NCBI RefSeq assembly: GCF_011059185.1
Contig: NZ_JAALFE010000016.1
Span: forward strand, 1-64,000
Reading direction: 5' to 3'
Length of the DNA stretch: 64,000 bases
DNA from: Paragemmobacter kunshanensis
GTDB taxonomy: Bacteria > Pseudomonadota > Alphaproteobacteria > Rhodobacterales > Rhodobacteraceae
Shown: positions 1 through 64,000 of the stretch, one piece after another
How positions within the stretch are numbered: the stretch's first letter is position 1
Layout: each line of letters begins with the position of its first letter
Program-made: the position numbers and the translations under genes
Notes under the pieces: generated by a model
What the model saw: only the letters and a program-made list of their open reading frames with translations
Database searches by the model: none
Told to the model about the DNA's origin: nothing

Positions 1-408
1 CTACGCCGAATTGGCCAGACGGGGCAGGCACAACGGCTCGAGCGCGAGACCGTCCTGCGTGATCTTGGCTATCTCAGGCAAGCTGCAGCATTGCCACACG
101 CGCATGTGATTTGCGGAGAGGGTGGAACATTCATCCATCTTGGTTGGACCACCGTGTCGACCTTCGCGCCCATCGAGCGCTTTCCCTTGGCCGCTCTTGC
201 GGTCGCACGTGGCACGCCGTTCATCGATATCCGACCCGTCACCGATGTCATCGCCTTCGCGAACCTGCCGCGGGTGGCGCGGGACGGATCGGTCGACCCT
301 GACTCTTCGGGTCCCGGCAAGTCCGTGTCGCTGACCACCTACATCGACATGATCGAAGCCCTCGGTGCCAGGGTCGCCAACGATCCGCGCCCCTGTCGGT
401 CAACCTAG
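1..408 (+). CDS. C-terminal part of an unrecognised accessory protein (5' truncated by window edge)
   Basis: The frame is open from base 1 to a TAG at 406-408, so at least 135 residues are visible and the true start lies outside the window. An internal ATG-like start near 91 is possible, but the open frame upstream argues for a partial gene. The protein is soluble-looking, with a mixed hydrophobic core (for example GEGGTFIHLGW) and a charged tail. I do not recognise the family. It sits 40 bp upstream of ardC in the same direction, so it is probably part of the same accessory operon. Confidence 0.45.
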   Translation, partial: LRRIGQTGQAQRLERETVLRDLGYLRQAAALPHAHVICGEGGTFIHLGWTTVSTFAPIERFPLAALAVARGTPFIDIRPVTDVIAFANLPRVARDGSVDPDSSGPGKSVSLTTYIDMIEALGARVANDPRPCRST

Positions 409-448
409 TCACCACTCCCTCTCACCAAAACTCGAAAGGAGGCCAGCC

Positions 449-1387
449 ATGGCCCGATCCCGCACGCCCAAATTCGATGCCTCCGAGGTCATCACAAACG
501 AAATCATCCGTATCATCGAGCGCGGCGTCCTGCCGTGGCGCAAGCCCTGGACTGCAGGTGGCAGTTCTCGCCCCCTGCGCGTGGGCGGCGAACCCTACCA
601 GGGAGTGAACAACTTTCTGCTAACGATGCGGACCGTGATGGCGGGCCACAGCTCTCCCTTCTGGATGACGTTGCTGCAAGCCAATGCCTTGGATGCAAAG
701 GTTCGCAAGGGCGAAAAGTCCTCTGTCGTCGTTTACTACGGTCAAAGCCGGAGAGATGCCGGCGATGATCATGATCACAGCGACGGGGATGATCACTCCG
801 AGGAAGCCCGTATCTTCCGCTTCCAGAAATCCTACCGCGTGTTCAATGCCTGCCAGATCGAGGGCTTGCCCGACAGCTTCTTCCCTGACCCGGAGCCCGT
901 GCCCGAGCACCCGCCGTCCGAGCCTATCCCGCACATGCAGGCGTTTTTCGACGCCATCGACATCACGACGGTCTTCACGGGCACGGAGGCGTATTATTTG
1001 CCCCCCGTGGACAAGGTCTACATGCCATCCATCACGCGGTTCCAGGACCCGCGCAATTTCTACGGGGTCTGGGCCCATGAGCTCGCCCATGCCACGAAAG
1101 CCCCCCATCGACTGAACCGTGATTTCGGGTTCTCGAAGTTTGGCAACACGTCCTATGCGCGCGAGGAGATCGTCGCGGAATTGACCTCGGTGTTCCTGGG
1201 TCAGACGCTCGGCTTCACCGCGCATACGCTCGAGATGAATGCCGCCTATCTCCACAACTGGTTGCGCGTTCTTCGGTCGGACAAGGGCGCGATCTTCAAG
1301 CACGCCGCTGACGCGCAGCGCGCCTGTGATTATCTGATCGCCAGATCGGAGGTGGGCAGGGCAGGTCGCAGTGCCGAGGCCGCCTGA
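449..1387 (+). CDS. ardC: ArdC-family antirestriction protein (ssDNA-binding domain plus zincin-like metallopeptidase)
   Basis: A 312-aa protein. The N-terminal half (about 1-135) looks like the ArdC single-strand DNA-binding domain (ITNEIIRIIERGVLPWRKPW near residue 15, then a GVNNFLL motif). The C-terminal half is a polyvalent zincin-like metallopeptidase with the zinc motif HELAH at residues 210-214 and a downstream REEIVAEL helix supplying the third ligand. Family members protect incoming plasmid/ICE DNA from restriction and are carried by conjugative elements. The start at 449 is chosen for its AAAGGAGG ribosome site 8 nt upstream. An Asp/His-rich insert (about 105-119) links the domains; this linker varies in the family. 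Confidence 0.88.
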   Translation: MARSRTPKFDASEVITNEIIRIIERGVLPWRKPWTAGGSSRPLRVGGEPYQGVNNFLLTMRTVMAGHSSPFWMTLLQANALDAKVRKGEKSSVVVYYGQSRRDAGDDHDHSDGDDHSEEARIFRFQKSYRVFNACQIEGLPDSFFPDPEPVPEHPPSEPIPHMQAFFDAIDITTVFTGTEAYYLPPVDKVYMPSITRFQDPRNFYGVWAHELAHATKAPHRLNRDFGFSKFGNTSYAREEIVAELTSVFLGQTLGFTAHTLEMNAAYLHNWLRVLRSDKGAIFKHAADAQRACDYLIARSEVGRAGRSAEAA

Positions 1388-1410
1388 CCGCACGGAGAAC
1401 GGAGACACCC

Positions 1411-1620
1411 ATGTCACGTAAGGAACCCAAAACGCTGCGGGTGGCCTGCTTCAACGACGGCCGCCGCAAGATCATCACCTTCAAGCGCGGTGCCTATTGG
1501 TGGAGCGCTGCCGAGGGCGCTTATCCGCTCTCGGCAGCGCTCGAGAGCATCAAGGAACAGGGTGGCTGGGTCGAAACCATCCCTAACCCGAATTACAGAC
1601 CCAAGGGGCTGTTCGGGTAG
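1411..1620 (+). CDS. Conserved small hypothetical protein of mobile elements (69 aa)
   Basis: A 69-aa basic protein that starts 23 bp after ardC with an ACGGAGAC ribosome site. The sequence has two clear parts: an N-terminal strand-rich piece (RRKIITFKRGAYWWSAAEG) and a C-terminal segment ending PNPNYRPKGLFG. I recognise no domain and give no function. Size, spacing and codon use fit a real gene of the ardC operon, and similar short ORFs commonly accompany ardC in alphaproteobacterial plasmids and ICEs. It could be an antirestriction accessory or a DNA-binding protein, but that is speculation. Confidence 0.65.
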   Translation: MSRKEPKTLRVACFNDGRRKIITFKRGAYWWSAAEGAYPLSAALESIKEQGGWVETIPNPNYRPKGLFG

Positions 1621-1707
1621 GGCACCTTCTGCTTCGGCCCTTCCGCCAAGCAGAAAAGAAAAAGCAGGCTTTGGGAAGGGTGTTTCAACTTCTCAAAGGA
1701 GAGCCCT

Positions 1708-2097
1708 ATGACCATCACTGCACAGCCCCAGACAGAATGCCCGGATCCGACCGTGATCGCGGCGCAGAACGACGCGTTTCGCAAGCTCGCATGCCTTGGA
1801 GTGCCGCCCGCGCAACCCATCCAGGGCCGCATGCATGTCACCCGCTCGCTTATGGAGGCCGGCGATGGCTTCATGGCCGAGGCGGTCAAGGCAACGGGTG
1901 AGTTTGCCACGTTCGAGCCTGAGAATGATCCCGAGGGCTGGCACGATTTCGGGGCGGTCGAGATCCGGGGAGAGACCGTGTTCTGGAAGATCGATCTCTA
2001 TGAAGCAGACTCGGACTTCCGCTATTGGGCTGAGACCCCGGACAATCCTGCCACCACCATGCGCGTGCTGACCATCATGCTGGCGCGCGACTGGTAG
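1708..2097 (+). CDS. DUF3768 family protein
   Basis: A 129-aa protein starting at an ATG with a strong AAAGGAGAG ribosome site. The sequence matches the DUF3768 pattern as I know it: an N-terminal helix (IAAQNDAFRK), then a beta-rich core (HDFGAVEIRGETVFWKIDLY) and a C-terminal LTIMLARDW. The family is found on plasmids and islands of Rhodobacterales and rhizobia and has no assigned function. It is the third gene in the ardC run, and a terminator-like hairpin follows about 35 bp downstream, closing the transcription unit. Confidence 0.75.
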   Translation: MTITAQPQTECPDPTVIAAQNDAFRKLACLGVPPAQPIQGRMHVTRSLMEAGDGFMAEAVKATGEFATFEPENDPEGWHDFGAVEIRGETVFWKIDLYEADSDFRYWAETPDNPATTMRVLTIMLARDW

Positions 2098-2133
2098 GGC
2101 AGGGGACTCCTCACCCTGACATCTGAGACGATG

Positions 2134-2172
2134 AAGGCCCGCTGACCCCTCAAAGGGAAAGTGGGCCTTTTG
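2134..2172 (+). terminator. Probable Rho-independent terminator after the DUF3768 gene
   Basis: AAGGCCC (2134-2140) pairs with GGGCCTT (2163-2169), followed by TTGT. The 22-nt loop holds a second small CCCT/AGGG stem. It lies just behind the DUF3768 stop and before the ParB-like start. Confidence 0.55.
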
Positions 2173-2252
2173 TCGTGGTGATCCCTGAAGCCGGGGATTG
2201 GTCACGCGCGTGAGCGCGCGGGCCACACCTCACCCTCCTGGAAGGATATCCC

Positions 2253-2519
2253 ATGACCATAAGCTTTGCTCCCCTTACCGTCGCTATCGGCGATCTGGTC
2301 CCGCATCCCGCCAATGTGCGCAGCAACGCGCCGGAAACCTATGACCCCGAAAACATCGCGCATCTGAAGGCCAGCATCGCCGTTCTGGGCCTCTTGCAGC
2401 CGATCCTGGTCCAGAAGTTCGGCGGCAAATACGCCGTGCTGGCCGGTGGCCGGCGGCATGCCGCGCTGAAGGAGCTGGTCGCTGACAAGGCCATCAAGGG
2501 CTTCACGGCGAAGACCAAG
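2253..2519 (+). pseudogene. Truncated ParB-like partition/nuclease-domain protein (N-terminus only)
   Basis: The start at 2253 follows a GGAAGGA ribosome site. The first 89 codons are a clear ParB/Spo0J N-terminal domain: VAIGDLVPHPANVR, then HLKASIAVLGLLQPILV and the nucleotide-binding GGRRHAALKEL motif. Full-length relatives on alphaproteobacterial islands are several hundred residues long and continue into a helix-turn-helix region. Here the similarity stops after about residue 89. The frame then runs on to 2783 as the complement of a GIY-YIG gene, so the C-terminal domains are gone. The truncated protein is unlikely to work in partition. Confidence 0.75.
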
Positions 2520-2846
2520 TTCATTGCATGGCGGTTTCAGGCTGTGACGAAGGTCTGTCTCGATAGCGAGACGCGTCGGCCTGTCGGCGACACGCAGCGC
2601 AGCGATGTGTGTTGCTCCGTGCATGATTGCTCGACCGAGACCTTCGTGGCTCATCCGGTTTGTGATCAGCCGCTGATAGAAGTCGTCCGTCTCCCCAACA
2701 TAAAGAGGCTGCAGCAGGCCAAAGGCGCCGCTGCGAATAACCACATACACGCCAGAGGCACGGACAAAGACCGTGCCATGTAAAGGGTAGAGTTCGAAAG
2801 TGTATTGACGGCCGTTGAGGCCGTACAAGGTGACTGCAGCAGACAT
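2520..2846 (-). pseudogene. GIY-YIG nuclease-like small protein with a lost 3' end
   Basis: Read on the minus strand from ATG at 2846 (GAAGGA upstream), the sequence gives VTLYGLNGRQYTFELYPL, then VYVVIRSG..QPLYVGETDDFYQRL and a C-terminal GATHIAALRVAD and PPCNE. This is the layout of the small GIY-YIG-like domain proteins (about 110 aa); the GVYVVI and YVGETDD segments correspond to the GIY and YIG strands. The reading frame does not stop where family members usually end. It continues across the junction at about 2520 into antisense parB sequence down to 2202, so the natural stop was lost. About 107 native residues remain, so a fusion protein with some activity cannot be excluded. Confidence 0.6.
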
Positions 2847-3346
2847 GCTCAATTTTTCCTTCTGAGCAGAGGTCGCCCTTGATGTCTCTTCTTGACCTCA
2901 TCCGACAGGTGTTGTGAGATGATGGAGCACTGGGAGAAATCAGGACAACCGAGTTTCAACCAAGGTCCGAGGTTGGTTTGCAAGCCCTTCCTCGGACCAC
3001 TTCATGTTGTGGCCGAATGGCTCACATCGTCAAACTGTCGTAAGCCGCACCTCGGTTCAACGCCATTTTTGGGGTGGCGCGGGCGATTTTTCGCTTGACG
3101 GTTTTCCTGCAACAGGGCGCAAGTGTTTGGAACTCAGGGATAAACCCTGGGATGGAGTTGTGGAAGTCCTCTGGGTTGCCAGCGTTTTCGGTGGGTTACG
3201 GATCGGCGTTCACGGTTGTCCAATCCCATGACCGCTGATTCGTACATTTCGGTTCTTCGGCGCACCGCGGACGAAAAAAATGCTGGCCGTCAGCCAAGCT
3301 GCCGGTGCAGAACGCATGTAGAACATCAGCTTCGAATCGTTCAAGC
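2847..3346. other. 500-bp stretch without a convincing gene
   Basis: No frame here looks coding. It contains an inverted repeat with 9-bp arms, GGTCCGAGG (2964-2972) and CCTCGGACC (2990-2998), separated by 17 nt. The stretch joins the broken GIY-YIG gene to the small gene before hicB and is probably island filler left by rearrangement. I see no transposase remnant or terminal inverted repeats of an insertion sequence. Confidence 0.5.
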
Positions 3347-3514
3347 ATGCCCCACTGGCCACAGACCATCCCGCCCGACCTCCGCCGTCGCCTGGAGAAC
3401 ATCATGGGCTATCGCCAGTTCGGCCCGCAGGATCTGTGGGGCGAGATCCGCGAGTGGCTGGAGCTGCATGGCATCGAGGTGCCGGCAGCGCTGCCGGAGG
3501 ATGAGCGCCGTTAA
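3347..3514 (+). CDS. Small hypothetical protein (55 aa), convergent with hicB
   Basis: The 55 residues starting at ATG 3347 look protein-like: a proline-rich start, then RRRLENIMGYRQFGPQDLW and an amphipathic helix GEIREWLELHGIEVP, ending in an acidic tail. A frame-compatible GTG exists at 3305, but the extra residues look non-native. No ribosome site is obvious. The stop overlaps the hicB stop by 3 bp (convergent). No family recognised. It may be a remnant of a longer mobile-element gene. Confidence 0.45.
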   Translation: MPHWPQTIPPDLRRRLENIMGYRQFGPQDLWGEIREWLELHGIEVPAALPEDERR

Positions 3515-3906
3515 TCGCCCACCAGTGCATGTCTCGCGGCCACGGCCAAGAACGATGACCGGTTCATCCCGCGTGCCTTTGCGGTCTGGTCGATCGCGCG
3601 CAGCAGCTCGCGCTCCATGGTGATGTTGACCCGCTCCACCACTGAACCTGCGGCGATATAAGGGACGTGCATTAGAGATGCACCCGAAGCCAGCGCGGCA
3701 GCGACGTCTGCGCGCTTCCTGACCATGTCGAGCGGCGCGGGGTCGACGTCCGGCATATCCTCGAACCAAAGATCCAAGGCTTCGGCTGCCGCCGCTGGAA
3801 TGCCGTCCCAGCTGTCGGCCGCGGCGAAGCATCCCGGAAGATCCGGGAAGGTCAGGCCGAAGGCGCTGTCACCATCCTGGTGCACAATGGCGGTGAAGTA
3901 TTTCAT
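3511..3906 (-). CDS. hicB: HicB-family antitoxin
   Basis: A 131-aa antitoxin. The N-terminal half is the HicB RNase-H-like fold (MKYFTAIVHQDGDSAFGLTF, then DLPGCFAAADSWDGIPAAAA), and the C-terminal half is a ribbon-helix-helix DNA-binding domain (VERVNITMERELLRAIDQTA). It neutralises HicA and normally represses the operon. It follows hicA by 80 bp in the same direction, the usual hicA-hicB order. Two operator-like palindromes lie upstream of hicA. The pair probably stabilises the element that carries it. Confidence 0.88.
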   Translation of the reverse strand: MKYFTAIVHQDGDSAFGLTFPDLPGCFAAADSWDGIPAAAAEALDLWFEDMPDVDPAPLDMVRKRADVAAALASGASLMHVPYIAAGSVVERVNITMERELLRAIDQTAKARGMNRSSFLAVAARHALVGD

Positions 3907-3985
3907 GTCGAGTTCCGTTTGATTGGATGCCCGAAGGGGCGATGGACTGGATTGGTTGAACTGACTGACTGGGCTGTGGGCGGGG

Positions 3986-4174
3986 CTATAGCAGCCCCGC
4001 CTGTTCGTAGATGCTTCTGACTGTCCCCATCGGCAGGTCTTTCTTCGGGTGGGGTAGGATGACAGTCCTGTCGCCCTTCCGAAGCTTGAGGTGTGATCCT
4101 TTCTTGGAGATCTCCTCGAAACCTGCGTCTTTGAGTATCTTCAGGAGCTTCCGGGAATTCGTTTCAAGCTCCAT
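3986..4174 (-). CDS. hicA: HicA-family mRNA interferase toxin
   Basis: A 62-aa toxin with the double-stranded-RNA-binding-like HicA fold. The signature is LKDAGFEEISKKGSHLKLRKG; the catalytic histidine is residue 28 in KGSH. It ends PMGTVRSIYEQAGLL, as typical members do. The ATG at 4174 is chosen because a near-perfect AAAGGAGG ribosome site precedes it by 7 nt; the frame stays open further upstream, but the upstream residues are not HicA-like and would cross the promoter. HicA cleaves mRNA when the antitoxin HicB is depleted. Confidence 0.88.
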   Translation of the reverse strand: MELETNSRKLLKILKDAGFEEISKKGSHLKLRKGDRTVILPHPKKDLPMGTVRSIYEQAGLL

Positions 4175-4188
4175 CGCCCCTCCTTTCA

Positions 4189-4250
4189 TGTGTATCCTTA
4201 TACACATCACTTGAAGGCGCGTCAACTGAAAGTGTGTATCATTATACTCA
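4189..4250 (-). promoter_or_regulatory. hicAB promoter with two operator palindromes
   Basis: On the minus strand TTGACG (4220-4225) and TATAAG (4197-4202) form a 17-bp-spaced sigma-70 promoter. The -10 lies inside the palindrome TGTGTATCCTTATACACA (4189-4206). A second copy, TGTGTATCATTATACTCA (4233-4250), lies exactly 44 bp upstream in the same phase and itself contains TATAAT. These are probable HicB or HicAB binding sites. Confidence 0.7.
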
Positions 4251-4361
4251 TTTAGATGCGCCAAACGGTTTACAGTCACCTCGCAACCCATTGAAATCAT
4301 TCACCCTGAGAATTGCCCCGTTTACAGGGACAGGCCAGCAAAATCAAAGGTCAGGCTCTGC

Positions 4362-4406
4362 CTCATAATCGCAGGGTCGGGGGTTCGAGTCCCCCCCTCG
4401 CCACCA
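4362..4406 (+). mobile_element. tRNA 3' half (CAU anticodon loop to CCA): attachment-site footprint
   Basis: The sequence runs from an anticodon loop CTCATAA (4362-4368) and stem 3' strand TCGCA (4369-4373) through a T arm GGGGG-TTCGAGT-CCCCC (4379-4395), acceptor strand CCTCGCC (4396-4402), discriminator A and encoded CCA (4404-4406). The 5' half is missing: the bases before 4362 cannot pair with the TCGCA strand or with the acceptor strand. This is what remains after site-specific integration into the anticodon loop of a tRNA-Met or tRNA-Ile2 (CAU) gene. The intact tRNA should lie at the far end of the element. Confidence 0.75.
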
Positions 4407-4547
4407 CCGTCCCCCCCCAAGTGACCGGAACCGCCTGATCCGGACCGCGCTTTCCGTGGCAGGGGCCTGCCCTGCCTGCAGCGGCGGGTGGACATCCCGC
4501 GCCGCGCGATATCTTGTCTGCCGGACAATGCCGCAAGGAGATACGAC

Positions 4548-5369
4548 ATGACCACGCCGATGCTTTCCCTGAACGATGGGCGCAGCCTGCCGCAGATCGG
4601 CTTTGGCCTGTGGCAGGTGCCGGCGGATCAGACCGCGCGGGTGGTGGTCGATGGGGTGGCGGCGGGCTATCGGCTGATCGACGGGGCGGCGATCTATGGC
4701 AATGAAGAGGGTCTGGGCGAAGGCCTGCGCCGGATGGGCCTGCCGCGCGAGAAGGTCTTTGTCACCACCAAGGTCTGGAATGACAGGCAGGGCACCGACG
4801 AGACGCGCCGCGCGGTTGCGGAAAGCCTGGCCCGGATCGGGGTGGCGCAGGTCGATCTGATGCTGATCCACTGGCCCTGCCCGGCAGAGGGCAGGTTCCT
4901 TGACACCTGGAAGACGCTGATCGCGCTGCGGGATGAGGGGAAGGTCGCCTCGATCGGGGTGTCGAATTTCCGCGTGCCGGATCTGGAGCGGATCATCGGC
5001 GAAACCGGCGTCGTGCCGGTGCTGAACCAGATCGAACTGCATCCCCGCCTGCAGCAGGCCGAACTGCGCGCCTTCCATGCGCGCCACGGCATCGTCACGC
5101 AAAGCTGGACGCCGCTGGGGCAGGGGCGTTCCTTCGACGCGGGCCCGGTGCAGGCGGCGGCGGCCCGGCTGGGCCGCAGCCCGGCGCAGGTGATCCTGCG
5201 CTGGCATCTTGAACTGGGCTGCGCGGTGATCCCGCGCTCCACCCGGGCGGCGGGGCTGGCCGAGAATCTGGATATCCTCGATTTCTCGCTGACCGAGGCC
5301 GAGATGGCCGCCTTCGCCACGCTGGAGACGGGCGAAAGGACGGGGCCGGATCCGGCCAGCTTCAGCTGA
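4548..5369 (+). CDS. Aldo/keto reductase (2,5-diketo-D-gluconate reductase-like)
   Basis: A 273-aa (beta/alpha)8 NADPH-dependent oxidoreductase that reduces carbonyls of sugars or small aldehydes and ketones. All four catalytic residues are visible: Asp45 in LIDGA, Tyr50 in AAIYGNE, Lys75 in VTTKVWND and His108 in LIHWP. The cofactor motif IPRSTR is near the C-terminus. The start at 4548 has an AAGGAG site 7 nt upstream; upstream in-frame codons look unrelated. The gene is the first core gene after the island and converges on opgC, overlapping its 3' end by 8 bp. The exact substrate cannot be told from sequence. Confidence 0.9.
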   Translation: MTTPMLSLNDGRSLPQIGFGLWQVPADQTARVVVDGVAAGYRLIDGAAIYGNEEGLGEGLRRMGLPREKVFVTTKVWNDRQGTDETRRAVAESLARIGVAQVDLMLIHWPCPAEGRFLDTWKTLIALRDEGKVASIGVSNFRVPDLERIIGETGVVPVLNQIELHPRLQQAELRAFHARHGIVTQSWTPLGQGRSFDAGPVQAAAARLGRSPAQVILRWHLELGCAVIPRSTRAAGLAENLDILDFSLTEAEMAAFATLETGERTGPDPASFS

Positions 5370-6516
5370 TCTTCGGGGGCTTCGGCCAGTATTGCCGCGC
5401 GGCGGCCAGCGCGAATTGCGCGGCCAGCCCGCCGGCAAGGATCAGGCTGTCGGCGAGGATATCCTCGCCCGTCACATGCTTTACCCCCTGCAGCCCGATG
5501 CAAAGCACCGATCCCAGCGCGAAGACGGGCAGCGCCTGACGCCCCAGCAGTTCGAAGGGCGCGGCGAGGGGATGGGCGCAGGCCCGCCGCACCGCCGGGA
5601 AGGAGGACAGGAAATAGGCCAGCGCCAGGATATGCAGCAGGCGCGGGCCGGTGACATAGGTCTTGTCGAAGGCCGTCAGGTTCCAGGGCAGGTTGAAGGT
5701 TTCGCGCAGCAGCCACAGGCTGTTGCCCGTCAGTTTCGACACGGCGGGGATCTGCACCGACAGCGCCGCATAAAGCAGGAAGAGCCCGGTCGCCACCTGC
5801 AGCCAGCGCCGCACCGGCACAAGGCGGCGCCCCTCTTTCAGCGCGACGCCGGTGACAAGGCCGGTGACGAAGATCACCTGCCAGGTCAGCGGGTTGAAGA
5901 ACCACACCCCCGAGGTGGGATAGTTCGGCGGCCCCAGCCGCCAGATCCCCGCCACCAGCCAGAGCGCGACCGACCCCGCCAGCAGCCAGAGCGGCCAGCG
6001 CCAGGCGAGGAACAGCAGGATCGGCGCAAAGGCCAGCAGCACAAGGTAAAGCGGCAGGATGTTCACATAGCCGAACTGATGGGTCAGGATCACCAGCCCG
6101 ATCAGCGTGCGCAAGGGATCCAGCCAGACCCATTTCATCTGGTTCTCGAACAGCGATTCCGCATTGCCCAGCCACAGCGCCACGGCCGCCGCCGCCGCCA
6201 ATGCGGCGAAGGTGGCCAGGATATGAACCAGATACAGCGTCCAGACCCGCCGCCACACACGGGCGAGCCCGGTCCAGAGCCGCATCGACGCCTCGCGGAA
6301 ATCGGCGGAATAGGCGAGGCCCGCCGCAATGCCCGACATCAGCACAAAGCCCTCGGCGGCATCCGAAAAGCCGAAATTCCGGCTGGTCGCCCCTTCATAG
6401 ATGTTGCCCGGAACATGGTTGATGAAGATCATCACGAGGCAGAGGCCACGGAACACGTCAAGCCGCGGGTCGCGGGTTTTCAGGGGGGCAGCCGGGGCTG
6501 GGCTTGGGGCGGGCAT
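5362..6516 (-). CDS. opgC: OpgC: succinyltransferase of osmoregulated periplasmic glucans
   Basis: A 384-aa polytopic inner-membrane protein with about ten hydrophobic segments and the OpgC/acyltransferase-3-like start RLDVFRGLCLVMIFINHVPG. OpgC adds succinyl groups to the cyclic or linear glucan backbone, giving it charge. It is the last gene of opgG-opgI-opgH-opgC, the operon known from Rhodobacter sphaeroides, and follows opgH by 132 bp. Its 3' end overlaps the convergent aldo/keto reductase by 8 bp. The combination of neighbours and N-terminal motif makes the call firm. Confidence 0.9.
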   Translation of the reverse strand: MPAPSPAPAAPLKTRDPRLDVFRGLCLVMIFINHVPGNIYEGATSRNFGFSDAAEGFVLMSGIAAGLAYSADFREASMRLWTGLARVWRRVWTLYLVHILATFAALAAAAAVALWLGNAESLFENQMKWVWLDPLRTLIGLVILTHQFGYVNILPLYLVLLAFAPILLFLAWRWPLWLLAGSVALWLVAGIWRLGPPNYPTSGVWFFNPLTWQVIFVTGLVTGVALKEGRRLVPVRRWLQVATGLFLLYAALSVQIPAVSKLTGNSLWLLRETFNLPWNLTAFDKTYVTGPRLLHILALAYFLSSFPAVRRACAHPLAAPFELLGRQALPVFALGSVLCIGLQGVKHVTGEDILADSLILAGGLAAQFALAAARQYWPKPPKIS

Positions 6517-6648
6517 GGGTCACCGATTGGCCGGGAGGTCCGGGCTGGGGGCTGGGCTGGCGCGGCTATTGCCTGCTTGGCGTCGCTTGCGCAAGGCCCG
6601 CCCGGGGCTGGCGGCGCGGAGGCGGCAGAAGGCCGCCCGCGCCGCAGG

Positions 6649-8412
6649 TCAGGCGGCGGCGTCGAAGGGGGCTGTCTCGCCCTCCCACCGCCGCAGGACG
6701 GCATCGTGCAGCCCCATGACGGGGGCGGGGCTGGCCTCGGTCGGGGTCAGGAACAGCCCGCCCCGGCTGGGCCGCGAGGACAGCGCGATGATCACCGGGG
6801 CCAGCACCATGGGCAGCGCCACCGGCATCAGCCAGGGCACAAGCTGCGGCGACAGCCATTGCGCGAAGGCCAGCACGGTGCCGCCACTGGTGACGATCCA
6901 GTGCGAGGCCGCCCAGGCATCGCGAAAGGACAGCGTGCCGTCGCCACGCGTCTGCGCGGGCCAGCCGCCATCGGCCCCGCGCAGCACCTGCAGCACCGAG
7001 CGGGTCTGGAACATCAGGAAAATCGGCGCGGTGATCGAGGAGAAGACAAGCTCTGCCATGGTTGATTGCAGTGCCCGGAAGCCGCCGCCAAAGCCGCGCG
7101 CGCGGCCGCGCAGGGCGGCATCGGCCAGGATCAGCAGTTTCGGCAGGAACAAAAGCCCGCCGATCCCGATGGCAAGGCCAAGCGCCTTGGAAACCTGGCT
7201 GACCGGGATCACCGGGAAGGGCCAGTATTCGATGGGGAAATAGTCGATCGGCGGGGCAAAGAGCGGGGCCGCGATCGAGGCGGCAAGGAAAGCCAGCCAG
7301 AAGACGGGCGAGATATAGGCAAGGATGCCCTGCAGAAAGACGAAGCGGCTCCAGCCTTTCAGGCCGGGGGCGAGGATCAGGCGCGCATGCTGCAGGTTGC
7401 CCTGGCACCAGCGGCGGTCGCGCTTGGCATGGTCGATGATGTTCTCGGGGGCTTCCTCATAGCTGCCCTGCAGATCGTCATCCACCCGCACCGTCCAGCC
7501 CGCGCGGGCCAGAAGCGCGGCTTCGACATAGTCATGGCTCAGGATATGGCCGCCAAAGGGCGGCGGGCCGGACAGTTCCGGCAGGCCGCAGCTTTCGGCA
7601 AAGGCGCGGACGCGGGTGATGGCGTTATGGCCCCAGAAGGGGCCGGTGCGCCCCTGCATCATGGCAAGGCCCCGCGCGAAGACGGGGGAATAGAAGCCGC
7701 CCGCGAATTGCATGATCCGGCCAAAGCGCGACCGGGCGCGGATCACCTTGGGCAGGGTCTGCAGCAGGCCCAGCTCCGGCGCGGCCTCCATCCGGCGGAC
7801 CATTTCCACCATGGTCGCGCCTTCCATCAGGCTGTCGGCGTCCAGGATGATGGCATAGGTATAGGCCGCCCCTGCGCGCTTGATGAAATCCTCGATATTG
7901 CCGGCCTTGCGGCCTTTGTTGTTCGTGCGGCGGCGATAGAAGATGCGCCCCTCGCCATGTGTGTCGGCCAGCAGGCGCAGGAACCAGATGCGTTCGCGCG
8001 CCGCCACCTCGTCATTGCGGGTGTCGGACAGGATGGCGAAATGGAAGCGGTCGCCAAAGCCCGTGGCGCGCAGCGAGGCATCCATCGCGGCGATCCGGGC
8101 GAAGGTGGCGACCGGGTCTTCGTTATAGACCGGCACCAGCACCGCCGTCATGGCGCGGATGGGCCCCGGATCGCGCGGCACGGCGGGGGGCTTCGTGGTC
8201 AGCCCGGCAAGCGCGGTGAAGGCCCCCCAGGCCAGCCAGAAGGTCGAGGCGAAGATCAGCCCCGCGCGCAGCGGATCAAAGGCATCGAACCCGTCCGACG
8301 CGCCGAATTGCAGGAAGACGACAAAGGCCAGCGCCGCCGCAAGAAGGGCCGCCGCAAGGGCGAGGGTGCGCGTCACATACACCCGGTTGCCAGGGGCGAA
8401 GGGGCCCCCCAT
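6649..8412 (-). CDS. opgH: OpgH: membrane glucosyltransferase for periplasmic glucan backbone
   Basis: A 587-aa family-2 glycosyltransferase that polymerises glucose from UDP-glucose and exports the beta-1,2 glucan. It has N-terminal membrane helices (ALAAALLAAALAFVVFL), a cytoplasmic GT2 domain (VPVYNEDP, the nucleotide-binding DxD in LDADSLMEG and the acceptor-site RRWCQGNLQH), and several C-terminal helices. The start at 8412 lies 4 nt after the opgI stop. It is shorter at the N-terminus than the Escherichia coli protein, as expected where opgI precedes it. It is the third gene of the glucan operon. Confidence 0.92.
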   Translation of the reverse strand: MGGPFAPGNRVYVTRTLALAAALLAAALAFVVFLQFGASDGFDAFDPLRAGLIFASTFWLAWGAFTALAGLTTKPPAVPRDPGPIRAMTAVLVPVYNEDPVATFARIAAMDASLRATGFGDRFHFAILSDTRNDEVAARERIWFLRLLADTHGEGRIFYRRRTNNKGRKAGNIEDFIKRAGAAYTYAIILDADSLMEGATMVEMVRRMEAAPELGLLQTLPKVIRARSRFGRIMQFAGGFYSPVFARGLAMMQGRTGPFWGHNAITRVRAFAESCGLPELSGPPPFGGHILSHDYVEAALLARAGWTVRVDDDLQGSYEEAPENIIDHAKRDRRWCQGNLQHARLILAPGLKGWSRFVFLQGILAYISPVFWLAFLAASIAAPLFAPPIDYFPIEYWPFPVIPVSQVSKALGLAIGIGGLLFLPKLLILADAALRGRARGFGGGFRALQSTMAELVFSSITAPIFLMFQTRSVLQVLRGADGGWPAQTRGDGTLSFRDAWAASHWIVTSGGTVLAFAQWLSPQLVPWLMPVALPMVLAPVIIALSSRPSRGGLFLTPTEASPAPVMGLHDAVLRRWEGETAPFDAAA

Positions 8413-8416
8413 GGCA

Positions 8417-8611
8417 TCAGTGCCCGGCTTTCCGCAGCCGCGCGGCACGGGGGCGCAGCAGCGCCAGAAGCCCGCCCTGCCCGGGCGCGGATTCAAGCTG
8501 CTGCAGGGGCATGGCCAGCGGCGCATCGGGCAATCTGCCCAGATCCTCGGCCAGGCGGTCGAGATCGAATTGGTCCGGCTGCGCGAGATCCATCATTTCG
8601 CGTTGATCCAC
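8417..8611 (-). CDS. opgI: OpgI: small protein of the glucan operon
   Basis: A 64-aa protein that overlaps the 3' end of opgG by 19 nt and ends 4 nt before opgH, so translation is probably coupled. The sequence is acidic at its N-terminus (EMMDLAQPDQFDLDRLAEDL) and basic at its C-terminus. A small gene at this position, called opgI, was described in the Rhodobacter sphaeroides opgGIH-opgC operon. Its biochemical role is unclear. One possibility, not shown, is that it stands in for the cytoplasmic N-terminal extension of enterobacterial OpgH. No membrane segment or catalytic motif is visible. Confidence 0.72.
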   Translation of the reverse strand: MDQREMMDLAQPDQFDLDRLAEDLGRLPDAPLAMPLQQLESAPGQGGLLALLRPRAARLRKAGH

Positions 8612-10215
8612 TGATAGAGCCAGGTTTCCGTCAGTCTGCGGTCAAACCCGGCGAGATGCGCCGAAAGTTCGACCACGGCTTCGTCTTCGGCCGAAATGTC
8701 GATCACCAGCCGCCAGATATCGGTGCCTGCGATCTTTTCCAGCACGGACCCCGTCAACTCGCCATTGGCGATGGTGACCACGGGTTCGATTTCGGTTTCG
8801 CCATCCAGCGGGCCGATCAGCCCACCCCGGAAATCCACGACGAACTTGCGCGTGCCCTGCTGCGCCTCGACCCCGGCAAAGCCGCCATGTCCCGAACGGG
8901 TCTCGAACACATAGGCCAGCGGTTCGTCCGTGTCATGCGCAAGGTCGCCCCAATGCAGCCGATAGGCGAATTCCCGAGCATCGCCCGCCTTCACCGGCGC
9001 CTCTGGCACCCAATAGGCGACGATATTGTCGTTCGCCTCAAGATCCGAGGGGATCTCGACCAGGCGCACATTGCCCCGGCCCCAGTCGCCCAGCGGCTCC
9101 ACATCCAGCGAGGGGCGGCGCTCATAGCGCGCGCCGGTATCCTGATAGCTGTCGAAGGCCCGGTCGCGCTGGTGCAGGCCGAAGCGGCGCGGCGCGGTTT
9201 CGGTGAAATAGCTGCCGGTCAGGCGCGGCGGGTTGTTCAGCGGCCGCCAGATGATATCGCCATCGGCGCGCAGGATGCGCAGGCCGTCGCTGTCATGCAC
9301 ATTGGGGCGGTAGTCATCGAATTCGGCGCGGTTCTTTTCCGAAAACAGGAACATCGAGGTCAGCGGGGCCACGCCCAGCTCGGCCACGTCCTGCCGGAAG
9401 AACAGGCGCGCGGTCACATCCATCAGCGTCTCGCTGCCCGGGGTGATGACAAAGCGGTAGGCCCCCGTCACGCTGGCGCTTTCCAGCGTGGCATGCACGG
9501 TGATGCTGTCGCCGCCCGCCGGATCGCGTTCCATGTAGAAGCGCGAGAAGCGGGGGAATTCCTCGCCCTGGGCGGTGGCGGTGTTCAGCGCAAGGCCGCG
9601 CGCCGAAAGGCCATAGGCCGATCCGCGCCCCAGCGCCCGGAAATATGATGCGCCGACGAAGGCCACCAGTTCATCCCATTTGTCGGGGCGGTTCAGCGGA
9701 TGGTTCAGCCGGAACCCCGCCACGCCCGGCAATTCGGCATGTTCGGGCACGCGGGTGGCCAGATCGTTCAGATATTCGAAATCGTCGGTGGAAAAGAGCA
9801 TCTCCGTCGCCGTGCCGCCGGCCACTTCGAACAGGCGGACGGGTTCGGGGAACAGCCAGCCCATATGGAACGCGGCCAGGCGGAAACGGGTCTTTTCGCC
9901 GGTCCAGCGGGCGCTGTCGTCGCGAAAGCGGATCAGGCGGTAATCGTCATAGTTCAGCTCGCCCAGAAAGCCTTCGGGGGCGGGGGCGGTGACATGCGGT
10001 TGCTGGGCCAGCAGGCGCATCTCTTCGGTCAGGATGTCGAACGAGAATTGCTGCGCCGCCGCAACCGGCTGGGCCGGGGTTTCGGGGGCGGTGACCGTTT
10101 CCTGGGCAAAGCCGGCAACCGGCAGGGCCAGCAGCGAAACCGGCAGGACCGCGCCCGCCACGGAGAGAAGTTCCCGGCGCGACAGCCTGGATGTCTTGGG
10201 GCCTGCGATCGTCAT
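8593..10215 (-). CDS. opgG: OpgG/OpgD-family periplasmic glucan biosynthesis protein
   Basis: A 540-aa exported protein required to complete or branch the glucan after OpgH has made the backbone. A twin-arginine-type leader is visible (SRRELLSVAGAVLP, then VAGFAQ), followed by the MdoG/OpgG domain beginning FSFDILTEEMRLLA with YDDYRLIRFR. ATG 10215 gives a normal Tat n-region; ATG 10251 would add 12 residues and cannot be excluded. A Tat leader is typical of OpgD and of alphaproteobacterial OpgG. It is the first gene of the operon, and the 270-bp gap to the divergent kinase gene presumably holds the promoter. Confidence 0.9.
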   Translation of the reverse strand: MTIAGPKTSRLSRRELLSVAGAVLPVSLLALPVAGFAQETVTAPETPAQPVAAAQQFSFDILTEEMRLLAQQPHVTAPAPEGFLGELNYDDYRLIRFRDDSARWTGEKTRFRLAAFHMGWLFPEPVRLFEVAGGTATEMLFSTDDFEYLNDLATRVPEHAELPGVAGFRLNHPLNRPDKWDELVAFVGASYFRALGRGSAYGLSARGLALNTATAQGEEFPRFSRFYMERDPAGGDSITVHATLESASVTGAYRFVITPGSETLMDVTARLFFRQDVAELGVAPLTSMFLFSEKNRAEFDDYRPNVHDSDGLRILRADGDIIWRPLNNPPRLTGSYFTETAPRRFGLHQRDRAFDSYQDTGARYERRPSLDVEPLGDWGRGNVRLVEIPSDLEANDNIVAYWVPEAPVKAGDAREFAYRLHWGDLAHDTDEPLAYVFETRSGHGGFAGVEAQQGTRKFVVDFRGGLIGPLDGETEIEPVVTIANGELTGSVLEKIAGTDIWRLVIDISAEDEAVVELSAHLAGFDRRLTETWLYQWINAK

Positions 10216-10523
10216 AGAGGTATAGAACCCAACGGTTTTTTCCCGCGCCATGCTCGGCGCGACTCAGCGCGGCATATAGGGGCGAGTGAAGGACAACTGC
10301 AAGGCGCGTTCAACCGGCTGTGAAGCGGGAAGCGTTAATTTGCCGAAGCGTGGCGCGCGAGTTGCACAAATTTTGGGATCAGGCCCATGCTGCGCCTGCG
10401 AAATGATGCGCAACCGGATCCCGGCGCCCCCCCCGCCGCTGCGGTTGCGCCATCCCGCCGCCCGGCCCTGCCGCGCCCTGCGGCACCCATGCCACAGAGC
10501 GGCCGCGATCCGTCGGGAAAGGG

Positions 10524-13166
10524 ATGTCAGGCATTCTTTTGAATGCATTTCCTGAGATCAGTGGTCGGGGTATTGGAAACGACAGGCTTTTCAGCAAGAC
10601 AGGCAGGCAACCGGGCCAGATGCTGGGCGGAAGGACACAGAAACGTAACGGCCCGGAAGGGCTGTTTGCCGCGCTGGCCGAGCCGCGCCTGGCCTTTTTC
10701 GAACAGTCCCTGACCCAGGCCCCGCTGCGCGGGGTGATCGTCTTCGTGCTGGCCATGCTGGGGCTGAGCGTCTTTCTGGTGCTGGCCGAGATACGGGCCG
10801 TCGACAATGGATCGACGGTCGATCTTCTGCCCAGCGAGACGGTCTTTCCCATCCTGATGGGCATGGCGGTCTTTCCGCTGCGGATGATCCTTGTGCCGCT
10901 GGGCACCTATGCGCTGTGCTTTGCACTGGCCTTCCTGCTGCGCTGGTGGCTGGAGCCCGCCTATCTGCCCGAAGGGGTGCCGGTGCCGGGCTTCCTGCTG
11001 GCGGCGATGGCGCTGAATGCGGTGCCTGCGGTGCTGGCGGGGCTGGCCGGGCGGCTGGCCATCGCGCTTTGCGCGCATCGCCTGCGCTATCGCGACGCGG
11101 CGCTGTCGCTGACCATGACGCTGGCCTATCTGCTCTTGGGTGGGGGCATGGTCATCGCGGTGACGGCGCTGCTTTACGATCCGGCCTGGATCCCCGGCGC
11201 GACCGGCGGGCTTGACGCGGCGGGGGCGGGCCTGTTCCGCGTGGCGCGCATCGCGCTTTGCGGCGCGGTGCTGACGCTGGTGATGCTGGACCGGCCCAAC
11301 CGGCGCAACCTGACCGTGGCCTTCGCCGTGCTGCCCGCCTTTCTGCTGCTGGGGGTGCTGCGCCACAATGATATCTGGCTGCATCCGACGCTGGATGTGG
11401 AACTTCTGGCGCTGGCGGTGGTGCTGCTGGCCCCGGTCTATGCCGCGATCCTGACCAATGTGATCGGCGTGATCGCCTATGTCGCCATCACCGGCGAATT
11501 CCTGGTGCAGTTCCCCATCTCCTCGCCCGAGGTGCTGCGCCTGGAACTGGTGTCGATCCTGCTGCTGGCGCTGCTTTACCTGCTGCTGCTGCAGCGCCAT
11601 CAGGCCACCATGCGCGCCCGCGAGACGCGGCAGACCATCTCGCGCCTGATGCGGGTGCAGTCGCTGGCCAATATCGGCTATTTCGTGCTGGATACCCAGA
11701 CCGGCGAGGTGCGGGTCGATGACGTGGCGGCGGGCATCCTGGGCACCGCGCCGCGCTTTGCGATCGCGACGATCCTGCAGCGCGTCCCCCCCGCCGACCG
11801 CGCCGGGATCGAGGTGGCGCTGGCCGAACGGATGCTGACGACGCGGACGCTGTCCTTCCTTCTGGGCGAAGGCCCCGACTGGCAGGAAGAGGGCGCGCGA
11901 AAATACCTGACGGTGCATGCCTGGTACGAATCGCGCGCCGGGGGGCGGGTTCTGGCCTATGGCGCCGTGATCGACCTGACGGCAGATCACGCAAGGGAAG
12001 AGGCGCTGGGCCAGGCCCTGTCGCGCCTGTCCGATCAGCAGGACCGGCAGACGCGGATGTTCTCGATCGTGTCGCATGAGTTGCGGACGCCGGCCTCGGT
12101 CATCTCGATGCTGATCGAGGAACTGGAGGGCGGCGCGAAATGGGCCGAGATGGGCCCCCGCCTGCGCGCGGTCAGCGAACAGTTGCTGTCGGTTCTGGCC
12201 GACATGCGCCAGGCCGTCCGCCCGCAGGAAAACCTGCCCGTTACCCTGACCTCGTTCCTGCCCAAGGATCTGGCGGAAACGGTGCGCAACACCTTCCTTC
12301 TGATGGCCGAGGCGAAGGGGATCGAGATCGACCTGAACCTTTCCCCCGAGGCGGCGCTGCCGCGCCGGTCGGATCGGGTGCGGCTGATGCAGGCGCTGTC
12401 GAACCTGGTGAAGAATGCCATCCTGCATTCCGGCTGCCAGCGGATCACCCTGTCCTATGCCGAAGAGGACGGGGCGGAACAGCGCTTTGGCCTGTGGCAG
12501 ATCGCCGATGACGGGCAGGGCGTGCCGCCCGCGCTGCGGGCCGATCTCTTCAGCCCCTTCCGCCGGGGCGAGGGGCCGCGCAGCACGCAGGTGGATGGGT
12601 CGGGCCTTGGGCTTTATGTCACCAAATCCTCGATCGAACTGCTGGGCGGCACGGTGGGCCATCAGCCGGGGCCTGCGGGCGGATCGGTCTTCCTGCTGCG
12701 CCTGCCGATGCTGGCGGCCGAACCCGTGGCCCTGCCCGGACCTGCGGCGGAACCCGCCGCCGCCCGCCCGGCCCGCGACTGGCGCAGCCATCGCGTGCTT
12801 CTGGTCGAGGACAGCGACCTGATCGGCGAATTGCTGGTGGCCCGGCTGAAACGCGTCTTCGGCGCGGTGGATTGGGCGCGCACCGGCATCGAGGCGCTGG
12901 CGCGATACGAGGCCGAGCGCCCCGATGTCGTGCTGACCGATCTCTTCATGCCCGAAATGGGCGGGGATGACCTGACCGCCGCGCTGCGCGCCAAGGGGGC
13001 GGATTGCCCGATCATCGGCATGACGGCCGCCGCCATCGGCGATGAACGCACCCGCTTCGAAGAGGCGGGCACCGATCGCGTGCTGACGAAACCCGTCTCG
13101 ACCGGCCAATTCCTCGATGTGCTGGACGAGCTGGACCGCCAGCGCGACCGCCCCGCCGCCGAATGA
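10524..13166 (+). CDS. Membrane-bound hybrid sensor histidine kinase with receiver domain
   Basis: An 880-aa hybrid kinase. Residues about 70-360 form eight or nine transmembrane helices of a MASE-like sensor. Then come a degenerate PAS-like region (about 375-490), HisKA with the phosphorylated His518 in FSIVSHELRTP, HATPase_c (N box LVKNAILHSG, G boxes DDGQGVP and GSGLGLYVTKS), a Pro/Ala linker, and a receiver domain (LLVEDSDLIGELL) with phosphoacceptor Asp806 in VLTDLFMPEMGG. No response regulator is next to it, so a phosphotransfer protein elsewhere is likely. It is divergent from opgG, which suggests but does not prove a link to envelope or osmotic signals. An alternative start is ATG 10620. 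Confidence 0.88.
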   Translation: MSGILLNAFPEISGRGIGNDRLFSKTGRQPGQMLGGRTQKRNGPEGLFAALAEPRLAFFEQSLTQAPLRGVIVFVLAMLGLSVFLVLAEIRAVDNGSTVDLLPSETVFPILMGMAVFPLRMILVPLGTYALCFALAFLLRWWLEPAYLPEGVPVPGFLLAAMALNAVPAVLAGLAGRLAIALCAHRLRYRDAALSLTMTLAYLLLGGGMVIAVTALLYDPAWIPGATGGLDAAGAGLFRVARIALCGAVLTLVMLDRPNRRNLTVAFAVLPAFLLLGVLRHNDIWLHPTLDVELLALAVVLLAPVYAAILTNVIGVIAYVAITGEFLVQFPISSPEVLRLELVSILLLALLYLLLLQRHQATMRARETRQTISRLMRVQSLANIGYFVLDTQTGEVRVDDVAAGILGTAPRFAIATILQRVPPADRAGIEVALAERMLTTRTLSFLLGEGPDWQEEGARKYLTVHAWYESRAGGRVLAYGAVIDLTADHAREEALGQALSRLSDQQDRQTRMFSIVSHELRTPASVISMLIEELEGGAKWAEMGPRLRAVSEQLLSVLADMRQAVRPQENLPVTLTSFLPKDLAETVRNTFLLMAEAKGIEIDLNLSPEAALPRRSDRVRLMQALSNLVKNAILHSGCQRITLSYAEEDGAEQRFGLWQIADDGQGVPPALRADLFSPFRRGEGPRSTQVDGSGLGLYVTKSSIELLGGTVGHQPGPAGGSVFLLRLPMLAAEPVALPGPAAEPAAARPARDWRSHRVLLVEDSDLIGELLVARLKRVFGAVDWARTGIEALARYEAERPDVVLTDLFMPEMGGDDLTAALRAKGADCPIIGMTAAAIGDERTRFEEAGTDRVLTKPVSTGQFLDVLDELDRQRDRPAAE

Positions 13167-13721
13167 TCAGCCGCGCCTTGCGGCTTCGGCCTCTGCCTCG
13201 TGGCGCAGGATCTGCATCAACTCGGCCAGGCCCTTGCGGCTGCGTTCGTCCATCAGGCGGCCCTCGGCATCAAAGGCGCTGCGGGACTGGGCGATCAGCA
13301 CTTCGGGGCCGGTGATCAGCCGGGGCCGGAACGGCGTCAGGCACAGCCGCAGCGAATATTGCGACCTTTCTCCCCCGGCGCGGCCATCGGCGGCCGACAG
13401 GATCGCCACCGGCTTCTCGCGCCAGGCCGCCCCCGGCACGCGCGACACCCAGTCGAGCGCGTTCTTCAGCACGCCGGGCAGGGCCTTGTTGTATTCCGGG
13501 GTGGAAATCACGATGGCATCGGCGGCCCTGATCTGGCCATGCAGCGCCAGAACACCGGGGGGGAAGCCCTCGGCGATCTCCAGATCCTCGTCGAACAGCG
13601 GCAGGCGCAGATCGGCCTCGGTCTGCACTGCCTCGCCAAAGGCACGGCGCGCCTCGGCCAAGAGCAGGCGGTTGGTGGAAGCCTGGCGCAGCGCGCCGGG
13701 AATGCCGAGAAGGGTAAGCAT
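13167..13721 (-). CDS. NADPH-dependent FMN reductase family protein
   Basis: A 184-aa flavodoxin-like oxidoreductase. The start MLTLLGIPGALRQASTNRLL carries the phosphate-binding GSLR-like loop (here GALRQAS), and STPEYNKALPGVLKNALDW is the conserved FMN-site and dimerisation motif of the YieF/ChrR/azoreductase group. Members reduce quinones, chromate or azo compounds using NAD(P)H. The gene is convergent with the hybrid kinase, the two stops lying directly next to each other. Substrate unknown. Confidence 0.85.
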   Translation of the reverse strand: MLTLLGIPGALRQASTNRLLLAEARRAFGEAVQTEADLRLPLFDEDLEIAEGFPPGVLALHGQIRAADAIVISTPEYNKALPGVLKNALDWVSRVPGAAWREKPVAILSAADGRAGGERSQYSLRLCLTPFRPRLITGPEVLIAQSRSAFDAEGRLMDERSRKGLAELMQILRHEAEAEAARRG

Positions 13722-13809
13722 GTCGATGGGGCCTTTCCACGCGGTCTGGCAGGCAACCTAAGCGGGCGGGGGGCGAGTGCAAGGGGGCAGGGGCGCAGGC
13801 CCGGCCCGG

Positions 13810-14214
13810 TCAGCCTTCGGATGTGCGGTCATGGCGGGGCAGGCCGTCATGGATATCGGCCCAGGCCACCGCTTCGGCCATATGGACATGCGCCTCGGGG
13901 TGGAAGGCGGCAGGATCGTCCAGCGTGCCCGCATGCAGGTGGATCTCGCCCGGAAACCGGTCGGCCCGATAGGCCAGCGGCGTGCCGCAGGCGGGGCAGA
14001 AGACCCGCTCCACCCCCGGCGAGGAGCGGTAGATCGCAGGCTTGCCCGAAAGCCAGGCAAAGGCCGCCTCGCTCACCCCAAGGAACGAGGCGAAGGCCGA
14101 TCCCGTCGCGCGGCGGCAACTGTCGCAATGGCAATGCATCTGCCACAGGGCCGGTTCGCCCGCGCGATAGGTGATGCTGCCGCAAAGGCAGCGGCCGGTG
14201 ATCGCTGTCTGCAT
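13810..14214 (-). CDS. GFA (glutathione-dependent formaldehyde-activating/CENP-V) family protein
   Basis: A 134-aa zinc-binding protein. The family cysteine pattern is complete: GRCLCGSITY near the start, then HCHCDSCRRATGSAF, and CPACGTPLAYR later, forming two zinc sites of a Mss4-like fold. The name comes from formaldehyde-activating enzyme, but most members have no proven activity, so the function should be left open. It is a single gene with a short intergenic gap to the FMN reductase gene downstream and a divergent YbjN gene upstream. Confidence 0.88.
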   Translation of the reverse strand: MQTAITGRCLCGSITYRAGEPALWQMHCHCDSCRRATGSAFASFLGVSEAAFAWLSGKPAIYRSSPGVERVFCPACGTPLAYRADRFPGEIHLHAGTLDDPAAFHPEAHVHMAEAVAWADIHDGLPRHDRTSEG

Positions 14215-14415
14215 TCCGCCAGCCTAGCCCGGCGCAGGCGGGCGGGAAAGGGGCGGCTTTTGTCCACAGAAGATTTGGCCAGAAATCACTTTACAGGGTT
14301 CCCCTTCTGTAACACCATATTTAGTATGGGTGCAGAGAGGCAGACGCAGTGATTTGCCTGATGCGCAGCTTCTAGTGGATGACCAATCTGCAGAAGCTTC
14401 ATGGTGGGGCAGGGC

Positions 14416-14919
14416 ATGTCGCTTGTAGAAGATTTCCTTTCCTCGGACGACCAGCACCCGATCGACATCGTCGAAACCCTGGCCGAATGGCATGACTGGG
14501 AATTCGACCGCGTCACCGATGACCAGATCGCCATGGCGGTCGAAGGGCAGTGGCGCACCTACAGCCTGACGCTGGCCTGGTCGGCGCAGGACGAAACGCT
14601 CCGCCTGATCTGCACATTCGAGATGGAGCCGCCAGAAGGCCGCATCGGCGCGCTTTACGATGTGCTGAACCGCTGCAACGACATGGTCTGGACCGGCGCC
14701 TTCACCTGGTGGGAAGAGCAGAAGCTGATGGTCTGGCGCTATGGCCTCTTGCTGTCGGGCGGGCAATATGTGACCGCCGATCAGATCGACCGCCTGATCG
14801 CGGCGGCGGTTGCGGCGGCGGAACGCTTCTATCCGGCCTTCCAGCTTGTCTCTTGGGGGGGCAAGGCCCCGGCCGAGGCGATGAATGTCGCCATTGCCGA
14901 GGCTTACGGTCGCGCCTAA
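14416..14919 (+). CDS. YbjN domain-containing protein
   Basis: A 167-aa protein of the YbjN/sensory-transduction-regulator-like fold: DWEFDRVTDDQIAMAVEGQW, then YSLTLAWSAQDETLRLICTF, and a C-terminal helix with FYPAFQLVSWGGK. The fold resembles type III secretion chaperones, and in Rhodobacterales this gene is commonly next to proC, as here. ATG 14416 is preferred because a GGGGCAGG site lies before it; ATG 14401 would add five residues. Function unknown; a role as a chaperone-like or regulatory protein is inference. Confidence 0.8.
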   Translation: MSLVEDFLSSDDQHPIDIVETLAEWHDWEFDRVTDDQIAMAVEGQWRTYSLTLAWSAQDETLRLICTFEMEPPEGRIGALYDVLNRCNDMVWTGAFTWWEEQKLMVWRYGLLLSGGQYVTADQIDRLIAAAVAAAERFYPAFQLVSWGGKAPAEAMNVAIAEAYGRA

Positions 14920-14946
14920 CCTGCCCCCCGGTTGAAGCGGGGAGAG

Positions 14947-15753
14947 ATGATGGCGCTGGAACGCGTGGCTCGGGACGGGCTGGTTCTTCTGGGATGTGGC
15001 AAGATGGGAACGGCCCTGCTGACGGGCTGGCTGGGCGCGGGCGTGCCTGCGCGGTCGGTCTGGGTGATCGAGCCGAACCCTTCGGATTGGCTGAAGGCAT
15101 CCTCTGTGCATCTGAACGAAGGGGTTCCCCCTGCGCCCGCCGTGGCCCTGCTGGCCGTGAAGCCGCAGATGATGGGCGCGGCATTGCCTGCCCTGCAGGC
15201 GCTGGGCAACGGGGCGACGCTTTTCGTCTCCATCGCGGCGGGCACCACCATCGCCGCCTTCGAGGCGGCCCTGGGTGACCGCACCCCCATCGTGCGCACC
15301 ATGCCCAACACGCCCGCCATGGTGAACCGGGGTATCACCGCGCTCTGCCGCAATGGCCATGTGGGCGATGAGGGCATGGCGCTGGCCGTCGCCCTGATGG
15401 CGGCGGTGGGCGAGACGGTGATCCTGGACGGCGAGCATCAGATTGATGCCGTGACGGCGGTGTCGGGGTCGGGCCCCGCCTATGTCTTCCACCTGATCGA
15501 GGCGCTGGCAGCAGCGGGCGAGGCCGAGGGGCTGTCGCCCGAGGTGGCGATGCAACTGGCCCGTGCCACGGTCTGCGGCGCGGGGGAACTGGCGCATCGC
15601 TCGGCAGAGAGCGCGGCGCAGCTGCGCGTCAACGTCACCTCGCCCGGCGGCACGACGGCGGCGGCGCTGGCCGTGCTGATGCCGGAACTGCCGGGGCTGA
15701 TGGCGCGCGCGGTGAAGGCCGCGGCGGATCGCGGGCGGGAGCTGGGCAAGTGA
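14947..15753 (+). CDS. proC: Pyrroline-5-carboxylate reductase
   Basis: A 268-aa enzyme for the last step of proline synthesis, reducing 1-pyrroline-5-carboxylate with NAD(P)H. It has an N-terminal Rossmann motif (VLLGCGKMGTALLTGWL), the middle signature VRTMPNTPAMVNRG, and the C-terminal P5CR signature around VTSPGGTTAAALAVL with AVSGSGPAYVFHLIEAL before it. The start at 14947 is set by a GGGGAGAG site; 14950 is also ATG. The 3' end overlaps the csaA start (GTGA), and ybjN lies 27 bp upstream, so ybjN-proC-csaA-dehydrogenase looks like one operon. Confidence 0.93.
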   Translation: MMALERVARDGLVLLGCGKMGTALLTGWLGAGVPARSVWVIEPNPSDWLKASSVHLNEGVPPAPAVALLAVKPQMMGAALPALQALGNGATLFVSIAAGTTIAAFEAALGDRTPIVRTMPNTPAMVNRGITALCRNGHVGDEGMALAVALMAAVGETVILDGEHQIDAVTAVSGSGPAYVFHLIEALAAAGEAEGLSPEVAMQLARATVCGAGELAHRSAESAAQLRVNVTSPGGTTAAALAVLMPELPGLMARAVKAAADRGRELGK

Positions 15754-16085
15754 CGATCACCTATGACGACTTCCAGAAGGTCGATATCCGCGTGGGCCGC
15801 GTGGTGCGGGCCGAACCCTATCCCGAGGCGCGCAAGCCCGCGATCAAGCTCTGGGTCGATTTCGGGCCGGAGATTGGCGAGAAACGCTCTTCCGCCCAGC
15901 TGACGCGGAACTATACCCCAGAGGGGCTGCTGGGCCGTCTGGTGATGGGGGTGGTGAATTTCCCGCCCCGCCAGATCGGCAAGGTCATGTCCGAGGTGCT
16001 GGTGCTGGGCGTTCCGGATGCCGAGGGGGAGGTTGTCCTTCTGGCCCCGGATCAGGATGTGCCGCTTGGGGGGAGGATGTTCTGA
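15750..16085 (+). CDS. csaA: CsaA-like tRNA-binding domain protein
   Basis: A 111-aa OB-fold protein with the EMAP-II/CsaA signature: YDDFQKVDIRVGRVVRAEPY near the start, then AIKLWVDFG, SSAQLTRNYTPEGLLG and VVNFPPRQIG. It corresponds to the tRNA-binding domain found alone as CsaA, a proposed secretion chaperone, or fused to MetRS and PheRS. It starts with GTG overlapping the proC stop and its TGA overlaps the next gene's ATG, so all three are translationally coupled. Confidence 0.9.
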   Translation: MTITYDDFQKVDIRVGRVVRAEPYPEARKPAIKLWVDFGPEIGEKRSSAQLTRNYTPEGLLGRLVMGVVNFPPRQIGKVMSEVLVLGVPDAEGEVVLLAPDQDVPLGGRMF

Positions 16086-17038
16086 TGAAGCTTCTGATCA
16101 CGCGCCGGATGCCCGCGCGGGTGCTGGCCGCCGCAGAGGCGCGCTTCGACGTCACCTCGCGCGAGGAAGAGGCGCGGGTGCTGACAGCCGATGAACTGCG
16201 CGCTGCGCTGCGCGACTATGACGTGGTCATGCCCACGCTGGGGGATCGTTTCCAGGCGGATGTCTTTGCCGATGTGCCTGCGCCCCGCTGCCGCCTGCTT
16301 GCCAATTTCGGGGTGGGCTACAACCATATCGACGTCGAGGCCGCCCGGGCCGCAGGCGTGGCCGTCAGCAACACGCCCGGCGCGGTGACGGATGCCACGG
16401 CGGATATCGCGCTGTCGCTGATCCTGATGACGGCGCGGCGGCTGGGCGAGGGGGAGCGTATCCTGCGCGCCGGCCAATGGGTCGGCTGGGGGCCGACGCA
16501 GATGCTGGGCACCCATGTCAGCGGCAAATCGGTGGGGATCATCGGCATGGGCCGCATCGGCAAGGCCATCGCCCGGCGCTGTCAGGCGGGCTTCGGGATG
16601 GAGGTGGTGTTCCACAACCGATCCCCGGTGGCGGATGCAGGCGTTCCCGCGCGGCAGGTGGCGATGGCTGAAGCGATGGCACAGGATTTCGTCGTCGTCG
16701 CCGTGCCGGGTGGCAAGGCCACCCATCACCTGATCGATGCGGCGGCCTTTGCCGCGATGAAACCCTCGGGCATCTTCATCAACATCGCGCGCGGCGATGT
16801 GGTGGACGAGGCCGCGCTGATCGCGGCCCTGTCCGGGGGCCGCATCGCGGGGGCGGGGCTCGATGTCTATGAATTCGAACCGCAGGTTCCGCCCGCGCTG
16901 ATGGCGATGGAGAATGTCACGCTCCTGCCCCATCTGGGGACGGCGGCGCTGGAGGTGCGCGAGAACATGGGGATGATGGCGGTCGGGAACCTGATCGCCC
17001 ATCTGGAGGGGCGCGACCTTCCCAACCGGGTGAACTGA
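16085..17038 (+). CDS. D-2-hydroxyacid dehydrogenase (glyoxylate/hydroxypyruvate reductase-like)
   Basis: A 317-aa NAD(P)-dependent dehydrogenase. The substrate domain is split around the Rossmann domain as usual: NFGVGYNHIDVEAARAAGV, then GIIGMGRIGKAIARR (nucleotide fold), FINIARGDVVDEAALIAAL (catalytic Arg), GLDVYEFEP (catalytic Glu) and LPHLGTAALEVRENM (catalytic His). It most resembles glyoxylate reductases and gluconate 2-dehydrogenases; the acceptor is uncertain. ATGA overlap with csaA. A regular hairpin array follows its stop. Confidence 0.9.
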   Translation: MKLLITRRMPARVLAAAEARFDVTSREEEARVLTADELRAALRDYDVVMPTLGDRFQADVFADVPAPRCRLLANFGVGYNHIDVEAARAAGVAVSNTPGAVTDATADIALSLILMTARRLGEGERILRAGQWVGWGPTQMLGTHVSGKSVGIIGMGRIGKAIARRCQAGFGMEVVFHNRSPVADAGVPARQVAMAEAMAQDFVVVAVPGGKATHHLIDAAAFAAMKPSGIFINIARGDVVDEAALIAALSGGRIAGAGLDVYEFEPQVPPALMAMENVTLLPHLGTAALEVRENMGMMAVGNLIAHLEGRDLPNRVN

Positions 17039-17048
17039 TGGTGGGGGG

Positions 17049-17120
17049 CGATTTCTGCACACAGAAATCGCAACGGAAAATGCACACATTTTCCGGCGCG
17101 GAATTTGTGTGCAAATTCCG
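17049..17120 (+). repeat. Array of three identical-geometry hairpins, 25-nt period
   Basis: Three perfect stem-loops lie in a row: CGATTTCTG-CACA-CAGAAATCG (17049-17070, written as arm-loop-arm), CGGAAAATG with its complement (17074-17095) and CGGAATTTG with its complement (17099-17120). Each has a 9-bp stem and a 4-nt loop (CACA, CACA, TGTG), and starts are exactly 25 nt apart. The stems differ in sequence but keep C-G ends and a TG/CA loop closure. The array sits between the dehydrogenase stop and the sulfotransferase start. Confidence 0.85.
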
Positions 17121-17138
17121 CCTGCGCGGGGGGCAGCC

Positions 17139-17795
17139 GTGATCCTGTCGCGCGGGCGGGGCTACCTCTTCCTTCATATCCCCAAGACCGGGGGCACGGC
17201 GCTGACGCTGGCGCTGGAGGCGCGGGCCATGAAGGACGACATCCTGATCGGCGACACGCCCAAGGCCCGCGCGCGGCGGGGGCGGCTGAAGGGGCTGCCC
17301 GCGAAGGGGCGGCTCTGGAAACATTCCACCCTGGCCGATCTCGACGGGCTGCTTTCGCCGGATGATCTTGATGCCCTTTTCATCCTGACCCTCGTGCGCA
17401 ACCCATGGGACCGGATGGTCAGCTATTACCACTGGCTGCGCGGGCAATCCTTTGCCCATCCCGCCGTGGCCCTGGCCAAGGCGCAGGGCTTCAGCGCCTT
17501 TCTCAACCATCCCGACACGCAGGCCGCCTTTGCCGCCTGGCCCTATGGGGCCCATGTCACCGATGCGCGGGGGCAGGAGCGCGCCACCCTTTTCGCCCGG
17601 CTGGAACATCTGGACAAGGACCTGATCCCCTTCGAGACGCATCTGGGCTTTCGACTGACGCCCCTGCCGCGCGCCAATGACAGCGCCCGCGCCCGCGACT
17701 GGCGGCCCTATTACAGCGATGCCGATGCCGCCCTGCTGGGCAGGCTCTGCGCCCGCGATGTCGCGCGCTTCGGCTATGGCTTCGATCCGGGCTGA
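17139..17795 (+). CDS. Sulfotransferase family 2-like protein
   Basis: A 218-aa protein with both PAPS-binding motifs: YLFLHIPKTGGTAL (5'-phosphosulfate loop) at the start and LVRNPWDRMVSYYHW (3'-phosphate motif). The family transfers sulfate from PAPS to carbohydrates or other hydroxyl acceptors. In Rhodobacterales such genes are common and mostly uncharacterised. GTG 17139 with a GGGGGG-rich site is chosen because it places the first beta strand at the N-terminus; a GTG at 17109 would begin inside the third hairpin. The gene follows the hairpin array and is followed by a weak hairpin (17835-17861). Confidence 0.85.
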   Translation: MILSRGRGYLFLHIPKTGGTALTLALEARAMKDDILIGDTPKARARRGRLKGLPAKGRLWKHSTLADLDGLLSPDDLDALFILTLVRNPWDRMVSYYHWLRGQSFAHPAVALAKAQGFSAFLNHPDTQAAFAAWPYGAHVTDARGQERATLFARLEHLDKDLIPFETHLGFRLTPLPRANDSARARDWRPYYSDADAALLGRLCARDVARFGYGFDPG

Positions 17796-17834
17796 CCGTT
17801 CGCGATTTCGACACAATCCATCAAGCGAATGCCC

Positions 17835-17861
17835 GGCTTTTGCCCTTTCGGCGACAAAGCC
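17835..17861 (+). terminator. Possible terminator hairpin after the sulfotransferase gene
   Basis: GGCTTT (17835-17840) pairs with AAAGCC (17856-17861), with an imperfect inner TGCC/GGCG continuation. No clear U-run follows, so it may only be an intercistronic hairpin. Confidence 0.35.
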
Positions 17862-17907
17862 CCCCGTCATCCTGCCCCGGTATCATTGCTTGCGAGAGGG
17901 CAGGTCC

Positions 17908-18537
17908 GTGGGTTCATCTGTTGCGCATCATGACGGGGCGGGGGTTCCGGCCATCCTGGTGGATGGGCTGGCCGCCACGCAGAAACTCGCCACGTCCGAT
18001 GGCTGGGTCGAGGTCGGCGATCTGGAGCCGGGCGATCCGGTGCTGACCTTCGAACAGGGCGAAATGCCGGTGGCCCGGGTCACGCGATCGGCGCAGGTGG
18101 CCTGGGTGCCGCCCGCCTTCTGGCCGGTGCTGCTGCCCGAAGGGGCCATGGCCAATCCCCATCCGGTGGAACTTCTGCCCGCGCAGATGGTGATGCTGGA
18201 AAGCGAACTGGCCGAAGACCTGTATGGAGAGCCCTTTGTCATGGTGCCCGCCCTTTCCCTTCTGGGCTGGAACGGCATCGCCCGCCGCGCCCCGCGCGAG
18301 GTGGAAATCGTGCATCTGCAATTCGAGGGCCCGCAGGTCGTCTTTGCCGGGCCGAGCCTGCTTCTGGGCTGCGCGGGGCTGGGCGCGCGGGCGGCCAATC
18401 TGTTCCGCTGCGACGGGATGATGACGCTGGGCCTGAAAGAGGCCCGCCATCTGGTGGCGGGCCTGATCGCCGAAGGCGAACGGGCGTCGGCCCATCTGGC
18501 CCGTCAGGCCGCCTTTTCGCCCGAGGCCCGCCCGTAG
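17908..18537 (+). CDS. Hint-domain-like protein lacking the catalytic cysteine
   Basis: A 209-aa protein starting at GTG 17908 behind a GAGAGGG site. The middle resembles the Hint (hedgehog/intein) fold common in Rhodobacterales surface proteins: TSDGWVEVGDLEPGDPVLTF, then PHPVELLPAQMVMLES as the histidine block. Functional Hint domains start with Cys at the self-splicing junction. Here the matching position in GLAATQKLAT has no Cys, so self-cleavage is not expected. There is no signal peptide. Its 3' end overlaps the convergent FadB-like gene by 34 bp. Function unknown. Confidence 0.75.
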   Translation: MGSSVAHHDGAGVPAILVDGLAATQKLATSDGWVEVGDLEPGDPVLTFEQGEMPVARVTRSAQVAWVPPAFWPVLLPEGAMANPHPVELLPAQMVMLESELAEDLYGEPFVMVPALSLLGWNGIARRAPREVEIVHLQFEGPQVVFAGPSLLLGCAGLGARAANLFRCDGMMTLGLKEARHLVAGLIAEGERASAHLARQAAFSPEARP

Positions 18538-20690
18538 AAGGACGTCCCCTGCGCGGCCATGTCGCGCAGCAGGGCAGGCGCGGCAAAGCGCGGCCCCTGC
18601 GTGGCGACAAGGCTGTCGCAGATCTCCACCGCCCGGGCCGCCCCGATGATATCCAGCCAGCCGAAGGGCCCGCCCGACCAGGGCGCAAAGCCCCAGCCCA
18701 GGATCGCGCCGACATCGCCTTCGCGGATATCGGTCAGCACGCCCTCTTCCAGCGCGCGCACCGCCTCCAGCACCTGGGCCATCAGCAGGCGATGCTGCAC
18801 CGTGGTCAGATCAGGCTGGCTGTCGGCCACGGGGTAATCCGTGGCCAACCCCTCCCACAGCCCCTCGCGCTTGCCGCTTGCATCATAGGCATAGAAGCCG
18901 GCATTGGCCTTCTTGCCCATGCGCCCCTGATCGGCCATCCGGAACAGCACCGCATCCACCGCGCCATCGGGATAGGCATCGCCCATGGCGGCGCGCGTGG
19001 CCTTGGCGATCTTCACGCCCAGATCAATCGAGGTTTCATCGACCAGTTGCAGCGGCCCCAGCGGCATGCCCACCAGTTTCGCGGCATTCTCCACCAGCGC
19101 AGGCTCCACCCCTTCGGCGACCATGCGGATGCCTTCGTTGATATAGGGGATGATGCAGCGATTGGCGTAGAAGAAGCGCGCATCGTTCACCACGATGGGC
19201 GTCTTGCGGATCTGGCGCACATAATCCAGCGCCTTGGCCACCGCCACATCGCCGGTTTCCTTGCCGCGGATGATCTCCACCAGCATCATCTTGTCCACCG
19301 GCGAGAAGAAATGGATGCCGATGAAATTGGCCGGGCGGGAGCTGGCCTTGGCAAGGCCAGAGATCGGCAGGGTCGAGGTGTTGGTGGCAAAGACGCAACC
19401 CTCGCCCACCGCCGCCTCGACGCGGGCCGTCACCTCGGCCTTCACCTTCGGGTCTTCGAACACGGCTTCCACGATCAGGTCGCAGCCCTGAAGCGCGGCG
19501 TAATCGGTGGTGGCATGGATGCGGGCCAGCACTTCGGCCTTTTTCTCGGGCGTCACCTTGCGGCGCTGGATGCCCTTGTCGAGCAAGCCTTCGGAATAAG
19601 CCTTGCCCTTGTCGGCGGCCTCTTGCGCGGCGTCGATCAGCACCACCTCGATCCCGGCATTGGCGCTGACATAGGCGATCCCCGCCCCCATCATGCCCGC
19701 GCCGATCACGCCCAGCTTGCGCACGGTCTGATCATCGACCTTGGGCCGGTTCGCGCCCTTTTCCAGCGCCTCCTTGTTGATGAACAAGGACCGGATCATC
19801 GCGGTCGATGACGGGTTCATCAGCACCGATGTGAAATGCCGCGCCTCGATCTTCAATGCGGTATCGAAGGGGACCAGCGCCCCTTCATAGACCGCGGCCA
19901 GGAGGGCCCGCGCGGCGGGATAGACGCCCATGGTCTTGCCCATCACCATGGCATTGGCGCCGACAAAGGTCATGAACCCCGCCGGATGATAGGGCGCACC
20001 GCCGGGCATCTTGTAGCCCTTGTCATCCCAGGGCTTCACCAGATCGGCATCCTTGGCCGACAGCACCCATTCCTTCGCGCGGGAGAGCAGGTCTTCGGGG
20101 GCCACCACCTCATCCACCAGCCCTGCGGCCTTGGCGGATTTCGGGTCGGAGAGCTTGCCTTCCAGCAGGAAGGGCGCGGCCATCATCGCGCCCATCTTGC
20201 GCACAAGGCGGGTGGTGCCGCCTGCACCGGGGAAAATGCCGACCATGATTTCGGGCAGGCCGATCTTGGCCTTGGGATTGTCGGCGGCGATGATCCGGTG
20301 GCAGGAGAGGGGGAGTTCATAGCCGATCCCCAGCGCCGTGCCGGGCAGGGCGGCGACGATGGGCTTGCCGCCCTTCTTCGTCTTGGGGTCCATGCCCGCG
20401 CGTTCGATCTTGCGCAGGACGTGGTGCATCTGCATGACGCCGTCAAAGATCGCCTGCGCGCCGCCCGCCCGCATCCGGGCGATGACGTTCAGATCCATCC
20501 CGCCCGCGAAATCCTTCTTGCCCGAGGTAAGGATGACGCCTTTGACGGCGGCGTCGGCGAGTGCCCTGTCGATCAGGCTGTCGAGAAGGGCGAAGGCTTC
20601 GGTCGACATCACGTTCATCGACTTTGCCTTCACATCCCAGGTGATGGTGGCAACGCCGTCCGCGTCCAGGGCATAGGTGAAATCGGTCAT
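18504..20690 (-). CDS. fadB: FadB/FadJ-like enoyl-CoA hydratase and 3-hydroxyacyl-CoA dehydrogenase
   Basis: A 728-aa bifunctional beta-oxidation enzyme. Residues 1-190 are the crotonase domain (GMDLNVIARM; ALPGTALGIGYELPLSCH; GLPEIMVGIFPGAGGT), and about 325-510 the NAD-binding dehydrogenase domain (GVIGAGMMGAGIAYVSANAG, then FIGIHFFSPVDKMMLVEII). Two C-terminal 3HCDH domains follow. It performs hydration of trans-2-enoyl-CoA and oxidation of L-3-hydroxyacyl-CoA. The start ATG overlaps the cupin stop (ATGA), so it is the last gene of GST-thiolase-cupin-cupin-fadB. Convergent overlap of 34 bp with the Hint gene. Confidence 0.92.
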   Translation of the reverse strand: MTDFTYALDADGVATITWDVKAKSMNVMSTEAFALLDSLIDRALADAAVKGVILTSGKKDFAGGMDLNVIARMRAGGAQAIFDGVMQMHHVLRKIERAGMDPKTKKGGKPIVAALPGTALGIGYELPLSCHRIIAADNPKAKIGLPEIMVGIFPGAGGTTRLVRKMGAMMAAPFLLEGKLSDPKSAKAAGLVDEVVAPEDLLSRAKEWVLSAKDADLVKPWDDKGYKMPGGAPYHPAGFMTFVGANAMVMGKTMGVYPAARALLAAVYEGALVPFDTALKIEARHFTSVLMNPSSTAMIRSLFINKEALEKGANRPKVDDQTVRKLGVIGAGMMGAGIAYVSANAGIEVVLIDAAQEAADKGKAYSEGLLDKGIQRRKVTPEKKAEVLARIHATTDYAALQGCDLIVEAVFEDPKVKAEVTARVEAAVGEGCVFATNTSTLPISGLAKASSRPANFIGIHFFSPVDKMMLVEIIRGKETGDVAVAKALDYVRQIRKTPIVVNDARFFYANRCIIPYINEGIRMVAEGVEPALVENAAKLVGMPLGPLQLVDETSIDLGVKIAKATRAAMGDAYPDGAVDAVLFRMADQGRMGKKANAGFYAYDASGKREGLWEGLATDYPVADSQPDLTTVQHRLLMAQVLEAVRALEEGVLTDIREGDVGAILGWGFAPWSGGPFGWLDIIGAARAVEICDSLVATQGPRFAAPALLRDMAAQGTSFYGRASGEKAA

Positions 20691-21148
20691 GGGGTCTCTC
20701 CGTAAGAGGTGCCGTCGCGGTGCAGGTAGCGGCGCGCCGCGCCGTCCTTTTCCGTGATCAGGTCATGGTCTGTGTAATGGATGCGGTCTGTCTGGCGGCG
20801 CGTGCCGATGACGAGATAGCGGGCGGGGGCATCGCTGCGGTTGTCGAGGCGGTGGCCCACGGGATGGCCTGCGGGCCAGCAGGCCACATCGCCCGCGCGC
20901 AGGGGGGTTTCGGTCTCTTCGACCAGCACCACCTCGCCCGACAGCATGAGGATCATCTCATCCTCGGCCTCGTGCCAGTGGCGATGGCCGGAACGGGATC
21001 CGGGCGGCAATTCCTCGATGAAGGCACCGAACTGGGTGATCCCGCCGGGATCGGACAGAAGCCGCGCCCGATAGGGGCCGGGCCCGGGGCCCAGGATGGG
21101 ATGGGTCGGGTTCTCTTCGAACCAGTCGGGCAGGGCAAGCCTCGGCAT
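20687..21148 (-). CDS. Cupin-domain protein (first of a pair)
   Basis: A 153-aa single-domain cupin. The metal-binding motif 1 is HRHWHEAEDEMILMLSGEV, followed by motif 2 GDVACWPAGHPVGHRLDNRS; the ligands His, His, Glu and the later His are all there. The C-terminus ends in YLHRDGTSYGETP. It is a clear paralogue of the cupin at 21264-21740: both have the GGxTQFG lead-in, the HWHxAEDE motif and an RDGTxY tail. Its stop overlaps the fadB start. Cupins in such operons may be dioxygenases, isomerases or ligand sensors; nothing here decides. Confidence 0.85.
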   Translation of the reverse strand: MPRLALPDWFEENPTHPILGPGPGPYRARLLSDPGGITQFGAFIEELPPGSRSGHRHWHEAEDEMILMLSGEVVLVEETETPLRAGDVACWPAGHPVGHRLDNRSDAPARYLVIGTRRQTDRIHYTDHDLITEKDGAARRYLHRDGTSYGETP

Positions 21149-21155
21149 CAGCGCA

Positions 21156-21256
21156 CCCCCTCCCCGACCCTCCCCCGCCCGCGGGGGAGGGAGAAGGGAT
21201 AGCAGGATGCCGGGGATACCCCCTCCCCCGCCTGCGGGGGAGGGTCGGGGAGGGGG
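21156..21256. repeat. 23-bp perfect inverted repeat made of two GC-rich palindromes
   Basis: Bases 21156-21178 are the exact reverse complement of 21234-21256. Each arm contains CCCTCCCCCGC and forms its own hairpin with GCGGGGGAGGG (21168-21191 and 21221-21244). It fills most of the 116-bp gap between the two cupin genes. A third, single unit lies at 52294-52329. Confidence 0.85.
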
Positions 21257-21263
21257 TCTTGCC

Positions 21264-21740
21264 TCATGCCCCGTCCTCCGGCCTGTAGGGCGTGCCGTCC
21301 CTGCGGGTGAAGGTCGCGCTGCCGTCTTCCACCACCACCTTCAGATCCACATCCGAATAGGTCGCCACTTCGCGCGGGGCCTTCGTCCCCACGACAAGGA
21401 ACCGCGCCGGGGCGCCGCTGCGGTTGATGAAATGATGCCCGTCCGGCACATTGGCCGGAAAGGCCGCGCAATCGCCCGCGCGCATCACCTCTTCCCCCGC
21501 ATCCGTCACCATCACGCATTCGCCCTCTGTCACCATGACGAATTCATCCTCCGCCATGTGCCAATGCCGGAGCGAGGACATCGCCCCCGGCTCCAGCGTC
21601 ACGAGGTTCACCCCGAACTGCGTCAGCCCCCCCGCCTGGCCCAGCCGCAGCGAGGATCGCCCCGCCATCCTCTCGGCATAGGGCGCGGGATAGATCGACC
21701 CGGTCCGGACCGGGAGAGAGGCAAGGTCCAGCTTCGGCAT
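21264..21740 (-). CDS. Cupin-domain protein (second of a pair)
   Basis: A 158-aa cupin. Motif 1 is HWHMAEDEFVMVTEGECV and motif 2 AFPANVPDGHHFINRSG. ATG 21740 overlaps the thiolase stop (TGATG); a GTG three bases upstream would add one residue. Together with the downstream paralogue it is embedded between thiolase and FadB-like genes, an unusual insertion into a beta-oxidation operon. The two cupins are about as similar as an old tandem duplication and are separated by the GC-rich inverted repeat, which may have come in after or mediated the duplication. Confidence 0.85.
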   Translation of the reverse strand: MPKLDLASLPVRTGSIYPAPYAERMAGRSSLRLGQAGGLTQFGVNLVTLEPGAMSSLRHWHMAEDEFVMVTEGECVMVTDAGEEVMRAGDCAAFPANVPDGHHFINRSGAPARFLVVGTKAPREVATYSDVDLKVVVEDGSATFTRRDGTPYRPEDGA

Positions 21741-22951
21741 CACACCCTCTCGATGATGGTGGCCGCCCCCATGCCCGACGCGATGCAGAGCGTGGCAAGG
21801 CCCGTGCCCTTGCCCGTGCGCTCCAGCTCGTCCAGCAGCGTGCCGATGATGATCGCCCCCGTCGCGCCAAGGGGATGGCCCATGGCGATGGAGCCGCCAT
21901 TGGGGTTCACCTTCGCGGGGTCCACCTCGAAGGCCTGCAGGAAGCGCAGCACGACCGAGGCGAAGGCCTCGTTCACCTCGAACAGGTCGATGTCGGAAAT
22001 CGACATGCCGCTGTCCTTCAGGATCTTTTCCGTCACCGGCACCGGGCCGGTCAGCATGATGGTGGGATCGGTGCCGATCTTTGCCGTGGCCCGGATCCGC
22101 GCGCGGGGCTTCAGCCCATGCGCGCGCCCGAATTCCGCATTGCCGATCAGGATCGCCGCCGCGCCATCCACGATGCCAGAGGAGTTGCCGGCGTGATGGA
22201 TATGCTCGATCCGTTCCAGATGCGGGTATTTCATCAGCGCCAGCTTGTCGAAGCCGGGCATGGATTCGCCCATCTCCTTGAAGCTGGGTTTCAGCGCGCC
22301 CAGGGTCTGCATGTCGGTCCCCGGTCGCATGTATTCGTCATGGGCAAGGATCGTGAGGCCGTTCTGATCCCTCACCGGGACGACGGAATTGGCAAAGCGG
22401 CCTGCGGCCCAGGCTTCCGCCGCGCGGCGCTGCGATTCCACCGCCAGCGCGTCCGCCTGATCGCGGGTAAAGCCGTATTCGGTGGCGATGATGTCCGCGC
22501 TGATCCCCTGCGGCACGAAATAGGTCTTCATCGCCAGCGATGGATCAACGGCAATCGCCGCGCCATCGCTGCCCATCGCCACACGGCCCATCATCTCTAC
22601 CCCACCCGCGATATAGGCGGCCCCCGCGCCGCCCTTCACCTGGTTGGCGGCAAGGTTCACCGCCTCCATCCCGCTTGCGCAGAAGCGGTTGATCGCAAGG
22701 CCGGGTATGGATTGGTCAAGGCCAGAGGCCAGCACGGCAGAGCGGGCAAGGCAGCCCCCCTGTTCGCCCACCTGCGTGACATTGCCCCAGATGACATCTT
22801 CCACCGCATGGCCCGTCAGGCCGTTCCTCTCTGCCAGCGCATCGAGGATGCGGGCGGAAAGGGTGACCGAGGTCACCTCATGCAGCGCGCCGTCGGGGCG
22901 GCCCTTGCCGCGGGGGGAACGGATGGCATCATAGATATAGGCGTCGGTCAT
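21740..22951 (-). CDS. fadA: Acetyl-CoA acyltransferase (thiolase)
   Basis: A 403-aa thiolase that cleaves 3-ketoacyl-CoA with CoA, the last step of beta-oxidation. Catalytic residues are visible: Cys91 in NRFCASGMEAV, His359 in SIAMGHPLGATGA and Cys389 in LCIASGMGAA. The start at 22951 has an AAGGAG site 6 nt upstream; ATG 22966, which overlaps the GST stop, is also possible. With the FadB-like protein it supplies a complete beta-oxidation complex, as in fadAB operons, but in the order GST-fadA-cupin-cupin-fadB. Confidence 0.93.
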   Translation of the reverse strand: MTDAYIYDAIRSPRGKGRPDGALHEVTSVTLSARILDALAERNGLTGHAVEDVIWGNVTQVGEQGGCLARSAVLASGLDQSIPGLAINRFCASGMEAVNLAANQVKGGAGAAYIAGGVEMMGRVAMGSDGAAIAVDPSLAMKTYFVPQGISADIIATEYGFTRDQADALAVESQRRAAEAWAAGRFANSVVPVRDQNGLTILAHDEYMRPGTDMQTLGALKPSFKEMGESMPGFDKLALMKYPHLERIEHIHHAGNSSGIVDGAAAILIGNAEFGRAHGLKPRARIRATAKIGTDPTIMLTGPVPVTEKILKDSGMSISDIDLFEVNEAFASVVLRFLQAFEVDPAKVNPNGGSIAMGHPLGATGAIIIGTLLDELERTGKGTGLATLCIASGMGAATIIERV

Positions 22952-22962
22952 CGTCGTCTCCT

Positions 22963-23598
22963 TCATGCCCGATCCGAGGGATTGCCAGGCATCATGTCAT
23001 AGGGGTGCTTCCAGCCGGGCAGGGCGGCGATGCCTGCAAGCCAGCGGTCGATCCGGGGCCAGTCCGCGCGGGAAAAGCCGAAGGGCTCGGGGTAGTAGAG
23101 ATAGGAACAACAGGACAGGTCCGCGATGGTGGGGCCATCGCCCACGATCCAGTCGCGCCCTTCCAGATGGGCCTCCAGCACCCCATAGGCCGCCTTCAGC
23201 CGCCCCTGCAGGAAGGGGATCACGCCTTCGGGCCGCTTTTCGGCGGGCAGGAAATTCGACAGGAACCGGCAGGTTCCCACCTGCGTCGACAGCTTGTGAT
23301 TGTCCCAGAACAGCCAGCGCAGCACCTCGCGCCGTTCCGCCGCCGAACGCCCGCCAAGCTGGCCGGTCTTGGAAGAGATGTAGTCAAGGATCACGCCGGA
23401 TTGGGTAAGGGTCGTGTCACCCTCCACCAGCACCGGCACCTCGCCCATCGGGTTGATCGCGCGGAAGGCCGGCCCCCGCGTCTCGCCCCCGAAGAAATCC
23501 ACGAAGACCGGCTCCCATTCCGTCCCGGTCAGGGTCAGCGACAGCGCGCATTTGTAGGCGTTCCCGCTTTCGCCGAAACAATAGAGCTTCATTCCCAT
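22963..23598 (-). CDS. Glutathione S-transferase family protein
   Basis: A 211-aa GST. The N-terminal thioredoxin-like domain begins MGMKLYCFGESGNAYKCALSL, with the glutathione-gamma-glutamyl site GEVPVLVEGDTTLTQSGVIL; the all-helical C-terminal domain holds WIVGDGPTIADLSC (N-capping box). A serine-type active site (ESGNAYK) is likely. ATG 23598 is preferred because of GGAGGAACGG before it. It heads the fadA operon, suggesting detoxification of reactive acyl or enone intermediates, though that is inference. A CCGGGGG/CCCCCGG hairpin lies just upstream (23621-23639). Confidence 0.87.
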   Translation of the reverse strand: MGMKLYCFGESGNAYKCALSLTLTGTEWEPVFVDFFGGETRGPAFRAINPMGEVPVLVEGDTTLTQSGVILDYISSKTGQLGGRSAAERREVLRWLFWDNHKLSTQVGTCRFLSNFLPAEKRPEGVIPFLQGRLKAAYGVLEAHLEGRDWIVGDGPTIADLSCCSYLYYPEPFGFSRADWPRIDRWLAGIAALPGWKHPYDMMPGNPSDRA

Positions 23599-23644
23599 CC
23601 GTTCCTCCCAGCCCCACCACCCGGGGGCTTCACCCCCGGACCCC

Positions 23645-23830
23645 GAGGGTATTTGGACCAAGACGAAGCAACGTTTCCTTCATCTTTGCCCGTCATCCTT
23701 GCCGCGCGGTACAGGCTGGGGAGCCGATGACCGCCCGGGACGAAGCGCCGCATCCTGCCCCGAGGATAGCCAAGCCGTAGGCACAGGATGCGGCGTGCGG
23801 TCCTGTCTTCGTCTCGGCCCAAATACCCTC
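23645..23830. repeat. Inverted pair of CTTC-TCTTGG-AAATACCCTC repeats
   Basis: A 24-bp unit is present on the plus strand at 23807-23830 and on the minus strand at 23645-23668 (22 of 24 identical), enclosing about 140 bp with no gene. A diverged third copy (22 bp) is at 52226-52247. The unit ends in AAATACCC. It looks like a short dispersed intergenic repeat of the genome. Confidence 0.7.
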
Positions 23831-23850
23831 TTCCTCCCTCTCTGCCCGCG

Positions 23851-24063
23851 CTACCGCTTCCTGTCGTCCAGTTCCGAATTGAACAGGCGCAGGCGATGGG
23901 TAAGGTTCTCCCTGTCCATCACGCTGTCGAAATTCTCGAACAGGAAGGACAGCGCCTCGCCCTCGTCCAGCCCGGCCTCCTGCGCGAATCGCTTCAGCTT
24001 GCGATAGCCGTCCTCGGTCATGGCGACCGGGAAGCGGCGGGTCAGGCGAAAGCGTTTTGGCAT
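23851..24063 (-). CDS. Conserved small hypothetical protein (70 aa)
   Basis: A 70-aa, charged, helix-rich protein: MPKRFRLTRRFPVAMTEDGY, then RKLKRFAQEAGLDEGEALSFL and LRLFNSELDDRKR at the end. An AGGAGG ribosome site lies 6 nt before the ATG, so it is very likely translated. The N-terminal strand followed by two helices is reminiscent of ribbon-helix-helix proteins, but no family is certain. It lies between the acyl-CoA dehydrogenase and the GST-fadA operon, all on the minus strand, with a long hairpin just upstream (24089-24125). Confidence 0.7.
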   Translation of the reverse strand: MPKRFRLTRRFPVAMTEDGYRKLKRFAQEAGLDEGEALSFLFENFDSVMDRENLTHRLRLFNSELDDRKR

Positions 24064-24088
24064 CAGGGCCTCCTGTGGTCGGTTGTCT

Positions 24089-24125
24089 CGGGGGCGGAAT
24101 TTTCGCAGAAAATTCGTAGCCCCCG
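24089..24125. repeat. Two-part hairpin with GAATTTTC-GCA-GAAAATTC core
   Basis: The inner stem GAATTTTC (24097-24104) and GAAAATTC (24108-24115) has loop GCA; an outer stem CGGGGGC (24089-24095) and GCCCCCG (24119-24125) closes it. It lies between the acyl-CoA dehydrogenase stop and the 70-aa gene. The same inner palindrome recurs twice at 62578-62684. Confidence 0.85.
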
Positions 24126-24129
24126 AACC

Positions 24130-25908
24130 TTAGAACGCCTCCGCCCGCAGCGCCATCACCGGCTCCGCCCCGCTTTCGATCCGCGCCAGATGCATCGCGC
24201 AGGCGGGCAGCTGGCGGGCCATGTAATAGCGGCCCGTGGCGATCTTGGCCTCGTAGAAATCGCGGTCCGCCGCGCCCGCATCCAGCGCGGCATGGGCGGC
24301 CTTGGCCATCTTCGCCCACATCAGCCCAAGGCAGACATGCCCCATCAGATGCATGAAATCATAGCTGCCCGACAGCGCGGCATTGGGGTTCTTCATGCCG
24401 TTCTGCATGAAATACATCCCCGCCCCCTGCAGCGCCTTCGATGCCCCTTTCAGCGGATCGAGGAACCCGGCCTTCAGCCGCTCATCCCCTTCATTCTCCT
24501 TCAGGAAGCCTTTCACCAGATCGAAGAAAGCCATCACATGCTTGCCGCCATCCGCCGCCAGCTTGCGCGCCACCAGATCCAGCGCCTGGATCCCGTTGGC
24601 GCCTTCGTAGATCATGGCGATCCTGGCATCGCGGGCGAATTGGGACATCCCCCATTCCTCGATATAGCCATGCCCGCCATAAACCTGCTGCGCCGCCACG
24701 GCCACGTCAAAGCCCTTGTCGGTCTGGAACCCCTTGATCACCGGGGTCAGCAGGGAAATCAGCCCCTCGGCCCCCGCATCGCCGTTGCGATGCGCCCGGT
24801 CAATCAGCGAGGCACCCCAGAAGGTGAAGGCCCGCGCGCCTTCGACGAAACTCTTCTGATCCATCAGGTTGCGGCGGATATCGGGATGCACGATCAGCGG
24901 ATCGGCGGGGCCTTCGGGGTTCTTCACCCCCGTCACGTCGCGGCCCTGAAGCCGGTCCTTGGCATAGGCCAGCGCGTTCTGATAGGCGGCCTCGGCCACG
25001 GCATAGCCCTGCACACCCACGCCGATCCGCGCCTCGTTCATCATGGTGAACATGGCGCGCATGCCCTTGTGCAGATCGCCCAGCAGCCAGCCGGTCGCGC
25101 CGTCATAGTTCATCACGCAGGTGGCATTGCCATGGATGCCCATCTTCTCTTCGATCTTGCCGACCGACAGCGCGTTGCGCTGCCCCAGAGACCCGTCGGC
25201 ATTCACCAGAAACTTCGGCACGATGAAGAGAGAGATGCCCTTCGTCCCCTCGCCACCCCCCGGCGCCTTGGCCAGAACGAGGTGGATGATGTTCTCGGCC
25301 ATGTCATGTTCGCCCGCCGAGATGAAGATCTTCTGCCCGGTGATGCGATAGCTGCCATCCGCCTGCGGTTCGGCCCTGGTGCGCATCAGGCCCAGATCGG
25401 TGCCGCAATGCGGCTCGGTCAGGTTCATGGTGCCGGTCCACTGGCAGGAGACCATCTTGGGCAGATAGGTCGCCTTCTGCTCCTCCGTGCCATGGGCATG
25501 GATCGCCGAATAGGCGCCATGCGTCAGGCCCTGATACATGTTCAGCGCCATATTGGCCGCGACGAAGATCTCGCCCACCGCCGTGCCCATCACATAGGGC
25601 AGGCCCTGCCCGCCATAATCCGGGTCGCAATCCAGCGCGGTCCAGCCGCCTTCCTTCAGCTTCTCGAAGGCGTCCTTGAAGCCGCTCGGCGTGCGCACCA
25701 CGCCATTCTCCAGCCGGCAGCCTTCGCGATCGCCCACGGCGTTCAGCGGGGCCAGCACGTCAGAGGCGAGCTTGCCCGCCTCTTCCAGAACGGCGGCGGT
25801 AAAGCCCGCATCCAGATCGGCATAGCCGGGAATGTCGGATGCGGTGATGTTCAGCACGTCATGCAGCACGAACTGCATGTCCTTCACGGGGGCGGCATAG
25901 CTGGGCAT
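24130..25908 (-). CDS. Acyl-CoA dehydrogenase (DmdC/AcdA-like long form)
   Basis: A 592-aa FAD-dependent dehydrogenase of the long acyl-CoA dehydrogenase group with a C-terminal extension. Visible are the flavin/substrate signature [20 protein letters not shown], the region [20 protein letters not shown] and the catalytic-base region [16 protein letters not shown]. The length and extra C-terminal domain match DmdC (methylmercaptopropionyl-CoA dehydrogenase) and relatives in Rhodobacterales. Other DMSP genes are absent here, so a general medium or branched acyl-CoA role is equally likely. It is directly downstream of a MerR gene and a LiuR-like operator, which suggests substrate-inducible expression. 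Confidence 0.88.
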
Positions 25909-25923
25909 CGTCTTTCTCTCCTC

Positions 25924-26325
25924 CTATTCGGCGGCCTTGCGGAAGGCGGCAAGCACGCCCTCACCCCAGGCCATCTGTTCCTTCAGATCCGCGATCGCCT
26001 CATCCAGTTCGGCGCGCTGCCGCTCCATCTGCGCCAGCCGTTCGGCCGCCACCTCATAGGTGCGGCGCAATTGCGCCTCCTGCTGGCGACCCTCGCGGTC
26101 ATACATGTCGAGAAGCTGGCGGATATCCTCCAGCGAGAAGCCGAACCGCTTGCCGCGCAGGATCAGCTTCAGCCGCGCGCGGTCGCGATAGGTGTAGAAC
26201 CGCGCCGTGCCGCGCCGGATCGGCGACAGAAGTTCCTTGGCCTCATAGAACCGCAGCGTGCGCGGCGTCACCTCGAAGGTGTCGCACATGTCGCGGATCG
26301 TCAGCAGATCTTCCTTGGTGGTCAT
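25924..26325 (-). CDS. MerR-family transcriptional regulator (LiuR-like), proximal copy
   Basis: A 133-aa regulator. The winged HTH is at the N-terminus (LLTIRDMCDTFEVTPRTLRF, then YEAKELLSPIRRG), followed by LILRGKRFGFSLEDIRQLL and a long coiled-coil dimerisation helix (LAQMERQRAELDEAIADLKE). It lacks the Cys residues of metal-sensing MerR proteins, fitting the LiuR/acyl-CoA-sensing branch that controls fatty-acid and branched-chain degradation. The gene is followed at once by the acyl-CoA dehydrogenase gene. A palindromic operator candidate lies 75 bp upstream (26401-26416), so autoregulation is likely. ATG 26325 is preferred over 26352. Confidence 0.85.
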   Translation of the reverse strand: MTTKEDLLTIRDMCDTFEVTPRTLRFYEAKELLSPIRRGTARFYTYRDRARLKLILRGKRFGFSLEDIRQLLDMYDREGRQQEAQLRRTYEVAAERLAQMERQRAELDEAIADLKEQMAWGEGVLAAFRKAAE

Positions 26326-26400
26326 CGGGGCAACTCGTCTGGCAGCTTGCATCAGGTCACAGCATGACTCTGACGCCTTTCCCGAAGCTTACCAGACAAG

Positions 26401-26416
26401 TTGACGTGAACGTAAA
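26401..26416 (-). promoter_or_regulatory. LiuR-like operator upstream of merR-acyl-CoA dehydrogenase
   Basis: TTGACGTGAACGTAAA is a near-perfect palindrome (TTkACGT-2-ACGTAAA) that matches the general LiuR box pattern TTTACGT-N2-ACGTAAA. Overlapping ACGTAA repeats continue to 26424. It sits between the two merR genes, in the promoter region of the proximal one. Confidence 0.6.
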
Positions 26417-26463
26417 CGTAACGTGGCGTCACGGCGCGGGTGACGTGAAGTTCGCTTGCGGGA

Positions 26464-26847
26464 TCACGCCTCGGGCAGTTTCGACAACTCCTCGACCGCC
26501 GTTTCGCGCAGGGCGCGCAGGTCGGCGATGGAAAGCTGCAACTCCTCGACCTGGCCATTCAGCGCGGCAAGCTGGCGGTCGGCCATCTGCAGCCAGGCCT
26601 CAAGCTGGCTGCGCGTGCCCTTCTGGCGATAGATCAGCAGCCATTGGCGGATCTCTTCCAGCGAAAAGCCGAAGCGCCGCCCGCGCAGGATCAGTGTCAT
26701 CCGCGCCACCTCGCGCGGGCCATAGAACCGGGCGCGGCCTTCCTTTTCGGGCTGCAAGAGTTCGATATATTCGTAATAGCGCAGCGTTCGCGGCGTCACG
26801 TCGAACTTCGCGCACATCTCCTTGAAGCTGAGGCGGGTTTCGGACAT
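26464..26847 (-). CDS. MerR-family transcriptional regulator (LiuR-like), distal copy
   Basis: A 127-aa regulator closely related to the one at 25924-26325. Its HTH reads LSFKEMCAKFDVTPRTLRYY EYIELLQ, followed by LILRGRRFGFSLEEIRQWLL and a coiled coil (LAALNGQVEELQLSIADLRA). ATG 26847 has a GGAGAG site; upstream in-frame codons look random. The two paralogues lie in tandem, so they could bind the same or related operators with different acyl-CoA ligands, or form heterodimers; both are inference. It is divergent from the thioesterase genes. Confidence 0.83.
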   Translation of the reverse strand: MSETRLSFKEMCAKFDVTPRTLRYYEYIELLQPEKEGRARFYGPREVARMTLILRGRRFGFSLEEIRQWLLIYRQKGTRSQLEAWLQMADRQLAALNGQVEELQLSIADLRALRETAVEELSKLPEA

Positions 26848-26922
26848 CGGCACTCTCCTGACGGGGGCAGCATAGGCGCGCGGCAGGCAGCGCGCAATCG
26901 GCGCATGACGGCGGGGCAGGGG

Positions 26923-26951
26923 TTGCACATCACGGCGGCCGCGCGATTAAT
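26923..26951 (+). promoter_or_regulatory. Probable sigma-70 promoter of the thioesterase pair
   Basis: TTGCAC (26923-26928) and ATTAAT (26946-26951) are spaced by 17 bp and lie 22 bp before the ATG of the first PaaI gene. Confidence 0.45.
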
Positions 26952-26972
26952 GGGTGCGAAAGGGATTTGGCA

Positions 26973-27419
26973 ATGACCGACGTTACGGCACAGGATGTCA
27001 CGGCACTGGCGCGGCGCTTCATCGAGGCGATCCCCCATTCCCGCGCTCTGGGGATGCATCTTGAATCGCTGGGTGCGGGGCGGGTGGTGATGACCATGCC
27101 CTATGACCTGCGCTTTGTCGGCGATCCGGCGACGGGCGTGCTGCATGGGGGCGCGGTCTCGGCCTTGATGGATACGGCCAGCGGGGCGGCGGTGATGTGC
27201 CATCCGGCCGCGCCCGCCTCGACCGCGACGCTGGACCTGCGGATCGACTATTTCCGCGCCGCCACCCCGGGCCAGACGATCACCGCCCGCGCCGAATGCT
27301 ATCACGTGACCCGCTCTGTCGCCTTTGTCCGCGTCACGGCGACGGATGAGGATGAAAGCCGCCCCGTGGCGGCGGCGACGGGGGCCTTCACGCTTGACCG
27401 GCCCAAGGGGGCGAAATGA
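26973..27419 (+). CDS. PaaI-family hotdog-fold thioesterase (first of two)
   Basis: A 148-aa hotdog-fold protein. The family core is GVLHGGAVSALMDTASGAAV (HGG motif with the catalytic Asp on the central helix), then LDLRIDYFRAATPGQTITAR. PaaI proteins hydrolyse aromatic or acyl-CoA thioesters to rescue CoA. ATG 26973 is chosen over a TTG six bases upstream. It overlaps the second thioesterase by 4 bp (ATGA) and is divergent from the distal merR. The position beside beta-oxidation genes fits acyl-CoA turnover. Confidence 0.87.
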   Translation: MTDVTAQDVTALARRFIEAIPHSRALGMHLESLGAGRVVMTMPYDLRFVGDPATGVLHGGAVSALMDTASGAAVMCHPAAPASTATLDLRIDYFRAATPGQTITARAECYHVTRSVAFVRVTATDEDESRPVAAATGAFTLDRPKGAK

Positions 27420-27934
27420 CCCGTGCGAAACCCGAACCCGTCCAGGTGGTCAAGCAGCGCCGCGACGCCGCGCTGCGGGCGCTACTGTCGGGCGTGCCCT
27501 ATATCCAGTATCTCGGCATCCAGTTCGACCGGCGCGGCGATGAGCTGACGGCGATCCTGCCCTTTGACGAAAAGCTGATCGGCAATCCGGCCCTGCCCGC
27601 CCTGCATGGCGGGGTGACGGCGGCCTTTCTGGAAGTGGCGGCGATCATCGAATTGTCATGGTCGATCCTGTGGGAAGAGATGGAGGCCGGCAAGATCGAC
27701 CCCGCCGCCATCGCGGGCATGCCCCTGCGCCTGCCCAAGACCATTGATTTCACGGTGGATTACCTGCGCACGGGCCTGCCCCGCGATGCCTATGCCCGCG
27801 CCCGCGTCAACCGCTCGGGCCGCCGCTATGCCTCTGTCCATGTCGAGGCATGGCAGGACAACCGCGCCCGGCTTTTCGCGCAAGGCACGGGGCATTTCCT
27901 GATGCCCCCCGCCCCCGGCGAACCGGCCGAGTGA
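27416..27934 (+). CDS. PaaI-family hotdog-fold thioesterase (second of two)
   Basis: A 172-aa paralogue of the preceding gene, with the hotdog helix ALHGGVTAAFLEVAAIIELS and the strand FTVDYLRTGLPRDAYARARV. Here the central helix carries a Glu (FLEVAA) where the first copy has Asp (LMDTAS), so the two may differ in substrate or act as a heteromer, as seen in some paired hotdog enzymes. It is translationally coupled to the first copy. Only 16 bp separate its stop from the convergent LysR gene. Confidence 0.85.
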   Translation: MTRAKPEPVQVVKQRRDAALRALLSGVPYIQYLGIQFDRRGDELTAILPFDEKLIGNPALPALHGGVTAAFLEVAAIIELSWSILWEEMEAGKIDPAAIAGMPLRLPKTIDFTVDYLRTGLPRDAYARARVNRSGRRYASVHVEAWQDNRARLFAQGTGHFLMPPAPGEPAE

Positions 27935-27950
27935 TCCGCGCGGCCCACGC

Positions 27951-28853
27951 TCAGGCAATCGGCTCCAGCCCCAGCCGCCCGGCCTGCAACCGCGCATCCG
28001 CCGCGAACTGCCGCAGGAAAAGCTGCGCCACCGGGCTGGGAATGCGCCCGATGCGCCAGTGGATGCTGACCCGGCGCATGCAGGCCGGATCGGCCAGCGC
28101 GCGCGCCGTCAGGCTGGCGGGCAGGTTCACCGTGGCCAGCGCGGGCAGCAGCGTCACCCCCATCCCCGCCTGCACCATCGCCAGCAGCGAGGCGACATTG
28201 CGCACCGAAAACCGCGCCCCCAGCGCCAGCCGCTGAAACCCGGGCGAGGCAAGGCCGCGCGCGGCTTCGTTCAGGATCAGCGCCTCGCCCTCCAGATCGG
28301 CCCAGTCGGGCATCCGGGCCTGCGTCGCAAGGCGGCTGTCGCTGCGGCAGACAAGGCGAAAGGGATCGCGGAAGATCGGATCGCTGGCCAGCCCCGGCAG
28401 ATCGGGCGGCAGCCCGGCAATGCCCAGATCCACCTGCCCCGTCTCCAGCAGATGCCGCACATCCGTGCTGTCGGTATCCACCAGATCAATGTCCAGATCG
28501 GGCCGCGTGGCGATGAAATCCTGCAGAAAGCCCGGCAGCAGCATCGTCGCCACCGACGGGACCGAGGCGATGCGCAACCGCCCGCTGCGCGCCTTCGACT
28601 GCGCCTCGATCCGCTCCATCGCGCGGTCATAGTCGCGCAGCAGGATCACCGACTGGTCGTAAAGGAACCGCCCCATATCCGTCAGGCTGGATTTGCGGTC
28701 GGTCTCGAACAGGGGGCAGCCCAGCCGCTCTTCGATCTGTTTCAGCGTCATCGACAGCGCCGAAGGCGTGCGGAACAGCCGGTCCGAGGCATCCTTGATA
28801 TTGCCGTGATCGGCCACCTCGACAAAGGCGCGCAGGGCTTCGAGTCGCAGCAT
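27951..28853 (-). CDS. LysR-family transcriptional regulator
   Basis: A 300-aa regulator: N-terminal winged HTH (LEALRAFVEVADHGNIKDAS, then LSMTLKQIEERLGCPLFE) and a periplasmic-binding-like effector domain (LRIASVPSVATMLLPGFLQD; DLGIAGLPPD). It is divergent from the LDH2-family gene with about 100 bp between starts, the typical LysR arrangement. An AGTTCA/TGAACT inverted repeat in that gap is a good operator candidate. It therefore probably controls the oxidoreductase and the betaine-type transport and degradation operon behind it. Confidence 0.9.
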   Translation of the reverse strand: MLRLEALRAFVEVADHGNIKDASDRLFRTPSALSMTLKQIEERLGCPLFETDRKSSLTDMGRFLYDQSVILLRDYDRAMERIEAQSKARSGRLRIASVPSVATMLLPGFLQDFIATRPDLDIDLVDTDSTDVRHLLETGQVDLGIAGLPPDLPGLASDPIFRDPFRLVCRSDSRLATQARMPDWADLEGEALILNEAARGLASPGFQRLALGARFSVRNVASLLAMVQAGMGVTLLPALATVNLPASLTARALADPACMRRVSIHWRIGRIPSPVAQLFLRQFAADARLQAGRLGLEPIA

Positions 28854-28869
28854 GGTTCAGTCCCGTTGA

Positions 28870-28898
28870 AGTTCACGCAAGAAGTACTGTGTTGAACT
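28870..28898. promoter_or_regulatory. Candidate LysR operator between divergent genes
   Basis: AGTTCA (28870-28875) and TGAACT (28893-28898) form an inverted repeat with a 17-bp spacer in the 100-bp gap between the LysR gene and the LDH2 gene. Confidence 0.45.
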
Positions 28899-28950
28899 GA
28901 AGCCCGCAATCGTGACCCTGCCCCTGATCGCGAAAAGAGGGGACGGGCCG

Positions 28951-29949
28951 ATGCGGATGACACTGGATGAGGTAGAGGCGCTGGCGCTGGCCCGCCTGCG
29001 CGCGGCGGGGGCATCCGACATGCAGGCGGGGCCGGTGGCGCGGTCGATCCGCGCGGCAGAACGCGATGGCGTGCGGTCGCATGGGCTGATGTATCTGCCG
29101 GTCTATGCCGATCATCTGACCTGCGGCAAGGTGGACGGGCAGGCCCGTCCCGCCCTGTCGCAGCCCCGCGCCGGGGCGGTGGTGGTGGATGCGGCCCATG
29201 GCTTTGCCCATCCGGCCATCGACGCGGGCCTGCCCGCCCTGATCGCCGCCGCCCGCACCTGCGGGATCGCGGCGCTGACGCTGCGCCGGTCCTACAATTG
29301 CGGCATCCTTGGCCATCACGCCGAAGCCATCGCCGGGGCGGGGCTGATCGGGCTTTGCTTCACCCATGCGCCCGCCTCCATCGCGCCCCCGGGGGGGCGG
29401 GTGCCGGTGATCGGCACCAACCCCCTTGCGCTGGCCCTTCCCGATGGCGCGGGCGGCGCGCGTTTCGTGCTGGATCAATCGGCCAGCGTCGTGGCGAAAT
29501 CCGAGGTGATGCTGCGCGCCCGCCGGGGCGAGGCGATCCCCGAGGGCTGGGCGCTGGATGACCAGGGCCGCCCGACCACCGATCCCGAGGCCGCGCTGAA
29601 AGGCTCCATGCTGCCCGCGGGCGGGGCCAAGGGCTTTGGCGCGGGGCTATTGGTCGAGGTGCTGGCCTCCGCCCTGTCGGGCGCGGTGGCCAGCCGCGAC
29701 GCCAGCCCCTTTTCCGGCCCCGCGGGCGGGCCGCCCGGCACCGGGCAATGCTTCATCGCCATCGACCCGGCGGCCTTTGCCCCGGGCTTTGCCGAACGCA
29801 TCGCGGCCCTTGCCGGGGCCATCGAAGGCCAGCCCGGCGCGCGCCTGCCCGGCAGCCGCCGCATCGCCGCACGGGCAAGGATCGAGGCAGAGGGAACCCT
29901 GATCGACGACGATCTGGCCCGGCGCCTGGGCCTCGCGACGGGCAGTTAA
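28951..29949 (+). CDS. LDH2/MDH2-family NAD(P)-dependent oxidoreductase
   Basis: A 332-aa enzyme of the Ldh family (malate/L-lactate/ureidoglycolate dehydrogenase and pyrroline-2-carboxylate reductase superfamily). The conserved AERDGVRSHGLMYLP carries the catalytic His region; AAHGFAHPAI, IGTNPLALALPDG and LPAGGAKGFGAGLLVEVLA mark the nucleotide fold. The start at 28951 follows a GAGGGGAC site. Related enzymes act on 2-hydroxyacids or on cyclic imines such as 1-pyrroline-2-carboxylate. Next to a betaine-type transporter and a KGSADH-like aldehyde dehydrogenase, a cyclic imino-acid substrate is attractive but unproven. It is the first gene downstream of the LysR-controlled promoter. Confidence 0.88.
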   Translation: MRMTLDEVEALALARLRAAGASDMQAGPVARSIRAAERDGVRSHGLMYLPVYADHLTCGKVDGQARPALSQPRAGAVVVDAAHGFAHPAIDAGLPALIAAARTCGIAALTLRRSYNCGILGHHAEAIAGAGLIGLCFTHAPASIAPPGGRVPVIGTNPLALALPDGAGGARFVLDQSASVVAKSEVMLRARRGEAIPEGWALDDQGRPTTDPEAALKGSMLPAGGAKGFGAGLLVEVLASALSGAVASRDASPFSGPAGGPPGTGQCFIAIDPAAFAPGFAERIAALAGAIEGQPGARLPGSRRIAARARIEAEGTLIDDDLARRLGLATGS

Positions 29950-29996
29950 GAAAAACTGAAATCAATCTCATCCGTTATCGTTTGATTGAAGCGACG

Positions 29997-30030
29997 CCCG
30001 GCCCGAGACTGCTGTCCAGAACGGGCCGGG
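29997..30030 (+). repeat. Strong hairpin between the LDH2 gene and the ABC operon
   Basis: CCCGGCCCG (29997-30005) pairs with CGGGCCGGG (30022-30030) around a 16-nt loop. No U-run follows, so it may protect or attenuate the transcript rather than end it. A second inverted repeat, TCAATC/GATTGA, is just upstream (29962-29989). Confidence 0.6.
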
Positions 30031-30064
30031 GCCGAACCCCGCCCCCTGTCAGGAGAGGTTCACG

Positions 30065-31087
30065 ATGACACAGACCCCCCGCCTTCCCACCCCCCGCCTT
30101 GCCGCACTTGCCGCCCTTGCCCTTGCGGGCATGGCGCAGGCCCAGCCCGCCGCCGCGCAGGATTGCGGCAGCGCCGGCACCATCACCGTGGCCGAGATGA
30201 CCTGGCTTTCCGCCGCCACCTTGGCCCATGTCGCGCAAAAGATCATGGAAGCAGGCTATGGCTGCGACGCGCAGCTTGTGCCGGGCGATACCGTGCCCAC
30301 GGCCACCTCGATGCTGACCCGCTCCACCCCCACCGTCGCGCCGGAGCTTTGGGTGTCCACCGTGCAGGCCCAATGGGACGAGATGCAGGCCAAGGGCAAT
30401 GTCTACAAGGCCTCTGACATCTTCGCCGGTGGCGGGCAGGACGGGCTCTGGGTGCCGGATTACGTGCTGGAACAGAACCCGCAGCTGAAATCCATCGAGG
30501 ATCTGGCCGCCAACTGGCAGATCTTCGAAGATAACCAGAACCCCGGCAAGGGCAGGCTTTACAACGGCCCCCCCGGCTGGGCGAGCGAGGTAATCATCAC
30601 CAACTATTACAAGGCTCTGAAGCTTGAGGATTCGTTCGAGCTGTTCTCGCCGGGATCGGGCGAAAACCTCAAGGCCTCCATCGCGCGGGCCGTGGCGCAG
30701 GGCGCGCCTTGGGTCGGCTATTACTGGGGGCCGTCGGATGTGGTGGGCAAGTTCAAGCTGGTCCGCCTCGGCATGCCCGAAAGCGACCGGGAAAAGTTCA
30801 CCTGCCTGACCGATGCCAATTGCGCCGATCCGCAGGTCACCGGCTGGGCCGCGGGCGAGGTGGCGGTCGCCGTCGTGTCGGACCTGAAGGATCAGGCCCC
30901 CGCCGTGGCCGATTTCCTGTCGAAGATGCAGGTCCCGAATGACGAGATCAGCACCGTGCTGGCCTGGGGCGATGACAACGGCGCCACCCCCGAAGAGGTG
31001 GCCGTGCATTTCCTGAAGGAATACGATGCGATCTGGGGTGCCTGGGTGCCCGCCGAAGTGGCCGAGAAGGTGAAATCCTCGCTTTGA
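30065..31087 (+). CDS. Betaine/choline-type ABC transporter substrate-binding protein (OpuAC/ProX family)
   Basis: A 340-aa periplasmic protein with a signal peptide (LAALAALALAGMAQA, cleavage near AAAQD) and an OpuAC domain: ITVAEMTWLSAATLAHVAQK at the start, PELWVSTVQAQWDEM and GAPWVGYYWGPSDV later. Trp and Tyr residues in these segments are of the type that build an aromatic cage for quaternary ammonium groups in this family. Start set by GGAGAGGTTC. It is the first gene of an SBP-permease-ATPase operon; a GC-rich hairpin follows its stop. Confidence 0.9.
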   Translation: MTQTPRLPTPRLAALAALALAGMAQAQPAAAQDCGSAGTITVAEMTWLSAATLAHVAQKIMEAGYGCDAQLVPGDTVPTATSMLTRSTPTVAPELWVSTVQAQWDEMQAKGNVYKASDIFAGGGQDGLWVPDYVLEQNPQLKSIEDLAANWQIFEDNQNPGKGRLYNGPPGWASEVIITNYYKALKLEDSFELFSPGSGENLKASIARAVAQGAPWVGYYWGPSDVVGKFKLVRLGMPESDREKFTCLTDANCADPQVTGWAAGEVAVAVVSDLKDQAPAVADFLSKMQVPNDEISTVLAWGDDNGATPEEVAVHFLKEYDAIWGAWVPAEVAEKVKSSL

Positions 31088-31101
31088 TGATGATCGCCGG
31101 T

Positions 31102-31123
31102 CGCCCCCCGATGCCGGGGGGCG
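31102..31123 (+). repeat. Intercistronic hairpin behind the betaine-type binding-protein gene
   Basis: CGCCCCCCG (31102-31110) pairs with CGGGGGGCG (31115-31123) around ATGC. It lies in the 60-bp gap between SBP and permease genes and probably stabilises the upstream SBP message or lets fewer transcripts continue. Confidence 0.7.
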
Positions 31124-31147
31124 GCCTGCCTGACAAGGACCATTCCC

Positions 31148-32023
31148 ATGACATCCGGCTTCCCCGAACTGTGGGACACGCGCGCCTTCGGCCGCGCGCT
31201 GGACGCAGGTTTCAACAGCATCGTCGCCAATTGGGGCGAAACGCTGGAGCTTCTGTTCATGCCCGTGCTGCGCGGCATCACGGGGCTGGAGCGGGGGCTG
31301 CAAACCCTGCCCTGGTGGGTGGTGGTGGCGCTGTTCTGCGCGGCCACATGGGGGGCTGCCCGCCGCTGGCCGCCGGTCGCCGCAGTGGCGCTGCTGCTGG
31401 TGCTGCTGGGCCTTCTGGGTGTCTGGAACGAGGCGATGGCCACGGTCGCGCTGATGCTGGCCGCGACGGTGCTGTCGGTCCTGATCGGCATGCCGCTGGG
31501 CATCGCCATGTCGCGCTCCGACAGGCTGCGCGGCGGGATGCTGCCGGTCCTCGACATCATGCAGACCATGCCGATCTTCGTCTACCTGATCCCCTTCGTC
31601 ATGCTCTTCGGCCCCGGCAAGATCCCGGCGCTGCTCGCCACCATCGTCTTCGCCATCCCGCCGGTGATCCGGCTGACAGACCTTGGCATCCGCCAGGTCG
31701 ATCCCGAAATCGTCGAAGCCTCGCGCGCCTTCGGCGCCTCGCCGCGCCAGCAACTCTGGTCGGTGCAGGTGCCGCTGGCCATGCCCACCATCATGGCGGG
31801 CATCAACCAGACCACGATGATGGCCCTGTCCATGGTGGTGATCGCCTCGATGATCGGGGCGGGCGGCCTTGGCTATCAGGTGCTGCAGGGCATCCAGCGG
31901 CTGGAAGTGTCGCGCGGCCTGATCGCGGGGCTGGGCATCGTGCTGCTGGCGATCATCTTCGATCGCATCGCGCAAAGCTATGGCCGCCGCGTCCAGGCCA
32001 ACCTGCACCGCGAGGGGAAATGA
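31148..32023 (+). CDS. Betaine-type ABC transporter permease (ProW-like)
   Basis: A 291-aa integral membrane protein with about seven hydrophobic segments. The EAA signature is [20 protein letters not shown], and [15 protein letters not shown]-like sequence precedes it. It corresponds to ProW/OpuAB permeases of the glycine betaine/proline family. Its stop overlaps the ATPase start (ATGATG), so the two subunits are coupled. Together with the SBP and ATPase it makes a complete importer. Confidence 0.9.
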
Positions 32024-33042
32024 TGCGCCCGGTGAAGATCCATGTCGAAGCCGTGTCCAAGGTCTTTGGCCGCGATCCCAGGGGCGCGCTGGCCAAGGTC
32101 CATGCAGGCATGGACAAGACCCGCCTTAAGGACGAGACGGACCATGTCCTTGGCCTGCATGACATCACGCTGGATATCCGGGCGGGCGAAACCTTCGTCA
32201 TCATGGGCCTGTCGGGATCGGGCAAAAGCACCCTGATCCGCCATTTCAACCGCCTGATCGAACCGACGGGGGGGCGCATCCTGTTCGATGGCGAGGATAT
32301 CCTCGGCTTCGATGCCGCGCGGCTGCAGGCCTTCCGCCGCCGCAAGGTGGCGATGGTGTTCCAGCGCTTTGCCCTGCTGCCGCACCGCACGGTGATCGAG
32401 AATGTGGCCTATGGCCTTGCCCTCGATGGCGTGGCGCGGCTTGAGGCGCATCGCCGCGCGGGCGAACAGATCGCGCTGGTGGGGCTGGCCGGGTTCGAGA
32501 ACAGCTATCCCGCCCAGCTTTCGGGCGGCATGCAGCAGCGCGTCGGGCTGGCCCGGGCCTTGGCCACCGATGCCGAGGTGCTGCTGATGGATGAGGCCTT
32601 CTCGGCCCTCGACCCGCTGATCCGGCATGACATGCAGTTGCAGCTGAAGGAACTTCAGGCGCGGCTGGGCAAGACCATCGTCTTCATCACCCATGATCTC
32701 GACGAGGCGCTGCTTCTGGGCGACCATATCGCCATCCTGAAGGATGGCACCCTGCGGCAGGTGGGAACCGGGGCGGAAATCCTGGCCGCCCCCGCCGATG
32801 ACTATGTCGCGCGCTTCGTGCGCGATGTGAACCGCAGCCGCATCCTGCTCTGCGGGGCCTTTGCCGATGCGGGGCTGATCCCGCCGCCCGATGCCCCGGT
32901 GATCGAGGCCGGGGCCACGCTGGAATCCGCCTTCGCCGCCTTTGCGCAGGGCGCGCAGGCCGTGGCGGTGCGGGATGAGGCAGGGCAGATCGCGGGCGGC
33001 CTGACCGCCCGGCAGGTGATGCAGGCGCTGGCACGGCAATGA
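32020..33042 (+). CDS. Betaine-type ABC transporter ATP-binding protein (ProV-like)
   Basis: A 340-aa ATPase. Walker A is [14 protein letters not shown], the Q loop is [14 protein letters not shown], the signature is [15 protein letters not shown], and Walker B is [14 protein letters not shown]; the switch histidine is in [10 protein letters not shown]. An N-terminal extension with [18 protein letters not shown] is typical of the ProV/OpuAA group. The C-terminus ([20 protein letters not shown]) is a short CBS-like regulatory piece rather than two full CBS domains. ATG 32020 and 32023 are both possible. Its stop overlaps the aldehyde dehydrogenase start, tying uptake to catabolism. Confidence 0.9.
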
Positions 33043-34502
33043 GGACGGCTATGGACATCGAGACACGCAACTACATCGCAGGCGCATGGTGCGCGGGCGA
33101 GGGCACGGTTGCCAACATCAACCCCTCGGACCTGACCGATGTGATCGGTCATTTCGCCCAAGGCTCGGTTGCAGATGTGGATCGCGCCGTGGCCGCCGCC
33201 CGCGCGGCGCAGCCGCACTGGGCAGCGGCCGGCATCCAGCGCCGCCATGATGCCCTGATGCAGATCGGCACCGAACTCATGGCCCGCGCGGCCGAGATCG
33301 GCGCGCTTCTCTCGCGTGAGGAAGGCAAGCCGCTGGCCGAAGGCAAGGGCGAGGTCTATCGCGCGGGCCAGTTCTTCACCTGGTTCGCGGCCGAGGCGCT
33401 GCGCTGCCAGGGCGATCAGGCCGAAAGCGTCCGTCCGGGGGTGGAAATCGAGGTGCGGCGCGAAGCGCTGGGCGTCGTGGCCATCGTCACGCCCTGGAAT
33501 TTCCCGGTGGCGACACCCGCCTGGAAGATCGCCCCCGCGCTGGCCTATGGCAATGCGGTGGTGTGGAAACCGGCGAACCTGACCCCGGCCTCTGCGGTGG
33601 CGCTGGCGCAGGTCATCGCGCGGGCGGGGCTGCCTGCGGGCACCTTCAACATGGTGATGGGCGCGGGCCGCGCCCTGGGCGATGCGCTGGTCGGCCATCC
33701 CGACGTGGCCGCCGTCACCTTTACCGGATCGGTCGAGGTGGGCCAGTCCATCGCCGCCCGCGTCCTGACAAACCGCGCGAAACTGCAGATGGAGATGGGG
33801 TCGAAGAACCCCATGCTCATCATGGATGATTGCGACATGGACCTTGCCGTGGCCCATGCCTGCAACGCGGCCTTCGGCGGGACGGGGCAGAAATGCACCG
33901 CCGCCTCGCGCCTGATCGTGCATCGCAAGGTGCTGGAGGAATTCACCACCCGCCTCGTCGCTGCTGCCGAAGCCCTGCGCGTGGGCCACGCGCTGGAAGA
34001 GGGCACCCAGATCGGCCCCGTGGTCAGCGAAGGCCAGCTTTCCGCCAATCTCGACTGGGTCGCGAAAGGCCGGGCCGAGGGCGCCACCCTCCTGACCGGG
34101 GGCCAACGCCTCGACCGCCCCACGCAGGGCCATTTCATGGCCCCCGCCATCCTTGCCGACACCACCAACGCCATGGGCGTCAACCGGGCCGAGATGTTCG
34201 CCCCCATCACCTGCATCATCCCCGCAGACAGCTATGCCGAGGCGCTCTCCCTCGCCAATGACACCCCCTTCGGCCTGACGGCGGGGATCATGACCCGCAG
34301 CCTCGCCCGTGCCGCACATTTCCGTGCCAACATGCGCGCGGGCTGTGTCATGGTGAACCTGCCCACGGCGGGAACGGATTACCACGTCCCCTTCGGCGGG
34401 CGCGGCCTGTCCTCCTTCGGCCCGCGCGAGCAGGGCCGCTACGCGGCCGAGTTCTTTACAACGGTCAAGACCGCCTACATGGCGGCAGGGGTCCCGGAAT
34501 GA
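33039..34502 (+). CDS. Aldehyde dehydrogenase, ketoglutarate-semialdehyde dehydrogenase-like
   Basis: A 487-aa NAD(P)-dependent aldehyde dehydrogenase. Catalytic residues are in place: Asn154 in TPWNFPVATPAWK, Glu252 in LQMEMGSKNP and Cys286 in GGTGQKCTAASR. The C-terminal VNLPTAGTDYHVPFGGRG and REQGRYAAEFFTTVKTAY closely resemble 2-ketoglutarate-semialdehyde dehydrogenases (KGSADH) of hydroxyproline and sugar-acid pathways. That would place the end product as 2-ketoglutarate, but the assignment by resemblance is tentative. ATGA overlaps on both sides couple it to the ATPase and the M19-like gene. Confidence 0.88.
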   Translation: MRTAMDIETRNYIAGAWCAGEGTVANINPSDLTDVIGHFAQGSVADVDRAVAAARAAQPHWAAAGIQRRHDALMQIGTELMARAAEIGALLSREEGKPLAEGKGEVYRAGQFFTWFAAEALRCQGDQAESVRPGVEIEVRREALGVVAIVTPWNFPVATPAWKIAPALAYGNAVVWKPANLTPASAVALAQVIARAGLPAGTFNMVMGAGRALGDALVGHPDVAAVTFTGSVEVGQSIAARVLTNRAKLQMEMGSKNPMLIMDDCDMDLAVAHACNAAFGGTGQKCTAASRLIVHRKVLEEFTTRLVAAAEALRVGHALEEGTQIGPVVSEGQLSANLDWVAKGRAEGATLLTGGQRLDRPTQGHFMAPAILADTTNAMGVNRAEMFAPITCIIPADSYAEALSLANDTPFGLTAGIMTRSLARAAHFRANMRAGCVMVNLPTAGTDYHVPFGGRGLSSFGPREQGRYAAEFFTTVKTAYMAAGVPE

Positions 34503-35515
34503 GTTACCTGATCGACGGGCTGCAATATTCCAACTGGTCGGAAGAGATCTTTCGCCAGTTGCGCGCGGGCGGGGTGGATGCCGTCCATGTGACGCTGGTC
34601 TATCACGAGAATTTCCGCGAGACGGTGGCGAATATCGAACGCTGGAACCGCTGGTTCGAACGCTGGCCCGACCTGATCTTCCAGGGCTTCACTGCCGCCG
34701 ACATCGCCCATGCCCGCGCCACCGGGCGCACCGCCATCTTCTTCGGATCGCAGAACCCCTCCTGCATCGAGGATGACATCGGCCTTGTCGAAGTCCTCCA
34801 TCGCCTTGGCCTGCGCTTCATGCAACTGACCTACAACAACCAGTCCCTCCTCGCGACCGGCTGCTATGAGGCCGAAGATACCGGCCTTACCCGCATGGGC
34901 CGCGAAGTGGTGGCCGAGATGAACCGCATCGGCATGGTCGTGGACATGAGCCATTCGGGCGAACGCTCCACCCTTGCGGCGCTGGACCATTCCACCCGCC
35001 CCATCGCCATCACCCATGCCAACCCCGCCCTTTGGCACCCCGCGCGGCGCAACAAATCCGATGCCGTGATCGGCGCGCTGGCGCAGACGGGGGGGATGCT
35101 GGGCTTCTCGCTTTACCCCCATCACCTGAAGGATGGCAGCGCCTGCTCCCTCGCGGAATTCTGCAGCATGATCGCCCGCACGGCGGAACGCTTCGGCACC
35201 CATTTCCTGGGCATCGGCACCGACCTTTGCCAGAACCAGCCCGACAGCGTGGTGGAATGGATGCGCACCGGGCGCTGGACCAAGGCCGTTGATTACGGCG
35301 AAGGCAGCAAGGATGCGCCGGGCTTTCCCGCCATGCCCGCATGGTTCCGCGACAATCGCGATTTCGGCACGATCGCCGATGGCCTGCGCGCCACCGGATT
35401 CTCGGGAACCGAGGTCGCCGCGATCATGGGCGGCAACTGGGCGCGCTTCTTCGCCGCCTCCTTCGGGGCAGCCGGGCAGGGGGCCGAGGCGCAGGGCAAG
35501 AGGGCGGCGGAATGA
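34499..35515 (+). CDS. M19 (membrane dipeptidase)-family protein with missing metal ligands
   Basis: A 338-aa TIM-barrel protein of the renal dipeptidase family: GREVVAEMNRIGMVVDMSHSG and IAITHANPALW are family hallmarks, keeping two metal-ligand histidines (about 152 and 173). The first ligand pair, normally His-x-Asp in DGHxD, reads DGLQYSNW (Leu8, Tyr10), and the bridging Glu is replaced at FGSQNP (Gln85). Three of five ligands are therefore gone, so ordinary dizinc dipeptidase activity is unlikely. Homologues next to methylamine/betaine catabolic genes are known in Pseudomonas, without assigned function. It is coupled by ATGA overlaps on both sides. Confidence 0.85.
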   Translation: MSYLIDGLQYSNWSEEIFRQLRAGGVDAVHVTLVYHENFRETVANIERWNRWFERWPDLIFQGFTAADIAHARATGRTAIFFGSQNPSCIEDDIGLVEVLHRLGLRFMQLTYNNQSLLATGCYEAEDTGLTRMGREVVAEMNRIGMVVDMSHSGERSTLAALDHSTRPIAITHANPALWHPARRNKSDAVIGALAQTGGMLGFSLYPHHLKDGSACSLAEFCSMIARTAERFGTHFLGIGTDLCQNQPDSVVEWMRTGRWTKAVDYGEGSKDAPGFPAMPAWFRDNRDFGTIADGLRATGFSGTEVAAIMGGNWARFFAASFGAAGQGAEAQGKRAAE

Positions 35516-37176
35516 CCATCGCGGAACGGGCAGACCCGGCACAGGACATCGCCCCGCGCGATCCCGATAGGGTGATGCGCCTGTCGCGCATGGGATCGGC
35601 CCATCCGATGCGCCTGTCCTTCCTGCGCGTGCTGCTGCGGCGGATGCAGGCCGAAGGCTGGCGCTTTGACCGCCCCCTGTGGGAGATGGACGCGCGCGGC
35701 ACCGGCCGCGCCGTCTATCGCGCGCGCGGCCCGGAACGCAGCTATTGCCTTGTGGCCTTCGCCCATGACCTGCCCGACGAGATGCGCTCTGACCGCGTCA
35801 TCGCCACCGCCTGGGATGCGACCTTCGCCCTTGTCGATGGCGAACCCGACGCCGCCGATCTGGATCGCCTCGCCGCCAATGTCCCCCTGCAGGAAGCCGG
35901 GCGCATCAGCGCGAAGGAACTTTCCCTCAGCCGCGCCAACCGCTCTGTCCGGCTGTTCTCCCATGTGGTGGACCGGCTGGCGCAGGGCCAGCAACCCGAC
36001 CGGGCCGAGATCGACGCCGTGGGCTATCTGATGCGCACCACCGCCGTCTATGGCTCGGGCAAGTTCGGCGCGGCGGATCGCGATTGCATCGCGGCCCGCC
36101 CCGAACTCAAGGCCCCCTTCCAGGCCGAGATGCTCTCGGTCTGGCTGACCCGCGCCTTCACCGTGGATATCGCCGAACATCTGGCGCAGGTGCGGGGCGG
36201 GGCGCGCGCGGTCCGGATGGACCGCGCCCTGCGCCGCCGCCTGGGGGTGGGCAATTCCACCGGGCTGGGGATGGCGCCCTTCCTCGTGCGCCATCCCCGC
36301 CTCCTGAACAACTGGATGACGGTCCGCGAAACCGCGCTGGCCCGCGTCCGCGCGCTCCCCTCGGCCGATGGGGCCGCCCGCGCCGCCTTCCGTCAGGCGC
36401 TGGCAGGGGCGCAGGAAAACGCCACGCTCTGGCACAGCGACCATCCCGCGCAGATCCGCAAGCTGGACATGCTGCGCCATGATCTCGACATCCTCGCCAC
36501 CCATGTGGACCATGTCTGGACCCCCGCCGCGCCGCGCCCCTGGGATGCGCTCTGGCGCTGGGGCGAAGGGGTGCTGTCGGAAGAGGGGCAGGAATGCCTG
36601 CTTTCCCTGCTTCTCGAACCGCATGGCGCGGTGGTGGATGATCTGGCCGATGGCCTCGACGCGGATGAGGAGACGGGCTTTCCCCTTGACGGCAGCCTGC
36701 CCCTTGCCACCCTGCGCGCCATCCTCGCCCGCGATTACGGCTGGGTCCGCGCCTTCGATTTCGCCGATCCGGCCCGCTCTGCCCGCTTCTGGTATGTGTC
36801 CGAGGAAAAGCTGGAACCCCGCCTTGGCAACCGCCACGAAGAGGCAGGCCAGGAAAGGGAGCAACCCCTTGGCATCGCCCGCGCCATCGCCGCGCTGGCC
36901 GCTGCCCTTGCCGCCTTTCCCGAAGGGGCCACATTGGCGGCCTTCCTGCTGCGCCACCCCGAACACCGCCACACGGCGCGCCGCCTGCTGATGCTGCGCG
37001 GCCTGCCCTATGCCGAGATCCGCGACAACCTGCTGGATGCCGCCATGCTGCCCATCGACATCCTGCGCTGCAAGCTGGCCTTCTTCGGGGCCACCCGCTT
37101 TGATCCGCGCTCGGACCGCTGGGTGCGGATCAGCCTGTTCCAGGGCCAGCCCTACCCAGACGAGTTGGGCGCATGA
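35512..37176 (+). CDS. Uncharacterised 554-aa protein of the betaine-type operon
   Basis: I do not recognise a family. It is a soluble-looking, Arg- and Ala-rich protein without signal peptide or membrane segment. Features seen: RLSRMGSAHPMRLSFLRVLL near the start, a glycine-rich segment GVGNSTGLGMAPFLVRHP at about 245-262, and RFWYVSEEKLEPRLGNRHEE near 420. The conspicuous GNSTGLGM and YGSGKFG segments might bind a nucleotide or CoA-like cofactor, but that is a guess. It starts inside the M19-like stop and its own stop overlaps the DUF3726 start, so it is made together with both and probably works in the same pathway. Confidence 0.8.
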   Translation: MTIAERADPAQDIAPRDPDRVMRLSRMGSAHPMRLSFLRVLLRRMQAEGWRFDRPLWEMDARGTGRAVYRARGPERSYCLVAFAHDLPDEMRSDRVIATAWDATFALVDGEPDAADLDRLAANVPLQEAGRISAKELSLSRANRSVRLFSHVVDRLAQGQQPDRAEIDAVGYLMRTTAVYGSGKFGAADRDCIAARPELKAPFQAEMLSVWLTRAFTVDIAEHLAQVRGGARAVRMDRALRRRLGVGNSTGLGMAPFLVRHPRLLNNWMTVRETALARVRALPSADGAARAAFRQALAGAQENATLWHSDHPAQIRKLDMLRHDLDILATHVDHVWTPAAPRPWDALWRWGEGVLSEEGQECLLSLLLEPHGAVVDDLADGLDADEETGFPLDGSLPLATLRAILARDYGWVRAFDFADPARSARFWYVSEEKLEPRLGNRHEEAGQEREQPLGIARAIAALAAALAAFPEGATLAAFLLRHPEHRHTARRLLMLRGLPYAEIRDNLLDAAMLPIDILRCKLAFFGATRFDPRSDRWVRISLFQGQPYPDELGA

Positions 37177-37775
37177 CCACCGCCCCCATCGACATGGCGA
37201 TGTCCGAACTGCGCGCGCTGGTGACCAAGGCCGCGCGCGGCGCGGGGCTGGGCTGGGGCCATGCCGAAGAGGCAGGCTGGGCCGCCGAATGGCTGGCCCG
37301 CCGGGGCCTGCCTGCCGCCGATTGGGCGACGCTCTGGCTGGCCCATTTCGTCGCGGGGGGGCAGGGGCCCGTCACCATCGGGGCGGCGCTTGCCGACAGG
37401 TTTGCTTCCGCCGATGGTCCATTGCCAAGGGAACTGCTGCCCGACGATCTGCCCGCGCCGGGCTATCTGCTGCCCTTCCTGAATCTGATCGCCCGCGAAC
37501 GGGGGCCTGTCGCCCTTTGTGCGGACGGGATCGCCGTTGCAACGGTCGATCCCGATGGCGGGGTGGCCTTCGGGCCGGGCTGGGCGCAGGCCAGCGCGGG
37601 CTGGTCCATCGCCCCCGCCACAGAGATACCCACCACGGTCGCCACCACGACCTCCCGCGCCCTCGTCTCGGCTTCAGTGATCGACTGCCTCGACGGGCTG
37701 GCCCTGCGCACCACCGTCCCGCCCTCCGATGCCTCGCGCCGCAATGCGGGCGCGGCCAGTTCCGATAACGACTGA
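37173..37775 (+). CDS. DUF3726 family protein
   Basis: A 200-aa protein recognised as DUF3726 from its N-terminal part: MSELRALVTKAARGAGLGWG, then HAEEAGWAAEWLARRGLPAADW. The arrangement resembles the N-terminus of LDH2-family enzymes in spirit (helical, Gly-rich), but no catalytic residues can be named. The C-terminus is low-complexity and ends RRNAGAASSDND. It closes the coupled run SBP-permease-ATPase-ALDH-M19-554aa-DUF3726, and this pairing with the 554-aa protein is likely functional. Confidence 0.8.
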   Translation: MTTAPIDMAMSELRALVTKAARGAGLGWGHAEEAGWAAEWLARRGLPAADWATLWLAHFVAGGQGPVTIGAALADRFASADGPLPRELLPDDLPAPGYLLPFLNLIARERGPVALCADGIAVATVDPDGGVAFGPGWAQASAGWSIAPATEIPTTVATTTSRALVSASVIDCLDGLALRTTVPPSDASRRNAGAASSDND

Positions 37776-37819
37776 CCCCCCTTCCCCCCGCCGCGCCGAT
37801 CCGCCATGGTCGGGCGGCC

Positions 37820-39127
37820 ATGTCCACGATCACCCATCGCCGCCTGCTCGGGATCGCCGCGCCCATCGTCCTGTCCAATGCGACAGTGCCGCTTCTGGGG
37901 GCGGTGGATACCGGCGTGGTGGGCCAGATGGGGCAGGCCGCCCCCATCGGGGCCGTGGGCGTGGGATCGGTGATCCTGATCTCGCTCTACTGGATCTTCG
38001 GCTTCCTGCGCATGGGCACCTCGGGCCTTGCCGCCCAGGCCCATGGCGCGGCCGACCTGCCCGAACGCGGGGCGATCCTGCTGCGCGCCCTGCTGATCGG
38101 CGCGGCGGCGGGGCTGGCCTTCATCCTGCTGCAGGGCCCGCTCTTTCACGTGGCCTTCCTGATCGCCCCCGCCGGGGACGAGGTGGAGGCCCTTTCGCGC
38201 GACTATCTGGCGATCCGCATCTGGGGCGCCCCCGCCACCATCGCCGCCTATGCGCTGACGGGCTGGCTCATCGCGGTGGAACGCACGCGCGGCGTGCTGC
38301 TGCTGCAGCTCTGGATCAACGGGGTGAATGTGGCGCTGGACCTGTGGTTCGTCCTTGGCCTTGGCTGGGGCGTCTCCGGCGTCGCCGCCGCCACCCTGAT
38401 CGCGGAATGGACGGGGCTTGCCCTCGGGCTCTGGCTCTGCCGCGACGGGGTGCTGCCGGTCTGGCGCGCGGCCTGGGCGCGGCTGCCCGACCGCGCCGCG
38501 CTGCGCGTCATGCTGGCGGTCAACCGCGATATCATGATCCGCTCGGTCCTGCTGCAACTCAGCTTCACCGCCTTTGTCTTCTTCGGCGCAAGGCTGGGCG
38601 ATGTGACGCTGGCCGCCAATCAGGTGCTGCTGCAGTTCCTCTCCATCACCGCCTATGCGCTGGATGGCTTCGCCTTCGCCGCCGAAACCCTTGTGGGGCA
38701 GGCGGTGGGGGCAAAGGCGCGCGCCGACCTGCGCCGCGCCGCGCGGCTGTCGATGCAATGGGGCGTGGCCGGGGCGGCGCTGCTGGCTTTGGCCTTCGCG
38801 CTGGCAGGCCCCGCCCTGATCGACCTGATGACCACCGCCCCCGATGTCCGGGCCGAGGCGCGCGCCTATCTGCCCTGGCTTGTCGCGGCCCCCCTGATCG
38901 GCGTCTTTTCCTGGATCTATGACGGCATCTTCATCGGCGCCACCCTGACCGCCGAGATGCGGCGCACCATGATCCAGTCGGTCGCGATCTATGCGCTGGC
39001 GCTGGCCCTGCTGATGCCTGCCCTCGGCAATCACGGGCTCTGGGCCGCGCTGATGGTGCTGAACGCCGCGCGCGGCCTGACCATGGCCCGCGCCGCCCCC
39101 CGGGCCGAGGCGCGCATCGCCGCCTGA
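37820..39127 (+). CDS. MATE-family efflux transporter (DinF-like)
   Basis: A 435-aa membrane protein with twelve hydrophobic helices. The two MATE repeats are visible: IAAPIVLSNATVPLLGAVDT with GQMGQAAPIGAVGVGSVI, and later LRVMLAVNRDIMIRSVLLQL with LAANQVLLQFLSITAYALDG and FAAETLVGQAVGAKA. It exports drugs or metabolites using proton or sodium gradients. It follows the DUF3726 gene by 44 bp in the same direction and might be read through from that operon, but nothing ties it to the pathway. It converges on the TIGR02186 gene with a 9-bp gap. Confidence 0.9.
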   Translation: MSTITHRRLLGIAAPIVLSNATVPLLGAVDTGVVGQMGQAAPIGAVGVGSVILISLYWIFGFLRMGTSGLAAQAHGAADLPERGAILLRALLIGAAAGLAFILLQGPLFHVAFLIAPAGDEVEALSRDYLAIRIWGAPATIAAYALTGWLIAVERTRGVLLLQLWINGVNVALDLWFVLGLGWGVSGVAAATLIAEWTGLALGLWLCRDGVLPVWRAAWARLPDRAALRVMLAVNRDIMIRSVLLQLSFTAFVFFGARLGDVTLAANQVLLQFLSITAYALDGFAFAAETLVGQAVGAKARADLRRAARLSMQWGVAGAALLALAFALAGPALIDLMTTAPDVRAEARAYLPWLVAAPLIGVFSWIYDGIFIGATLTAEMRRTMIQSVAIYALALALLMPALGNHGLWAALMVLNAARGLTMARAAPRAEARIAA

Positions 39128-39136
39128 CGCAGCCCC

Positions 39137-39919
39137 CTAGCGCCGCAATATCCCGAACCCGACCGAGGCCGCCCACCCCGCCCCCGCCGCCATCACCAGC
39201 GACAACAGGCCGTATAGCCAGGGCTGGCTGCGGGCCAGGCTGAACAGGAACCGCTCCAGCCCCTCCTTGCGCACGCCCACCACGCGATCCTGCGCATCCA
39301 CCACCCGCCCGCCCCGCGTCAGGAAGATGCGCACCCGGTATTCGCCCTCGGTCAGGTTCGAGGGCAGCACGACATCGGCCCGGAACAGCGTCTGTTCGGT
39401 GAATTCCACCGCCCCCTGCAACACGCGGTACCGGCTTTCCCCGATGCGGATGCGCTGCATCGCCTCGATGAATTCGGTGGGGCTTCCGCTTTCATTCGCG
39501 GCACCGATGGCGCGGATCACCCGGGGCAGGGTGATGCGGTGGCGCAGATCCTCGGTCTCGGACAGGATCTGCCGCAGGGGGCCGGTCGTCACCACGGCAT
39601 AGAAACTGGGGGCCGCGTCGATATGCACCGCTTCGGTATTGATCCAGATGCCCGCGCGGCGGTCCTTCTTGCGGATGGTGACCGGCGTCGCCGGCCCCTC
39701 GACGGTGATGATCACCTCCATCGCCCCCTCGGGGAGCGGCGCGTTGCGCTTGACCGCGCCATAGACCAGGATCTCCGACCCGTCGAAATCGGCGGTGATC
39801 GAGACGCGGTTCTGGCTCAGCCCCGCCACGATGCTTTCCGCCGCCGGGGCGGGGCTGCCCGCAGCCCCCATCGCCAGCGCGACGATCCCCAGCCCCTGCC
39901 GCAGGCCCGCCCCGCTCAT
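39137..39919 (-). CDS. TIGR02186 family membrane-anchored periplasmic protein
   Basis: A 260-aa protein with a signal peptide (LGIVALAMGAAGSPAPAAES), a beta-rich periplasmic domain (VSITADFDGSEILVYGAVKR; VRKEGLERFLFSLAR) and one C-terminal transmembrane helix (WLYGLLSLVMAAGAGWAASV). It matches the TIGR02186 pattern of alphaproteobacteria, typically encoded next to a TauE/SafE permease as here. The start overlaps the permease stop (ATGA). The pair may export a sulfonate or sulfite-like anion, with this protein as periplasmic partner; that role is inferred from gene order. Confidence 0.85.
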   Translation of the reverse strand: MSGAGLRQGLGIVALAMGAAGSPAPAAESIVAGLSQNRVSITADFDGSEILVYGAVKRNAPLPEGAMEVIITVEGPATPVTIRKKDRRAGIWINTEAVHIDAAPSFYAVVTTGPLRQILSETEDLRHRITLPRVIRAIGAANESGSPTEFIEAMQRIRIGESRYRVLQGAVEFTEQTLFRADVVLPSNLTEGEYRVRIFLTRGGRVVDAQDRVVGVRKEGLERFLFSLARSQPWLYGLLSLVMAAGAGWAASVGFGILRR

Positions 39920-40833
39920 GGCAGCACCCCGGGCATCACGGAATAAAGCTCGGACGGGCGGATCAGCAGGTCCAGCGCGATCTTCACCGAAACCGCCAGC
40001 ACCAGAAGCGCCAGCAGGATGCGCAGCTGCTCTGCCTTCAGCCGGACCCCGATGCTCGTGCCGATCTGCGCGCCCACCACCCCGCCCAGGATCAGCAGCA
40101 GCGCCAGCAGGATATCGACCGTCTGGTTGGTCACCGCATGCATCAGCGTGGTAAAGGCCGTGACGAAGATGATCTGGAACAGCGATGTTCCCACCACCAC
40201 CTTGGTGGGCATGCCCAGAAGATAGATCATCGCAGGCACCATGACGAACCCGCCACCCACCCCCATGATCGCCGCCAGAAACCCCACCAGCGCCCCCACC
40301 CCCAAGGGCGGCAGCACGCTGATGTAAAGGCCCGAGGCGCGGAATTTCATCTTGAAGGGCAGGCCATGCACCCAGGTATGCACATGCGCCCGCCGCACCG
40401 GCCCGCCGCGCTGCGACCGGAACCAGGCCCGCAGGCTTTCCTGCAGCATCATCGCCCCGATCAGGCCCAGGAACAGCACATAGGACAGCTGCACGAACAG
40501 ATCGACCTGCCCCAGCCGCGTCATCCACTGGAACACCCAGATCCCCGCCGCCGATCCGACAAGCCCCCCCGCCAGCAGCACAAGGCCCATGCGGAAATCC
40601 ACCGCCTTCCGCCTGAGCTGCGCCAGCACGCCGGAAATGGACGAGGCCACCACCTGATTGGCCCCGGTGGCCACCGCCACGGCGGGCGGCACCCCGATGA
40701 AGAACAGCAAGGGCGTGATCAGGAACCCGCCGCCCACGCCGAACATGCCCGACAGAAAGCCCACGATGCCGCCCAACCCCAGAAGGAGGAAGGCATTGAC
40801 CGATACCTCGGCAATCGGAAGGTAAAGCTGCAT
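39916..40833 (-). CDS. TauE/SafE (TSUP) family sulfite/organosulfur exporter-like permease
   Basis: A 305-aa membrane protein with about eight helices and the two TSUP repeats: GIVGFLSGMFGVGGGFLITP early and LVGFLAAIMGVGGGFVMVPA later, each with the GVGGG motif. A central cytoplasmic loop (RSQRGGPVRRAHVHTWVHGL) is specific to the subgroup paired with TIGR02186. Members move sulfite, sulfoacetate or similar anions. ATG 40833 is preferred to a TTG six bases upstream. Coupled to the TIGR02186 gene. Confidence 0.9.
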   Translation of the reverse strand: MQLYLPIAEVSVNAFLLLGLGGIVGFLSGMFGVGGGFLITPLLFFIGVPPAVAVATGANQVVASSISGVLAQLRRKAVDFRMGLVLLAGGLVGSAAGIWVFQWMTRLGQVDLFVQLSYVLFLGLIGAMMLQESLRAWFRSQRGGPVRRAHVHTWVHGLPFKMKFRASGLYISVLPPLGVGALVGFLAAIMGVGGGFVMVPAMIYLLGMPTKVVVGTSLFQIIFVTAFTTLMHAVTNQTVDILLALLLILGGVVGAQIGTSIGVRLKAEQLRILLALLVLAVSVKIALDLLIRPSELYSVMPGVLP

Positions 40834-40911
40834 GGGCAAGGCCGGGCAAGAAGCGGCAGTCAGACCAAAGGGTTGCGCCCCTTTGGCCGCGATGTCAAAC
40901 CACTCGGCCCG

Positions 40912-41718
40912 TCATCGGAGATGGCGCAGGAAATGTCTCAGCACCCGTTCCAGTTTTGCCGCACCCAGCGGGGCCATGGCCTTGGTATGCTCATGGCTGA
41001 TCTTTTCGTCCGACAGGCCCGCCGCCATGTTGGTAATGGTGGAAATCGCCGCCACCCGCAGCCCCATGAACCGCGCAAGGATCACCTCCGGCACGGTGGA
41101 CATCCCCACCGCATCGCCGCCCAGGATGCGGATCGCGCGGATCTCGGCCGGCGTCTCGAAGGACGGGCCGGAATACCAGGCGTAAACCCCTTCCGGCAGG
41201 GCCACGCCCTCGGCCTCGGCGCTTGCCCGCAGGGCGGCGCGCAGGGCCGGGTCATGGGCATCGCCCATCGGCACGAAGCGCGCATCGGTGGGTTCGCCGA
41301 TCAGCGGGTTCAGGCCCGAGAAATTGATGTGATCCGACAGAAGCATCAGATCGCCGGGCCGGATATCGGCGCGCAGGCTGCCCGCCGCATTGGTGGCGAT
41401 CACTGCCTCGCCCCCCAGCGCGCGCAAGAGTTCCAGCGCGGGCCGCATCGCCGCCGGATTGCCCTTTTCATAGTAATGCTCGCGCGCGCCGAACACCGCG
41501 ACGCGCACACCCTCAAGCTCTCCGATCACCAGGTTCGGATTATGCCCCGACACGCCCGCATGCGGAAATCCCGGCAACTCGCCATAGGGGATCGCCACCC
41601 CCTCCACCGCCCCCGCCAGATGGCCAAGGCCAGACCCAAGGATCAGCCCCAGCCGGACGGGCGCATCCCCCGCCCGCGCCCGGACCAGCGTTGCCAGTTC
41701 CTCACCGCTCCTTGACAT
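40912..41718 (-). CDS. punA: Purine-nucleoside phosphorylase
   Basis: A 268-aa trimeric-type PNP that splits purine nucleosides with phosphate. Seen are the phosphate-binding GLILGSGLGHLA, then AVFGAREHYYEKGNP, ATNAAGSLRADIRPGDLMLL, and the base/ribose site DAVGMSTVPEVILARFMGLR with STITNMAAGL. The start at 41718 overlaps the 3' end of the upstream permease gene by 17 bp. It is the last gene of a BMP-type nucleoside ABC operon, so imported nucleosides would be cleaved at once for salvage. Confidence 0.93.
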   Translation of the reverse strand: MSRSGEELATLVRARAGDAPVRLGLILGSGLGHLAGAVEGVAIPYGELPGFPHAGVSGHNPNLVIGELEGVRVAVFGAREHYYEKGNPAAMRPALELLRALGGEAVIATNAAGSLRADIRPGDLMLLSDHINFSGLNPLIGEPTDARFVPMGDAHDPALRAALRASAEAEGVALPEGVYAWYSGPSFETPAEIRAIRILGGDAVGMSTVPEVILARFMGLRVAAISTITNMAAGLSDEKISHEHTKAMAPLGAAKLERVLRHFLRHLR

Positions 41719-42670
41719 AGGGCTCTCCCCCCGCGCGCGGCGGAATGGCCTTGCCGACAAAGCCCGCCAGCACCAGCACGGTCAGCACATAGGGCAGCGC
41801 GTCAAGGAAGGGCACCGGCACCTTCACCTGCACCACCGCCTCCACCACGTCGGGACGCAGCGCCAGCGCCTGAAAGAAGCCGAACAGCAGGCAGGCCCAA
41901 AGCGCCGCCACCGGCCGCCACTTGGCGAATATCAGCGCGGCCAGCGCGATATAGCCCCGCCCCGCCGTCATCTCGCGGCCGAACCCGGCCTGCAGCGCGG
42001 TCGCCATATAGGCCCCCGCCAACCCGCAGAGGATGCCGGTGATCGCCACGGCGGCAAAGCGCAGGCCCACCACGGAAATCCCCGCCGTATCCACCGCCGC
42101 CGGGTTCTCGCCCACCGCCCGCAGCCGCAGCCCGAACCGCGTGCGATACAGCACCCACCAGGTCAGCGGCACCATCAGCAGCGCCACGTAAACCAGCAGC
42201 GGATGGCCCGAGATCACCTCGGCATAAAGCGGCCCCAGCACCGGCACGCCGCGCAGTTCCTCGGCCAGCGGCAGGGTGATCGCCTCGAACCGTGCATCCC
42301 CCGCAAGCGGCGGCGTCCGCCCGCCCTGCCCGAACAGGCGCTGCGCGATCAGCACCGTGATGCCCGAGGCCACGAAGTTCAGCGCCACCCCCGAAATCAG
42401 CTGGTTCCCCCGGAAGGTGATCGACGCCACCCCATGGATCCCCGCCAGCACCAGCGAAGCCGCCATCCCCGCGAACATCCCCACCCAGACCGACCCCGTC
42501 AGGAACGCGACCGAGGCCGAGGCCATCGCCGCCATCAGCATCTTGCCTTCCAGCCCGATGTCGAAGATCCCCGCCCGTTCGGAATAAAGCCCCGCCAGAC
42601 AGGCAAACAGCAGCGGCGTGGCCAGCCGCAGGGTGGTATCCAGAAGTTGCAGAAGCGTTGCGTAATCCAT
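41702..42670 (-). CDS. Nucleoside ABC transporter permease 2 (BMP-type)
   Basis: A 322-aa membrane protein of the branched-chain/ribose-type permease family as found in BMP-linked nucleoside importers: LRLATPLLFACLAGLYSERAG at the start, GIFDIGLEGKMLMAA, and GENPAAVDTAGISVVGLRF near the C-terminus as the EAA-like loop. The start overlaps permease 1 by one base (TGATG). It ends inside the PNP start. Both permeases are needed for the heterodimeric channel. Confidence 0.9.
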   Translation of the reverse strand: MDYATLLQLLDTTLRLATPLLFACLAGLYSERAGIFDIGLEGKMLMAAMASASVAFLTGSVWVGMFAGMAASLVLAGIHGVASITFRGNQLISGVALNFVASGITVLIAQRLFGQGGRTPPLAGDARFEAITLPLAEELRGVPVLGPLYAEVISGHPLLVYVALLMVPLTWWVLYRTRFGLRLRAVGENPAAVDTAGISVVGLRFAAVAITGILCGLAGAYMATALQAGFGREMTAGRGYIALAALIFAKWRPVAALWACLLFGFFQALALRPDVVEAVVQVKVPVPFLDALPYVLTVLVLAGFVGKAIPPRAGGEPYVKER

Positions 42671-43776
42671 CACGCGGCCCCCTTCACGGCCCGGCCCGCC
42701 CGGAACAGGTTGAAGATCCAGGTCAGCAGCATCCGCACCATCACATCCAGCGCCCCGGTGAACAGGATCACCAGGCCCTGCACCACCGTCCGCATCTCGA
42801 TGGGGATCTTGGTCCACAGGCCCAGCTCGGCGCCCCCCTGGAACAGAAAGCCGAACAGCAGCGCCGCCAGCACCACCCCCACCGGATGGTTGCGCCCCAT
42901 CAGCGCCACCGCAATCCCGATGAACCCCGCGCCGGATGCCGAATTCTGCAGCAGCCTTTCCGCCTCGCCCATCACGTTGTTGATGGCCATCATGCCCGCC
43001 AGCCCGCCGGAAATCAGCATCGCCACCATGATGATCGCGAAGGGGCTGATCCCCGCATAGCGCGCCGCCGCCTCGGATTTGCCGAAGGCGCGGATCGCAT
43101 AGCCCAGCCGCGTGCGCCACAGCAGAAGCCAGACCACCACCGCCATGCCCAGCGCGATGAACAAGGTCACATTCGCCGGCACGTTCGAGGTGAAGATCAG
43201 GTTGAAGCCGGGGATCTCGTTCAGCGTCGGAAGCTGCGCCGCCTCGGGGAAGCGGGCGGTCGCCGGGTCCATCTGCCCGTCGGGGCGCAGCACATCCACC
43301 AGAAGGAAGATCAGCACCGCCGCCGCGATATAGTTGAACATGATCGTCGTGATCACGATATGGCTGCCCCGCCGCGCCTGCAGATAGGCCGGGATCGCGG
43401 CCCAGGCCGCGCCGAACAGCGCCGCCGCCGTCGCCGCGCCCAAGAGCGCCAGCGTCCAGTGCGGCCAGGGGATGAACAGGCAGGCCAGCGCCACGCCAAG
43501 CCCGCCCAGTTGGGCCTGCCCCTCGCCCCCGATATTGAAGAGGCTGGCATGAAAGGCCACGGTCACGGCAAGGCCCGTGAACATGAAGCTGCTGGCATAA
43601 TACAGCGTATAGCCCCAGCCATAGGCATTCATCACCGATCCCTGCACCATCACGGTCAGGGCCTCCCACGGGTCCTGCCCGATGGCCAGGATCACCAGCG
43701 CCGCGATGATCGCGGCCAGCAGCAGCGAGATCAGCGGGACAAGGGCCACATCGGCCCATTTCGGCAAGCGTTCCAT
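42670..43776 (-). CDS. Nucleoside ABC transporter permease 1 (BMP-type)
   Basis: A 368-aa membrane protein of the same family: VALVPLISLLLAAIIAALVI, then NIGGEGQAQLGGLGVALACL and AIRAFGKSEAAARYAGISPF. It carries an extra 40-residue periplasmic loop (RPDGQMDPATARFPEAAQLP) compared with permease 2, typical of the YufP partner. TGATG overlaps on both sides (with the ATPase and permease 2) show tight coupling. Confidence 0.9.
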   Translation of the reverse strand: MERLPKWADVALVPLISLLLAAIIAALVILAIGQDPWEALTVMVQGSVMNAYGWGYTLYYASSFMFTGLAVTVAFHASLFNIGGEGQAQLGGLGVALACLFIPWPHWTLALLGAATAAALFGAAWAAIPAYLQARRGSHIVITTIMFNYIAAAVLIFLLVDVLRPDGQMDPATARFPEAAQLPTLNEIPGFNLIFTSNVPANVTLFIALGMAVVVWLLLWRTRLGYAIRAFGKSEAAARYAGISPFAIIMVAMLISGGLAGMMAINNVMGEAERLLQNSASGAGFIGIAVALMGRNHPVGVVLAALLFGFLFQGGAELGLWTKIPIEMRTVVQGLVILFTGALDVMVRMLLTWIFNLFRAGRAVKGAA

Positions 43777-45320
43777 CAGGCGGCCTCCCCCTTGCCGGTC
43801 ATCCCGGCCATCATCAGGCCCAATTCCCGCTCATCCGTCGTTTCCGGGTCGCGCAGGCCCATGATCTGGCCGTCGAACATCACGGCGATCCGGTCCGAAA
43901 GGCTGCGGATCTCGTCCAGTTCCACGCTGACCAGCAGGATCGCCTTGCCCTGATCCCGCAGGGCCACGATCTGCTTGTGGATGAATTCGATCGCCCCGAT
44001 ATCCACCCCCCGCGTGGGCTGGCCCACCAGCAGCAGGTCGGGGTTCCGCTCGATCTCGCGCGCCACCACGATCTTCTGCTGGTTCCCGCCCGAGAAATTC
44101 TTCGCCGCCAGCGTCGGGATCGGCGGGCGCACGTCAAAGGTGGCCATCTTCCGCTCCGTATCCGCCCGCAGCGCATCATTATCCATGAAAAGCGCGTTCT
44201 TCTGATATTCCGGCGCGTCGTGATAGCCGAAGGCGACATTCTCCCAGGCCGTGAAATCCATGATCAGGCCCAGCGCCTGCCGGTCCTCGGGCACATGCGC
44301 GATGCCCGCCGCACGGCGGGCGCGCCCATCCGCGCCCTTGCCCGACAGGGGCAATTCCACCCCGTTCATCGTGATCCGCCCGGTCGCCCGCGCGATGCCG
44401 CCCAGCGCCTCCAGCAGTTCCGACTGGCCGTTCCCCGCCACCCCGGCAATCCCCAGGATCTCGCCCGCGCGGATCTCCAGATTGATGCCCTTCAGCCGCT
44501 CTACCCCATGTTCGTCGCGCACCCGCAGGTCTTCGATCTTCAGCACCACCTTGCCCGGCAGGGCAGGGGCCTTTTCCACCTCCAGAAGGACTTTCCGCCC
44601 CACCATCAGTTCGGCCAGTTCCTCGGGGCTGGTCTCGGCGGTCCTGACCGTGCCCACCATCGTGCCGCGCCGCATCACGCTGACATTGTCGGTGGTCTCC
44701 ATGATCTCGCGCAGCTTGTGGGTGATCAGGATGATCGTCTTGCCCTGATCGCGCAGCCCTTTCAGGATGCGGAACAGATGGTCCGCCTCGGCCGGGGTCA
44801 GCACGCCCGTCGGCTCGTCCAGGATCAGGATATCGGCCTGCCGATACAGCGCCTTCAGGATCTCCACCCGCTGCTGATGGCCCACCGACAGATCCTCGAT
44901 CACCGCATCGGGATCGACATCCAGTTCGTATTCCCGGCTCAACTCGCCCAGCACGCGGCGCGCCCTGGAAAGCGAGCCCGCCAGCAGCGCCCCCTCTTCC
45001 GCGCCCAGAACCACATTCTCCAGCACGGTGAAATTCTGCACCAGCTTGAAATGCTGGAACACCATCCCGATGCCTGCGCGGATGGCGCTCTGGCTGTCGG
45101 GGATGGCGGTCGGCTTGCCATTGATGAAGATCTCGCCCGAATCGGCGCGGTAGAACCCATAGAGGATGGACATCAGCGTGGATTTCCCCGCGCCATTCTC
45201 GCCGATGATCCCGTGGATCGTGCCCCGGGGCACGGCGATATGGATGTCCCTGTTGGCCTGCACCGGACCGAAGGATTTCGAGATTCCCTTCAGTTCGATG
45301 GCGTAACGCGGATCCGCCAT
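43776..45320 (-). CDS. Nucleoside ABC transporter ATP-binding protein with two nucleotide-binding domains
   Basis: A 514-aa double ATPase of the YufO/RbsA type. Domain 1 (about 5-240): Walker A GENGAGKSTLMSILYG, signature SVGHQQRVEILKAL, Walker B ILILDEPTGVLTP. Domain 2 (about 255-500): degenerate Walker A GVAGNGQSELLEALGG, signature FSGGNQQKIVVAREI and LLVGQPTRGVDIGAI. The second site is the weakened one, as usual. It follows the binding-protein gene by 110 bp with a strong hairpin between. Confidence 0.92.
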   Translation of the reverse strand: MADPRYAIELKGISKSFGPVQANRDIHIAVPRGTIHGIIGENGAGKSTLMSILYGFYRADSGEIFINGKPTAIPDSQSAIRAGIGMVFQHFKLVQNFTVLENVVLGAEEGALLAGSLSRARRVLGELSREYELDVDPDAVIEDLSVGHQQRVEILKALYRQADILILDEPTGVLTPAEADHLFRILKGLRDQGKTIILITHKLREIMETTDNVSVMRRGTMVGTVRTAETSPEELAELMVGRKVLLEVEKAPALPGKVVLKIEDLRVRDEHGVERLKGINLEIRAGEILGIAGVAGNGQSELLEALGGIARATGRITMNGVELPLSGKGADGRARRAAGIAHVPEDRQALGLIMDFTAWENVAFGYHDAPEYQKNALFMDNDALRADTERKMATFDVRPPIPTLAAKNFSGGNQQKIVVAREIERNPDLLLVGQPTRGVDIGAIEFIHKQIVALRDQGKAILLVSVELDEIRSLSDRIAVMFDGQIMGLRDPETTDERELGLMMAGMTGKGEAA

Positions 45321-45378
45321 TTGGTTCCCCCTGTTCCCGGTCCCGTCTTTTCGCGGGTTCGGCCAACACCTGTCAAAT

Positions 45379-45406
45379 ATGCCGCGCCAAGGGCTTGGCG
45401 CGGCAT
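45379..45406 (-). repeat. Intercistronic hairpin behind the BMP binding-protein gene
   Basis: A 12-bp stem (ATGCCGCGCCAA at 45379-45390 with TTGGCGCGGCAT at 45395-45406) closes a GGGC loop. It lies between the binding-protein stop (45431) and the ATPase start (45320). It probably favours the binding-protein message. Confidence 0.75.
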
Positions 45407-45430
45407 GTCTGTCACATGATCGTCAGGCGA

Positions 45431-46426
45431 TCAGAACGTCGCCGCCGGGCAGGTATTGTCGGACATGTAGTCATGCACGACGATCTCGCCCGACTTGATC
45501 TTCTCGGCCGCCGCATCCACGGCCGCCTGCATCTCGGCAGTCACGAGCGAGGCGTTGTTCTCGTCCATCGCATAGCCCACGCCGTCATTCGCCAGACCCA
45601 TCACATTGATGCCCGGGGTCAGGGCTTCGCCTTCCTTGAACGCTTCATAGACCGCGTTATCCACGCGCTTGAGCATCGAGGTCAGCACCGAACCGGGGTG
45701 CATGTAGTTCTGGTTGCTGTCCACGCCGATCGACAGGATGCCTTCGTCGGCGGCAGCCTGCAGCACGCCCACGCCCGTGCCGCCCGCGGCGGCATAGATC
45801 ACGTCCGCGCCCTGGGCCTTCTGGCCCTTGGCCAGTTCCGCGCCCTTGACCGGATCGTTCCAAGCGGCGGGGGTGGTGCCGGTCATGTTCAGAACCACGG
45901 TCGCATCGGGGTTCACGGCCTTCACGCCCTGCGCATAGCCGCAGCCGAACTTGCGGATCAGCGGAATGTCCATCCCGCCGATGAATCCGACGGTGCCGGT
46001 CTTCGACGCCAGACCCGCCATCATCCCCACAAGGTAAGACCCTTCATGTTCGTTGAACACGACGGATTTCACGTTGGGCTGTTCCACCACCATGTCGACG
46101 ATCGCGAACTTGGTGTCGGGGAAATCCGGCGCGACCTTGGCCAGCACGTCACCAAAGGCAAAGCCCGTCATCACGACCGGGTTCGATCCGGCCTCGGCCA
46201 GACGGCGCAGCGCCTGCTCGCGCTGGGCCTCGTCCTGCATCTCCAGCTCCTTGTAGGTGCCGCCGGTTTCCTGCGCCCAGCGCTCGGCCCCGTTGAAGGC
46301 CGCCTCGTTGAAGGATTTGTCGAACTTGCCGCCAAGGTCGAAGATGATGGCGGGTTCCGCCGCCACGGCGCCGGCCGTCAGCGCCAGCGTGGCCGCCGCG
46401 CCGAGGAAGTGTTTCATCAGGGTCAT
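45431..46426 (-). CDS. BMP-family ABC transporter substrate-binding protein (nucleoside type)
   Basis: A 331-aa binding protein with an N-terminal signal peptide (FLGAAATLALTAGAVAAEPA) and a Bmp/PnrA-like domain: AIIFDLGGKFDKSFNEAAF near the start, TGFAFGDVLAKVAPDFPDTK, VGFIGGMDIPLIRKFGCGY and VIYAAAGGTGVGVLQAA. PnrA-type proteins bind purine nucleosides, and the downstream PNP gene supports this. ATG 46426 has a GGGAGAG site. It is the first gene of the operon SBP-ATPase-permease-permease-PNP. Confidence 0.92.
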   Translation of the reverse strand: MTLMKHFLGAAATLALTAGAVAAEPAIIFDLGGKFDKSFNEAAFNGAERWAQETGGTYKELEMQDEAQREQALRRLAEAGSNPVVMTGFAFGDVLAKVAPDFPDTKFAIVDMVVEQPNVKSVVFNEHEGSYLVGMMAGLASKTGTVGFIGGMDIPLIRKFGCGYAQGVKAVNPDATVVLNMTGTTPAAWNDPVKGAELAKGQKAQGADVIYAAAGGTGVGVLQAAADEGILSIGVDSNQNYMHPGSVLTSMLKRVDNAVYEAFKEGEALTPGINVMGLANDGVGYAMDENNASLVTAEMQAAVDAAAEKIKSGEIVVHDYMSDNTCPAATF

Positions 46427-46501
46427 GGGTCGCTCTCCCGGTTTTCGTTATGGGTCTTTTCTTCCCGCCCCCGTCTTTCGGATGGGGGCGCATCGCCGCC
46501 A

Positions 46502-46577
46502 ATTTAGGGCGGATTCCCGATGGACGGTCAACACCTTCTTGTGTGGCCCCGGGGGGCGGTTTGACCTTGTGATCAAA
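46502..46577 (-). promoter_or_regulatory. Candidate promoter and palindrome upstream of the nucleoside operon
   Basis: On the minus strand TTGACC (46526-46531) and CTAAAT (46502-46507) are spaced by 18 bp. A palindrome TTGACCTTGTGATCAA (46561-46576) lies about 30 bp upstream of the -35 and could bind an activator or repressor. Confidence 0.35.
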
Positions 46578-46609
46578 TTTCTTGCGCCTGACGCAAGGGA
46601 AACCGGCCG

Positions 46610-47023
46610 CTAAAGCGCGCGCTGCATCACCAGCGCATCCAGCCCGCTGCCATCGGGCCTGCGGTAATAGCCCCGCCGCCGCCCGGATTCGGCAAATCCC
46701 GCCCGCGCATAAAGCGCCTGCGCCGCCGCATTGTCGGCCGCCACTTCCAGAAAGGCTGTCTCCGCCCCCCTCAGCCGCGCCTGATACAGGAACCGCGCCA
46801 CCAGCTTGCGCCCCAGCCCGCGCCGCCGCGATTCCGGCGCGACGGCCAGGGTCAGCACCTCGGCCTCGCCCGCCACGGCCCGGCCCAGCAGAAAGCCCGC
46901 ATCCCCCTCGACCAGCACAAAGACCAGGGGATCGGCCAGAAACCCCGCAAAGGCCGCCGCATCCCAGGGCGGCGGCGCCGTGAAACAGCGCCCATGCAGC
47001 AGGGCCAGCGATTCGGGCGTCAC
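46610..47023 (-). CDS. rimI: Ribosomal-protein-S18-alanine N-acetyltransferase
   Basis: A 137-aa GNAT acetyltransferase. The acetyl-CoA motif is VAPESRRRGLGRKLVARFL (RxxGxG), followed by FLEVAADNAAAQALYARAGF (motif B with the Asn-Ala-Tyr pattern of RimI). It starts with GTG overlapping the tsaB stop (GTGA). RimI next to TsaB is a widespread arrangement, supporting the call over a generic GNAT. A distinct ribosome site is not needed because of the coupling. Confidence 0.85.
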   Translation of the reverse strand: MTPESLALLHGRCFTAPPPWDAAAFAGFLADPLVFVLVEGDAGFLLGRAVAGEAEVLTLAVAPESRRRGLGRKLVARFLYQARLRGAETAFLEVAADNAAAQALYARAGFAESGRRRGYYRRPDGSGLDALVMQRAL

Positions 47024-47667
47024 GGCAGAATCACCGGCGGCGGATCGGCGGGCGGCGCGGCATCCGGCCCGCGCAGGTAAAAGGGGGCAGGGCGCGGCTG
47101 CGGGCGGTCCAGCCGCCCCGCCGCGATCAGCGCCATGGCATGGGTCAGGGGCAGCGGCTGCACCAGCAGCCGCCCCCCCGTCACCGCCGCCGCCGCCTCT
47201 GCCGCAGACCCCACGACATCCGGCGCACAGCCCTCCACGCCAAGCGACGCCACCGCGCTCAGCCGCGCCTCGCCCGGGTCGGGGTCGAATTCCTGCACAT
47301 AGACCTCGCCCCGCCGCGCATCCTCCACCACCGTCAGCGGGCGCGGCAGGCCATGGGCCAGCGCCTCAAGCCGCGTCACGCCGATGGCAGGCACCCCCAG
47401 CGACAGCGCCAGCCCCCGCGCTGCCGCCACCGCGATCCGCACGCCGGTAAAGTTTCCGGGCCCCGTCCCCACGGCCAGCGCCGTCAGATCGCCCCAGCCC
47501 ATCCCTGCTTGCGCCATCACCTCCTGGCACAGGGGAAGCAGCCGCTCCGCCTGCCCCTTCTCCATCGGCTCCCAGGCCTCGGCCACCACCTGCCCGCCCG
47601 ACAGCAAAGCGGCCGCGCAATGCGCGGCCGATGTGTCGAAGGCAAGGATGACAGGATCAGGCCGCAA
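47020..47667 (-). CDS. tsaB: tRNA threonylcarbamoyladenosine biosynthesis protein TsaB
   Basis: A 215-aa ASKHA-fold protein, partner of TsaD in making t6A37 of ANN-decoding tRNAs. The N-terminal ILAFDTSAAHCAAALL and the signature AVGTGPGNFTGVRIAVAAAR are typical. The start appears to be TTG at 47667, preceded by GGAGG nine bases upstream and overlapping the nifU-like stop by 11 bp. No better ATG or GTG exists in frame near it. The C-terminus (after about 130) is short and proline-rich. Confidence 0.9.
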   Translation of the reverse strand: MRPDPVILAFDTSAAHCAAALLSGGQVVAEAWEPMEKGQAERLLPLCQEVMAQAGMGWGDLTALAVGTGPGNFTGVRIAVAAARGLALSLGVPAIGVTRLEALAHGLPRPLTVVEDARRGEVYVQEFDPDPGEARLSAVASLGVEGCAPDVVGSAAEAAAAVTGGRLLVQPLPLTHAMALIAAGRLDRPQPRPAPFYLRGPDAAPPADPPPVILP

Positions 47668-48217
47668 CGGGCCGAACCTCCAGCACCTCGGGGATGTAAT
47701 GCCGCAACAGGTTCTCGATCCCCATCTTCAGCGTCAGCGTGCTGGACGGGCAGCCCGCGCAGGCGCCTTGCATGTGCAGATAGACCACGCCCCGGTCGAA
47801 CCCGTGAAAGGTGATGTCGCCGCCATCCTGCGCCACGGCCGGCCGCACGCGGGTATCCAAGAGTTCCTTGATCTGGCGCACGATATCGCCATCCTCGCCG
47901 CTATGTTCGGCATGGCCGCCCGCCGCGCCCTCACCCTCGATCACCGCCGCGCCGGATTGGTAATGTTCCATGATCGCGCCCAGGATCGCGGGCTTCACAT
48001 GATCCCATTCCACGCCTTCGGCCTTGGTCACCGTCACGAAATCCGTGCCGAAGAACACGCCCGCAACCCCGCCCGTGGCAAAGATGCGCCGCGCCAGCGG
48101 CGATTTCTGCGCCGCTTCGGCATTGGGGAAATCGGCGGTGCCCAGCTCCAGCACGGTCTGGCCGGGCAGGAATTTCAGCGTCGCGGGGTTCGGCGTGGAT
48201 TCGGTCTGGATGAACAT
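47657..48217 (-). CDS. NfuA/NifU-like iron-sulfur scaffold protein
   Basis: A 186-aa protein with the alphaproteobacterial Nfu layout: an N-terminal Nfu_N domain (MFIQTESTPNPATLKFLPGQ; GVFFGTDFVTVTKAEGVEW) and a C-terminal NifU domain with the cluster-binding CAGCPSS motif (HMQGACAGCPSSTLTLKMGI). It carries [4Fe-4S] clusters to target enzymes. ATG 48217 is set by a GGAGGTGG site. It overlaps tsaB, so Fe-S delivery, t6A synthesis and RimI are in one operon. Confidence 0.9.
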   Translation of the reverse strand: MFIQTESTPNPATLKFLPGQTVLELGTADFPNAEAAQKSPLARRIFATGGVAGVFFGTDFVTVTKAEGVEWDHVKPAILGAIMEHYQSGAAVIEGEGAAGGHAEHSGEDGDIVRQIKELLDTRVRPAVAQDGGDITFHGFDRGVVYLHMQGACAGCPSSTLTLKMGIENLLRHYIPEVLEVRPVAA

Positions 48218-48331
48218 CTGGCCACCTCCGGGGGGCTTGTCCGACAATTCCCCTCGGATATGCGCCCTCACCCCGGCGCTGTCAAGTTTGGAACCGTTCT
48301 AAATGCGCACCGCCCCCCGGATCGCGCGGCC

Positions 48332-48487
48332 TCACGGCTCCCAATAGCCATACATCTGCGCCAGCACGGCACGGCAGCGCAGCGGATCGGTCGCCCGCCG
48401 CATCAGCAGGCGCAAGGGCGCGGGCAGCAGGATGGATCGCGGCCTTTGCCGGAAGGGGCGGGATGGAAAGGGCGGCACAGGATGCAT
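48332..48487 (-). CDS. Small hypothetical protein, 51 aa
   Basis: A 51-codon frame on the minus strand starting at ATG 48487 (CACGGAGC upstream) and ending at TGA 48332-48334. It begins MHPVPPFPSRPFRQRPRSIL, continues with LLPAPLRLLMRRATDPLRC and ends AQMYGYWEP. The basic proline-rich start and aromatic end look conserved, and I recall similar short proteins in Rhodobacterales, but no function is known. It is too short for common gene-finder cut-offs. Located between nifU-like and universal stress genes. Confidence 0.5.
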   Translation of the reverse strand: MHPVPPFPSRPFRQRPRSILLPAPLRLLMRRATDPLRCRAVLAQMYGYWEP

Positions 48488-48571
48488 GGCGATGCTCCGT
48501 GTTCAATCCTCCCCGCCCGCAGTCTGGCAGGGAATGCCCCACCTGTCACCGATTCTTGCTGCAGCGCAGCA

Positions 48572-49027
48572 TCAGGTGATGCTTTCCAGACGTTCCTTCG
48601 ACATGTCGCCCGGCACGATGGTGATGGGAATGGGCAGGTTGCCCGAATTCCGGCTCATCTGCGTGACCAGCGGACCCGGTCCCGATTTCTCGGTCCCCGC
48701 GCCCAGGACCAGAACGCCGATCTCCGGGTCTTCCTTCACTTGCGCCAAAATCTCGTTCACCGGATCGCCCTCGCGGATCACCAGTTCCGGATTGATCCCC
48801 TGCCGGTCGCGCATCCATTTGGCGAAAACCTCGAAATGCGCCTCGATCCGCTCGCGCGCCTCGGCCCGCATCAGATCGGCCACGCCCATCCAGTGCTGGA
48901 ATTCCTCGGGCGGGATGATCGACAGGATCGTGACACCGCCCCCGGTATGCGCCGCCCTGAGCGCGGCAAAGCGCATCGCATTCAGGCATTCGCGCGTGTC
49001 GTCCAGAACGACAAGGAACTTCCGCAT
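48572..49027 (-). CDS. Universal stress protein (UspA family)
   Basis: A 151-aa UspA-fold protein: MRKFLVVLDDTRECLNAMRF at the N-terminus (ATP-binding Asp), the middle VIREGDPVNEILAQVKE, and the nucleotide loop VLVLGAGTEKSGPGPLVTQM with a GxxG-like pattern, ending SGNLPIPITIVPG. The start at 49027 is given by GGGAGAAG; the frame is open further upstream but that part is the hairpin array and codes for nothing recognisable. A role in stress survival is assumed from the family. Confidence 0.88.
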   Translation of the reverse strand: MRKFLVVLDDTRECLNAMRFAALRAAHTGGGVTILSIIPPEEFQHWMGVADLMRAEARERIEAHFEVFAKWMRDRQGINPELVIREGDPVNEILAQVKEDPEIGVLVLGAGTEKSGPGPLVTQMSRNSGNLPIPITIVPGDMSKERLESIT

Positions 49028-49080
49028 CTTCTTCTCCCACAGCGCGCCGATCATGCCGACCGCGCCACGCCCGCGCAACA

Positions 49081-49192
49081 GCGGTTTTTGACGCGGGAAA
49101 CCGCGACGGAGTTTGACGCAAACTCCGGCACCCCCAAGGGGTGCCACGGAAATTGCGTCAATTTCCGCCGCGAAATCTGCGTCAGATTTCGC
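49081..49192 (-). repeat. Tandem array of five hairpins upstream of the universal stress gene
   Basis: Five stem-loops in a row: 49081-49104 (7 bp, extendable by G-U pairs), 49107-49127 (CGGAGTTTG arm, loop ACG), 49127-49145 (GGCACCCC arm, loop CAA), 49147-49167 (CGGAAATTG arm, loop CGT) and 49170-49192 (GCGAAATCTG arm, loop CGT). Stems are 8-10 bp and perfect for four of them. The array fills the gap between the aminotransferase stop (49198) and the stress-protein start (49027). Confidence 0.85.
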
Positions 49193-49197
49193 CCCCG

Positions 49198-50064
49198 TCA
49201 CAGGGCCTGCGACGCCGCCCAGTCCATATACAGCCCCCGCATCCGTTCCGTCACCGCGCGGCTACGATACTCCGTTCCGTCAAAGGCCCTCACCGATGTC
49301 ACCTTCCCGAAATTCCCCGACAGAAACAGCTCATCCGCCGCATGGGCATCCTCGAAGGTCAGCACCGTTTCCACCACCTCGATCCCCGCCGCCCGCGCAT
49401 TCGCGATATGCCGCGCCCGCGTGATGCCTGCCAGGAACGTCCCGTTCGGGATCGGCGTGAACAGCGCCCCGTCCTTCACCAGAAACACATTCGCCGTCGC
49501 ACTTTCGGCCAGATTGCCCATCGCATCCGCCACCAGGGCGTTCCCGAACCCCTTGGCCTTCGCCTCGACCAGCATCCGCGCGTTGTTGGGATACAGGCAC
49601 CCGGCCTTGGCATTGCAGACATTGTCCTCCAGCACCGGCCGGCGGAACCGCGTCCGCGTCACCGTCGTCTGAAAGCTCGCGGGCGGCATCGCCACCTGCT
49701 CCAGGGAAATCGCGAAACCGCTCTTCCCCTCCGCAGGCGCCACCCCCAGATCCGACCCGTCGATCGCCCAATACATCGGGCGGATATAGACGGCGGCCCC
49801 CGGCGCATAGGCGCGCAAGCCTTCGCGGATCACCGCCTCCATCTCGCCCGGCTCCATCGTCGGCGTGATCATCAGCGCCCGCGCACTGTCATTCACCCGC
49901 GCGCAATGCAGCGCCAGATCAGGCACCACCCCGTCGAACATCCGCGCCCCATCGAATACCGATGACCCCTGCCATATCCCGTGATCCGCGGCCTTCATCA
50001 CCGCGATGTCACCCTCGTGCCAGCGCCCCTCGAACCAGGTGCGGATATTCGTGCCGATGGTCAT
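49198..50064 (-). CDS. ilvE: Branched-chain amino-acid aminotransferase (class IV)
   Basis: A 288-aa PLP enzyme of fold type IV. Landmarks: GIWQGSSVFDGARMF, the ARVNDSARAL helix, the region CNAKAGCLYPNNARMLVEA which takes the place of the lysine/phosphate site, and NLAESATANVFLVKDG followed by FLAGITRARHIANA. It transaminates Leu, Ile and Val with 2-ketoglutarate. ATG 50064 is preceded by AAGGAGG; 50091 is less likely. D-amino-acid aminotransferases are related, so a different substrate is possible. The gene is followed by the five-hairpin array. Confidence 0.85.
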   Translation of the reverse strand: MTIGTNIRTWFEGRWHEGDIAVMKAADHGIWQGSSVFDGARMFDGVVPDLALHCARVNDSARALMITPTMEPGEMEAVIREGLRAYAPGAAVYIRPMYWAIDGSDLGVAPAEGKSGFAISLEQVAMPPASFQTTVTRTRFRRPVLEDNVCNAKAGCLYPNNARMLVEAKAKGFGNALVADAMGNLAESATANVFLVKDGALFTPIPNGTFLAGITRARHIANARAAGIEVVETVLTFEDAHAADELFLSGNFGKVTSVRAFDGTEYRSRAVTERMRGLYMDWAASQAL

Positions 50065-50136
50065 GCCTGCCTCCTTGCGTCCGGGCCGCAATTAATCACC
50101 CCGGCGCGGCAGATGCCAGCCCGTCACGCCCCGTGA

Positions 50137-52155
50137 TCAGGCGGCGTCCAGCAGCCCGCGCCCGCGCAACAGCGCCTCCACCCCCGGCATCCGGCCCCGG
50201 AAACGGGTATACAGCACCTCCGCCTCCTCCGACCCGCCCGCGCTCAGGATATGCCTCTCCAGCTTCGCCGCCGTCTCGGGGTCGAACGGATCCCCCGCCT
50301 CCTCGAAGGCGGCAAAGGCATCGGCATCCATCACTTCCGACCACATGTAGGAATAATAGCCCGCCGAATAGCCGTCCCCCGAAAACACATGCGCGAAATG
50401 CGGCGTCGCATGGCGCATCCGTATCGCGCGCGGCATCCCCAGCCCCTCCAGCACCTCGTCCTGCATCCCCATCGGATCGGCAGGCGCCGCCCCCTCATGG
50501 AAGGCCAGATCGACAAGGGCCGAGGCCACGAATTCCACCGTCGCAAACCCCTGATCGTATGTCCCCGCCGCCAAGAGCCGCGCCCGCATCTCGGCAGGCA
50601 TCGGCGCGCCCGTCTCCCAATGCCGCGCATATTCCTCCAGCACCGCCGGAACCTCCAGCCAATGCTCATACAACTGACTCGGCAATTCCACGAAATCCCG
50701 CGCGACGGATGTCCCCGAAATGAACCCATGCGTCACATCCGACAGCATCTGATGCAGCGCATGGCCAAACTCGTGGAACAGCGTCCGCGCATCATCCCAT
50801 GACAGCAGCGCAGGCTCCCCCTTGGCGAAGTTGCACACATTCACCACGATGGGCCGCTGATCCCCGCCCAGCTTCCGCTGCGACCGCATGGCCGAACACC
50901 ACGCCCCCGACCGCTTGGATGACCGCGCGAAGTAATCGCCCAGGAACACCGCCAGATGGGCGCCGCCCCGCGTTACCTCCCACCCCCGCACATCCGGGTG
51001 ATAGAACGGCCCCGCAATCTCGCGGAACTCCAACCCGAACAGGCGGCTGGCACAGCCGAACATCGCCCCCAGCATCGCCTCCAGCCCCAGATAGGGCTTC
51101 AGCGCCGCCTCATCCAGGTCATGCTCCGCCATGCGCCGCTTCTCGGAATAGTACCGCCAATCCCAGGGCTCCAGCGGCCCCGCGATCCCATCCGCCCGCA
51201 GCATCCCCTCCAGAACGCCCGCATCCGCCAAGGCCTTCCGCTTCGCAGGCTCCCAGACCCGCATCAGCAGATCGCGCACGGCATCCGGCGTCTTCGCCAT
51301 CTCGGGCTCCAGCTTGAACGCCGCAAAACTCCCGTATCCCAGCAGCTTCGCCCGCTCCTCCCGCAGAGCCAATATCTCCGCCGCGATCCCCCGATTGTCC
51401 GTCTCCCCGCCATTCGCCCCGCGCGCAACCCATGCCTCATAGGCCACCCGCCGCAACGCCCGCCGTGGCGAAAACTGCAAGAACGGCACGATCAGCGACC
51501 GGCTCAGCGTCACCACCGGCCCGTTCTGCCCCCGCTCGCGCCCCGCCGCCCGCGCCGCAGCGACGACGAAATCCGGCAGCCCCTCCAGATCCTCCTCCGC
51601 CAGCACCATGAACCAGGCGCGCTCATCCGCCAGCAGGTTCTGCGAAAACTGCGTCCCCAGCACCGCCAGCCGCGCCTTCACCTCCGTCAACCGCTCCGCC
51701 GCCGCCCCCTCCAGCTCCGCGCCGCTCCGCACGAACATCCGCCGATACAGCGTCAGCACCCGCATCTGCTCCGCATCCAGCCCCAACCCGTCCCGCCGCG
51801 CCCAAAGATCCTCGATCCGCGCGAACAGCCGCTTGTTATTGGTGATCTCCGACGCAAAGGCGCTCATCTTCGGCGCCAGTTCCCGCATCAAGGCCTCGCG
51901 CGCCTCGGTGCTGTCCGCCCCGGCAAGGTTGTAAAAGACGCCCGACACCCGGTCCAACACCCCCTCCGCCAGTTCCAGCGCGGCAATCGTATTGGCATAA
52001 CTCGGCGCCTCCGCCTGATCCGCAATCGCCGCCACCGCCGCCCGCGCCTCCGCCAGCCCCGCGTCAAAGGCAGGCCCGAAATCCGCGTCCCGTATCTCGG
52101 CAAAAGGCGGCAGTCCGAAAGGCGCGGTCCAGGGAGCAAGCAGCGGATTGGTCAT
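50137..52155 (-). CDS. M3-family oligopeptidase / peptidyl-dipeptidase
   Basis: A 672-aa zinc metallopeptidase of the oligopeptidase A/Dcp group. The active site is TLFHEFGHALHQMLSDVTHG (His-Glu-Phe-Gly-His) with the downstream ligand Glu in FVELPSQLYEHWLEV. The N-terminal part (PLLAPWTAPFGLPPFAEIRD) is the usual helical cover domain. The protein degrades cytoplasmic oligopeptides, including leader peptides. Start at 52155 with AAAGGAG. It is a single gene; repeats of two kinds lie just upstream (52226-52247 and 52294-52329). Confidence 0.92.
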   Translation of the reverse strand: MTNPLLAPWTAPFGLPPFAEIRDADFGPAFDAGLAEARAAVAAIADQAEAPSYANTIAALELAEGVLDRVSGVFYNLAGADSTEAREALMRELAPKMSAFASEITNNKRLFARIEDLWARRDGLGLDAEQMRVLTLYRRMFVRSGAELEGAAAERLTEVKARLAVLGTQFSQNLLADERAWFMVLAEEDLEGLPDFVVAAARAAGRERGQNGPVVTLSRSLIVPFLQFSPRRALRRVAYEAWVARGANGGETDNRGIAAEILALREERAKLLGYGSFAAFKLEPEMAKTPDAVRDLLMRVWEPAKRKALADAGVLEGMLRADGIAGPLEPWDWRYYSEKRRMAEHDLDEAALKPYLGLEAMLGAMFGCASRLFGLEFREIAGPFYHPDVRGWEVTRGGAHLAVFLGDYFARSSKRSGAWCSAMRSQRKLGGDQRPIVVNVCNFAKGEPALLSWDDARTLFHEFGHALHQMLSDVTHGFISGTSVARDFVELPSQLYEHWLEVPAVLEEYARHWETGAPMPAEMRARLLAAGTYDQGFATVEFVASALVDLAFHEGAAPADPMGMQDEVLEGLGMPRAIRMRHATPHFAHVFSGDGYSAGYYSYMWSEVMDADAFAAFEEAGDPFDPETAAKLERHILSAGGSEEAEVLYTRFRGRMPGVEALLRGRGLLDAA

Positions 52156-52293
52156 GTCACAAATCTCCTTTGGCCCGAAAAGCTAGGCAGCCCCCGGCGA
52201 AAGGTCCACCCCCAAAGCCTTGCCGCTTCATCTTGGCAAAAATACCCAAAACACGCCGCCACCCCGCGCACCGCCCACGCAGCGCGCCAAACT

Positions 52294-52329
52294 CCCTCCC
52301 CCGCCTGCGGGGGAGGGCAGGGGAGGGGG
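52294..52329. repeat. Single unit of the GC-rich CCCTCCCCCGC palindrome
   Basis: CCCTCCCCCGC (52294-52304), spacer CT, then GCGGGGGAGGG (52307-52317) followed by CAGGGGAGGGGG. It matches the unit at 21221-21256 except for the dinucleotide before GGGGAGGGGG. It lies between the amino-acid permease stop and the M3 start, together with a CTTCATCTTGG-type repeat (52226-52247). Confidence 0.75.
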
Positions 52330-52351
52330 CACTTGCCAAAGGGCGCCGCCG

Positions 52352-53149
52352 CTACCGCTCTTCCCGCGCCTTCAGGCGCTTCTCCAGCCGCCGCATCAGC
52401 AGGCTCAGCCCGATCGTCATGGTCAGATAGATCAGCGCCGCCACGTTATAGGTCTCGAAATACTTGAAATTCCCCGCCGCCGTGACCTTCGCCAACTGCG
52501 CCACATCCCCCACCCCCAGCACGGAGACCAGCGAGCTATCCTTCACCATCGCCACGAAATCATTGCCCAAGGGCGGCAGGATCATCCGAAACGCCTGCGG
52601 GAAGGTGATATGCCGGAACCGCTGCCATCCATTCAGGCCCAAAGCCTGCGCCGCCTCGATCTGCCCCCGGTCCACCGCCTGCAACCCGGCGCGAAAGATC
52701 TCGGCCAGAAAGGCCGCATAGGCCAGCACCAGCGCCAGCACCGCCCGCCACAGCAGCGGGAAATCCCGCGTCCGGATCTCGCCCAGCCCCAAAGGCTCCG
52801 CCACCGCGTTCCATCCTGCCACCACCAGCGGCGACAGCACGAAGGCCACATACAGCAGCAGCACGATGATGGGCACGCCGCGCATCACCTCGATATAGAA
52901 CCGGCAGATCTGCCGCAGCACCAGGAAGCGTGACAGGCACCCCACAGCCAGCGCCAGCCCCAGCAGGCAGGCCCCCAGATAGGCCACCACCGACACCATC
53001 ACCGTGATCACGATGCCCTTGGACAGGGTATCCAGCACCCGCGCATAATCCGGATTCGCCAGCACCTCATAGAACAGCCACAATCCCAGCCCGGCGACCA
53101 GCACCAGCCACCAGGGGAAATCCTGCTCCGGCTTCGCGTTCGGTGTCAT
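52352..53149 (-). CDS. Amino-acid ABC transporter permease (HisM/GlnP family)
   Basis: A 265-aa membrane protein with five or six helices. It has the HisMQ signature YIEVMRGVPIIVLLLYVAFV and the EAA loop EAAQALGLNGWQRFRHITFP, then LPPLGNDFVAMVKDSSLVSV. It belongs to the polar amino-acid uptake family. It follows the binding-protein gene by 52 bp with a hairpin between. No second permease or ATPase gene is next to it, so the ATPase must come from elsewhere. Confidence 0.9.
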   Translation of the reverse strand: MTPNAKPEQDFPWWLVLVAGLGLWLFYEVLANPDYARVLDTLSKGIVITVMVSVVAYLGACLLGLALAVGCLSRFLVLRQICRFYIEVMRGVPIIVLLLYVAFVLSPLVVAGWNAVAEPLGLGEIRTRDFPLLWRAVLALVLAYAAFLAEIFRAGLQAVDRGQIEAAQALGLNGWQRFRHITFPQAFRMILPPLGNDFVAMVKDSSLVSVLGVGDVAQLAKVTAAGNFKYFETYNVAALIYLTMTIGLSLLMRRLEKRLKAREER

Positions 53150-53155
53150 GCGAAA

Positions 53156-53179
53156 GGCCCCGGCATCGCAACCGGGGCC
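53156..53179 (-). repeat. Intercistronic hairpin behind the amino-acid binding-protein gene
   Basis: GGCCCCGG (53156-53163) pairs with CCGGGGCC (53172-53179) around an 8-nt loop, followed on the minus strand by TTTC. It could be a weak terminator giving more binding protein than permease. Confidence 0.7.
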
Positions 53180-53201
53180 CTCCTGTCAAAACCGCAAGGG
53201 A

Positions 53202-53996
53202 TCATTCGCCCATCTTGTAGTCAAGGAACCACTTGGTGTTCAGCGCATCCAGCGTGCCATCCGCCTTCATGCTGGCAATCGCCGCATTCATCGGTGCCAC
53301 AAGATCCGATCCCTTGGGGAAGATGAAGCCGAAATCCTCGCTCGCCAGCGGCTCGCCGATGATCTTCAACCCGCCATTCGACGCCGCCACATAGCCATTC
53401 GCCGCCGTCGAATCCGACAGCGTCAGGTCCACATCGCCCGCCTTCAACGCCTCCAGCCCCGCGCCGAAGGTCTCGAACTTCACGACGCGCGGGTTTTCCT
53501 CATTGCCGTCCAGGATATTGTAGATCGCGGCATAAAAGGGCGAGGTGCCGGGCTGCGCCGAAACCAGCAATTCCGGGTCCGCCGCGAAAGAGGCCGCATC
53601 CGTGAACCGCGCCTCATCCCCGCGCACGATCATCAGCATCTCGGACCGCATGTAGGGATCGGAGAAATCGACCGCCTCCTTGCGCTCGTCCTTGATGGTG
53701 ATGCCGGTCATGCCCAGGTCGAACTGCCCTTCCGACACGGCCGGGATCATCGCATCCCAGCTGATATTCTCATAGGTCACGGTGATGTTCAGCCGCTTCG
53801 CGATCTCGGCCATGGCATCATATTCCCAGCCGATGGCCTTGCCGTCCTTGTCCAGGAATTGCAGCGGCGGATAGGCGTTCTCGGTCACCACCACCACCTC
53901 GCGGCCGCCCAGATCGGGCACGTCCTGCGCAAGGGCGGCGGTCGTGGTCAGGCCAAGGGCAAGCGTCAGGCCCGAGGCAAGCGCATTAAGCTTCAT
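53202..53996 (-). CDS. Amino-acid ABC transporter substrate-binding protein
   Basis: A 264-aa periplasmic protein of SBP family 3. Signal peptide: [21 protein letters not shown] with cleavage before QDVPD. The binding-domain motifs are [40 protein letters not shown], and the signature [23 protein letters not shown] 53996 has a GGGGAG site. Charged and polar residues in the cleft suggest a polar amino acid; the exact ligand is not decidable. First gene of a two-gene operon. Confidence 0.9.
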
Positions 53997-54320
53997 GGAA
54001 AGGTCTCCCCGTGGGTTCACAAATCTCGCAGCAGACTATGCGGCGCGCCCCGCCGCCTGTCCAGAGAGGCGGCTTCGCTTTTGCCCCCCGCCTCTCTCTC
54101 GCGCGCGCGCAAGCGCGCGCCTTGGGCCTGACCCGGGGCCTCCCCCAACCCCGGAACGCCCACCCGGAACGCCCTTCTCGAATCGCCGCCTTCCCGCCGC
54201 CCCATCATGGTTAACGCCCCCTCACCCCGCCGCGCGTCTGCACCGGCTGCTGCACTGCGCGTCTGCACTGCGCCGCTGCACCGCCCTTTCCGCCAGATGC
54301 CAGCCGTAAACCCAGCGTTC
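53997..54320. other. 324-bp intergenic stretch with inverted and short tandem repeats
   Basis: No coding frame is convincing. It holds AGAGAGGCGG/CCGCCTCTCT arms (54063-54072 and 54088-54097), a GCGCGCGC-AA-GCGCGCGC hairpin (54103-54120) and four near-repeats ending CTGCAC at 12-13-nt spacing (54231-54281). It separates the moeB-like 3' end from the amino-acid binding-protein gene and should contain that operon's promoter. Confidence 0.5.
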
Positions 54321-55355
54321 TCAGGCACTTGCGCCGCAGACCGGGCAATCCGCCCGCCGCTTCACCGCGATCACCCGCGTCTCGGCATAAAGCGCGTCAT
54401 GGATCATCAGACGGCCCTGCAACGTCTCGCCCGCCCCGGTGATCTGCTTCACCGCCTCCATCGCCATGATCGACCCGATCACCCCGGGCAGGGGCGCGGC
54501 CACCCCCGCCTCGGCGCAGGTCGGCACCATCCCCGGCGCGGGCCGCACCGGGAAGACGCATTCATAGCAGGGCGCACCGCTGGCCGGATGGAACAGCGAC
54601 ACCTGCCCCTCCCATTGCGTGATCGCCCCTGAAATCAAGGGCTTGCCCGCCTCCACCGCCGCCCGGTTCACCATGTAGCGCGTGTCGAAATTGTCCGTCC
54701 CGTCCAGGATCAGGTCATAATCCGCAAACAGCGCCCGCGCCGCCGCCTCATCCAGCCGTCGGTGATAGGGGCGCAACTCGATGAACGGGTTCAGCGCCCG
54801 CAGCGCGATTTCCGCCGAAAACACCTTCGGCATCCCGATCCGCGCATCGGCATGGATGATCTGCCGCTGCAGGTTCGATCCATCCACCATGTCATCATCG
54901 ACAAAGCCCAGAACCCCGACCCCGGCCCCCGCCAGATACAGCAGCGCAGGCGACCCCAGCCCCCCCGCTCCGATCACCAGAACCTTGGAATCCTTCAGTT
55001 TTCTCTGCCCCGGCCCGCCAATCTCGCGCAGCATCACATGGCGCGCATAGCGGTCCAGTTCCGCCGGGCGAAAGGCCCCCGGCGCGGGTGCCGCGACCGC
55101 CTCCACCCGCCGCCGCCCGGCCACCAGCCGCAACCCCTGCCGATAGATCAGCACCAGCCCCGCCAGCAGGCCAAAGACCACCCAGCCCTCGAAATCCCCG
55201 CCGACGACGCCCGCCAAGGGATTCTCCGCCTGCATCGGCAGATGCGCCACCATCAGGAAGGCCCACCAGATCGCCGCCAGCACCAGCCAGCGCGCCCCCC
55301 AGCCCCGCCAGCGCCCCAGCGCCCAAAGCCCGACAAACCCCAGAAGCCCGATCAT
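54321..55355 (-). CDS. MoeB/ThiF/HesA-family adenylyltransferase with N-terminal membrane helices
   Basis: A 344-aa E1-like enzyme. Residues about 110-344 are the ThiF domain: [20 protein letters not shown] (ATP site), [16 protein letters not shown], the zinc pairs CYEC and CPVC, and the catalytic-type Cys in [13 protein letters not shown]. Residues 1-80 contain two or three hydrophobic helices ([47 protein letters not shown]), which ordinary MoeB lacks. It activates the C-terminus of MoaD- or ThiS-like sulfur carriers. Start overlaps the dut stop (ATGA). Confidence 0.87.
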
Positions 55356-55816
55356 CGCTTGCCCGTCGACCCGAACCCGCCCGCGCCCCGCGCCGTATCC
55401 GACAGCGCCTCAACCACCTGAAATTGCACCTGAATCACGGGGGCCACGATCATCTGCGCGATGCGATCGCCATGATGGATCACATAAGGCTCCGCCCCCA
55501 GATTGATCAGCGCCACGCCCAAGGGCCCCCGGTAATCGCTGTCGATCGTGCCGGGCGTGTTGGGCAGCGTGATGCCATGCTTCAAGGCCAGCCCCGACCG
55601 GGGGCGGATCTGCATCTCGAAGCCTTGCGGGATTTCCACCCGCAGCCCCGTCGGCACCACGGCCCGATGCATCGGGTCCAGCGTGAAGCCACTTTCGCGA
55701 TCCTCGGGCAGCAGGTTCGCCCGGATATCCGCCCCCGCCGATCCCGGCGTCTCATAGGCGGGCAGGCCGACCGTCCGGTCGGCCCAGTCCTCCCAGATCA
55801 TCTTGAGGACAGTCAT
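55352..55816 (-). CDS. dut: Deoxyuridine 5'-triphosphate nucleotidohydrolase
   Basis: A 154-aa trimeric dUTPase that removes dUTP and supplies dUMP. All five motifs are seen: [37 protein letters not shown] (catalytic Asp), [11 protein letters not shown] and the C-terminal [12 protein letters not shown] lid. ATG 55816 is likely; 55822 adds two residues. It overlaps the moeB-like gene and lies 64 bp downstream of coaBC; the coaBC-dut order is conserved in many bacteria. Confidence 0.95.
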
Positions 55817-55880
55817 GCCCAACCCCTTGCAAGACCAGACTTTTTCGAAAACTTTCGCAAAATTCCCCGACGGGTTCCGG

Positions 55881-57077
55881 TCACGCCAGCGCCTCCGCGA
55901 TGCGCTGCGCCAGCCGCCGCGCCACCTCGTCCTTGGGCAGGCGCGGCCAGTCCTCCACCCCCGAGGCGGTGATCAGCGTCACCGCATTCTCTGCCCCGCC
56001 CATGATCCCCGTCGCGGGCGATACGTCATTGGCCACGATCCAGTCACAGCCCTTGCGCGCCCGTTTCGCCTGCGCATGGGCCAGCACGTCATCCGTCTCG
56101 GCGGCAAAGCCCACCACCAGACGCGGCCGCCGGTCCGTCGATTGCGCCACCGATTTCAGGATGTCGGGGTTTTCGGCAAATTCCAGAACGGGCAGGGCGG
56201 CCCCTGCCATCTTCTTGATCTTGTGGCCGGATTCATTGGCCACCCGCCAATCCGCCACCGCCGCCGCCATCACGGCGGCTTCCGCTGGCAGCGCCGCCTC
56301 CACCGCCTCCAGCATCTCGCGCGCGGTTTCCACCCGCACCACCTGCACCCCCTCCGGCGCTGGCACCGCCGCAGGCCCCGTCACGAACGTCACCCGCGCC
56401 CCCAGATCGCGCAGTGCCCCCGCAATCGCCGTGCCCTGCGCGCCCGAAGATCGGTTGGCGATATAGCGCACCGGGTCGATGGGTTCATGCGTCGGCCCGG
56501 ATGTCACCAGCACATGCCGCCCCGCCAGCGGCCCGGCGGCCAGCGCGCCCCGGATCGCGGCAAGGATCGCCGCAGGCTCCGCCATCCGCCCCGGCCCGTA
56601 TTCGCCGCAGGCCATCTCGCCCTCATCCGGCCCGACAAGGCGGACCCCATCCCCTTGCAATGTCGCGATATTTCGCTGCGTGGCCGGATGCTGCCACATC
56701 CGCACATTCATCGCAGGCGCCACCATCACCGGCGTATCCGTCGCCAGAAGCAGGGTAGAGGCCAGATCATCCGCCCGCCCCTGCGCCATCTTCGCCATCA
56801 GATCCGCCGTTGCCGGGGCCACGACCAGCAGGTCGGCCACGCGCGACAGCTGGATATGGCCCATCTCGGCCTCATCCGTCAGGTCGAACAACTGCGTGAA
56901 GACCTTCTCGCCCGCCAGCGCCGAAACCGAAAGCGGCGTCACGAATTCCGCCCCCGCCTTTGTCAGCACCGGCGTCACCGCCGCGCCCTCCTTGCGCAGA
57001 AGGCGGATCAGTTCCAGCGCCTTGTAGGCGGCGATGCCGCCGCCGATGATCAGAAGAATGCGCTTGTCGGCCAGCAT
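55881..57077 (-). CDS. coaBC: Bifunctional phosphopantothenoylcysteine decarboxylase/synthetase
   Basis: A 398-aa CoA-biosynthesis enzyme. CoaC (about 1-180): [20 protein letters not shown], the active His in EMGHIQLSR, the PAMN motif and [10 protein letters not shown]. CoaB (about 190-398): [32 protein letters not shown] and the lysine motif [10 protein letters not shown]. It joins cysteine to 4'-phosphopantothenate and decarboxylates the product. Stands in front of dut and the moeB-like gene. Confidence 0.95.
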
Positions 57078-57162
57078 CGGAAGGCTCCGCTTGTCCTGTC
57101 AGCCCATGGTGTAGGGAAGCGCGGGCGCAAACTCAACCGCGCATGACGGGCCTCAGCCCGCC

Positions 57163-57984
57163 TCAGCCCTCGGTCGATCCGAAGGCGGCGCAGGGATCGC
57201 CGCGCGATGCGACGCCATCCGTCAGGATCCACAGATGATGCGGCGGACGCCCGACGGGCACCTGTTCCACCTGCCCGATGGAAAGCACCGTCACCCCCGG
57301 CGCGGCCCCGCGGATCAGCGCCGGCACGCCGATATCGGTGCGCGCATGTTCCACCCCGGTGATTACCGCAACCGGCCCGCCGGTTTCCCGCAGCGCCGCC
57401 AGCGCCGCCCGCGCCAGCGCCGCATCGCGCAGGCGCTGTGCCTGCACCATGCCTGCCATCGCCTCGGCCGGAAGGGCAAAGCAATGGGCGGCCAGCAGGT
57501 CCTGCTCGCGCTCTGCCTGCACGGCATCGGGATAGGGCTCGCTCAGCCCGAAACGCGCCGCCTCCGCCCCGAAGACGGCCGCCGCGCCCTCTTGCGTGGC
57601 CCGCCGCACCTCATCGCGCGGCACGTCGCCCGCATAGATGCGCGCCCCGGGAACGGCGGTGAACAGGGGGTGATACATGTCGAAATCCGGCCAGCCCCGC
57701 GCCTCCCACTGGGTCGCAGACTCGACCGCCTCGGCATCCGACAGATCCTCGGGCAGCGCGGCCACATGATCGGGCAGCAGCATCTCGAAGACAATCGCCG
57801 CCGGCGCGATGGCGCGCAGGGCGCGCGCCTGATTGCGGTGATGCGCCGGGTTGTCATGCACCTCGCCCAGCACCACGATATCGACATCGGGAAGGCTGTC
57901 CAGCGCATCCGGCCCGATCTCACGCGCGGCGGCCGCACCGCCAAGGTGCAGCGCCAGCAGGGCAGAGATCAGAAGCCGCGTCAT
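57163..57984 (-). CDS. ChaN-like (heme-binding uptake protein/Tiki fold) exported protein
   Basis: A 273-aa protein with a signal peptide (LLISALLALHLGGAAA) and a ChaN domain: VVLGEVHDNPAHHRNQARAL near the start and GPVAVITGVEHARTDIGVPA at the C-terminus, the conserved motif pair of the family. ChaN is a lipoprotein in some species; here no lipobox Cys follows the signal peptide, so it should be a free periplasmic protein. Start overlaps the rpoH2 stop (ATGA), so it is co-made with the heat-shock/oxidative-stress sigma factor. Confidence 0.85.
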   Translation of the reverse strand: MTRLLISALLALHLGGAAAAREIGPDALDSLPDVDIVVLGEVHDNPAHHRNQARALRAIAPAAIVFEMLLPDHVAALPEDLSDAEAVESATQWEARGWPDFDMYHPLFTAVPGARIYAGDVPRDEVRRATQEGAAAVFGAEAARFGLSEPYPDAVQAEREQDLLAAHCFALPAEAMAGMVQAQRLRDAALARAALAALRETGGPVAVITGVEHARTDIGVPALIRGAAPGVTVLSIGQVEQVPVGRPPHHLWILTDGVASRGDPCAAFGSTEG

Positions 57985-58859
57985 GCCAGCAACGCATAAA
58001 CCTCGCGCGACTGTGCTTCAAGGCTGCGGCGCATCTTGGCAAAGGCAGCGGCTTCAAGTTGCCGAACCCGTTCCTTGGAAAGCCCCAGCTCCTCGCCCAG
58101 CGATTCCAGCGTGCGGCCCTCATCCTTCAGCTTGCGTTCGGCCACGATATAGCGTTCCCGCGCGTTCAGCGCCTGCATCGCCGAAACCAGCCAGGTCCGC
58201 AGCCGTTCGGCATCATGCGCGCCTTCCACCGCCTCGGCGGCCTGCACGCCATCATCCTCCAGCGCGTCGATCCATTCGCGCCCGTCCTCATCCGACGATT
58301 GCGTGGCATTGAGCGAGAAGTCCGATCCCGACAGCCGCCCCTCCATCATCTCCACATCCGCCAGGGGCACGCCGACCTCGGTCGCTACCATCTGGCGCAG
58401 CTGGAACTGGTCCAGCGTTTCGCCCCGCGCCGCCGCCTCGCGCTCCAGTTTCGCCTGAACACGGCGCAGGTTGAAGAAAAGCGCCTTCTGGCTGCTGGTC
58501 GAACCCGTCCGCACCATGGACCAGTTCCGCATCACGTAATCCTGGATGGAGGCCTTGATCCACCACACCGCATAGGTGGAAAACCGCACGCCGCGATCCG
58601 GGTCGAACTTGTCGGCGGCCTTCATCAGGCCAAGGCTTGCCTCCTGGATCAGATCGTTCATCGGCGCGCCATAGCGGCGGAATTTCGCGGCCATGCTGAT
58701 CGCCAGCCGCATATAGGCCGTCACCAGCCGATGCAGCGCCTGTTCGTCGCGCTGGTCGCGCCAGGCATAGGCCAGCCGCAATTCCGTTTCCGCATCCAGC
58801 AATTCCGCCCGCATCGCTTGGCGCGACATGGTTTGGTCGGTATATCCGTCGAGCGCCAT
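57981..58859 (-). CDS. rpoH2: RNA polymerase sigma-32 factor, RpoH2 type
   Basis: A 292-aa sigma factor. Region 2 is seen at YMRLAISMAAKFRRYGAPMN, DLIQEASLGLMKAADKFDP and FSTYAVWWIKASIQDYVMRN; the RpoH box is SSQKALFFNLRR and region 4 ends LGEELGLSKERVRQLEAAAF. The N-terminus MALDGYTDQTMSRQAM and the box variant agree with RpoH2 of Rhodobacter sphaeroides, which serves in singlet-oxygen response under RpoE. The start at 58859 is the first Met giving the family N-terminus. An RpoE-like promoter is 50 bp upstream. Followed by chaN. Confidence 0.9.
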   Translation of the reverse strand: MALDGYTDQTMSRQAMRAELLDAETELRLAYAWRDQRDEQALHRLVTAYMRLAISMAAKFRRYGAPMNDLIQEASLGLMKAADKFDPDRGVRFSTYAVWWIKASIQDYVMRNWSMVRTGSTSSQKALFFNLRRVQAKLEREAAARGETLDQFQLRQMVATEVGVPLADVEMMEGRLSGSDFSLNATQSSDEDGREWIDALEDDGVQAAEAVEGAHDAERLRTWLVSAMQALNARERYIVAERKLKDEGRTLESLGEELGLSKERVRQLEAAAFAKMRRSLEAQSREVYALLA

Positions 58860-58909
58860 TTCGAACCCCCAGTCAGATAACGCGCATCGGCATTCTTGCC
58901 GTTTTGAGA

Positions 58910-58939
58910 TTGATACGAGGCTCCGACGTGGCTGGATCA
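58910..58939 (-). promoter_or_regulatory. RpoE-like (ECF) promoter of rpoH2
   Basis: On the minus strand TGATCC (58934-58939) and TATCAA (58910-58915) are spaced by 18 bp. TGATCC with this spacing is the -35 pattern of Rhodobacter RpoE promoters. It overlaps the 5' end of the divergent cobP gene and would give a leader of about 40 nt. Confidence 0.6.
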
Positions 58940-59488
58940 CCCGCAGACGCAATAAAATTGCTGGCCGACATCTCCTTCGTTGTCGGAGGCGCAAGGTCAG
59001 GCAAATCCCGCCTTGCCGAAGGTCTGGCAATGGGCAGCGGCCTGACCCGCCGCTACATCGCCACCGCGCAGGCCTGGGATGACGAAATGCGCGACCGCAT
59101 CGCCCGCCACCGCGCCGATCGGGGGGCCGGTTGGATCACGGTCGAAGCGCCCCTTGATCTGGCCGCCGCGCTTGCCGGGGCGCGCGAGGGTGAAGTCGTG
59201 CTGATCGACTGCGCCACCCTCTGGCTGTCGAACCACCTCCTTGCCGAACACGATCTCGAGTCCGAGACATCCACCTTCCTCAGCGCCCTTGCCGCCTGCC
59301 CGGCCCCGGTGGTGGTTGTGTCGAACGAGGTTGGCTGGGGCATCGTGCCGGAAAACGCGCTGGCCCGCGCCTTCCGCGATGCCCAGGGCCGCCTGAACCA
59401 GCAGATCGCGGCAAGGGCGGGGCTGGTGGTCGGCGTCATGGCGGGATTGCCCATGGTGCTGAAGGGGCAGCTTCCGCCATGGATGTGA
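58928..59488 (+). CDS. cobP: Adenosylcobinamide kinase/adenosylcobinamide-phosphate guanylyltransferase
   Basis: A 186-aa bifunctional enzyme of coenzyme B12 assembly, phosphorylating and then guanylylating adenosylcobinamide. The P-loop is SFVVGGARSGKSRLAEGLA, followed by RRYIATAQAWDDEMRDRIARH (with the guanylylated His) and DCATLWLSNHLL. GTG 58928 is preferred with a CGAGG site; a TTG at 58904 would add eight residues and start within the rpoH2 promoter. It overlaps the next gene by 10 bp. No other cob genes are near. Confidence 0.9.
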   Translation: MAGSPADAIKLLADISFVVGGARSGKSRLAEGLAMGSGLTRRYIATAQAWDDEMRDRIARHRADRGAGWITVEAPLDLAAALAGAREGEVVLIDCATLWLSNHLLAEHDLESETSTFLSALAACPAPVVVVSNEVGWGIVPENALARAFRDAQGRLNQQIAARAGLVVGVMAGLPMVLKGQLPPWM

Positions 59489-60063
59489 CGCGCCTCTGGT
59501 GGGTCCGCCACGGGCCGACGCATGAACAAGCGATGGTCGGCTGGCGCGACGTGCCGGCCGACCTGTCCGACCACGAAACCATCGCGCGCCTGAACGCCCA
59601 CCTCCCGCAGGACGCGCTCCTCGTCTCCTCCGACCTGATCCGCGCCACCGCCACCGCCGACGCGCTGGCACAGGGCCGCCACCGCCTGCCCCCCCACCCC
59701 GGCCTGCGCGAGCTTCACTTCGGCGACTGGGACGGCCAGACCTGGGACGCCATCGCCAAGACCCATCCCGAACTCACCTTCGCCTATTGGGACGATCCGG
59801 GCGACCACCGCCCCCCGAACGGCGAAAGCTGGAACGAAGCCGCCGCCCGCGTCTCTGCCGCGACCGATGCCCTCGTCACCGCCCATCCGGGCCGCGATAT
59901 CATCGTCATCGCCCATTTCGGCGCGATCCTGACGCAAGTCCAGCGCGCCAGGGGCTGCGCCCCCGTGGACGTCTTCGCCCACCGCATCGACAACCTTTCC
60001 GTCACCCGGATCGACCGCCACGCCACCGGCTGGGATATCATCGCCATCAATCACCGCCCGTGA
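59479..60063 (+). CDS. Histidine phosphatase family protein (alpha-ribazole phosphatase-like)
   Basis: A 194-aa phosphoglycerate-mutase-like phosphatase. Although it begins WWVRHGPTHEQAM (RHG motif with the phosphorylated His), the rest is also typical: LVSSDLIRATATADAL, LHFGDWDGQTWDAI and VIAHFGAILTQVQRARG with the second catalytic His. Following cobP in overlap, it may be the cobalamin-pathway alpha-ribazole-5'-phosphate phosphatase (CobC type). The family is broad, so that is a context-based guess. Confidence 0.85.
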   Translation: MDVTRLWWVRHGPTHEQAMVGWRDVPADLSDHETIARLNAHLPQDALLVSSDLIRATATADALAQGRHRLPPHPGLRELHFGDWDGQTWDAIAKTHPELTFAYWDDPGDHRPPNGESWNEAAARVSAATDALVTAHPGRDIIVIAHFGAILTQVQRARGCAPVDVFAHRIDNLSVTRIDRHATGWDIIAINHRP

Positions 60064-60138
60064 TGATCAAACCCACAAATCGCCATTTGGCAGGACAGCA
60101 CGGCTGACCTACCCTCGCCCAAAACCAAGGGGAACATA

Positions 60139-61011
60139 ATGACCTACGATCTCGTCATCGGCGACCGCGCCTATAGCTCGTGGAGCCTGCGCGGCTGGCT
60201 CTTCTTCGATGCCTTCGGCATCCCGGTGAAACTGCACCGCGCGCGGCTTTATACCGACGAACTCCCCACCCTGCTGAAACAACTCCACCCCGCCCGCACC
60301 GCCCCCACGATGCGCACCCCCGAAGGTGCCGTAGTCCCCGAAACCATCGCCATTGCCGAGGAACTGGCCACCCGCCACCCCGAGGCCGGGCTCTGGCCGC
60401 GCGACCCCAAGGCCCGCGCCATCGCCCGCGCGGTCTCGGCGGAAATGCATGCAGGCTTCACCGCGCTGCGGTCGCATTGCCCGATGAACCTGCGCGTCAG
60501 CTATACCGACTGCGCCCCGCCCGACGCCGTGCTGGCCGATCTCGCCCGGCTCGACACGATCTGGACCTGGGCGCGCCGCGAAACGGGAAGCACCACCCCG
60601 TGGCTCTGTGGCGATTACAGCGCCGCCGATGCCATGTTCGCCCCGGTGGCGACCCGCATCGCCACCTACAACCTGCCGGTGACGCCTGCGGCGATGGACT
60701 ATGTGACCGCCCATCTCGCCCACCCCTCCTTCCGCCGCTGGCGCGCGATGGGCATGGTCGATGGCGCGGATCAGGATTTCTACCGCCGCGACTATCCCAC
60801 CCGCCCCTGGCCCGGGCCAACCCCGCTTCCGGCCCGCGCGGTGGACGGGACCGATACCGAAAACAGCCTCTGCCCCTATTCCGGCACCCCCGTCACCCAT
60901 GCGCTGGAACTGGATGGCCGCCGCTTCGGCTTCTGCAACGCCTTCTGCCGCGACAAGACCGTGGCCGATCCCGAAGCCTGGCCCGCCTTCATGGCGATTT
61001 ACCGTTCGTAA
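60139..61011 (+). CDS. Glutathione S-transferase with C-terminal TRASH/YHS-like Cys cluster
   Basis: A 290-aa protein. Residues 1-80 are the GST thioredoxin-like domain (LVIGDRAYSSWSLRGWLFFD, Ser-rich active site as in MaiA/zeta types) and 90-210 the helical domain (WLCGDYSAADAMFAPVATRI). Beyond the usual length a tail of about 60 residues carries CPYSGTPVTHALELDGRRFG followed by FCNAFCRDKTVADPEAW, i.e. three cysteines in a C-x(n)-C-x3-C pattern reminiscent of TRASH/YHS metal-binding treble clefts. A metal or thiol redox role is possible. The start has an AAGGGGAAC site. Confidence 0.85.
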   Translation: MTYDLVIGDRAYSSWSLRGWLFFDAFGIPVKLHRARLYTDELPTLLKQLHPARTAPTMRTPEGAVVPETIAIAEELATRHPEAGLWPRDPKARAIARAVSAEMHAGFTALRSHCPMNLRVSYTDCAPPDAVLADLARLDTIWTWARRETGSTTPWLCGDYSAADAMFAPVATRIATYNLPVTPAAMDYVTAHLAHPSFRRWRAMGMVDGADQDFYRRDYPTRPWPGPTPLPARAVDGTDTENSLCPYSGTPVTHALELDGRRFGFCNAFCRDKTVADPEAWPAFMAIYRS

Positions 61012-61056
61012 ACCATTCCCGCCCTATGCCTGAGGCCGGGGCAAAGGGCGGGACAG

Positions 61057-62571
61057 ATGCTGGCACGGGCCTATACGGTGGCCTTCGAAGGGGTCGAGGC
61101 GCGGATGGTCGAGGTGCAATGCGCCGTCGCCCCCGGCATGCCCTATTTCGGCGTCGTGGGCCTGCCCGACAAGGCCGTGTCCGAGGCCAAGGAACGCGTC
61201 CGCGCCGCGCTTGCGGCCATGTCCATCGCGCTGCCCTCGCGCCGGATCATCGTCAATCTCTCACCCGCCGACCTGCCCAAGGAAGGCTCGCATTTCGACC
61301 TGCCCATCGCGCTGGCGCTTCTCGCCGCGCTCGAGATCATCCCCCGCGATACGGTCGAGGCGACGGTCGCGCTGGGCGAATTGTCGCTCGATGGCCGCCT
61401 GATCGCCGTGGCCGGGGCGCTGCCCGCCGCCATGGCCGCCGCGGAAGAGGACCGCGCCCTCCTTTGCCCCCGCGCCTCGGGGGCCGAGGCGGCCTGGGTC
61501 GGCGCGGTGCAGGTCCTTGCCGCCGCCTCGCTGGATGAGGTGGTCCGCCACTATACCGGCCAGACACCCCTCACCCCCGCCGAAGCGGGCGAGGTGACCC
61601 CCGACCCCAGCCCCCGCGACCTGCGCGAGGTCAAGGGTCAGGAACGCGCCAAGCGCGCGCTGGAAATCGCCGCCGCAGGCCGCCACCACATGCTGATGAT
61701 CGGCACGCCCGGTTCGGGCAAATCCATGCTCGCCGCCCGCCTGCCCGGCATCCTGCCGCCCCTTTCGGCGGCCGAGGCGCTGGAAACCTCCATGATCCAT
61801 TCGCTGGCGGGACTGATCACCGAAGGCGGCATCTCGCGCGCGCGGCCCTTCCGCGAACCGCATCACACCGCCTCCATGGCCGCCATCGTCGGCGGCGGCA
61901 AGGGTGCCAAACCCGGCGAGATCAGCCTTGCGCATAACGGGGTGCTGTTTCTGGACGAATTCCCCGAATTCGCCCGCCCCGTGCTGGAAACCCTGCGCCA
62001 GCCCATCGAAACCGGCGAGGTGGTGGTGGCCCGCGCCAATGCCCATGTCCGCTATCCCTGCCGTTTCCTGCTGATCGCCGCCGCCAATCCCTGCAAATGC
62101 GGCTACCTCACCGATCCGGCCCGCGCCTGCACCCGCGCCCCCGTCTGCGGCGAGGATTACCTCGGCCGCATCTCTGGCCCGCTGATGGACCGCTTTGATC
62201 TGCGGGTCGAGGCCCCCCCCGTGGCCTGGCAGGATCTCGACCTGCCGCCCACGGGCGACAGTTCGGCCACCGTGGCCGCCCGCGTCGCCCAGGCGCGCGC
62301 GCGGCAATCCGCCCGCTTTGCCGATCACCCCAGGCTGCGGGTGAATGCGGATATGGAGGGCCGGCTTCTGGAAGAAGCCGCCAGCCCCGATGCCGAAGGG
62401 CGCGACTTCCTTTCCCGCGCCGCCGATCGTTTCGGGCTGACGGCGCGCGGCTATCACCGCATCCTGCGCGTCGCCCGCACCATCGCCGATCTCGACGGCA
62501 GCGCCACCGTCCGCCGCCCCCATATCGCCGAGGCGGTGGGCTACCGGCTGGTTATTGGAACCCACGGCTGA
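61057..62571 (+). CDS. comM: YifB/ComM-family Mg-chelatase-like AAA+ ATPase
   Basis: A 504-aa AAA+ protein. The N-terminal ChlI-like domain (ARAYTVAFEGVEARMVEVQC; VVGLPDKAVSEAKERVRAAL) is followed by the ATPase: Walker A IGTPGSGKSMLAARLPG, Walker B GVLFLDEFPEF, a cysteine motif AAANPCKCGYL, and the C-terminal helical lid. ComM is a branch-migration helicase that extends heteroduplex DNA during natural transformation; its role in non-competent species is general recombination. It converges on gshB, and the gap carries three hairpins. Confidence 0.9.
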   Translation: MLARAYTVAFEGVEARMVEVQCAVAPGMPYFGVVGLPDKAVSEAKERVRAALAAMSIALPSRRIIVNLSPADLPKEGSHFDLPIALALLAALEIIPRDTVEATVALGELSLDGRLIAVAGALPAAMAAAEEDRALLCPRASGAEAAWVGAVQVLAAASLDEVVRHYTGQTPLTPAEAGEVTPDPSPRDLREVKGQERAKRALEIAAAGRHHMLMIGTPGSGKSMLAARLPGILPPLSAAEALETSMIHSLAGLITEGGISRARPFREPHHTASMAAIVGGGKGAKPGEISLAHNGVLFLDEFPEFARPVLETLRQPIETGEVVVARANAHVRYPCRFLLIAAANPCKCGYLTDPARACTRAPVCGEDYLGRISGPLMDRFDLRVEAPPVAWQDLDLPPTGDSSATVAARVAQARARQSARFADHPRLRVNADMEGRLLEEAASPDAEGRDFLSRAADRFGLTARGYHRILRVARTIADLDGSATVRRPHIAEAVGYRLVIGTHG

Positions 62572-62577
62572 AGGCAC

Positions 62578-62684
62578 GAATTTTCTGCGAAAATTCTGGG
62601 CGTCGCCCTGCTGGGGAAACCGTTGCCGAAAGGATCAGCCTGTTCCCGTTCGGGAACAGGCCCCGAATTTTCGCAGAAAATTCG
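62578..62684. repeat. Three-hairpin group between comM and gshB
   Basis: GAATTTTC-TGC-GAAAATTC (62578-62596), CCTGTTCCC/GGGAACAGG with a 4-nt loop (62639-62660) and CGAATTTTC-GCA-GAAAATTCG (62664-62684). The first and third are the same 19-bp palindrome in opposite orientation, also found at 24097-24115. As the flanking genes converge, the group may end transcription from both sides. Confidence 0.8.
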
Positions 62685-62689
62685 CCCTT

Positions 62690-63634
62690 TCAGACGGCGC
62701 GTCTTGCCTCGATGGCCTGCCAGATCCGCTCGGCACCATTGGTGCCGTCAAAGCGTTCCAGTTCCTGCAGCCCGGTGGGCGAGGTCACGTTGATCTCGGT
62801 CAGCCAGTCGCCGATCACGTCGATCCCCACGAAGACCTGCCCCTTCTCGCGCAAGAGCGGGCCGATGCGCGCGCAGATCTCGCGGTCGCGTTCCGTCAGC
62901 CCGATCTTCTCGGGCCGCCCGCCCACATGCATGTTCGACCGCGTCTCCCCCGCCTGCGGCACCCGGTTGATCGCGCCGATCGGTTCGCCATCCACAAGGA
63001 TCACGCGCTTGTCCCCCTGGGCGACGGCGGGCAGGAATTTCTGCACGATCAGCGGCTCCCGGCTCATGCCCGTGAACAGCTCGTGCAGCGAGGCGAGGTT
63101 GCGGTCATTCGGATCCAGCCGGAACACGCCCGCCCCGCCATTGCCGTAAAGCGGCTTCAGGATGATGTCGCCATGGCGGGCCTTGAAGGCGCGGATCGTG
63201 GCCAGATCCCGGGCAATCGCCGTGGGCGGGGTGAGATCGGGAAAACGCAGCACCAGAAGCTTTTCGGGATAGTTGCGCACCCAGAACGGATCGTTCACCA
63301 CAAGCGTGCGGGGATGGATCAGTTCCAGCAGATGGGTGGTCGTGATATAGCCCATGTCGAAGGGCGGATCCTGCCGAAGCCAGACCACATCGAACTCCGA
63401 CAGGTCGACTTCGGTCTCCTCGCCATAGCTGACATGATTGCCGATCTCGCGCCGCAGTTCGATGGGCCAGCCCCGCGCGATCACCCGCCCCTCGACAAAG
63501 GCCAGCCGGTCCGGCGTGTAGAAGAACAGGGAATGCCCGCGCGCCTGCGCCTCCAGCGCGATCCGGAAGGTGGAATCCGCATTGATGTTGACCGCGCCGA
63601 TCGGGTCCATCTGCAGGGCGACCTTGAGGGGCAT
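62690..63634 (-). CDS. gshB: Glutathione synthase
   Basis: A 314-aa ATP-grasp enzyme that joins gamma-glutamylcysteine and glycine. The N-terminus [20 protein letters not shown] and the segments [34 protein letters not shown] (ATP-grasp loop) and [20 protein letters not shown] (metal and ATP ligands) are all typical of bacterial GshB. Start at ATG 63634 behind an AGTGAAAG-like weak site. Upstream are an 11-copy CATCGG microsatellite and then yraN; comM is convergent downstream. This yraN-gshB-comM arrangement is common in alphaproteobacteria. Confidence 0.94.
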
Positions 63635-63691
63635 CTTTCACTCCGCGCTGTGTTCGCCCCTTGATGGCGCATCACCGGGCGGGATGCAATT

Positions 63692-63757
63692 CATCGGCAT
63701 CGGCATCGGCATCGGCATCGGCATCGGCATCGGCATCGGCATCGGCATCGGCATCGG
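63692..63757. repeat. (CATCGG)11 hexanucleotide microsatellite
   Basis: Eleven perfect copies of CATCGG occupy 63692-63757, starting 58 bp upstream of the gshB start codon. The tract is not within a convincing gene; frames through it give only Met-Pro or Ile-Gly-type repeats. Confidence 0.95.
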
Positions 63758-63894
63758 GCGCGGATGGTCAACCCACGGCTGCCTGAGACACTGCCCCCGC
63801 AACTTCCGCCTGCGGCACTTGCCGCCCCCGCCCCGATCCCTTCCGCGGCCGCCCTCAGACCCTTTCGCCGCCACAGCGCCGCCGACCGGGATTG

Positions 63895-64000
63895 CTAGGC
63901 GGCAAAGGCATTCTCGACGATCTCGATCCGCCCGGTGCCATCCACCAGCGCCACGTCGATCCGGACTTCGGTCAGCGCCCCTCGCGGTTCCCCGTCGAGG
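63895..64000 (-). CDS. yraN: YraN/UPF0102-family protein, 3' end only
   Basis: The visible 34 codons end at TAG 63895-63897 and read ...GEPRGALTEVRIDVALVDG then TGRIEIVENAFAA. This is the C-terminal strand-rich piece of the UPF0102 (YraN) endonuclease-like fold, whose members end with an RFDVVLVD-type strand and an ENAF tail. The 5' part is outside the window. The position upstream of gshB supports the call, since rsmI-yraN-gshB is a usual order in alphaproteobacteria. Confidence 0.75.
   Translation of the reverse strand, partial: LDGEPRGALTEVRIDVALVDGTGRIEIVENAFAA

Follow-up and report, generated by a model that had tools for sequence, protein, structure and literature searches.

A LysR-associated operon of Paragemmobacter kunshanensis with a probable role in uptake and breakdown of homarine or a closely related betaine

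Which compound is handled by the gene cluster at positions 28,870 to 37,775 of the window, by which we mean the whole stretch of 64,000 nucleotides from Paragemmobacter kunshanensis that was analysed? We consider it probable, at about 0.72, that this is a LysR-controlled operon whose products take up and degrade N-methylpicolinate, known as homarine, which marine phytoplankton contain as an abundant osmolyte, or else a cyclic N-methyl betaine carboxylate that closely resembles it.

Organization and conservation of the operon

According to Pfam and NCBIfam assignments, the locus comprises nine genes, coding for a LysR-type regulator, an LDH2-family oxidoreductase, an OpuAC-type substrate-binding protein (SBP), a permease, an ATPase, an aldehyde dehydrogenase (ALDH), an M19-like protein, a 554-aa protein, here called C554, and a DUF3726 protein. 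The regulator gene (27951-28853, minus strand; PF00126 and PF03466) lies just outside the 28870 start and is divergent from the operon, which begins with the gene for the LDH2-family NAD(P)-dependent oxidoreductase (approximately 28951-29949, plus strand, as are all following genes; PF02615, E 2.3e-92), for which 28951, 28957 or a GTG at 28912 are start codon candidates. The LysR/LDH2 intergenic region contains the motif TTCA-N7-TGAA (28856-28870), a putative LysR operator that was found in five of the seven aligned intergenic regions, the window's own among them, and of which L064 and L065 have only the left half. Promoter and terminator scans gave results at chance level. Downstream follow the genes for the betaine-type SBP (30065-31087; PF04069), a ProW/ChoW-type permease (31148-32023; PF00528; TIGR03416 with 273.5 bits, below the cut-off of 363), a ProV-type ATPase (32020-33042; TIGR01186 with 340.3 bits, above the cut-off of 326.6), the ALDH (33039-34502; PF00171, E 6.3e-153), the M19-like protein (34499-35515; PF01244, E 1.4e-70), C554 (35512-37176) and DUF3726 (37173-37775; PF12525, E 3.7e-12). 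An earlier note on this DNA had described a LysR gene facing LDH2, followed by genes running in one direction from the SBP to DUF3726, with 4-bp overlaps from the permease onward. These genes and coordinates hold, and the overlap is exactly 4 bp at all five junctions between permease and DUF3726, that of permease and ATPase included.

The note had proposed a search for co-occurrence of the M19-like, 554-aa and DUF3726 genes across genomes. C554 is present in 177 of 394 genomes of the family, and the compared genomes were hand-picked from these matches, one set of loci being the best 80 of 571. Among 133 distinct C554 loci (140 minus seven duplicates), DUF3726 lies directly after C554, or is fused to it, in 132, and M19 is near C554 in 122, as counted with profiles that were built in part from those same loci. 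Near means on the same strand within 5 kb for M19, 6 kb for ALDH and 8 kb for an ABC permease, and on either strand within 8 kb for LDH2, LysR and BCCT transporters and 9 kb for RidA; since many contigs stop close to the cluster, presence counts are lower bounds. ALDH is near C554 in 82 of the 133 loci, all of which have M19, 74 LysR, 52 a ProXWV- or BCCT-type transporter (this count leaves out other kinds, for instance the branched-chain transporter at L204) and just 29 LDH2, indicating that LDH2 is dispensable or often encoded elsewhere. The 51 loci without ALDH within 6 kb have M19 in 40 cases, a transporter in three and LysR in two. The presence of ALDH marks the catabolic form of the cluster, and the bare triad of M19, C554 and DUF3726 mostly comes without importer, ALDH and regulator. 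The entire nine-gene order, whose conservation in homologous clusters the note had regarded as decisive, recurs in G003, of the same genus, and in G044, and this recurrence, together with the almost invariable pairing of C554 and DUF3726, indicates that the arrangement is not due to chance.

Predicted functions of the importer and the enzymes

At an E threshold of 1e-5, the SBP has a single solved relative, 7yle, the DMSP-binding protein DmpX. Of the DmpX pocket residues Trp35, Thr64, Trp84, Glu113, Trp152, Ala153, Tyr200 and Trp202, seven are identical in the window SBP, which has an Asp in place of Glu113, and the pocket varies in the SBPs of other clusters, with Ala153 replaced by Gly in L069, L071, L078 and L081. 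Judged by these residues, the pocket is predicted to be of the onium-carboxylate type, and it would suit DMSP or glycine betaine equally. The occurrence of either ProXWV-type ABC or BCCT importers at cluster loci, together with the conserved association of M19-like, C554 and DUF3726 genes, supports the earlier suggestion of an operon for betaine-type import and catabolism.

The top solved relative of the LDH2 protein is delta1-piperideine-2-carboxylate reductase (1wtj/2cwf/2cwh, E 3.1e-53), and the window enzyme is a probable ketimine (N-methylamino acid) reductase. The note had the ALDH lead to 2-ketoglutarate; however, the top NCBIfam model, that of alpha-ketoglutaric semialdehyde dehydrogenase (KGSADH; NF042993), scored 482.3 bits, far under its equivalog cut-off of 770, and does not support this role. 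No solved relative of the ALDH was found at E up to 1e-100, and the enzyme probably acts on a ring-opened semialdehyde. M19 dipeptidases have a binuclear zinc site consisting of His-x-Asp, Glu, His and His. In the M19-like protein the HxD position reads L8-Q9-Y10 and the Glu position Q85, so that these dipeptidase metal ligands are missing, H152 and H173 are retained, and L8, Q9, Y10 and Q85 are invariant in 24 alignment rows. Its top solved relative, 2i5g (E 9e-54), which we take to be the Pseudomonas protein PA5396 of the pepD-hypothetical-dgcAB locus, likewise lacks HxD and Glu at these positions. As to a role of the Pseudomonas relative, the available text of PMC12093977 and PMC3691474 gives its neighbourhood or nothing.

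C554 shares 47-80% identity and many invariant residues with 59 relatives, and has a haloarchaeal homologue. It has no Pfam or NCBIfam match, and a search of the PDB with a 60-row profile gave no convincing relative, the top match being a coiled coil that was taken as chance (2efr, E 0.28). Apparently, C554 represents a protein family new to the libraries searched (Pfam, NCBIfam and PDB). DUF3726 itself matches only PF12525, its top PDB match was also taken as chance (8rx5, E 0.031), and no mention of it was found in the literature searched. An hhalign comparison with LDH2 gave an E of 5e-4 at a probability of just 31%, and the gene that follows C554 matches PF02615 with E 4.8e-9 in Natrinema and 0.0054 in Variovorax, both under the curated cut-off. 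Possibly, DUF3726 is a degenerate member of the LDH2 family, a shrunken dehydrogenase, and its position predicts that it is the dedicated partner of C554. A defence function was discarded, since PADLOC gave no match for C554, DUF3726 or M19. The operon has no recognisable oxygenase or reductase for ring attack. We tentatively propose, as a possibility that we would not call likely, that C554 and DUF3726 form a new enzyme that dearomatises or opens the N-methylpyridinium ring, with a large subunit of unknown fold and a small subunit derived from LDH2 ketimine reductases, possibly by way of hydride chemistry of the NAD(P)H type, with a substrate that itself resembles nicotinamide; bare triads, like the versions of haloarchaea, would then act on other cyclic onium compounds.

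N-methylglutamate dehydrogenase and the choice of substrate

The earlier note, which saw no demethylase or deaminase, had held that either part of the pathway is encoded elsewhere or the chemistry is new, and the former fits the distribution of N-methylglutamate dehydrogenase (Mgd). At three loci, each from a different organism (Ruegeria TM1040, L203/L210; Roseibacterium, L148; and L178 of an uncultured alphaproteobacterium), a SoxBDAG-type complex and an AraC-type regulator are encoded no more than about 6 kb from the cluster, Mgd-class linkage being found in just these three among the loci compared (140 from L063-L202 plus plasmid loci L203-L209). Their SoxB proteins share 78-83% identity with the copy that the host carries on contig C27. 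When SoxB is at least 74% identical to that of the host, a glutamate-synthase-type gene lies on its contig at a distance of up to 20 kb in at least 7 of 18 cases, versus 0 of 48 among the matches listed when identity is 58-73%, both counts being lower bounds that were hand-matched from two lists, and this difference identifies the host-like SoxB class as Mgd. Five of those seven Mgd loci have a split MgsC profile match, G019 and G077 being without, and in L223 the SoxBDAG-type complex is followed by genes for an XRE-type regulator, a glutamine amidotransferase, an MgsC-type and a glutamine-synthetase-type protein. The host genome carries Mgd and MgsC on C27, apart from the operon.

The host SoxB complex was initially considered a sarcosine oxidase because of an adjoining XRE-cupin gene, and XRE regulators have been reported after soxBDAG in Colwellia; this assignment was abandoned, as L220 and L223 have a gene that by eye is similar between Mgd and Mgs-type genes. 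In R. pomeroyi the AraC-type gene tmaR is reported to adjoin mgd (PMC13390433). In comparisons among the AraC proteins of our loci, that of TM1040 shares 52% identity with the one adjoining Mgd in L221, and those of L148 and L178 share only 29-31% with the TM1040 protein. At L131 the neighbouring Sox complex belongs to a different class, its SoxB being 50% identical to that of the host Mgd. Co-distribution of Mgd and the cluster within the genus was dropped as an argument, as Mgd is found in 16 of 19 genomes and DUF3726 in 2 of 19, without tracking.

From the observed gene content, order and conservation, the transporter class, the pocket residues, the kinship of LDH2, the Mgd linkage elsewhere and the Mgd of the host, we infer the substrate, the order of the steps and each reaction. 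SBP, permease and ATPase would import homarine, after which C554, with the probably LDH2-derived DUF3726, would attack the N-methylpyridinium ring. The ALDH would oxidise the ring-opened semialdehyde, and the M19-like protein would carry out a hydrolysis, at a guess the removal of an N-formyl group, which would explain where a carbon goes on the way from homarine to N-methylglutamate. LDH2 would reduce an N-methyl ketimine to N-methylglutamate, and Mgd, encoded elsewhere in the genome, would convert this to glutamate, with the C1 unit passing to folate.

In 2021, homarine was described as being without a characterised degradation pathway, and growth of R. pomeroyi was poorer on homarine than on trigonelline (Heal et al. 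2021), with a homarine standard that was later reported to be contaminated (PMC10134881). R. pomeroyi is reported to assimilate homarine quickly (PMC12817926). Its betaine/DMSP transporter SPO3186 is numbered beside SPO3187, which has the LDH2-type name comC (PMC10130141, PMC4334477), and this pairing agrees with L094, L095 and L102, where the order is DUF3726-LDH2-BCCT; a literature search on the tags SPO3191-3193 and two others found nothing. In 2026 a pathway for homarine appeared in print (Nat Microbiol 2026;11:1531, doi 10.1038/s41564-026-02313-7), with Mgd as a reported participant, as cited in PMC13390433. We believe that it uses this gene set, and the operon is then probably not undescribed, as the note had thought possible.

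It seems unlikely that the operon serves to degrade a different N-methyl betaine of cyclic or branched structure (proline betaine, hydroxyproline betaine, pipecolate betaine or trigonelline), with demethylation by Mgd-type or other flavoproteins. The two unrelated kinds of betaine-type importer would agree with this, as would the cyclic imino acid reduced by the closest solved relative of LDH2, and FAD-dependent oxidoreductases sharing 34-38% identity with that of L204 (806 aa, presumably DMGDH-like) lie near L080/L145 (one genome), L096, L099, L195 and L198. Yet the Pfam assignments of the operon include no betaine demethylase, racemase, TgnAB-type monooxygenase or DHDPS-type deaminase, and the Mgd link points to N-methylglutamate. 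The hydroxyproline pathway uses a DHDPS-type deaminase together with KGSADH, and was rejected, as the nine genes contain no DHDPS domain and the ALDH score is 482 against 770 bits; with racemase and demethylase also missing from these genes, the breakdown of a proline-betaine- or hydroxyproline-like compound suggested in the note is not borne out.

Catabolism of DMSP or glycine betaine, in which the importer carries these compounds and the enzymes form an unknown branch, is improbable. It would explain why the DMSP-specific DmpX, with seven of eight pocket residues retained, is the only solved SBP relative found, and why the Phaeobacter pPGA1_262 cluster adjoins DMSP demethylation genes; a predicted dipeptidase gene is also reported upstream of dgcAB in Vibrio natriegens and P. 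aeruginosa (PMC12093977). However, the operon contains no DMSP/betaine demethylase or lyase, the DMSP neighbourhood is that of one locus, and, according to the available text of PMC10030565, dmpXWV of R. pomeroyi lies apart from known DMSP catabolic genes. That the triad is a general module for metabolite repair or cofactor handling, recruited beside transporters and without ring opening, is very improbable. The 51 loci without ALDH, with their few transporters and regulators, and a truA-like gene nearby in nine loci would be in keeping with such a module, but M19 accompanies ALDH in 82 of 82 loci, in most of them along with LysR and a transporter, a pattern suggestive of a dedicated pathway. 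If the homarine reading is true, the gene set flags likely homarine users in the Rhodobacteraceae and beyond, and C554 and DUF3726, the latter as a putative LDH2 relic, gain a testable role. The bare triad poses a second question.

Comparison with known systems

The SBP homology to the DmpXWV transporter for DMSP (7yle; PMC10030565) spans nearly the full length, but the window SBP sits in a catabolic operon and, according to that source, dmpXWV of R. pomeroyi does not. The glycine betaine locus of Pseudomonas and Vibrio (pepD-hypothetical-dgcAB, gbcAB, soxBDAG), a betaine-catabolic cluster, has a predicted dipeptidase gene beside a hypothetical gene (PMC12093977); unlike this locus, the window operon lacks GbcAB, DgcAB and Etf in its Pfam assignments. 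The window LDH2 belongs to PF02615, the LDH2/DpkA family, and DUF3726 seems distantly derived from that fold, but is shorter, matches PF12525 alone and, at the loci studied, occurs linked to C554. The trigonelline (Tgn) pathway acts on the same substrate class, N-methylpyridinium carboxylates, and includes aldehyde dehydrogenase and hydrolase steps. A TgnA/TgnB-type monooxygenase is absent from the operon, as judged by the Pfam assignments of its nine genes, and TgnAB was considered unlikely to act on homarine (Heal et al.). Compared with the published homarine pathway, for which the involvement of Mgd was reported, as linked to the cluster here, the window cluster uses a ProXWV-type ABC importer, whereas many relatives carry BCCT. 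The operon of the 2026 paper is reportedly named homABCDER, which would fit five catabolic genes and a regulator, and we infer that the cluster is identical to it.

The operon and its conservation

The cluster is a real, conserved catabolic operon. As the ORF listing and family scans bore out, it has the nine genes and 4-bp overlaps claimed in an earlier note: a LysR regulator (27951-28853, minus strand), followed on the plus strand up to 37775 by genes for an LDH2 oxidoreductase (PF02615), an OpuAC-type substrate-binding protein (SBP), a permease, an ATPase, an aldehyde dehydrogenase (ALDH), an M19-like protein, a 554-residue protein (C554, 35512-37176) and DUF3726, with a 4-bp overlap at every junction from the permease through DUF3726. 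C554 had no Pfam or NCBIfam match in the family scans, and a profile search found no convincing relative among solved structures. The next gene encodes a MATE transporter (37820-39127), which starts 44 bp further and is absent from the 60 largest recurrent families at the compared loci. Beyond it lie a TauE/SafE exporter (39916-40839) and a nucleoside phosphorylase (40912-41760). The window also carries paired MerR regulators on the minus strand (25924-26352 and 26464-26928), and then two tandem 4HBT thioesterases (26970-27934).

Gene order, whose conservation the earlier note had made decisive, is kept in homologous clusters, since all nine genes occur in the same order in G003, from the host genus, and in G044, at 55-93% identity, the lowest being DUF3726. 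Another locus (L065) has LysR, LDH2, ALDH, M19, C554 and DUF3726, and an ABC importer of this kind was not found in the 19 kb covered. The proposed co-occurrence of M19-like, C554 and DUF3726 genes also held: among 133 distinct C554 loci, 132 contained DUF3726 and 122 M19, with DUF3726 directly after C554 in 128 and fused to it in 4 (L068, L127, L130 and L153; a fifth fusion is annotated in Mesorhizobium, L204). Matches were found in 177 (C554) and 156 (DUF3726) of 394 family genomes. Within the host genus, however, just 2 of the 19 genomes have DUF3726, which makes the cluster accessory in this genus. Plasmids of Natrinema, Sinorhizobium, Variovorax, Pseudomonas and Caballeronia carry relatives with 30-43% identity. 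On the Pseudomonas sp. MPC6 plasmid (L207), the cluster genes lie in divergent halves with a Rieske-type oxygenase and RidA close by, and in a Sinorhizobium meliloti strain the annotation places two short genes, overlapping each other, in the stretch after the C554 homologue (L208:13674-14403).

C554 and DUF3726 in two settings

An ALDH gene was near C554 in 82 of the 133 loci, and these contained M19 (82), LysR (74), LDH2 (29), RidA (28) and a ProXWV- or BCCT-type transporter (52; BCCT 43, ABC 9), against M19 (40), LDH2 (16), LysR (2), a transporter (3) and RidA (2) in the 51 loci without ALDH. These counts therefore distinguish two forms, the catabolic operon and a bare M19-C554-DUF3726 triad, mostly without importer, ALDH or LysR (e.g. 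L109-L119), that apparently has a separate function. A gene judged by eye to be truA-like is close by in nine triad loci of the lower-identity class (L110-L114 and L116-L119), and six loci have one likewise judged ileS-like; the two genes correspond to recurrent families 11 and 13.

DUF3726 is perhaps a degenerate LDH2-family subunit in service of C554, judging from sequence comparison. The similarity to LDH2 lies at the N-terminus (hhalign E 5e-4, probability 31%). The gene after C554 matched PF02615 at 4.8e-9 in Natrinema (36.2 bits, cut-off 38.8) and at 0.0054 in Variovorax. Both proteins matched a DUF3726 profile weakly, with E-values that are flattering because only four sequences were searched, and hhalign probabilities for the Natrinema protein were 4.7% with DUF3726 and 8.7% with LDH2. 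By eye, the C-terminal endings look alike. This haloarchaeal plasmid locus (L206:5899-15282), where the weakly LDH2-like gene follows the C554 homologue, also has a BCCT transporter, an ALDH and a DHDPS-family gene nearby.

Probable substrate and linkage to a likely N-methylglutamate dehydrogenase

The most likely substrate of the operon is homarine (N-methylpicolinate), named chiefly because PMC13390433 cites a recent report of N-methylglutamate dehydrogenase (Mgd) as a participant in homarine catabolism, and describes tmaR as adjoining mgdABCD in R. pomeroyi. The cluster of Ruegeria TM1040 has a SoxBDAG-type complex together with an AraC/DJ-1 regulator immediately upstream; a similar complex with an AraC-type gene is contiguous after LDH2 in Roseibacterium (L148), and lies ~2 to 8 kb downstream of the cluster in an uncultured alphaproteobacterium (L178). 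Of the two candidates, Mgd and sarcosine oxidase, this complex is most likely Mgd, since, as matched by hand among the matches listed, a glutamate-synthase-type gene lies within 20 kb of SoxB in at least 7 of 18 copies that are at least 74% identical to the host SoxB (contig C27), against 0 of 48 copies with 58-73% identity, and since its neighbours in L223 (glutamine amidotransferase, MgsC-type and glutamine-synthetase-type genes) form the Mgs/GmaS set. The AraC protein of TM1040 shares 52% identity with that adjoining Mgd in L221, and only 29-31% with its counterparts in L148 and L178. Linkage of the cluster to this Mgd class comprises three loci, and the Sox complex beside the cluster in L131 belongs to another class. 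Mgd occurs in 16 of 19 genus genomes irrespective of the cluster, so the host Mgd is only permissive.

Growth of R. pomeroyi was once reported, by Heal et al. 2021, to be poorer on homarine than on trigonelline; the homarine standard used was later reported as contaminated (PMC10134881). The importers at cluster loci are of ProXWV or BCCT type, and the SBP pocket would accommodate DMSP or glycine betaine equally well. Among solved structures the SBP has a single relative at E up to 1e-5, DmpX, which binds DMSP. Of the eight DmpX pocket residues named in PMC10030565, seven are identical in the predicted pocket, with Glu113 replaced by Asp; in more distant cluster SBPs Ala153 is Gly. DMSP demethylation genes also adjoin the cluster in Phaeobacter inhibens (pPGA1_262, L205:11906-17346).

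Proposed route and relation to known systems

Homarine has six carbons besides the N-methyl group, and N-methylglutamate has five. In the route we infer for homarine, the ring would be cleaved with one carbon leaving as formate, the ALDH would oxidize an aldehyde, the M19-like protein would carry out deformylation, and LDH2, whose closest relative among solved structures is delta1-piperideine-2-carboxylate reductase, would reduce a ketimine to give N-methylglutamate, on which Mgd would then act. A RidA gene lies close to C554 in 30 of the 133 loci and would suit enamine or imine intermediates. Alternatively, reductive attack on the ring could give a six-carbon N-methylamino acid. M19 dipeptidases have five zinc ligands, three of which are missing from the M19-like protein in the alignment, as they are from 2i5g, so that a dipeptidase activity is unlikely. 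In five LDH2 proteins encoded near the cluster (L068, L070, L073, L074 and L093) the SHG motif is changed to ICG and SYNCG to SHTCT, and this sub-group may represent a different catalytic type.

In R. pomeroyi, SPO3186 is a betaine/DMSP transporter and SPO3187 carries the LDH2-type name 'comC', according to PMC10130141 and PMC4334477. The two are neighbours by locus number alone, which is the expectation if a homologous cluster runs from SPO3186 onwards. The operon of a 2026 homarine paper is reportedly homABCDER, and the kind of operon that the earlier note considered possibly undescribed was probably described in that year; the remaining interest lies in the chemistry of C554-DUF3726 and in the bare triad.
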